IMG/VR virus record: IMGVR_UViG_3300017730_002734
Coordinates: 1 to 21,665 of that record
Length of the DNA stretch: 21,665 nucleotides
DNA from: a virus
Reading direction: 5' to 3' (one strand)
The notes under the pieces: model-generated
Databases searched by the model: none
What the model saw: the letters and a program-made list of their open reading frames with translations, nothing else
What the model was told of the DNA's origin: nothing
Shown here: in pieces, positions 1 through 21,665 of the stretch
Layout: every line of letters starts with the position of its first letter
How positions within the stretch are numbered: the first letter of the stretch is position 1
Program-made: the position numbers and the translations under genes

Positions 1-1
1 G

Positions 2-154
2 GAAGAATATATCTTAACAGAAGAAGAACTAGCAAAATGGAAAACAGGTGATGAAGACCTTCAACAAGAAATTATAGATGATGCAGATTGGGACCTGGTA
101 AGAGATAAACCGATTGATGATTACGGTGACGTAGAATTTAAAGAAAACGACTAA
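2..154 (+). CDS. C-terminal end of a gene cut by the window start, unknown acidic protein
   Basis: An open frame runs from the first bases to a TAA at 152-154 and encodes the last 50 residues of a protein. The visible part is strongly acidic (many Glu and Asp) with an EELAKWKTGDEDLQQE stretch that looks helical. No start codon lies in the window, so the gene begins upstream. The next gene starts one base after its stop, which suggests the same operon. I do not recognise the family. The frame call rests on its uninterrupted length and the tight junction with the following ATG. Confidence 0.6.
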   Translation, partial: EEYILTEEELAKWKTGDEDLQQEIIDDADWDLVRDKPIDDYGDVEFKEND

Positions 155-155
155 T

Positions 156-341
156 ATGGCAGAAGTAATAAAACACGCATTAGGGCTTTGTGGAGAGCAC
201 TTTCATCCAAATATTTGGACACTTCTTTTAGGAGGGGTAGGAATATCCACTATATTTTCGTATGTTCGATTATATATAAAATGTAAATTTAAACAAGCGT
301 TAGCCTATACGCAAAATACCTGGCAAAAATTAAATAAATAA
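156..341 (+). CDS. Small membrane protein, unknown
   Basis: A 61-residue protein with one likely transmembrane segment near residues 20-40 (NIWTLLLGGVGISTIFSYV), followed by a basic tail (YIKCKFKQAL) that should lie in the cytoplasm. The start ATG follows the previous stop by one base and is preceded by an A/T-rich stretch, as for many genes here. QueC starts three bases after its stop. The family is not recognised. It could be a small phage inner-membrane protein, but nothing in the sequence points to a specific role. Confidence 0.6.
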   Translation: MAEVIKHALGLCGEHFHPNIWTLLLGGVGISTIFSYVRLYIKCKFKQALAYTQNTWQKLNK

Positions 342-344
342 ATT

Positions 345-1190
345 ATGGCACATTGTGTAGTTAGTTTAAGTGGTGGAATGGATAGCAGCACCCTATTGTT
401 AAGAGCTATCGAAAAGTATGATTCTGTAACAGCTATATCCTTTGACTACGGTCAAAAACATAGAGTAGAGCTAGAAAGAGCTCAACAATTAGTTGATTAT
501 ATCAATGAAAATTGCCCAACAGATGAAAATTGTTTTAATGGATGTACAGTTAATTACCGTCAAATTAAATTAGATGGATTAGTAGATTTACTAGATTCAG
601 CTTTAGTTCAAGGAGGAGATGATGTACCAGAAGGACATTATGAACAAGATAATATGAAAGAAACAGTTGTTCCTAATAGAAACAAAATGTTTGCTTCAAT
701 TACTCAAGCAGTAGCATTATCTGTAGCAAATAGAACAGAAGATGTTTGTGATATTGCTTTAGGTATCCATGCTGGTGATCATGCAGTTTACCCTGATTGT
801 AGACAAGAATTTAGAGATGCAGATGATGCAGCTTTTAGAATTGGAAATTGGGATGCAGATAGAGTAGGTTACTTTACACCTTATTTAGATACTGATAAAT
901 TTGGTATCCTACAGGATGGAGAAAAGTTATGTGAAATTTTAGGTATTGATTTTGATGAAGTTTATTCTAGAACTAACACTTCTTATAAACCACTTAAAGT
1001 TTATAGTAGACCTGAAACTAATGCATACGAATGGTACAGTGATTATAAATCAGCTTCTAGTGTTGAACGTATTGAAGCATTTATTAAATTAGGAAGACCT
1101 GATCCTGTTGGTTATGCAGATGAAACTGGAGTAGTTGATTATGAAGTAGCAAAATCTCATGTCGAAAAAGTGCTTGCTGAATACGTATAG
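345..1190 (+). CDS. queC: QueC-like 7-cyano-7-deazaguanine synthase, zinc cysteines absent
   Basis: This is a 281-residue QueC-family enzyme. The family uses ATP and ammonia to turn 7-carboxy-7-deazaguanine (CDG) into preQ0, through an amide intermediate. Visible features are the N-terminal PP-loop SGGMDSS at residues 9-15, the FDYGQKHR segment near 33-40, VVPNRNKMF near 108-116, and HAGDHAVYPDCRQEF near 142-156. All are typical of QueC. The C-terminal zinc site is abnormal. Where the family has TxxCY and then CGxCxxC before an Arg, this protein has S213, D233, S236 and S239 before R242, so all four cysteines are missing. The surrounding VERIEAF and PDPVGY segments remain alignable, so the loss looks derived and not a misreading. 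It either still makes preQ0 without zinc, stops at the amide, or has another product. QueD, QueE and FolE lie downstream. Confidence 0.9.
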   Translation: MAHCVVSLSGGMDSSTLLLRAIEKYDSVTAISFDYGQKHRVELERAQQLVDYINENCPTDENCFNGCTVNYRQIKLDGLVDLLDSALVQGGDDVPEGHYEQDNMKETVVPNRNKMFASITQAVALSVANRTEDVCDIALGIHAGDHAVYPDCRQEFRDADDAAFRIGNWDADRVGYFTPYLDTDKFGILQDGEKLCEILGIDFDEVYSRTNTSYKPLKVYSRPETNAYEWYSDYKSASSVERIEAFIKLGRPDPVGYADETGVVDYEVAKSHVEKVLAEYV

Positions 1191-1194
1191 TAAC

Positions 1195-1204
1195 ATATAT
1201 GTAA
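1195..1204 (+). promoter_or_regulatory. Candidate phage promoter element, ATATATGTA class
   Basis: The short gap after queC contains ATATATGTA, 31 nt before the ATG at 1226. The same 9-mer occurs in the intergenic regions before the genes at 10964 and 17404. No transcription data are available, and the assignment rests only on recurrence and position. Confidence 0.3.
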
Positions 1205-1225
1205 TTATAATTTAACAATCTAGTA

Positions 1226-1366
1226 ATGAACAACGAACAACAAAACGGTAACACACAGTTAAATCAAGACAGAAATGCTTTCAATCAGAAAGTAAGTAGA
1301 TTAGCTATGTTAGGTCAGACCAAAAAAGTACAATGGTCTGATAGACGTAGATGGAGAAACGTCTAA
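1226..1366 (+). CDS. Small basic protein, unknown
   Basis: A 46-residue open frame begins at an ATG after an A/T-rich leader and ends with TAA just before the tRNA genes. It has a polar, Asn/Gln-rich N-terminal half (NNEQQNGNTQ) and a basic, Trp-containing end (WSDRRRWRNV), which could bind nucleic acid. It fills almost the whole gap between queC and the tRNAs, and its codon use resembles its neighbours (mostly A/T-ending). The family is not recognised. Small size makes this call less certain than for larger genes. Confidence 0.5.
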   Translation: MNNEQQNGNTQLNQDRNAFNQKVSRLAMLGQTKKVQWSDRRRWRNV

Positions 1367-1372
1367 AGGGTA

Positions 1373-1446
1373 GGGGAATTAGCTCAGCTGGCTAGAGCGC
1401 CTGCCTTGCACGCAGGAGGTCATCGGTTCGACTCCGATATTCTCCA
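1373..1446 (+). tRNA. tRNA-Ala (anticodon TGC)
   Basis: A complete cloverleaf is visible. The acceptor stem GGGGAAT pairs with ATTCTCC, with one G-T pair. The D stem is GCTC/GAGC, the anticodon stem CCTGC/GCAGG encloses the loop CTTGCAC, and the T stem ATCGG/CCGAT encloses TTCGACT. The discriminator base is A and CCA is not encoded. The anticodon TGC reads GCA codons, which suit this A/T-rich genome. It lies three bases upstream of the next tRNA, so both are probably processed from one transcript. Confidence 0.95.
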
Positions 1447-1449
1447 CAG

Positions 1450-1522
1450 TGTCCCTTGGTGTAATTGGCAACACGTCTGGTTTTGGTCCAGAAGAGTATA
1501 GGTTCGACCCCTGTAGGGACAA
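1450..1522 (+). tRNA. tRNA-Gln (anticodon TTG)
   Basis: The acceptor stem TGTCCCT pairs perfectly with AGGGACA. The anticodon stem TCTGG/CCAGA encloses TTTTGGT, giving anticodon TTG. The T stem ATAGG/CCTGT encloses TTCGACC and contains one T-G pair. The discriminator is A and no CCA is encoded. It reads CAA, the Gln codon used most in the genes around it. The isoacceptor supports translation of the phage's own A/T-rich codons, which is a common role for T4-like tRNAs. Confidence 0.94.
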
Positions 1523-1535
1523 CAAAAGTTATAAT

Positions 1536-1727
1536 ATGAAAAGTTTTTTAAAATTTCTTATAATTTGGATTAGTCAAAATTTAGCAATTCCTTTTTGGGT
1601 TGTAGGACATATCCATTTATCTATCCATAATTTTCACGATTTAGTAGAAATTGGGGCATCCATAGGAATGAATTTAATAGTAGCAATTGGATTTTTTATA
1701 GATTATAAAGAAAATGGAAGTAATTAG
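1536..1727 (+). CDS. Small membrane protein, unknown
   Basis: A 63-residue protein with two hydrophobic segments, roughly residues 3-25 and 40-55 (ASIGMNLIVAIGFFI), and a short charged tail. The frame stays open upstream to 1449, but that region is the tRNA-Gln gene, so the ATG at 1536 is the credible start. It lies 13 nt after the tRNA. His residues between the helices (HIHLSIHNFH) are notable, but no known family is recognised. A thioredoxin gene with a candidate promoter follows after a 50 nt gap. Confidence 0.6.
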   Translation: MKSFLKFLIIWISQNLAIPFWVVGHIHLSIHNFHDLVEIGASIGMNLIVAIGFFIDYKENGSN

Positions 1728-1742
1728 GAAATTAGAAATAAG

Positions 1743-1753
1743 TTTCGTATATT
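1743..1753 (+). promoter_or_regulatory. Candidate phage promoter element, CGTATATT class
   Basis: TTTCGTATATT lies in the gap before the thioredoxin gene, with CGTATATT starting 32 nt upstream of its ATG. The same 8-mer lies before the genes at 8733, 11459 and 20812. The TATATT part resembles a -10 hexamer with CG just upstream. The assignment is by recurrence only. Confidence 0.4.
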
Positions 1754-1777
1754 TAGTATAATAATAAATTAGAAAAC

Positions 1778-2026
1778 ATGGCAAAAATTATTTATTTTAC
1801 AGCTCCTTGGTGTGGACCTTGTAAAGCACTAGGTCCAGTAATGGACAAGTTAAGTTTAGAAATTCCTATTCATAAAGTAAATATTGACAATGATATGGAA
1901 AAAGCAGCTCATTATTCTGTTAGATCAGTCCCAACTTTAATTAAAGTAGATGATAGTAATAATGAGATAAAGAGAACAGTTGGTAATCAGTCAAGGGAAG
2001 ACATATTAAATTGGTATAATGGGTAA
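1778..2026 (+). CDS. trx: Thioredoxin-like protein
   Basis: An 82-residue minimal thioredoxin fold. The redox motif WCGPC is at residues 11-15 with catalytic C12 and C15, and the cis-proline segment SVPTL is near 51-54. It is shorter than cellular thioredoxins (about 105 residues) and closer in size to phage thioredoxin/glutaredoxin proteins such as T4 NrdC. Likely role: cytoplasmic dithiol donor for ribonucleotide reductase or other reductive enzymes. Its 3' end overlaps the queD start by 8 nt, so the two are probably translationally coupled. A candidate promoter sits directly upstream, which may make this the first gene of the queD-queE-folE operon. Confidence 0.88.
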   Translation: MAKIIYFTAPWCGPCKALGPVMDKLSLEIPIHKVNIDNDMEKAAHYSVRSVPTLIKVDDSNNEIKRTVGNQSREDILNWYNG

Positions 2027-2483
2027 ATTTCAATCAAGTAAAGTATTTGACGGTTTTAGTACAGTGTTTCGTCAATGGAAAGCAACAACAACACACTGTA
2101 GATTTGTACATGGTTATGGTATTTCCTTTAAAGTATATTTTGAAGGTGAATTAGATGAAAGGAATTGGGTTTGGGATTTTGGTGGAATGAAAAGAGCTAA
2201 AACTCTAATTGATGGTAAATCTCCTAAAGCATGGATGGATTATATGTTTGATCATACTATGATTATAGCAGAAGATGATCCTGAATTAAAAGCATTTCAA
2301 CAAATGGACAAAGCAGGTGTAGCACAAGTAAGAGTAATTCCAGCTACTGGCGCAGAGAAATTTGCTGAATATATTTATCACAAATTAAATGATTTTGTTA
2401 AAACTGAAACTGATAACAGAGTAAGAGTTATTAAAGTTAAGTTTGCAGAACACGGTAAAAACGCTGCTTATTACAGCGAATAA
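2019..2483 (+). CDS. queD: QueD-like 6-carboxy-tetrahydropterin synthase, variant metal site
   Basis: This 154-residue protein belongs to the PTPS/QueD family. QueD converts 7,8-dihydroneopterin triphosphate to 6-carboxy-5,6,7,8-tetrahydropterin, the second step toward 7-deazaguanine. Recognisable parts are THCRFVHGY (catalytic-type Cys, then His-Gly), WVWDFGG near the middle, FDHTMIIAEDDPE, the EKFAEYIY segment, and the C-terminal FAEHGKNAAYY. The classical zinc ligands of the family (a His after FxAA, and the HGH pair) are only partly kept: FSTVFRQW has Phe in place of the first His, and HGY replaces HGH. From memory, a bacterial QueD subgroup shares FRQW...CRFxHGY, so this is probably a known variant and not a decayed gene. 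QueE follows closely. Confidence 0.85.
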   Translation: MGKFQSSKVFDGFSTVFRQWKATTTHCRFVHGYGISFKVYFEGELDERNWVWDFGGMKRAKTLIDGKSPKAWMDYMFDHTMIIAEDDPELKAFQQMDKAGVAQVRVIPATGAEKFAEYIYHKLNDFVKTETDNRVRVIKVKFAEHGKNAAYYSE

Positions 2484-2525
2484 GTTATAATAGTGAATGA
2501 AAAACCACTTAAAAAAATTAACAAT

Positions 2526-3311
2526 ATGCACAAACAATTGAAACGTATTGAGGATTACGATAAAAACCTCCCTATTGTAGAAATTTACACTGCAGTACAA
2601 TCAGAAGGCTCAAGAGCAGGATACCCAACAGTAGTTATTAGAACAACAGGATGCACCCACAGATGCTATTTTGGCGAAGGTGGATGGTGTGATAGTTGGT
2701 ATACAAGTATCCACCCAGAAAAAGGTCATTTTAACTTTAAAGATATTATTGCCATGTATGAGAAAAACCCTCATATAAAGGAAATGATGTTGACTGGAGG
2801 TTCACCTACTATGCATGCTGCTTTAGTAAATGAATTAACACACTTCGCACATGAAAACGATATATTCATTACTATTGAAACTGAAGGATCACATTTCCTT
2901 CCTACTGATTATCCTATTAATCTCCTGTCAATTTCTCCTAAGTTTAGTAATAGCGTCCCCGTTGTTGGTACTCTTACTCCTCAAGGAAAAGTTACAGATG
3001 AAAAAATGGTAAAACAACATAATAAGTTAAGACTTAATTATGATGCAATTAAACAATCAATAGCTTATCACTCTGATTATCATATTAAACCAGTATGGGA
3101 TGGTAAAGATCAAGATGCATTAGCTGAAATTATGGATTGTTTAGCTCAATTAGAGGTTAAATCAGAAAAAGTTTGGTTTATGCCTGCTGGTGATTCAAGG
3201 GAAGCTTTATTTAAATCATATCCAGTATTATTTGATTGGGTAAGGGATAATGGTTATAGAATGACTTGGAGACCACATATTATTGCGTTTGAAGATAAGC
3301 GAGAAGTATAG
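2526..3311 (+). CDS. queE: QueE-like 7-carboxy-7-deazaguanine synthase (radical SAM)
   Basis: This radical SAM enzyme of the QueE family catalyses ring contraction of 6-carboxytetrahydropterin to 7-carboxy-7-deazaguanine. The start IYTAVQSEGSRAGYPTVVIR is typical of QueE. TGCTHRC...GGWCDSW carries the [4Fe-4S] cysteines, MMLTGGSPT is the GGE/P-like SAM segment, and IETEGS and SISPKFSNS match conserved downstream segments. The usual CxxxCxWCD spacing is enlarged to C-x3-C-x7-C by an inserted FGEGG-type loop. I chose the ATG at 2526 (261 residues) because A-rich sequence ending in AATATG precedes many starts here. A GTG at 2493 in the same frame would add 11 residues. The 3' end overlaps the small ORF at 3311 by one base. 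Confidence 0.88.
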   Translation: MHKQLKRIEDYDKNLPIVEIYTAVQSEGSRAGYPTVVIRTTGCTHRCYFGEGGWCDSWYTSIHPEKGHFNFKDIIAMYEKNPHIKEMMLTGGSPTMHAALVNELTHFAHENDIFITIETEGSHFLPTDYPINLLSISPKFSNSVPVVGTLTPQGKVTDEKMVKQHNKLRLNYDAIKQSIAYHSDYHIKPVWDGKDQDALAEIMDCLAQLEVKSEKVWFMPAGDSREALFKSYPVLFDWVRDNGYRMTWRPHIIAFEDKREV

Positions 3312-3445
3312 TGGATAAGCAAGAAGCCCTTCGTATATTAGATGATATAAAAGAAAATGTAAATGTCTGTTGTGCCATTACTATGGAACCAGACGAAGTA
3401 TTAGTATTAATAGATAAATTAGAAAGTTATATAAATGAGCAATAG
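3311..3445 (+). CDS. Small ORF between queE and folE, unknown
   Basis: A 44-residue open frame starts with GTG overlapping the last base of the queE stop and ends with a TAG inside the first codons of folE, so it fits exactly between the two genes. It contains CC near residue 20 and a helical EVLVLIDKLESYI tail. It weakly resembles the ORF at 5277-5453, which also has a CC pair followed by an EVEEL-type helix and sits in a similar slot. No family is recognised. An internal CGTATATT at 3332-3339 matches the promoter-like motif seen elsewhere. Confidence 0.5.
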   Translation: MDKQEALRILDDIKENVNVCCAITMEPDEVLVLIDKLESYINEQ

Positions 3446-4127
3446 AAGAAAAATTCACCAAGAATTAGAAGTTGTACAAGAAGGTTATGCAAATGGTGTA
3501 GCACCAGGATTTCCTTTTAGCGATGCAGAAAAAAAAGACATGATAGTAAAAGCAGCCCATAAATTTGGTTTGTTTTTAGATGAATTAAAATGTGATTGGA
3601 GACAAGATCCAAATTCAGCAGATACTCCTATGCGAGTAGCTAAAGCCTATGTTAATGATTTATGGGCAGGTAGATATACTGAAATGTCACCTATAACATC
3701 CTTTCCTTCGGATGGATATGATGGAATCATTATTGAAAGAAATATTCCTCTTACCTCAATGTGTTCACACCACCACCAAACAATTGGAGGTGTAGTTCAT
3801 ATTGGTTATATAGCAGGTGATGAAGGTAGAGTAATTGGTTTATCTAAATTAAATAGAATTGTTGAATTATTTGGTCGTAGAGGAGCAATACAAGAACAAT
3901 TAACATCAGCTATCCATAATGCAGTATGTAAAATTACTGAAGGTAATAAAGGTGTAATTGTTACTATAGTTGGAACACATAATTGTGTTAGCTGTAGAGG
4001 AGTTAAACATCAAGGAGCAGCAATGGTTACTACTAAAGCATCAGGTGTATTTAGAGAAAATGATAATTTAGCAAGAAAAGAATTTTTTGATAGTCTGAAG
4101 ATTAATAACGGAGGACATAATATATAA
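3435..4127 (+). CDS. folE: GTP cyclohydrolase I
   Basis: A 230-residue FolE. The enzyme opens GTP to 7,8-dihydroneopterin triphosphate, the entry step of folate and 7-deazaguanine synthesis. The C-terminal catalytic domain is clear: TSMCSHHH with zinc ligands C110 and His 113, VVHIGYI, the IGLSKLNRIVELFGRR segment near 134-149, QEQLT, and HNCVSCRG with the third zinc ligand C184. The residue spacing is normal for the family, and no key residue appears lost. Together with QueD, QueE and QueC it completes the pathway from GTP. It overlaps the preceding small ORF, and the phosphoribosyltransferase starts three bases after its stop. Confidence 0.95.
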   Translation: MSNRRKIHQELEVVQEGYANGVAPGFPFSDAEKKDMIVKAAHKFGLFLDELKCDWRQDPNSADTPMRVAKAYVNDLWAGRYTEMSPITSFPSDGYDGIIIERNIPLTSMCSHHHQTIGGVVHIGYIAGDEGRVIGLSKLNRIVELFGRRGAIQEQLTSAIHNAVCKITEGNKGVIVTIVGTHNCVSCRGVKHQGAAMVTTKASGVFRENDNLARKEFFDSLKINNGGHNI

Positions 4128-4130
4128 AAT

Positions 4131-4730
4131 ATGGCATTAGTAAACGAAGAAGAAAACAAAATGTACTTAAGTTGGGATGATGTAAATGGTCTTGTTAACA
4201 ACTTATGTGACAAAATTAGACACGACCAAATTAATATAGATTCAGTTCATGGTATTCCCAGAGGTGGATTAATTCCAGCAGTATTAATATCACATAAACT
4301 AGGTTTACCTTATGTAGGTGCAGTAGGAAAGAATACATTAGTAGTTGATGATATATGTGATTCTGGAGTTACATTAGAAAAAGGTCCTGGAGTTTATACA
4401 GCAGTATTACATTATAAACCACATACATCTTGTTTTCAACCTAATTTGTGGGCTGAATTACATGAAAGAGATGAATGGGTTATTTACCCTTGGGAAACTA
4501 AAGATTCACTTCCAATTCAAGATTATTTAGCTAATGATGCTAAAAAAGAAAGAGATGCATTAGAGGAATATTATAAAAGTGATGAATGGTTAGAATTTGC
4601 TGAAATGCAAGATGCTGCTATTTCGGATCTTGATAAAAGAGAAGGAATTCATCTTGTTGCAGGTATGTCAAATGACAAAGAAGGATCATTTATGAAATTC
4701 CAAAATAAAATAAAAAATAAAAAGTTATGA
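4131..4730 (+). CDS. Purine phosphoribosyltransferase, Gpt (xanthine-guanine) type
   Basis: A 199-residue type I phosphoribosyltransferase. HGIPRGGLIPA (residues 40-50) is the N-terminal PRPP/pyrophosphate loop. TLVVDDICDSGVT (69-81) is the PRPP-binding motif with D73 and D74. DEWVIYPWE (114-122) matches the xanthine-guanine enzyme hallmark near the purine site. These enzymes attach a free purine base to PRPP. Residues after about 130 form a charged, mostly helical tail that is not part of the core and may be phage-specific. The gene lies directly between folE and a MazG-like gene in a 7-deazaguanine operon, so a 7-deazaguanine base is a reasonable but unproven substrate. Ordinary guanine or xanthine salvage is the alternative. 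Confidence 0.82.
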   Translation: MALVNEEENKMYLSWDDVNGLVNNLCDKIRHDQINIDSVHGIPRGGLIPAVLISHKLGLPYVGAVGKNTLVVDDICDSGVTLEKGPGVYTAVLHYKPHTSCFQPNLWAELHERDEWVIYPWETKDSLPIQDYLANDAKKERDALEEYYKSDEWLEFAEMQDAAISDLDKREGIHLVAGMSNDKEGSFMKFQNKIKNKKL

Positions 4731-5302
4731 GCAAGCAGCTAAAATTAAAATTTAAAGATGAAGAGCTACCTGTATGGGTTAATGAAGTACCCTTTGTTTC
4801 TGAAGTAGAAACATTTAATGCCACATTTGGCAAACCAAATAATTATGAACCAACTATACCAGAAAAAAAAGAATGGAAATTTGTTTACGACTTTATACTT
4901 GAAGAACTCGAAGAATATAGAGAGGCTTGCGAACGAGGAGACATTGTGGAAGTTTTGGACGCTTTGTGCGACATTACTTATGTTTCCCTTGGGAACGGTG
5001 CTATGTTACATGGTCTTAAGGATAAGGTATGGCCAGCATATCTCGAGGTACAAGGAAGTAATATGTCAAAAGCTTGTAAAACTGAAGAAGAGGCCATACT
5101 CACCGTCAGCCAAAGAAGTAAGGAACAAGGTGAGGCCTGCCATTTTGAGAAACTTGAGGAAGGACGGTACATTGTCTATAGATCAAGGGATAAGAAAGTA
5201 ATGAAATCAATTAATTATTATAGACCAGATTTGAGTAAGTTTTTTACTCAGGATGAAATAGAAAAATGTTTACCCAATGCCGACCCCGAAACAATTATCT
5301 AA
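4727..5302 (+). CDS. MazG-like nucleoside triphosphate pyrophosphohydrolase
   Basis: A 191-residue protein with an all-alpha NTP pyrophosphatase (MazG/PRA-PH) core. The metal-binding motifs are EELEE around residues 59-63 and ExxD at E75/D78 with a further D82 (EVLDALCDITY). The downstream EVQGSNMSKACKTEEEA segment is typical of phage members. The C-terminal third (YRSRDKKVMKSINYYRPDL) may be a lid or a second small domain. Members hydrolyse dNTPs or NTPs to monophosphates and pyrophosphate. In phages with modified bases, relatives deplete the canonical nucleotide. The start ATG overlaps the stop of the phosphoribosyltransferase. The stretch from about 4905 to 5190 uses many G/C-ending codons unlike its neighbours, suggesting recombination. 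Confidence 0.8.
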   Translation: MSKQLKLKFKDEELPVWVNEVPFVSEVETFNATFGKPNNYEPTIPEKKEWKFVYDFILEELEEYREACERGDIVEVLDALCDITYVSLGNGAMLHGLKDKVWPAYLEVQGSNMSKACKTEEEAILTVSQRSKEQGEACHFEKLEEGRYIVYRSRDKKVMKSINYYRPDLSKFFTQDEIEKCLPNADPETII

Positions 5303-5453
5303 AGAACAATGGGAACAGGTTGATAAATCACTAGAATTTATTTATCTTAATACCGACAAGTGTTGTCAAGATTTATGTGAGGGGCAGTTATGTAAATTTG
5401 AAGTTGAAGAATTAATGGAAATATTATCACAGATAAGACCAAATGAGTTATAA
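5277..5453 (+). CDS. Small Cys-rich ORF, unknown
   Basis: A 58-residue frame starts at an ATG inside the end of the MazG-like gene (26 nt overlap) and ends inside the first codons of the DNA polymerase gene (11 nt overlap). It contains four cysteines (CCQDLC...LC) that could bind a metal, followed by a helical KFEVEELMEILSQI segment. It resembles the ORF at 3311-3445 weakly in layout. It fills the only gap between the two large genes, which argues that it is real. The family is not recognised. Confidence 0.55.
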   Translation: MPTPKQLSKEQWEQVDKSLEFIYLNTDKCCQDLCEGQLCKFEVEELMEILSQIRPNEL

Positions 5454-7143
5454 AAAATGTTTTGCAAAAAGTTTAGGGAAAAACAAATTCAAAATCCACC
5501 TTTGGGATGAAGCAGGTTACGATGAAATAGAATGGTGGAACCCAGCTTATGTTGAAGATCCAGATGGTGAATTTACTGGAATTAATGGAGAAAAACTAAG
5601 CAAAACATATAAGTGGGATAAAAATACTTCAAATATACATTTTCATGATATGAAACCATATCAAAAGTTCCTTATCGAAAGATATGGTACTGATGATACT
5701 CCTTCTACTGGTCATAGAGAAGTATTTTTTGATATTGAGTGTGAAATCGGGGGCGCTTTGACCGAAGATTATATTGAAAGTGCCCCGATGCCTATTACCT
5801 CTATTGCTTGGTGGGATAAAACACCTAATACTTGGCACATTTTAATTCTTGATAAGAAAAACCAACTTAAACATACTAAAGCAAAAAACAAAGAAATTAT
5901 ACCTTGTAGAACAGAAAATGAATTATTAGGTAAATTTATTGAGCATATCAGAGATATCGATCCAGATATTTTAATTGGTTATAATTCAGATTATTTTGAT
6001 ATTCCTTATTTGTATTATAGAATGTGTAATACTATTGGAGAGGATTTTGCTAAACATTTATCACCTATTGGAGTAGTAAATTGTAAAAAGGGTAATCAAT
6101 ATTGGTATAAGCGTAATCAATTTGTAGAAATTGTAGGAGTTGAATCACTTGATTATATTCGTTTACATAAAAAATATAGCTGGAAAGATGAACCAAGCTG
6201 GAAATTAGATGCTATTGGAGAAAAGTATGTTGGTATGGGTAAGGTTGAATATGAAGGTAATTTAGATCAATTATTTGAAACTGATATCCATAAATTTATT
6301 CAATATAACTTTGTTGATGTTGAAATACTTCAAAAATTAGATGAAAAATTACAATATATTGCTTTAACTAAAAACCTATCACATAAAGGTAAGCACAATT
6401 ATAGTGAAGTATATGCTAATACAGTATCACAAGATGGAGCGATTTCAGCTTACTTATTAAGTAAAAATATTATACCACCAAGAAGAGATGAACATCCAAT
6501 TCATAAAAAGAATTATGCTGGTGGTTACCTTTTTTGCCCCAAAGCAGGACTATACAAGTATATGTTTGATGAAGATTTAACATCACTGTATCCATCTATA
6601 ATAATGTCAATTAACATAGGTAAAGAAACACTCAAGGGTCGCATCATAGATTCAGATGACCGTAATAATAGATTGGCACTTAACGATTTAAAAGAACGTG
6701 ATCCTGAAGAAGAATTATTAGTAGAAAACAAACACCGAAGACAAGCTTATGTTCCTGTTAAGAAACTAATTCAAATGATTGAAGAAAATAATTTAGCTAT
6801 TTCAGCTAATGGTGTATTTTTTGAAACAGATAGAGAATCAGTATTATCTACTATTCTTAAGAAATGGTTTGAAGAGCGTGTTATTTATAAAGGACGTATG
6901 AAAAAAGCTTATAAAGCTGGAGATACAGAAGCAGGTGAATATAATCATTTAATGCAATACACAATGAAAATTTTGCTTAATAGTTTATATGGAGCAACAG
7001 CATTAGGTAGTTTTAGATATGGTAACGTAATATTATCAGAAGCTATTACATTATCAGGTCAAAGAATTATTCAAGAAAGTGCTTTATGTGCCAATAGGCA
7101 TATGAATAAAGTAATTAAAAACAAAATCAAACTACAAATATGA
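5443..7143 (+). CDS. 43A: DNA polymerase family B, N-terminal part (gp43A: exonuclease, palm motif A, fingers motif B)
   Basis: A 566-residue fragment of a T4 gp43-like replicative polymerase. The 3'-5' exonuclease has all three motifs: FFDIECE with D97/E99, IGYNSDYFDIPYL with D183/D186, and YNFVDVE with Y288/D292. Polymerase motif A is EDLTSLYPSII (D378), and motif B is KILLNSLYG (K509-G517). The protein then stops after a helix corresponding to the segment just before motif C, so it lacks one catalytic Asp pair and the thumb and cannot polymerise alone. The missing part is encoded at 7773-8708, after two unrelated genes. The TGA overlaps the next ATG. No intein-like splicing residues are seen at the break. 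It is expected to assemble with the C-terminal part into one enzyme at the replisome. Confidence 0.93.
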   Translation: MSYKKCFAKSLGKNKFKIHLWDEAGYDEIEWWNPAYVEDPDGEFTGINGEKLSKTYKWDKNTSNIHFHDMKPYQKFLIERYGTDDTPSTGHREVFFDIECEIGGALTEDYIESAPMPITSIAWWDKTPNTWHILILDKKNQLKHTKAKNKEIIPCRTENELLGKFIEHIRDIDPDILIGYNSDYFDIPYLYYRMCNTIGEDFAKHLSPIGVVNCKKGNQYWYKRNQFVEIVGVESLDYIRLHKKYSWKDEPSWKLDAIGEKYVGMGKVEYEGNLDQLFETDIHKFIQYNFVDVEILQKLDEKLQYIALTKNLSHKGKHNYSEVYANTVSQDGAISAYLLSKNIIPPRRDEHPIHKKNYAGGYLFCPKAGLYKYMFDEDLTSLYPSIIMSINIGKETLKGRIIDSDDRNNRLALNDLKERDPEEELLVENKHRRQAYVPVKKLIQMIEENNLAISANGVFFETDRESVLSTILKKWFEERVIYKGRMKKAYKAGDTEAGEYNHLMQYTMKILLNSLYGATALGSFRYGNVILSEAITLSGQRIIQESALCANRHMNKVIKNKIKLQI

Positions 7144-7406
7144 CATTAAAAAAACAATCTATAAGAAACAACATGACAGTTTATGCAGACAATGAACTAA
7201 TTACAAAGGATGAGCTAATTAAAGTAAGTGAAACCTGGTCTGAAAATCAAGAAAAAATGTTCCGAAAATGTTTAAAACAAGGAGTATTTAGATTTAAAAT
7301 AAAAGGTGTTACTTATAAGATTGATTTAAAAGAAAGAGAAGATATTAACTCAAAAGGAGAAAAACCACAAACAGTACCCAAATTACCTGGGGAACGCACA
7401 TTTTAA
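7140..7406 (+). CDS. Unknown 88-residue protein inserted between the polymerase parts
   Basis: The start ATG overlaps the polymerase stop as ATGA, so translation is probably coupled. The protein has a helical, charged first half (ELIKVSETWSENQEKMFRKCLKQG), then a short beta-like region (FRFKIKGVTYKID) and a Pro-rich tail. It has no homing-endonuclease motif (no LAGLIDADG, GIY-YIG or HNH). The family is not recognised. The ENQEK...LKQG...IKGVTYKI pattern suggests a small compact fold, possibly nucleic-acid related, but this is a guess. Confidence 0.65.
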   Translation: MTLKKQSIRNNMTVYADNELITKDELIKVSETWSENQEKMFRKCLKQGVFRFKIKGVTYKIDLKEREDINSKGEKPQTVPKLPGERTF

Positions 7407-7407
7407 A

Positions 7408-7776
7408 ATGAAAATAGAAGTATCAAATGGTGAATTACTAGATAGAATTTCAATTTTAGAAATTAAAAAATTGAATATGGTGGATCCTGAGAATTTAGCT
7501 AATGTAGAATTAGAATTTGCAAGTCTAAATCCAGGTGTTGTAGATTTATTTACTAAAAATGGTAAAGAAATTAAGGTATTATTTTTGGAGTTGTCAAAAG
7601 TAAATCGTATGTTATGGGATCTGGAAAACAGAGTTAGAGATAAAAGTATTACAGATAAAGAATTTAGGAAAGCATCATTAATGATATTTGAATATAATGA
7701 AGTTAGAAATCAATTAAAAAATGATATTAATATTATTTCAGGTTCAAATTTTAAAGATATAAAAGAATATAGATGA
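7408..7776 (+). CDS. DUF6165-like protein inserted between the polymerase parts
   Basis: A 122-residue, mostly helical protein. EVSNGELLDRISILEIKKLNM at the N-terminus, LELSKVNRMLWDLENRVRD in the middle, FEYNEVRNQLKNDIN, and the end INIISGSNFKDIKEYR match my memory of the DUF6165 family. That family is often found beside glycosyltransferase or surface-polysaccharide genes in bacteria and has no established activity. It starts one base after the previous stop, and its TGA overlaps the ATG of the second polymerase part. Its place inside a DNA polymerase locus is unexpected. It may relate to the glycosyltransferase genes near the end of this window. Confidence 0.7.
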   Translation: MKIEVSNGELLDRISILEIKKLNMVDPENLANVELEFASLNPGVVDLFTKNGKEIKVLFLELSKVNRMLWDLENRVRDKSITDKEFRKASLMIFEYNEVRNQLKNDINIISGSNFKDIKEYR

Positions 7777-8708
7777 AACATATAGAAGATACTCCTTGGT
7801 GGATTTGTGATAAGGATGATGTTAATTATTGTGCTTATGTAGACACTGATTCAAATTATTTTAATGCTGAACCTATACTAAAATATTTGTATCCTGATTT
7901 TGAATCTTTTGATGATAAGAAAAAAGATGATATTTTAGAAAAAGTAGCACTTAAATATCAAGATATTATAAATGATGATTATGATAGATTAGCTCGTGAA
8001 GCATTTAATGTAACTGAACATAGGTTAGAAATGAAAACAGAATGTGTTATTCGTTCAGCCTATTTTAGAGCTACTAGACGTTATGCTCAATGGATTACTA
8101 AGCAAGAAGGTATTGAAAAAGAATCTTTAGATATTAAAGGTTTAGAATTTATGAAAGCAAATTTCCCACCTATATTAGGAGATTTCTTCAATGATATTTT
8201 ACAACAAGTATTAAAGGGTGAACAGAAAGATAGTGTATTAGAACAAATTAAAGTATTTAAAAAACAGATATTAGGAGGTGATATTCCACTAACAAAACTA
8301 GGCAACCCAACATCAGTAAAAAAGTTAGATAAGTACTCTGGTACTAAAGCAAGAGCAGGTGAAATGTTTACTGAAATATTAAAAGGAGCTCCAGCACCAG
8401 TTAGAGCAGCAATTCGATATAATGATTTATTAAGATTATGGAGTTTAGATAGAAAACATAACTTAATTACTCAAGCCGATAAAGTAAAATGGATTTATTT
8501 AAAAGATAACCCATATAAAATAGAAGCATTAGCATTCTTTGATTATGACATGCCATCAAAAATTCAAGATTTCCTTGATATTTATGCTGACAGACAAAAA
8601 GTATTTGAATCAATTTTATTAAACAAATTAGAAGGATTTTTTAACGATTTAGAATGGAGTTTAGATTTAAACCCTCATATAAATGCATTATCTTCCTTTG
8701 AAATTTAA
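7773..8708 (+). CDS. 43B: DNA polymerase family B, C-terminal part (gp43B: motif C, thumb)
   Basis: This 311-residue protein carries the remainder of the split polymerase. Motif C, YVDTDS, lies at residues 22-27 with catalytic D24 and D26. TECVIRSAYFRATRRYAQWI follows and corresponds to the KKRYA-type segment of family B enzymes, then LDIKGLEFMKANFPP and a long helical thumb region. The last residues (INALSSFEI) could play the part of the clamp-binding tail found at the end of T4 gp43, but the match is loose. Its ATG overlaps the stop of the DUF6165-like gene. Neither half duplicates the other, so together they make one complete polymerase. Confidence 0.9.
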   Translation: MKHIEDTPWWICDKDDVNYCAYVDTDSNYFNAEPILKYLYPDFESFDDKKKDDILEKVALKYQDIINDDYDRLAREAFNVTEHRLEMKTECVIRSAYFRATRRYAQWITKQEGIEKESLDIKGLEFMKANFPPILGDFFNDILQQVLKGEQKDSVLEQIKVFKKQILGGDIPLTKLGNPTSVKKLDKYSGTKARAGEMFTEILKGAPAPVRAAIRYNDLLRLWSLDRKHNLITQADKVKWIYLKDNPYKIEALAFFDYDMPSKIQDFLDIYADRQKVFESILLNKLEGFFNDLEWSLDLNPHINALSSFEI

Positions 8709-8714
8709 AAAAAC

Positions 8715-8725
8715 TTACGTATATT
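8715..8725 (+). promoter_or_regulatory. Candidate phage promoter element, CGTATATT class
   Basis: TTACGTATATT lies directly after the polymerase stop, with CGTATATT beginning only 15 nt before the ATG at 8733. If TATATT acts as a -10 element, the transcript would start at or next to the ATG and be nearly leaderless. Confidence 0.4.
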
Positions 8726-8732
8726 GAATAAT

Positions 8733-9626
8733 ATGGAATTTAAGAAGAGAGATTACTGGAAAACAACAAAATGGCCTACTATGGAATTTACAACTTCTAT
8801 TTCGCCTAAGGGTTGTGTTGTAAATTGTGCCTTTTGCCCTCAAAGAACTTTAGAGAAAATTTATCATGCTCACAAGGGTCAACCTAAAACCTTATCACTA
8901 GCTAGATTTATTCAAATTGTAGATAAATTACCTAAAGAAGTAAGAGTTACATTTTCTGGGTTTACTGAACCTTGGTTAAATAAAGAATGTACTAAAATGA
9001 TGCAGTATGCTAATTACAAAGGACACCCTTTATCTGCATTTTCAACAGGAGTAGGAATGACATTAGATGATGTTGAAGCAGTTAAAGATATACCTTGGAC
9101 TAAAGGACCAAATGGTGGATTTTGTTTACATATCCCAGATGCTGAACGAATAGCTGAACATCCCTTAAGTGATAGGTTATATAAAGTATTTGAAAAATTT
9201 AAAGAATATGAAAATGATATTCAAGCATTTTATGTAATGAGTATGGGTGAACCTCATGACTGTGTAAAAGAATTATGGCCTAATCCTGTTATACCTAATT
9301 TTTGGGATAGAGCAGGTAATTTAGTAGGTGAAGCAACTATTAAACCAGCATTAGATAAAATTAAAGATAGAGTTAACCATGCACCTAAAAAAGGACCTAG
9401 TACTTGTGGTTGTATTGAACACCTTTATCATAATGTTGTTTTGCCTAACGGAGATGTTTCATTATGTTGTATGGATTATAGTTTAGAAAAAATATTAGGT
9501 AATTTATTCGTTGACGAATATGATGATATAATGCCTGCACCTTTATCTACATTTGATATGTGTGGTAGATGTGAAAATGGTGTTAGTCCAAGTGATAAAA
9601 TTAGAAATAAAAATATTATTATATGA
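8733..9626 (+). CDS. Radical SAM protein with SPASM-like C-terminal cysteines
   Basis: A 297-residue radical SAM protein. CVVNCAFC gives the CxxxCxxC [4Fe-4S] site (C28, C32, C35). VTFSGFTEPWLN takes the place of the GGE segment. The C-terminal part has CGC at 225-227, VLPNGDVSLCCMDY near 236-248, ILGNLF, and CGRC at 277-280, a pattern like SPASM domains that bind extra clusters. SPASM enzymes often modify peptides, but some act on other substrates. The substrate here is unknown. I start at the ATG at 8733 (preceded by AATA); an in-frame TTG at 8724 overlaps the promoter-like motif and is less likely. The gene sits between polymerase and clamp, and overlaps the clamp start by four bases. Confidence 0.85.
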   Translation: MEFKKRDYWKTTKWPTMEFTTSISPKGCVVNCAFCPQRTLEKIYHAHKGQPKTLSLARFIQIVDKLPKEVRVTFSGFTEPWLNKECTKMMQYANYKGHPLSAFSTGVGMTLDDVEAVKDIPWTKGPNGGFCLHIPDAERIAEHPLSDRLYKVFEKFKEYENDIQAFYVMSMGEPHDCVKELWPNPVIPNFWDRAGNLVGEATIKPALDKIKDRVNHAPKKGPSTCGCIEHLYHNVVLPNGDVSLCCMDYSLEKILGNLFVDEYDDIMPAPLSTFDMCGRCENGVSPSDKIRNKNIII

Positions 9627-10345
9627 TAAGTAAAAATGTTTTACAAAGTGTTATAGCAAAGTATTATTTAAATGGATTAAATAATCAGGTTAAATGGAGA
9701 ATTAAAGATAAAGCACTTACAATATATGCTGGTGAAAAAGGTAGAGTATGTAAGGTACATCTAAATGATTTTGATATCGAAGATAGTGAATTAGGTATAT
9801 TTGATACTGATAAATTATCAAAACTGTTATCTATTACTAGTGGTGAATTATCTTTATCATTAGAAAAAATTAAATCAGTGTATACTAAAATGCATATCGC
9901 AGATTTAAATTTTGATTTAACATATTCATTAGCTGATATTTTAATTTTAGGCAAAACAACATGGTATGAAGATCCTGAAACATGGGAAATTGATATTGAC
10001 TTACAAATGGAAGATGTTGACCATTTAATTAAAGCAAAAAACGCATTATCTGATGTCAATAATATGTTAATTACAACAACACAAGATTTTGACGATAATA
10101 ATATATGTGAATTTGTATTTGGTGATAACACCGGATTTTCAAATAAAATAACATATCAATTAAATGGTGATATTAAAGAAGATAATTTATCCATCCCATT
10201 TGATTCAGATATTTTCAAATCAATACTTAACTCAAATAAAGATATGAGTAAAGGTAATTTAAAATTATCAAATAAAGGAATGATAAAATTAACGTTTAAC
10301 TCAGACGACATAGAAAGCGTCTATTATATAGCAAGAAATGAATAA
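9623..10345 (+). CDS. 45: DNA polymerase sliding clamp, gp45-like
   Basis: A 240-residue protein similar in size to T4 gp45 (228). The clamp forms a trimeric ring on DNA and tethers the polymerase. Alternating beta and helix segments are visible. They start with NVLQSVIAKYYLNGLN, then KALTIYAGEKGRV, the FDIEDSELGIFDTDKLSKLLSI segment typical of gp45 domain 1, ISIDLQ-like central strands, a second domain with DVDHLIKAKNAL, and a C-terminal YYIARNE. Motifs are weak in this family, so the call also relies on length and on neighbouring polymerase and clamp loader genes. It overlaps the genes on both sides. Confidence 0.78.
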   Translation: MISKNVLQSVIAKYYLNGLNNQVKWRIKDKALTIYAGEKGRVCKVHLNDFDIEDSELGIFDTDKLSKLLSITSGELSLSLEKIKSVYTKMHIADLNFDLTYSLADILILGKTTWYEDPETWEIDIDLQMEDVDHLIKAKNALSDVNNMLITTTQDFDDNNICEFVFGDNTGFSNKITYQLNGDIKEDNLSIPFDSDIFKSILNSNKDMSKGNLKLSNKGMIKLTFNSDDIESVYYIARNE

Positions 10346-10538
10346 AGACTTTAACGCAATTGAAAAAGAAAGAAAAAATCTGGCAAAAATGCCTGATCAA
10401 CAAAAACACCAAATTATTAGTTTTATTAAATCAGGAGTTAGAATATTAGGCTATTGCTTTATACCATTTAACCTAATTACAGCAACTATTATTTTAGTTT
10501 TAAGTGAAGTAATTGGTATTTTAGAAGAAATGGTATAG
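10338..10538 (+). CDS. Small membrane protein, unknown
   Basis: A 66-residue protein with a charged N-terminal helix (AIEKERKNLAKMPDQQKHQI) and a single hydrophobic stretch near residues 35-60 (ILGYCFIPFNLITATIILVLSEVIGIL). It starts eight bases inside the end of the clamp gene, and its stop overlaps the GTG of the next gene by one base. The layout suggests one inner-membrane segment. No family is recognised. Confidence 0.6.
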   Translation: MNKDFNAIEKERKNLAKMPDQQKHQIISFIKSGVRILGYCFIPFNLITATIILVLSEVIGILEEMV

Positions 10539-10852
10539 TGGGACGATTCAACAAATTAATAGCAGCATTTGGTAATATGCCTTCAATACTTGAAGGGATA
10601 AAAAACCGAGTGTTTACTAGAGATGATGTTGAAGAAATAGCCAAAATTAGAGGCCACATTTGTGAGAAATGTTCTCAATTTGATACAATAGGACATAGCT
10701 GTGCCGTTCCAGGTACAGCACCTTGTTGTGCCAATTGTGGTTGTATATTAAATTTGAAAGTAAGATCAATGTCGGCTAGCTGCCCTGAAGGAAAATGGTC
10801 GGCATTTATGAGTAAAGAAGATGAAGAGGAGTTAAAAAATAGCTTGGATTAG
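10538..10852 (+). CDS. Cys-rich zinc-ribbon-like protein, unknown
   Basis: A 104-residue protein starting with GTG that overlaps the preceding stop (TAGTG). It has a helical N-terminal part and then a cluster of cysteines: CEKC, HSC, PCCANCGC and a final SCPEGKW. The paired CxxC and CxxCxC arrangement with basic LKVRS between them looks like a zinc-ribbon or double-knuckle fold. Such small phage proteins can act in transcription or replication, but no specific family was identified. It is the last gene before a 111 nt leader that precedes the chaperone block. Confidence 0.65.
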   Translation: MGRFNKLIAAFGNMPSILEGIKNRVFTRDDVEEIAKIRGHICEKCSQFDTIGHSCAVPGTAPCCANCGCILNLKVRSMSASCPEGKWSAFMSKEDEEELKNSLD

Positions 10853-10963
10853 CGACTTTTCTTTATTATTATATATGTATAACAAAATAACACGTAGCTA
10901 GGGCACGAGTTATGTTTTAAAATTAAATTAACCGAGAGCTTCGGCCTCACAAAACTAAATGAT
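10853..10963 (+). promoter_or_regulatory. Leader of the hsp20 gene with promoter-like motif and UUCG hairpin
   Basis: This is the longest gene-free stretch. ATATATGTA at 10871-10879 repeats the element at 1195 and 17362. Near the gene, 10934-10948 can form GAG(A)GC-UUCG-GCCUC, a hairpin closed by the very stable C(UUCG)G tetraloop with one bulged A. An overlapping alternative, CCGA/TCGG at 10932-10944, excludes the first. Such a switchable structure before a heat-shock gene could be regulatory, but no Shine-Dalgarno is present to hide. The middle part (10890-10930) shows no further structure that I can support. Confidence 0.4.
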
Positions 10964-11386
10964 ATGAGTACATTACAATTATTGGAAAGGCATTTAAGTC
11001 CTTTCGACATTCTTTTTAGAAACCACTTTAAATCTGATAGCACATTTCAACCAGCTTCAGATACAAAACAACCACACCCACTTAATATTTTCTTTGACGA
11101 TAAAGGGCTTTATTTTGAAGTTGCCTGTACAGGACTAACTAAAAAAGACGTTGTCCTTGATATCGAAGGAGATATATTAAAAATCAGTTATAAGAAACCA
11201 GAAGATGAAAAATTCCATGAAGGAACTATTCATAATGGTTTGTCTAAAAAATCATTTGATTTAAGATATAAAATTGCCCCTAAATTTGATTTAGGACAAA
11301 CTGATGCAGTTTTAACAAATGGTCTATTAGAAATTTTTATACCATTAGCTGAAGAAGCTAAACCAAAATCAATTAAAATTAAATAA
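10964..11386 (+). CDS. hsp20: Small heat shock protein, Hsp20 / alpha-crystallin family
   Basis: A 140-residue protein with a short N-terminal arm (LLERHLSPFDILFRNHF) and an alpha-crystallin domain from about residue 40. PLNIFFDDKGLYFEVACTGLTKKDVVLDIEGDILKISYKK has the strand pattern of the family. The AxxxGxL-type motif is AVLTNGLLEIFIPL. The C-terminal IKIK matches the IxI anchor that binds neighbouring subunits. Hsp20 proteins hold unfolding proteins without ATP. Hsp20 genes are known in T4-like marine phages. The chaperonin genes follow after one small gene, so the phage carries a holdase and a foldase. An A/T-stem terminator follows it. Confidence 0.92.
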   Translation: MSTLQLLERHLSPFDILFRNHFKSDSTFQPASDTKQPHPLNIFFDDKGLYFEVACTGLTKKDVVLDIEGDILKISYKKPEDEKFHEGTIHNGLSKKSFDLRYKIAPKFDLGQTDAVLTNGLLEIFIPLAEEAKPKSIKIK

Positions 11387-11396
11387 AAGTTATTGC

Positions 11397-11425
11397 AAAA
11401 AAACGTGTCCTAGCAGTGTTTTTTT
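11397..11425. terminator. Rho-independent-like terminator after hsp20, probably bidirectional
   Basis: AAAAAAAC at 11397-11404 pairs with GTTTTTTT at 11418-11425, extended by two G-T pairs, around a loop of nine bases. The run of seven T at the 3' end and seven A at the 5' end would allow termination in both directions. The stem is weak in GC, so efficiency is uncertain. A promoter-like CGTATATT follows immediately. Confidence 0.5.
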
Positions 11426-11433
11426 CGTATATT
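11424..11433 (+). promoter_or_regulatory. Candidate phage promoter element, CGTATATT class
   Basis: CGTATATT starts at 11426, directly behind the T-run of the terminator and 33 nt before the ATG at 11459. Terminator followed by promoter would separate hsp20 from the groES-groEL transcript. This is the best-placed of the repeats of this motif. Confidence 0.45.
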
Positions 11434-11458
11434 CCGGTCTAAACAAAATAATAGTTAT

Positions 11459-11770
11459 ATGGCAAGAAAACCAAATTCCTTAACACTTATTGAAGATCCA
11501 AGTATGGAACCTTTTTTCATCACTAAAGATGAACACTGCTACACAGTGAATAAAAGAATTACCTCAAATGCTGATCATTTTAGATCAACAGGTAAGAGTA
11601 AAACTTATACTAAAGCACTAACATTCCATGCTGATTTTGGGACTGCATTAGAAAGAATTACTAAAGAGCAGTTACATACAAAAGAACACTTTAAAACATT
11701 AAGTGACTTTTTAGATTATTATACTAAAATTGAAACTAACATTAAAAATTATTTAAATGAAAAAGCTTGA
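11459..11770 (+). CDS. Unknown 103-residue protein upstream of groES
   Basis: A small, mainly polar protein with a possible N-terminal beta region (SLTLIEDPSMEPFFITKDEHCYTVNKR) and a helical second half (ALTFHADFGTALERITKEQLHTKEHFKTLSDFLDYYTKIETNIKNYL). Its stop overlaps the groES start by 14 nt, so it is likely co-expressed with the chaperonin. I do not recognise the family. The location suggests a link to the chaperonin operon, but the sequence gives no functional motif. Confidence 0.65.
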   Translation: MARKPNSLTLIEDPSMEPFFITKDEHCYTVNKRITSNADHFRSTGKSKTYTKALTFHADFGTALERITKEQLHTKEHFKTLSDFLDYYTKIETNIKNYLNEKA

Positions 11771-12116
11771 AGCATTATTCGATGCGGTTATCGTTAAACC
11801 AGTAGAAAACGAAGAAACACTATATGGGAATATCATTGTTCCTGATATGGGTAAAGAAAAAAATGAATTTGGGGAAGTAGTTGCTGTTGGATTTGGTAGA
11901 TATACCTTAAATGGCAATTTAATCCCAATGCAATTAAAAGTAGGAGATTTGGTAGTATTACCAACTCAAGGTTTTACAAAATTACCATTTGATGGTGAAG
12001 AATATTATGTTGGACCTGAAAATCAAGTACTAGCTAAAGTTCAACAAACAGTTGAAGGTATTTTAGCTGAAACTGAAGTAACAGATGAAGATAAATCAAA
12101 CTTAACTGAATTATAA
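11757..12116 (+). CDS. groES: GroES-like co-chaperonin
   Basis: A 119-residue co-chaperonin. ALFDAVIVKPVENEETLYGNIIVPD contains the GroES barrel start and the mobile loop with its hydrophobic IIV contact. GEVVAVGFGRY and VGDLVVLPTQGFTKLPFDGEEYYVGPENQVLAKV complete the core. It caps the GroEL ring during folding. It resembles bacterial GroES more than T4 gp31. About 20 extra residues form an acidic tail after the core (bacterial GroES is about 97 residues), which may be phage-specific. GroEL begins three bases after its stop, the usual groES-groEL order, so the two are one unit. Confidence 0.93.
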   Translation: MKKLEALFDAVIVKPVENEETLYGNIIVPDMGKEKNEFGEVVAVGFGRYTLNGNLIPMQLKVGDLVVLPTQGFTKLPFDGEEYYVGPENQVLAKVQQTVEGILAETEVTDEDKSNLTEL

Positions 12117-13769
<1,653 letters not shown>

Positions 13770-13812
13770 TAAATAATTAGGATATTTATAATAAATTAAT
13801 TATATTATAGAC

Positions 13813-14094
13813 ATGAAACAGAACACACAACCCAAAGTAAAAGTAATAGAGAACGCAACTCTAATTGCTCGTAGAGTACCACCTGGTGATAAATGGCAAT
13901 TAATTGCTAATGCACCAGATGGTCCTGTACACAAATCATTAACTGATACGCTTGAAGCGTATATGACTAAAACCGGATTTAGAGGTGAATATAGATTAGC
14001 ACCATTAAAAAGTGAATTATATGCTATATTAACTACTGAGAAGGAAATTGAACCTGTAAAAGAACAACGTTATTCAATATATGGAGAATACTAA
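13813..14094 (+). CDS. Unknown 93-residue protein before gene 44
   Basis: A small soluble protein with beta-like N-terminal half (KVKVIENATLIARRVPPGDKWQLIANAPDG) and a helical middle (DTLEAYMTKTGFRGEYRLAPLKSELYAIL). It ends with YSIYGEY and overlaps the clamp loader gene by 14 nt. A 43 nt A/T-rich gap separates it from groEL. I see no clear terminator or known promoter motif there. The family is not recognised. The overlap suggests a role tied to the clamp loader operon. Confidence 0.62.
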   Translation: MKQNTQPKVKVIENATLIARRVPPGDKWQLIANAPDGPVHKSLTDTLEAYMTKTGFRGEYRLAPLKSELYAILTTEKEIEPVKEQRYSIYGEY

Positions 14095-14992
14095 TAGTTT
14101 ACTTAACGAGAAGTACAGACCAATAACATTAGATAATTATGTTGGCAATGATAAATTAAAAACATCAATTGCAAGACAACTAGAACAAAATGATATTCAA
14201 AACTATTTATTTTATGGTCCTGCTGGTACAGGTAAAACAACGTTAGCCAAATTAATAACTAAAAATCTAGACTGTGATTACATTTATATTAACGCTTCTG
14301 ACGAGCGTGGGATCGAAACTATTAGGGATAAAGTCTCTGGTTTCGCATCGGTTGCTTCATTTAAGCCCCTCAAGGTTGTTATCTTGGACGAGGCGGATTT
14401 TCTCACGATTCAAGCGCAAGCGTCACTCAGAAACATCATAGAAACATTTTCACGTACTACAAGATTCATTATGACTTGTAACTATATTGAACGTGTAATT
14501 GATCCTTTACAATCAAGGTGTCAAACAATTAAAGTATTACCTCCTACAAGGAAGGAGGTTGCAGTACATTTAGCTAGTATTTGTGATAAGGAAAGCATAA
14601 GTTATGAACCAACTGCCATTGGTAAAATTGTAAATAAGTTCTATCCGGACTTGAGGAAAATGCTTAACACTATCCAGACAAGTAATATTAAGAACAAACT
14701 AACATTGGATGATTCTTTACTTGTCAGTACTAGTTATTTGTCTGCTATTTTAGTTGAGTTAAAAAAAGATAAACCTAAATTTAACACTATTAGACAAATA
14801 ATCGCTGACTCAAATGTTGATGATTATGAAGAAGCATTTAGGTTTTTATATGATAATGCTGACGAATATCTTCCTGGTAAGTCAGGTACAGCGGCTTTTC
14901 TAATTAATGAGCATCAATACAAAGCTAATTTTAGAATTGATAAAGAGATAAATATAATGAGTTTAATTAATAATTTAATAAATAATAAGTAA
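14081..14992 (+). CDS. 44: Clamp loader ATPase subunit, gp44-like
   Basis: A 303-residue AAA+ ATPase close in size to T4 gp44 (319). Walker A is GPAGTGKTT at 46-54, Walker B is VVILDEAD at 99-106, sensor 1 is TCN at 132-134, and the arginine-finger motif SRC is at 145-147. EKYRPITLDNYVG at the N-terminus is typical of clamp loader subunits. Four copies act with one gp62 to open and load the clamp on DNA. The part from about 14290 to 14435, around Walker B, has an unusual density of G/C-ending codons. Its ATG lies within the end of the preceding ORF. The small gene at 14996 follows after three bases. Confidence 0.95.
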   Translation: MENTNSLLNEKYRPITLDNYVGNDKLKTSIARQLEQNDIQNYLFYGPAGTGKTTLAKLITKNLDCDYIYINASDERGIETIRDKVSGFASVASFKPLKVVILDEADFLTIQAQASLRNIIETFSRTTRFIMTCNYIERVIDPLQSRCQTIKVLPPTRKEVAVHLASICDKESISYEPTAIGKIVNKFYPDLRKMLNTIQTSNIKNKLTLDDSLLVSTSYLSAILVELKKDKPKFNTIRQIIADSNVDDYEEAFRFLYDNADEYLPGKSGTAAFLINEHQYKANFRIDKEINIMSLINNLINNK

Positions 14993-14995
14993 AAA

Positions 14996-15235
14996 ATGGA
15001 AGCACCAAAACAACCAAACATTGATTTGAAATCAACTGAAGGGATGAAGAATTCTGAAGGTGGAAGTATCTTTAAATCAGGAGTTATTTTAAGAAAAATT
15101 TCTAAATTCGTAGCAGGAACAGACAACGATGCAATTATGCCTATTCCTATTTTCTATGATCCAACAACTAATAAAATATTAGGTGAAGGGTTACCACTAG
15201 AATTAAGAGATGAACTTAAAGATGAAATAGTATAA
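14996..15235 (+). CDS. Unknown 79-residue protein between clamp loader genes
   Basis: A small protein that is polar and probably disordered at its N-terminus (APKQPNIDLKSTEGMKNSEGGS). It then has a short strand-rich centre (GVILRKISKFVAG) and a motif MPIPIFYDPTTNKILGEGLPLELRDEL. It starts three bases after gene 44, and its TAA overlaps the ATG of the gp62-like gene. The compact position inside the clamp loader operon suggests a replication-linked role, but no family is recognised. Confidence 0.65.
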   Translation: MEAPKQPNIDLKSTEGMKNSEGGSIFKSGVILRKISKFVAGTDNDAIMPIPIFYDPTTNKILGEGLPLELRDELKDEIV

Positions 15236-15648
15236 TGAAAAATGTATTTGATTGGCTTAAACAAATTAATTCAATCAAATCTGAACCAGACTCCTTTTCT
15301 GATAAAGATTGGGATGTCTGGAACAGCTATATGGTTCATAGGTTTTTATCTATGAATCCTGACTATTTAGAATTAGTAAATGAGGCACAAAAAATAATGC
15401 CTCAGAATAAGAAAGAAATATATTCAATTTATAGAGAATATATTCCCAAAAATAATAAATGGAACAAGTATGTTAAATCATCGGTTAAAAAATCAAACCC
15501 TGAATTACTTGAACATTTAAGTCGTTATTGGGAATGTTCTAAAAATGAAGTAAAAGAATATATGACTCTGTTGGATACCAAACAAATCCGTCGTATATTG
15601 GAGACATTAGGATTTGAAAAAAAAGAAATAACTAAATTAATAAAATGA
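15235..15648 (+). CDS. 62: Clamp loader small subunit, gp62-like
   Basis: A 137-residue, mostly helical protein. FDWLKQINS at the start and WNSYMVHRFLSMNPDYLELVNEAQKI resemble the gp62-like subunits of marine T4-type phages, and the C-terminal part is helical and basic. gp62 is a single non-ATPase subunit that joins the gp44 tetramer. It is shorter than T4 gp62 (187), as expected for these divergent phages. Position one small gene after gene 44 supports the call. The stop overlaps the next gene by four bases. CGTATATT at 15592-15599 lies inside it, 53 nt before that gene. Confidence 0.76.
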   Translation: MKNVFDWLKQINSIKSEPDSFSDKDWDVWNSYMVHRFLSMNPDYLELVNEAQKIMPQNKKEIYSIYREYIPKNNKWNKYVKSSVKKSNPELLEHLSRYWECSKNEVKEYMTLLDTKQIRRILETLGFEKKEITKLIK

Positions 15649-15869
15649 GCAAATTAGTAGAAATGTTACGTACGTCTGCAGAAGCAGATAAAGCCAAAGC
15701 ACTTTTGTCACTTGAACTATTAGGTGATAAAGCAGCTGGTATTGGAGACCATTCAACTGAAGACTTTTATAAGAATGCTGAAGAAGCACTTGTTAAATTA
15801 GTCGACGCAGATGATAGACTAGAAGCCTTAGATAAGTATTATAATTCTAAGGGACTTCTACATGGGTGA
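15645..15869 (+). CDS. Unknown small helical protein
   Basis: A 74-residue protein, rich in Ala, Leu, Asp and Glu, predicted to be nearly all helical (MLRTSAEADKAKALLSLELLG, then NAEEALVKLVDADDRLEALDKYY). The start overlaps the gp62-like stop and the end overlaps the next gene by eight bases. The family is not recognised. Similar short helical proteins often occur in phage replication operons, but no function can be assigned. Confidence 0.6.
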   Translation: MSKLVEMLRTSAEADKAKALLSLELLGDKAAGIGDHSTEDFYKNAEEALVKLVDADDRLEALDKYYNSKGLLHG

Positions 15870-16371
15870 TTCAGTTAAAAAATACATGGAGACTTTAGAA
15901 GAAAGAATCAACAGCGGAGGCCATTTTGCTGCTAATGCTGTTCAACAATCAAAAGCTATGAGCGATAGAGAAATTATGAATTCAAAATACGGAAAAAATA
16001 AAAAAATAAAAGGATTTATTGAAGATGAAATAAATCAAACAATTACTATTTTTGAAGAAGAATATCCTGAATTATCTAAAGAATTTAAACAAATTCAAGA
16101 AGAAATGTATGAAATGTTTGCTCGCAAACATATGGATTATGGTTTAAATAATATAGCATTAGGTGGAGATATCCTTAATAATAAAGAGGATAAAACATTT
16201 TCACTTACTGGATTATGTATTAGACTTACAGATAAAATTTCACGTCTTAAAAACCTATTAATTAATGGTAGATCATTTGTTAAAGGTGAAGGTATGGAAG
16301 ACACATTTATTGACATTGCCAATTATGGAATAATCGGTCTTTTAGTAGGTCGCGATAAATGGAAAAAATAG
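15862..16371 (+). CDS. DUF1599 / Nmad1-like protein (nucleotide modification associated)
   Basis: A 169-residue protein. An N-terminal charged region is followed by a helical domain with EEMYEMFARKHMDYGLNNIALGG near 95-110 and FSLTGLCIRLTDKISRLKNLLI near 120-140. DTFIDIANYGIIGLLV comes near the end. The K-DYG, R-DK-sR and D-aNY-ii-L pattern fits the DUF1599 (Nmad1) family as I remember it, which is helical and was linked to modified nucleotides by gene context. In this window it supports the idea of base modification, but the biochemical role is not established. It overlaps the previous gene, and the nuclease gene starts two bases after its stop. Confidence 0.68.
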   Translation: MGDSVKKYMETLEERINSGGHFAANAVQQSKAMSDREIMNSKYGKNKKIKGFIEDEINQTITIFEEEYPELSKEFKQIQEEMYEMFARKHMDYGLNNIALGGDILNNKEDKTFSLTGLCIRLTDKISRLKNLLINGRSFVKGEGMEDTFIDIANYGIIGLLVGRDKWKK

Positions 16372-16372
16372 T

Positions 16373-17347
16373 TTGGCTAAAAAGGTTCCGCATATTGTAA
16401 GGGAGATTAGAAATAATCCTCCATCACCAATTAACTTCGCATTTCAGAAGAATATATCTTATTCTCAAATGTCGATCTTTAGGGGATGTCCTCATAGATG
16501 GAAATTACAATATAAAGATAAGATTAAAAAGTTTACTTCATCAATTCACACTGTATTTGGAACAGCAATACATGAATCAATGCAATATTATCTAGATTAT
16601 GCTTATGATAAATCATTTGCAGCAGCAGATAGAGACATTGATATTACTGAGGATTTTAGAGGTAGATTTATAAGCGAATACCAAGCACAATATAAAAAGA
16701 ATAATGACTCCCACTTTTCAGAAGCAACTGAAATGAGGGAGTTTTTTGAAGATGGGATTGCCATAATAGAATGGTTTAAGAAAAAACGTGCTAGATATTT
16801 CAGTAAAAAAGGAACATATTTAGTTGGTTGTGAATTACCAATTATAGTTGCGCCAAATAAAATGTATAATAACGTATTATACATGGGGTATTTAGATGTT
16901 GTCACATACAATGAAAACACAGAAACATTTAAAATAATCGATATTAAAACCAGTACTAAAGGTTGGAACGATTACGCTAAAAAAGATGAAGACAAACAGT
17001 ATCAATTATTATTATATAAACAATTTTTTTCTGAACAGTATGGAATACCTTTAGATAAAATTGATATTGAATTCTTTATATTAAAAAGAAAAGTATTAGA
17101 TATGGATGACGAAAATATTATGTCACCCTATCAAGCTTATAGAGTACAACAATTCACTCCTCCTAGTGGAAAAATTAAATTAGGTAGGGCAAAAAAGGCA
17201 GTAAATGATTTTGTAAATGAATGTTTTAACTCTAATGGTGATATTAAGGAAAAAATTTATCCTAAAACACCATCAAAATGGACTTGTAATTTCTGTCCAT
17301 TTAAAGAAGAACAAGAATTATGTGGAGCAGGTCTAGACTTTGCGTAA
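16373..17347 (+). CDS. Cas4/RecB-type PD-(D/E)XK nuclease with probable Fe-S cluster
   Basis: A 324-residue nuclease. The typical opening SYSQMSIFRGCPHRW (residues 29-43) holds C39, and FGTAIHESM carries the motif His (H67). D175 in GYLDVV and the DIK of IIDIKTS (D190, K192) form the PD-(D/E)XK site. QxxxY-like QYQLLLY follows at 209-215. C39 with C305, C308 and C317 gives the four-cysteine pattern of Cas4/AddB Fe-S nucleases. Likely an exonuclease in recombination or host DNA degradation. The start is a TTG at 16373, needed to place the conserved N-terminus inside the protein; no upstream ATG is available. No cas1 or CRISPR lies nearby, so it is probably a phage exonuclease and not a CRISPR protein. 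Confidence 0.85.
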   Translation: MAKKVPHIVREIRNNPPSPINFAFQKNISYSQMSIFRGCPHRWKLQYKDKIKKFTSSIHTVFGTAIHESMQYYLDYAYDKSFAAADRDIDITEDFRGRFISEYQAQYKKNNDSHFSEATEMREFFEDGIAIIEWFKKKRARYFSKKGTYLVGCELPIIVAPNKMYNNVLYMGYLDVVTYNENTETFKIIDIKTSTKGWNDYAKKDEDKQYQLLLYKQFFSEQYGIPLDKIDIEFFILKRKVLDMDDENIMSPYQAYRVQQFTPPSGKIKLGRAKKAVNDFVNECFNSNGDIKEKIYPKTPSKWTCNFCPFKEEQELCGAGLDFA

Positions 17348-17361
17348 TTTGAGGAATATTC

Positions 17362-17371
17362 ATATATGTAT
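17362..17371 (+). promoter_or_regulatory. Candidate phage promoter element, ATATATGTA class
   Basis: ATATATGTA followed by TAGACAAATATAAC lies in the 56 nt gap, 42 nt before the ATG at 17404. The element before hsp20 is followed by a similar TAACAAAATAACACG, so similarity extends beyond the core. Confidence 0.35.
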
Positions 17372-17403
17372 AGACAAATATAACGTTATTAAAAATAAAA
17401 ATT

Positions 17404-17592
17404 ATGGCACAAAAAGCAAAAATGACACTAACCAGTGTTAAAGTACAAAGTGATCTGTTTAACGATTTTAAAGTAGAATGTGTGAGGCGAAAATTCTCGT
17501 TCCAAAAACTTGCAGACCGTAGCTTGTTTTTGTATCTTACAGATGAAGATTTTAGAAAACAAATTACTAATCAAACAAATATTGAACTCTAA
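17404..17592 (+). CDS. Ribbon-helix-helix-like small protein
   Basis: A 62-residue protein with one predicted beta strand (SVKVQ near 11-15) followed by two helices (SDLFNDFKVECVRRK and SFQKLADRSLFLYLTD), the order found in Arc/MetJ ribbon-helix-helix DNA-binding proteins. Such proteins dimerise and insert the strand into the major groove. It stands alone after a candidate promoter and before a glycosyltransferase gene, which fits a small regulator. Length and pattern are suggestive only. Confidence 0.55.
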   Translation: MAQKAKMTLTSVKVQSDLFNDFKVECVRRKFSFQKLADRSLFLYLTDEDFRKQITNQTNIEL

Positions 17593-17605
17593 AAATAGAT
17601 AACAA

Positions 17606-19057
17606 ATGAATAAAAGTTTTAAACACCTTCCTCCTGATAAGAGGAAAAAAATCGTTTTAGTATGTGATGACATTAGAGTACACTCTGGTGTTGCAACAGT
17701 TGCAAAAGAAATAGTATCACATACCTGTCACCATTTTAACTGGGTAAATATAGGTGGAGCTATTAACCATCCAGATAAAGGTAAGGTATTAGATTTAGGA
17801 CAAGCAACAGGAAAGGAAATTGGGATTGATGATGCTCAAGTTAAAATATACTGTGTAAATGGTTATGGTAAAGAAGATGAAATTAGACAGGTTTTAGAAA
17901 TTGAAAAACCAGATGCCCTATTGTTATTTACAGACCCAAGATATTTTACTCACATTTTTAATTCTGAAGATGATATTAGAAAAAAATGTCCTATAGCTTA
18001 TATTAATATTTGGGATGACTATCCAGCACCAAGATATAATCAAGCATATTACGAATCATGTGATTTATTAATGGGTATTTCAAAACAAACTAAAAATATT
18101 AATGAGCTAGTATTAGCTGATTGTGATAATAGTAAAAGGGTGTTTAAATATGTACCTCATGGTTTAAATCACAATCATTATTTCCCTATTACTAAAGATC
18201 ATGATGACTATAAGGATATGAAAATCTTTAGAAATTCTGTTTTTAAAGGTGATGATGTTGATTATACATTATTCTTTAATTCAAGAAATATTAGACGTAA
18301 ACAAATTCCAGATACAATGTTAGCGTTTAGACATTTTTTAGATCAATTACCAAAAGAAAAAGCGGATAAATGTAGAATGATACTACACACAGAAGTAGTA
18401 ACAGATCATGGTACTGATTTAGAAGCAGTAAGAGAATATCTATTTGATGAAAAATATCCTAAAGCATGTATATTTTCAATTAATAAGTTAGATAGAAAAC
18501 ATTTAAATTACTTGTATAATATAGCAGATGCTCAAGTATTATTAACATCAAATGAAGGTTGGGGATTAACCCTTACAGAAGCTATGTTAGCGGGTACACC
18601 AATTATAGCTAATGTAACAGGTGGAATGCAAGATCAAATGAGATTTGTTGATGATAAAGGTAAATGGTTTGATCCATCACCTGAAGTACCATCCAACCAC
18701 AGAGGCACATATAAAGAACATGGTGAATGGGCATTTCCAGTTTACCCAACAAGTAGATCAATTCAAGGTTCACCTCCAACACCATACATTTTTGATGATA
18801 GATGTAAGTGGGAAGATGCAGCTGAAAGATATATGGAAGTATATAATTTAAGTAAAGAAGAACGTAAAGCTAAAGGATTAAAAGGTAGAGAATGGGCTAT
18901 AAGTGATGAAGCTGGATTTACAGCTGAAAGACAAGCCGAAAGGGTATTAGAAGCTTTTACTGAACTATTTAAAGTTTGGGAACCAAGAGAAGAATACGAA
19001 ATTGTAAATGCAATTGAGTACAAAGGTAAAGTGTTAAATCATAAAATTATTTATTAA
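17606..19057 (+). CDS. Glycosyltransferase, GT4-like (GT-B fold)
   Basis: A 483-residue glycosyltransferase. IVLVCDDIRVHSGVATVAKEIV near the N-terminus carries the GT-B acceptor-side glycine loop. The C-terminal nucleotide-sugar domain contains LNYLYNIADAQVLLTSNEGWGLTLTEAMLAGTPIIA, the EGxGxxxxE pattern of family GT4. GT4 enzymes usually retain the anomeric configuration and use UDP- or GDP-sugars. Acceptor unknown: surface glycan, phage virion proteins or modified DNA are all possible. The 3' end overlaps the next glycosyltransferase start by one base. T4 glucosylates its DNA, but those enzymes differ from GT4. Confidence 0.88.
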   Translation: MNKSFKHLPPDKRKKIVLVCDDIRVHSGVATVAKEIVSHTCHHFNWVNIGGAINHPDKGKVLDLGQATGKEIGIDDAQVKIYCVNGYGKEDEIRQVLEIEKPDALLLFTDPRYFTHIFNSEDDIRKKCPIAYINIWDDYPAPRYNQAYYESCDLLMGISKQTKNINELVLADCDNSKRVFKYVPHGLNHNHYFPITKDHDDYKDMKIFRNSVFKGDDVDYTLFFNSRNIRRKQIPDTMLAFRHFLDQLPKEKADKCRMILHTEVVTDHGTDLEAVREYLFDEKYPKACIFSINKLDRKHLNYLYNIADAQVLLTSNEGWGLTLTEAMLAGTPIIANVTGGMQDQMRFVDDKGKWFDPSPEVPSNHRGTYKEHGEWAFPVYPTSRSIQGSPPTPYIFDDRCKWEDAAERYMEVYNLSKEERKAKGLKGREWAISDEAGFTAERQAERVLEAFTELFKVWEPREEYEIVNAIEYKGKVLNHKIIY

Positions 19058-20352
19058 TGAAAAAACCAAGTTTTTATATAAGTTGCCCATTTGACACATA
19101 CAGTGGTTATGGGGCTAGAGCAAGAGATATTGTCAAGTCAATTATCGATTTAGATAAATATGATGTTAAATTATTAAGTCAAAGATGGGGTAATACACCA
19201 TTTGGCTTTACTACAGATCATAAAGAATGGGAATATCTAAATGAACTTAGAGTGCAAGGTGTAGCTCAAGGACAAAAACCAGATATTTGGATGCAGATTA
19301 CTATTCCAAGTGAATTCCAACCAGTAGGAAAATATAATATTGGATGTACAGCTGGAATTGAAAGTACAGGTTGTGATCATACCTGGATTGAAGGTTTAAA
19401 CCGAATGGATATGAATTTCGTTTCATCAAAACACAGTAAAAAAGTATTTACTGAAGTTGGATTTGAACAAAGAGACCAACAAGGTAGAACTACAGGTCAT
19501 GTTTTAAAATTAACTAAACCAATTGAAGTAGTATTTGAAGGGTATAATGAAGATGTTTATAAGTATTTACCTAAAGTTGACTTTGATTTAAGCGCTATTA
19601 AAGAATCGTTTTGTTATCTATTTGTAGGACATTGGATGCAAGGTGATATGGGTCATGATAGAAAAAATGTAGGATTAATGATTGATTATTTCTTCCAAAC
19701 ATTTAAAAATAAAAAATCAAGACCAGCTTTAATATTAAAAGCATCTACTGGTAGAAATAGTTATATGAGTAGAGAAGCTATACTTAATAAAATATCTAAG
19801 ATTAAAAGACAATATGTAAATGATGATTTACCTAATGTTTATGTATTAAATGGTGGTCTTACTGATCAACAAATGAATGAGTTATATAATCACCCTAAAG
19901 TAAAAGCTATGGTTAGTTTTACTAAAGGTGAAGGATTTGGACGACCATTACAAGAATTTTGTTTATCAAAGAAACCACTAATAGTATCAGGATGGTCTGG
20001 TCATATGGATTTTGTTGAACCTGGATTAGCAATTGTATTAGGAGGTCAATTAGAAAAAGTACATGCCTCAGCCGCAAACCAATGGTTGAAAAAAGAATAT
20101 GATTGGTTCCAAGTTAATCCTAAACAAGCTAAAGATGCATTAAAAAATGTATTTACTAACTATAAAAAATATGTTGGACCAGCTAAACAACAAGGACATT
20201 ATATTAAAACAGAATTTAGTTTTACTAAAATGAAAGAATTAGTTGATAAGCTATTAGAAGATAACTTACCTGAATTTGCTAATGAATTAAAATTAAATTT
20301 ACCTAGTATGGATACTCCATCACTAACAACTCCAACATTAAATAAAGTATAA
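19057..20352 (+). CDS. Glycosyltransferase, GT-B fold (GT4-like)
   Basis: A 431-residue second glycosyltransferase. SCPFDTYSGYGARARDIV is the N-terminal glycine-rich loop, and DIWMQITIPSEF plus NIGCTAGIEST follow. The C-terminal domain has FVGHW near residue 189, MVSFTKGEGFGRPLQEFCLSKKPLIVSGWSGHMDFV with the EGFGRPLQE pattern, and a charged tail rich in Ser/Thr/Pro (SMDTPSLTTPTL). It overlaps its neighbours by single bases (taATGa type junctions). It is probably part of the same pathway as the gene at 17606. Substrate cannot be told from sequence. Confidence 0.82.
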   Translation: MKKPSFYISCPFDTYSGYGARARDIVKSIIDLDKYDVKLLSQRWGNTPFGFTTDHKEWEYLNELRVQGVAQGQKPDIWMQITIPSEFQPVGKYNIGCTAGIESTGCDHTWIEGLNRMDMNFVSSKHSKKVFTEVGFEQRDQQGRTTGHVLKLTKPIEVVFEGYNEDVYKYLPKVDFDLSAIKESFCYLFVGHWMQGDMGHDRKNVGLMIDYFFQTFKNKKSRPALILKASTGRNSYMSREAILNKISKIKRQYVNDDLPNVYVLNGGLTDQQMNELYNHPKVKAMVSFTKGEGFGRPLQEFCLSKKPLIVSGWSGHMDFVEPGLAIVLGGQLEKVHASAANQWLKKEYDWFQVNPKQAKDALKNVFTNYKKYVGPAKQQGHYIKTEFSFTKMKELVDKLLEDNLPEFANELKLNLPSMDTPSLTTPTLNKV

Positions 20353-20810
20353 TGAAAGAACAATTTGATGAAATAATTGATTGTCCCAAATCAGGAGGTG
20401 ATTTATGTTATAGAATCGAAGTAACACCTGAAATTACTAATTATTATAGTATATCTTGTGGTTTTTGGTCTAATAGTTTAATGACACCTGATCAGCAGTT
20501 TTATAAAGAACAATGGGCTGTATTGCCTGAAATTTATAAAGACTTAGCTTGGACAGATACTAAAACAGGACTTACATGGCTACCAAACACAGTTAATGTA
20601 CCAGAATTAGGTATGGTTTATGCTGATGGTAAATCACATGAAGATGGAGATTGGGCTTGGGCAGCAGTTAAAGCAGTAAAATTAGATGAACCAATTGTAA
20701 ATAAAGATGGTTCAAAAACAGAGTATAAACCAGATATGTCTTCATTAAAGCATTTTAAAGAACGTGACTACATGGATGCCTTATCGTATATTGGAGCATT
20801 ACCAGAATAA
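20352..20810 (+). CDS. Unknown 152-residue protein in the glycosyltransferase cluster
   Basis: A soluble protein rich in Trp and Tyr, with VTPEITNYYSISCGFWSNSLMTP near the start and WAVLPEIYKDLAWTDTKTGLTWLP in the middle. DGDWAWAAVKAV follows, and the end is acidic. The pattern looks like a compact phage protein with conserved aromatic segments, but I cannot name a family. It starts at the TAA/ATG junction with the preceding gene. CGTATATT at 20785-20792 sits inside its 3' end, 27 nt before the next ATG. Confidence 0.65.
   Translation: MKEQFDEIIDCPKSGGDLCYRIEVTPEITNYYSISCGFWSNSLMTPDQQFYKEQWAVLPEIYKDLAWTDTKTGLTWLPNTVNVPELGMVYADGKSHEDGDWAWAAVKAVKLDEPIVNKDGSKTEYKPDMSSLKHFKERDYMDALSYIGALPE
20783..20792 (+). 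promoter_or_regulatory. Candidate promoter element inside a coding region, CGTATATT class
   Basis: ATCGTATATT lies 27 nt before the ATG at 20812, at a distance similar to the intergenic copies at 1746 and 11426. It could start an internal transcript of the last genes, or be chance, because it is also coding. Confidence 0.25.
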
Positions 20811-20811
20811 T

Positions 20812-21435
20812 ATGAAAATAAGTTATGCAATAACAGTTTGTAATGAGATAGATGAGATAACTCGTTTATTAAATTTTCTTATAAAAGCAAAACGTAAAGA
20901 AGACGAAGTAGTTGTTTTATTTGATAAAAAAAATGGTACTGATGAAGTATGGGCTCGTATTTCTGAATTAAAAGGGGATCCATGTTGTACCTATCATTCT
21001 AAAGTATTTAAACACCATTTTGCTGATTGGAAAAACCAATTAACAGAATTATGTACTGGGGATTATATTTTCCAAATAGATGCTGATGAATTACCAAATG
21101 ATTTATTAATAGAACATCTACCAAATATAATCAATAGCAATCCAGAAAATGAAGTGTTTCTAGTACCTAGAGTAAATACTGTATCTGGATTAACTCAAGA
21201 ACATATTAATAAATGGAGGTGGAATGTAGATGAAGAAGATAGAGTTAATTGGCCTGATTATCAATGGCGTATTTGGAAAAATAAACCTGAAATTAAATGG
21301 AAAAATAAAGTACATGAAGTATTAACTGGTCATAAAACATATGCTTTACTACCAGCTATGCCTGAACTTGCTTTATATCATCCAAAAACAATTAAACGAC
21401 AAGAAAAACAAAACAGCTATTACGATACTTTATGA
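20812..21435 (+). CDS. Glycosyltransferase family 2-like (GT-A fold)
   Basis: A 207-residue GT-A enzyme. ISYAITVCNEIDEITRLLNFL at the start is the nucleotide-binding strand and helix of GT2 proteins. VVVLFDKKNG follows, and YIFQIDADELP holds the DxD-type metal motif near residues 104-107. WPDYQWRIWKNKPEIKWKNKVHEVL is a conserved acceptor-side segment. It is short for GT2 (often 250 or more), as many phage forms are. The frame stays open upstream to 20764, but the ATG at 20812 after AATA is the better start and gives the normal N-terminus. The stop overlaps the next gene by four bases. Confidence 0.82.
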   Translation: MKISYAITVCNEIDEITRLLNFLIKAKRKEDEVVVLFDKKNGTDEVWARISELKGDPCCTYHSKVFKHHFADWKNQLTELCTGDYIFQIDADELPNDLLIEHLPNIINSNPENEVFLVPRVNTVSGLTQEHINKWRWNVDEEDRVNWPDYQWRIWKNKPEIKWKNKVHEVLTGHKTYALLPAMPELALYHPKTIKRQEKQNSYYDTL

Positions 21436-21665
21436 GAATAATTTATAGAATATCAGATGCAGGTTATAGTAAAGTAAAACCTGATTATATTAATAATGAA
21501 AATTGTTTAGCAAATGCAGTTAAAGTATTTGATGATTGTGAATGGTCTATTATAGCAGATAATGTTTCTAAGGAAACTAGTGATATGATTGAAAAATATA
21601 AATCTAAAGATCATATTTTATATGTTAATAAAGGTAATGGTGCTGCTACATTTAATATTGCTTTA
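21432..21665 (+). CDS. Partial gene at the window end, possibly glycan-related
   Basis: The first 78 codons of a gene that runs off the window. It begins MRIIYRISDAGYSKVKPDYINNENCLAN, then WSIIADNVSKETSDMI, and reaches YVNKGNGAATF. The layout (short beta strand, a helix, then an ADN segment and an asparagine/glycine-rich turn) recalls GT-A glycosyltransferases of the same cluster. No DxD motif is yet visible. The ATG overlaps the previous TGA. The family is uncertain because most of the protein lies outside. Confidence 0.55.
   Translation, partial: MRIIYRISDAGYSKVKPDYINNENCLANAVKVFDDCEWSIIADNVSKETSDMIEKYKSKDHILYVNKGNGAATFNIAL

Follow-up and report, generated by a model that had tools for sequence, protein, structure and literature searches.

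The replicative DNA polymerase encoded in the viral DNA studied here would be an obligate two-subunit enzyme, assembled in trans from separately translated halves, and the junction between the two genes appears to be a preferred slot for the exchange of translationally coupled cargo genes, a reading to which we give a probability of roughly 0.85. The window, by which is meant the whole stretch of DNA that was analysed, is the 21,665-base virus record IMGVR_UViG_3300017730_002734. An earlier sequence-only reading had delimited four open reading frames in it, two polymerase parts with two genes between them, and their coordinates and junctions were found to match exactly. The features of the locus are as follows.

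5443..7143, + strand: N part, family B DNA polymerase, 566 aa, with the exonuclease domain, palm motif A, fingers and motif B (PHROG 262, 2e-114; Pfam PF00136 and PF03104; RB69/T4 gp43, 5.8e-49)
6574..6600, + strand: motif A, DLTSLYPSI (sequence reading and T4 gp43 alignment)
6979..6993, + strand: motif B, NSLYG (T4 gp43 alignment)
7117..7140, + strand: extra C-terminal tail of the N part, KNKIKLQI, without counterpart in fused relatives (alignment with T4, phiN3, Mel-JY01 and L284; N-tail variants)
7140..7143, + strand: ATGA overlap (4 nt) of the N-part stop and the o88 start (sequence)
7140..7406, + strand: o88, a small gene of unknown function with an 88-aa product, the commonest gap occupant, without a family or fold match
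7408..7776, + strand: DUF6165/DUF4254-like cargo gene, 122 aa, after a 1-nt gap (Pfam PF14063, 1.4e-7; PF19662, 2.8e-6)
7773..7776, + strand: ATGA overlap of the cargo stop and the C-part start (sequence)
7773..8708, + strand: C part, 311 aa, with motif C, the remaining palm and the thumb (PHROG 262, 6e-45; its model matches RB69 gp43, E 3.4e-8)
7773..7823, + strand: extra N-terminal head of the C part, MKHIEDTPWWICDKDDV, kept across the split clade and missing from fused relatives (alignments); it looks disordered in a model of the C part alone (pLDDT <50 at residues 1-16)
7842..7853, + strand: motif C, DTDS, with the catalytic aspartates (sequence)

The two parts together make up one polymerase of the gp43 type. 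The N part covers positions 75-569 of the PHROG 262 (DNA polymerase) profile and the C part positions 565-844 of 856, the E-values above being those of the best stretch against the whole protein, so that a single polymerase has been cut in two with almost no loss or duplication. Pfam recognizes DNA_pol_B and DNA_pol_B_exo1 in the N part, whose end aligns with residue 606 of T4 gp43, past motif B (NSLYG, 561) and short of motif C (DTDS, 618); the C part carries motif C (YVDTDS) at its residues 22-27. The exonuclease motifs and the polymerase motifs A, B and C of a T4-type family B enzyme are thus all present, distributed over the halves as the first reading had proposed, and the junction falls, again as proposed, in a variable connecting segment. 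The two reading frames jointly cover one gp43, as in a split of the 43A/43B type; what departs from a T4-type polymerase is the single chain, which is usual rather than strictly defining, phage 25 being an exception. The C part of the window has no match to Pfam PF00136, and in most relatives tested that match is weak or below the cut-off, so that the polymerase of such phages may look truncated to an annotator.

A scan of viral contigs with the C part returned 273 related stretches. Fetched loci with the split number 178, many of them overlapping, and collapse to about 126 distinct junctions once identical ones are merged (179 loci were counted as split, one of which, L283, is an outgroup artefact with a broken frame and a C part that starts at GNDY). 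In every fetched locus of the clade where both halves are readable they are separate, and L332 and L333, contigs assigned to flavobacterial MAGs, show it too, which makes marine Flavobacteriia a candidate host group. Such recurrence in hundreds of relatives is far beyond chance. That the window, a metagenomic fragment known from sequence alone, might hold an assembly error or a decaying pseudogene has a practically negligible probability: assembly error, one of the refuters named at the outset, is ruled out by the recurrence of the junction in about 126 distinct sequences, drawn from many metagenomes and from MAG assemblies, and decay is opposed by intact catalytic motifs and strong purifying selection. 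Motif B is present in 145 of 145 relatives with a full N part and motif C in all 179 C parts counted, the L283 artefact row included; motif A reads DLTSLYPSI in 135 of the 145, and three of the ten exceptions were aligned, all with a conservative LYPC for LYPS. The C part starts with ATG or GTG in 178 of 179 cases, and dN/dS is 0.06-0.08 for the N part and 0.06-0.11 for the C part. The C parts of L088 (1539-2516) and its relatives L089-L102 are longer, at 325 aa, with an extra stretch of about 14 residues in L088 (PLSKKKEGKAQRQL) ahead of the GAPA motif.

A second intact gene 43 elsewhere in the genome, another refuter that had been named, was not found in contigs of up to 166 kb, none of them rated complete. 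One N part is present in each of 12 contigs of 64-166 kb, and in six contigs of 110-166 kb, none rated complete, the N and C halves are the only DNA_pol_B matches; no DNA_pol_A match rises above the cut-off in those six, with one sub-threshold PolA-like match in a 156-kb contig. The two-part polymerase, with its cargo slot, is real, old and functional-looking, and assembly of the halves in trans is very likely. The replicative enzyme would then be two polypeptides in obligate non-covalent assembly, with an active site completed across the interface between a chain bearing the exonuclease and motifs A and B and a chain bearing motif C and the thumb, and the conserved new ends, the tail of the N part and the PWW head of the C part, may help the two to come together.

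Comparison with related phages for fused genes, which the sequence-only reading had recommended, placed the fused relatives in a group of their own. These comprise Microcystis phage Mel-JY01 and many IMG/VR contigs, and 63-64 residues lie between their motifs B and C; in the split clade this stretch is longer by about 20 residues, those of the N tail and the conserved C head (MKHxExTPWWICD). T4 and RB69 gp43 and fused relatives such as Mel-JY01 have the same domains and motifs and clamp loader genes nearby, but are single polypeptides without the roughly 20 extra junction residues, where the polymerase here is two chains. In two trees of the joined halves (FastTree and a quick IQ-TREE run), the split and fused groups are parted by a 100% branch, and as all split relatives fall in one clade, one split event suffices; most simply, the common ancestor of these phages would have acquired the split a single time. 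The branch between the groups is long, which implies that the sample lacks relatives that could narrow down the time of the event. The split clade is large and made up of marine phages not in culture; the searched phage collection holds no isolate of it, and the nearest phage there, Mel-JY01, is fused and 33% identical. Mel-JY01 and phiN3 had been considered candidate splits from the shapes of their matches, and both are annotated as fused.

The genes between the halves behave as cargo, as had been supposed, and the contents of the gap change between relatives. About 26 distinct junctions are insert-free: their halves share 4 nt (ATGA), except in L170, where the overlap is 1 nt. Most of the remaining gaps, of which there are about 101, contain 1-6 genes by a mechanical count of open reading frames. 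The usual filling is o88 plus a changing cargo, o88 being present in 92 of the roughly 101 distinct non-empty gaps. The DUF6165-like gene, whose 122-aa product in the window scores 27.6 bits against DUF6165, barely above the cut-off of 27, occupies 51 and varies between relatives, a mannose-6-phosphate-isomerase-type cupin 27 and a cytidylyltransferase 15. Rarer residents are a DegT aminotransferase, GNAT, FkbM and C-methyltransferases, a formyl transferase, a polysaccharide synthesis epimerase, a Trp-halogenase-like gene, Smr and DUF2452. By these matches the cargo appears to be mostly of a sugar-modification type.

The junction is a place where genes are inserted more often than at neighbouring boundaries: a spacing above 300 nt is found in 67% of polymerase gaps, against 28% between the C part and the clamp-like gene and 15% upstream of the N part, which makes the polymerase gap a preferred, though not an exclusive, insertion point. 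After the N-part stop the next start lies most often at -4 or -1 nt (-4 in 65 distinct junctions), and the same two spacings prevail before the C-part start (74 distinct gaps); this spacing at both ends of the gap points to translational coupling. An alternative, that frameshifting at the ATGA overlap, or else splicing, yields a single chain from both halves, is very improbable. In insert-free lineages a -1 shift at the overlap would indeed reach the C frame, but inspection by eye turned up no conserved slippery heptamer there, a stretch of 0.2-4 kb parts the halves in most relatives, and neither an intron in the ten sequences scanned nor an intein domain in either window half was detected. 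With the halves read as separate chains, the junction would have become a tolerated insertion point within the replication operon, where genes slot in with ATGA or TAATG-type junctions and translation stays coupled.

The sequence-only reading had gone further and suggested that the cargo replaced an earlier mobile element. That the gene was split by a homing endonuclease or another mobile element since lost, with the cargo left behind, we regard as unlikely. Insertion of an endonuclease is the known way in which genes of T4-like phages become split (PMC2988022), the junction is flanked by about 20 extra residues, and o88 is weakly favoured as an ancestral occupant of the gap; against this, insert-free splits occur in several lineages, and no homing endonuclease was matched in the Pfam-scanned clusters of the 236 open reading frames from the roughly 101 non-empty gaps, several small clusters having no Pfam match and a few being unscanned. 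All that occurs is a small Smr-domain gene in 6 gaps. An Rfam search of the window and nine related loci found no group I or II intron RNA between the coding parts, which tells against the spliced message named as a refuter, and Pfam found no intein or Hint domain in either window half. The statement that the gap has neither endonuclease nor intein is accordingly borne out within the scanned clusters and the window halves, and the suggestion of a replaced element finds no support in those same clusters or in the approximately 26 insert-free junctions. These junctions also imply that the insert does not maintain the split.

As the most frequent resident, o88 might be more than cargo. A tripartite enzyme, with o88 as a dedicated third subunit to bridge or chaperone the halves, would account for the presence of the gene in nearly all non-empty gaps and for its frequent translational coupling to a polymerase half, and its position in the gap is also the more parsimonious ancestral state (costs 5 vs 7 and 6 vs 8, equal weights). 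Several lineages nevertheless lack it in the gap, among them some insert-free ones whose copy lies several kb from the gap, near queC, and has a shorter C terminus, and none was detected in contigs of 95-113 kb with a split polymerase. With a dN/dS of 0.13-0.42 the gene also changes more quickly than the polymerase, and its replacement is independent, as in L064 and L085, where o88 is 53% identical and the N part 95%. This divergence unlike that of the polymerase, together with the lineages that lack or have relocated it, suggests that o88 is a frequent gap resident and probably not an essential subunit; an obligatory third subunit is weakened by those lineages, and we hold the tripartite enzyme to be distinctly improbable. 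The 88-aa protein has no significant family or fold match in Pfam, PHROG and fold searches, and its model shows a beta-alpha-alpha-beta-beta fold at moderate confidence (pLDDT 73.5). In L325, a shortened o88 homologue (1498-1722) lies directly upstream of queC, and the polymerase halves overlap without an insert.

An exchangeable slot at the junction agrees with the gap states: at least 16 changes of state fall on an 83-row tree and 11 on a 39-row tree, with the insert-free state recurring in separate places, including L207 within an insert-bearing group. The polymerase halves themselves, to judge by their identities, reassort between relatives: L051 and L053 have identical C parts and N ends that are 87.8% identical, while L053 and L058 show the reverse (N 93.3%, C 80.9%). 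From these patterns we infer that co-infecting relatives may swap gap contents, with the conserved polymerase DNA on either side serving for homologous recombination. Somewhat short of an even chance, and offered tentatively, is the idea that the split has been kept because it makes a protected, constantly exchanged cargo slot in an essential gene, along with reassortment of the halves, permanent across the clade and without a homing endonuclease.

Split polymerases of other phages are already known, and several of those so far described are tied to an invading intein, intron or endonuclease. The closest in kind are those of Aeromonas phages 25 and 44RR (PMC2988022; DQ529280), in which, as here, a T4-type family B polymerase is encoded by two reading frames, 43A and 43B, of one operon; the two products of phage 25 are reported to co-purify with polymerase activity (PMC2988022). 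The gap of phage 25 holds a GIY-YIG endonuclease, in agreement with the earlier mention of a homing endonuclease in such a phage, and that of 44RR an untranslated spacer, neither of which is found at the junctions here, and an intron is annotated in the Aeromonas 43B where none was found here. By alignment 43A of phage 25 ends near T4 residue 508, before motif B, whereas the cut in the window lies about 100 residues downstream, at 606 and after motif B, so that the two are different events. In the jumbo Pseudomonas phage MIJ3, PolB lies in two reading frames, and a split intein and an HNH endonuclease are reported (PMC6892783); neither was found in the polymerase here. In the polymerase of the metagenomic jumbo phage LR756508 (L163) the cut falls, as here, between motifs B and C and other genes lie in the gap, but both halves have intein-like Hint/splicing domains, and none are found in the window halves; the split of this polymerase (1928-9852) appears to have arisen independently at the same position. 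The OM43 phages MEP401 and MEP402, which are Zobellviridae-related, are described as having a split DNA polymerase with a small unknown ORF (PMC10580990).

The searched literature describes other split polymerases and no clade of the present type, and its cut site, its persistence across a clade with or without an insert and its cargo slot were not found described there. A split kept in both states makes the question of why the gene is split separable from that of what fills the gap. The relatives also form a natural series (fused, split and overlapping, split with o88, split with cargo) in which the tolerance of an active site to being built from two chains could be tested, and the same series bears on how phages load cargo beside essential genes without a dedicated mobile element.

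Elsewhere in the window, positions 345-4127 hold QueC, PTPS/QueD-like, radical SAM (QueE-like) and GTP cyclohydrolase I genes by Pfam, likely a 7-deazaguanine pathway, and two tandem tRNA genes lie on the + strand at 1373-1446 and 1450-1522 (Rfam). Between the C part and a clamp-like gene, so called because of where it lies and because it resembles the gene that follows the C part in LR756508, with no Pfam match, is a radical SAM/SPASM gene (8724-9626) that occurs in only some relatives. Chaperonins are uncommon in phage genomes, and genes for Hsp20, Cpn10 (GroES) and Cpn60 (GroEL) are present at 10964-13769. Three glycosyltransferase genes, one of them below the Pfam cut-off, lie at 17606-21435, in line with the sugar-type cargo of the gap.
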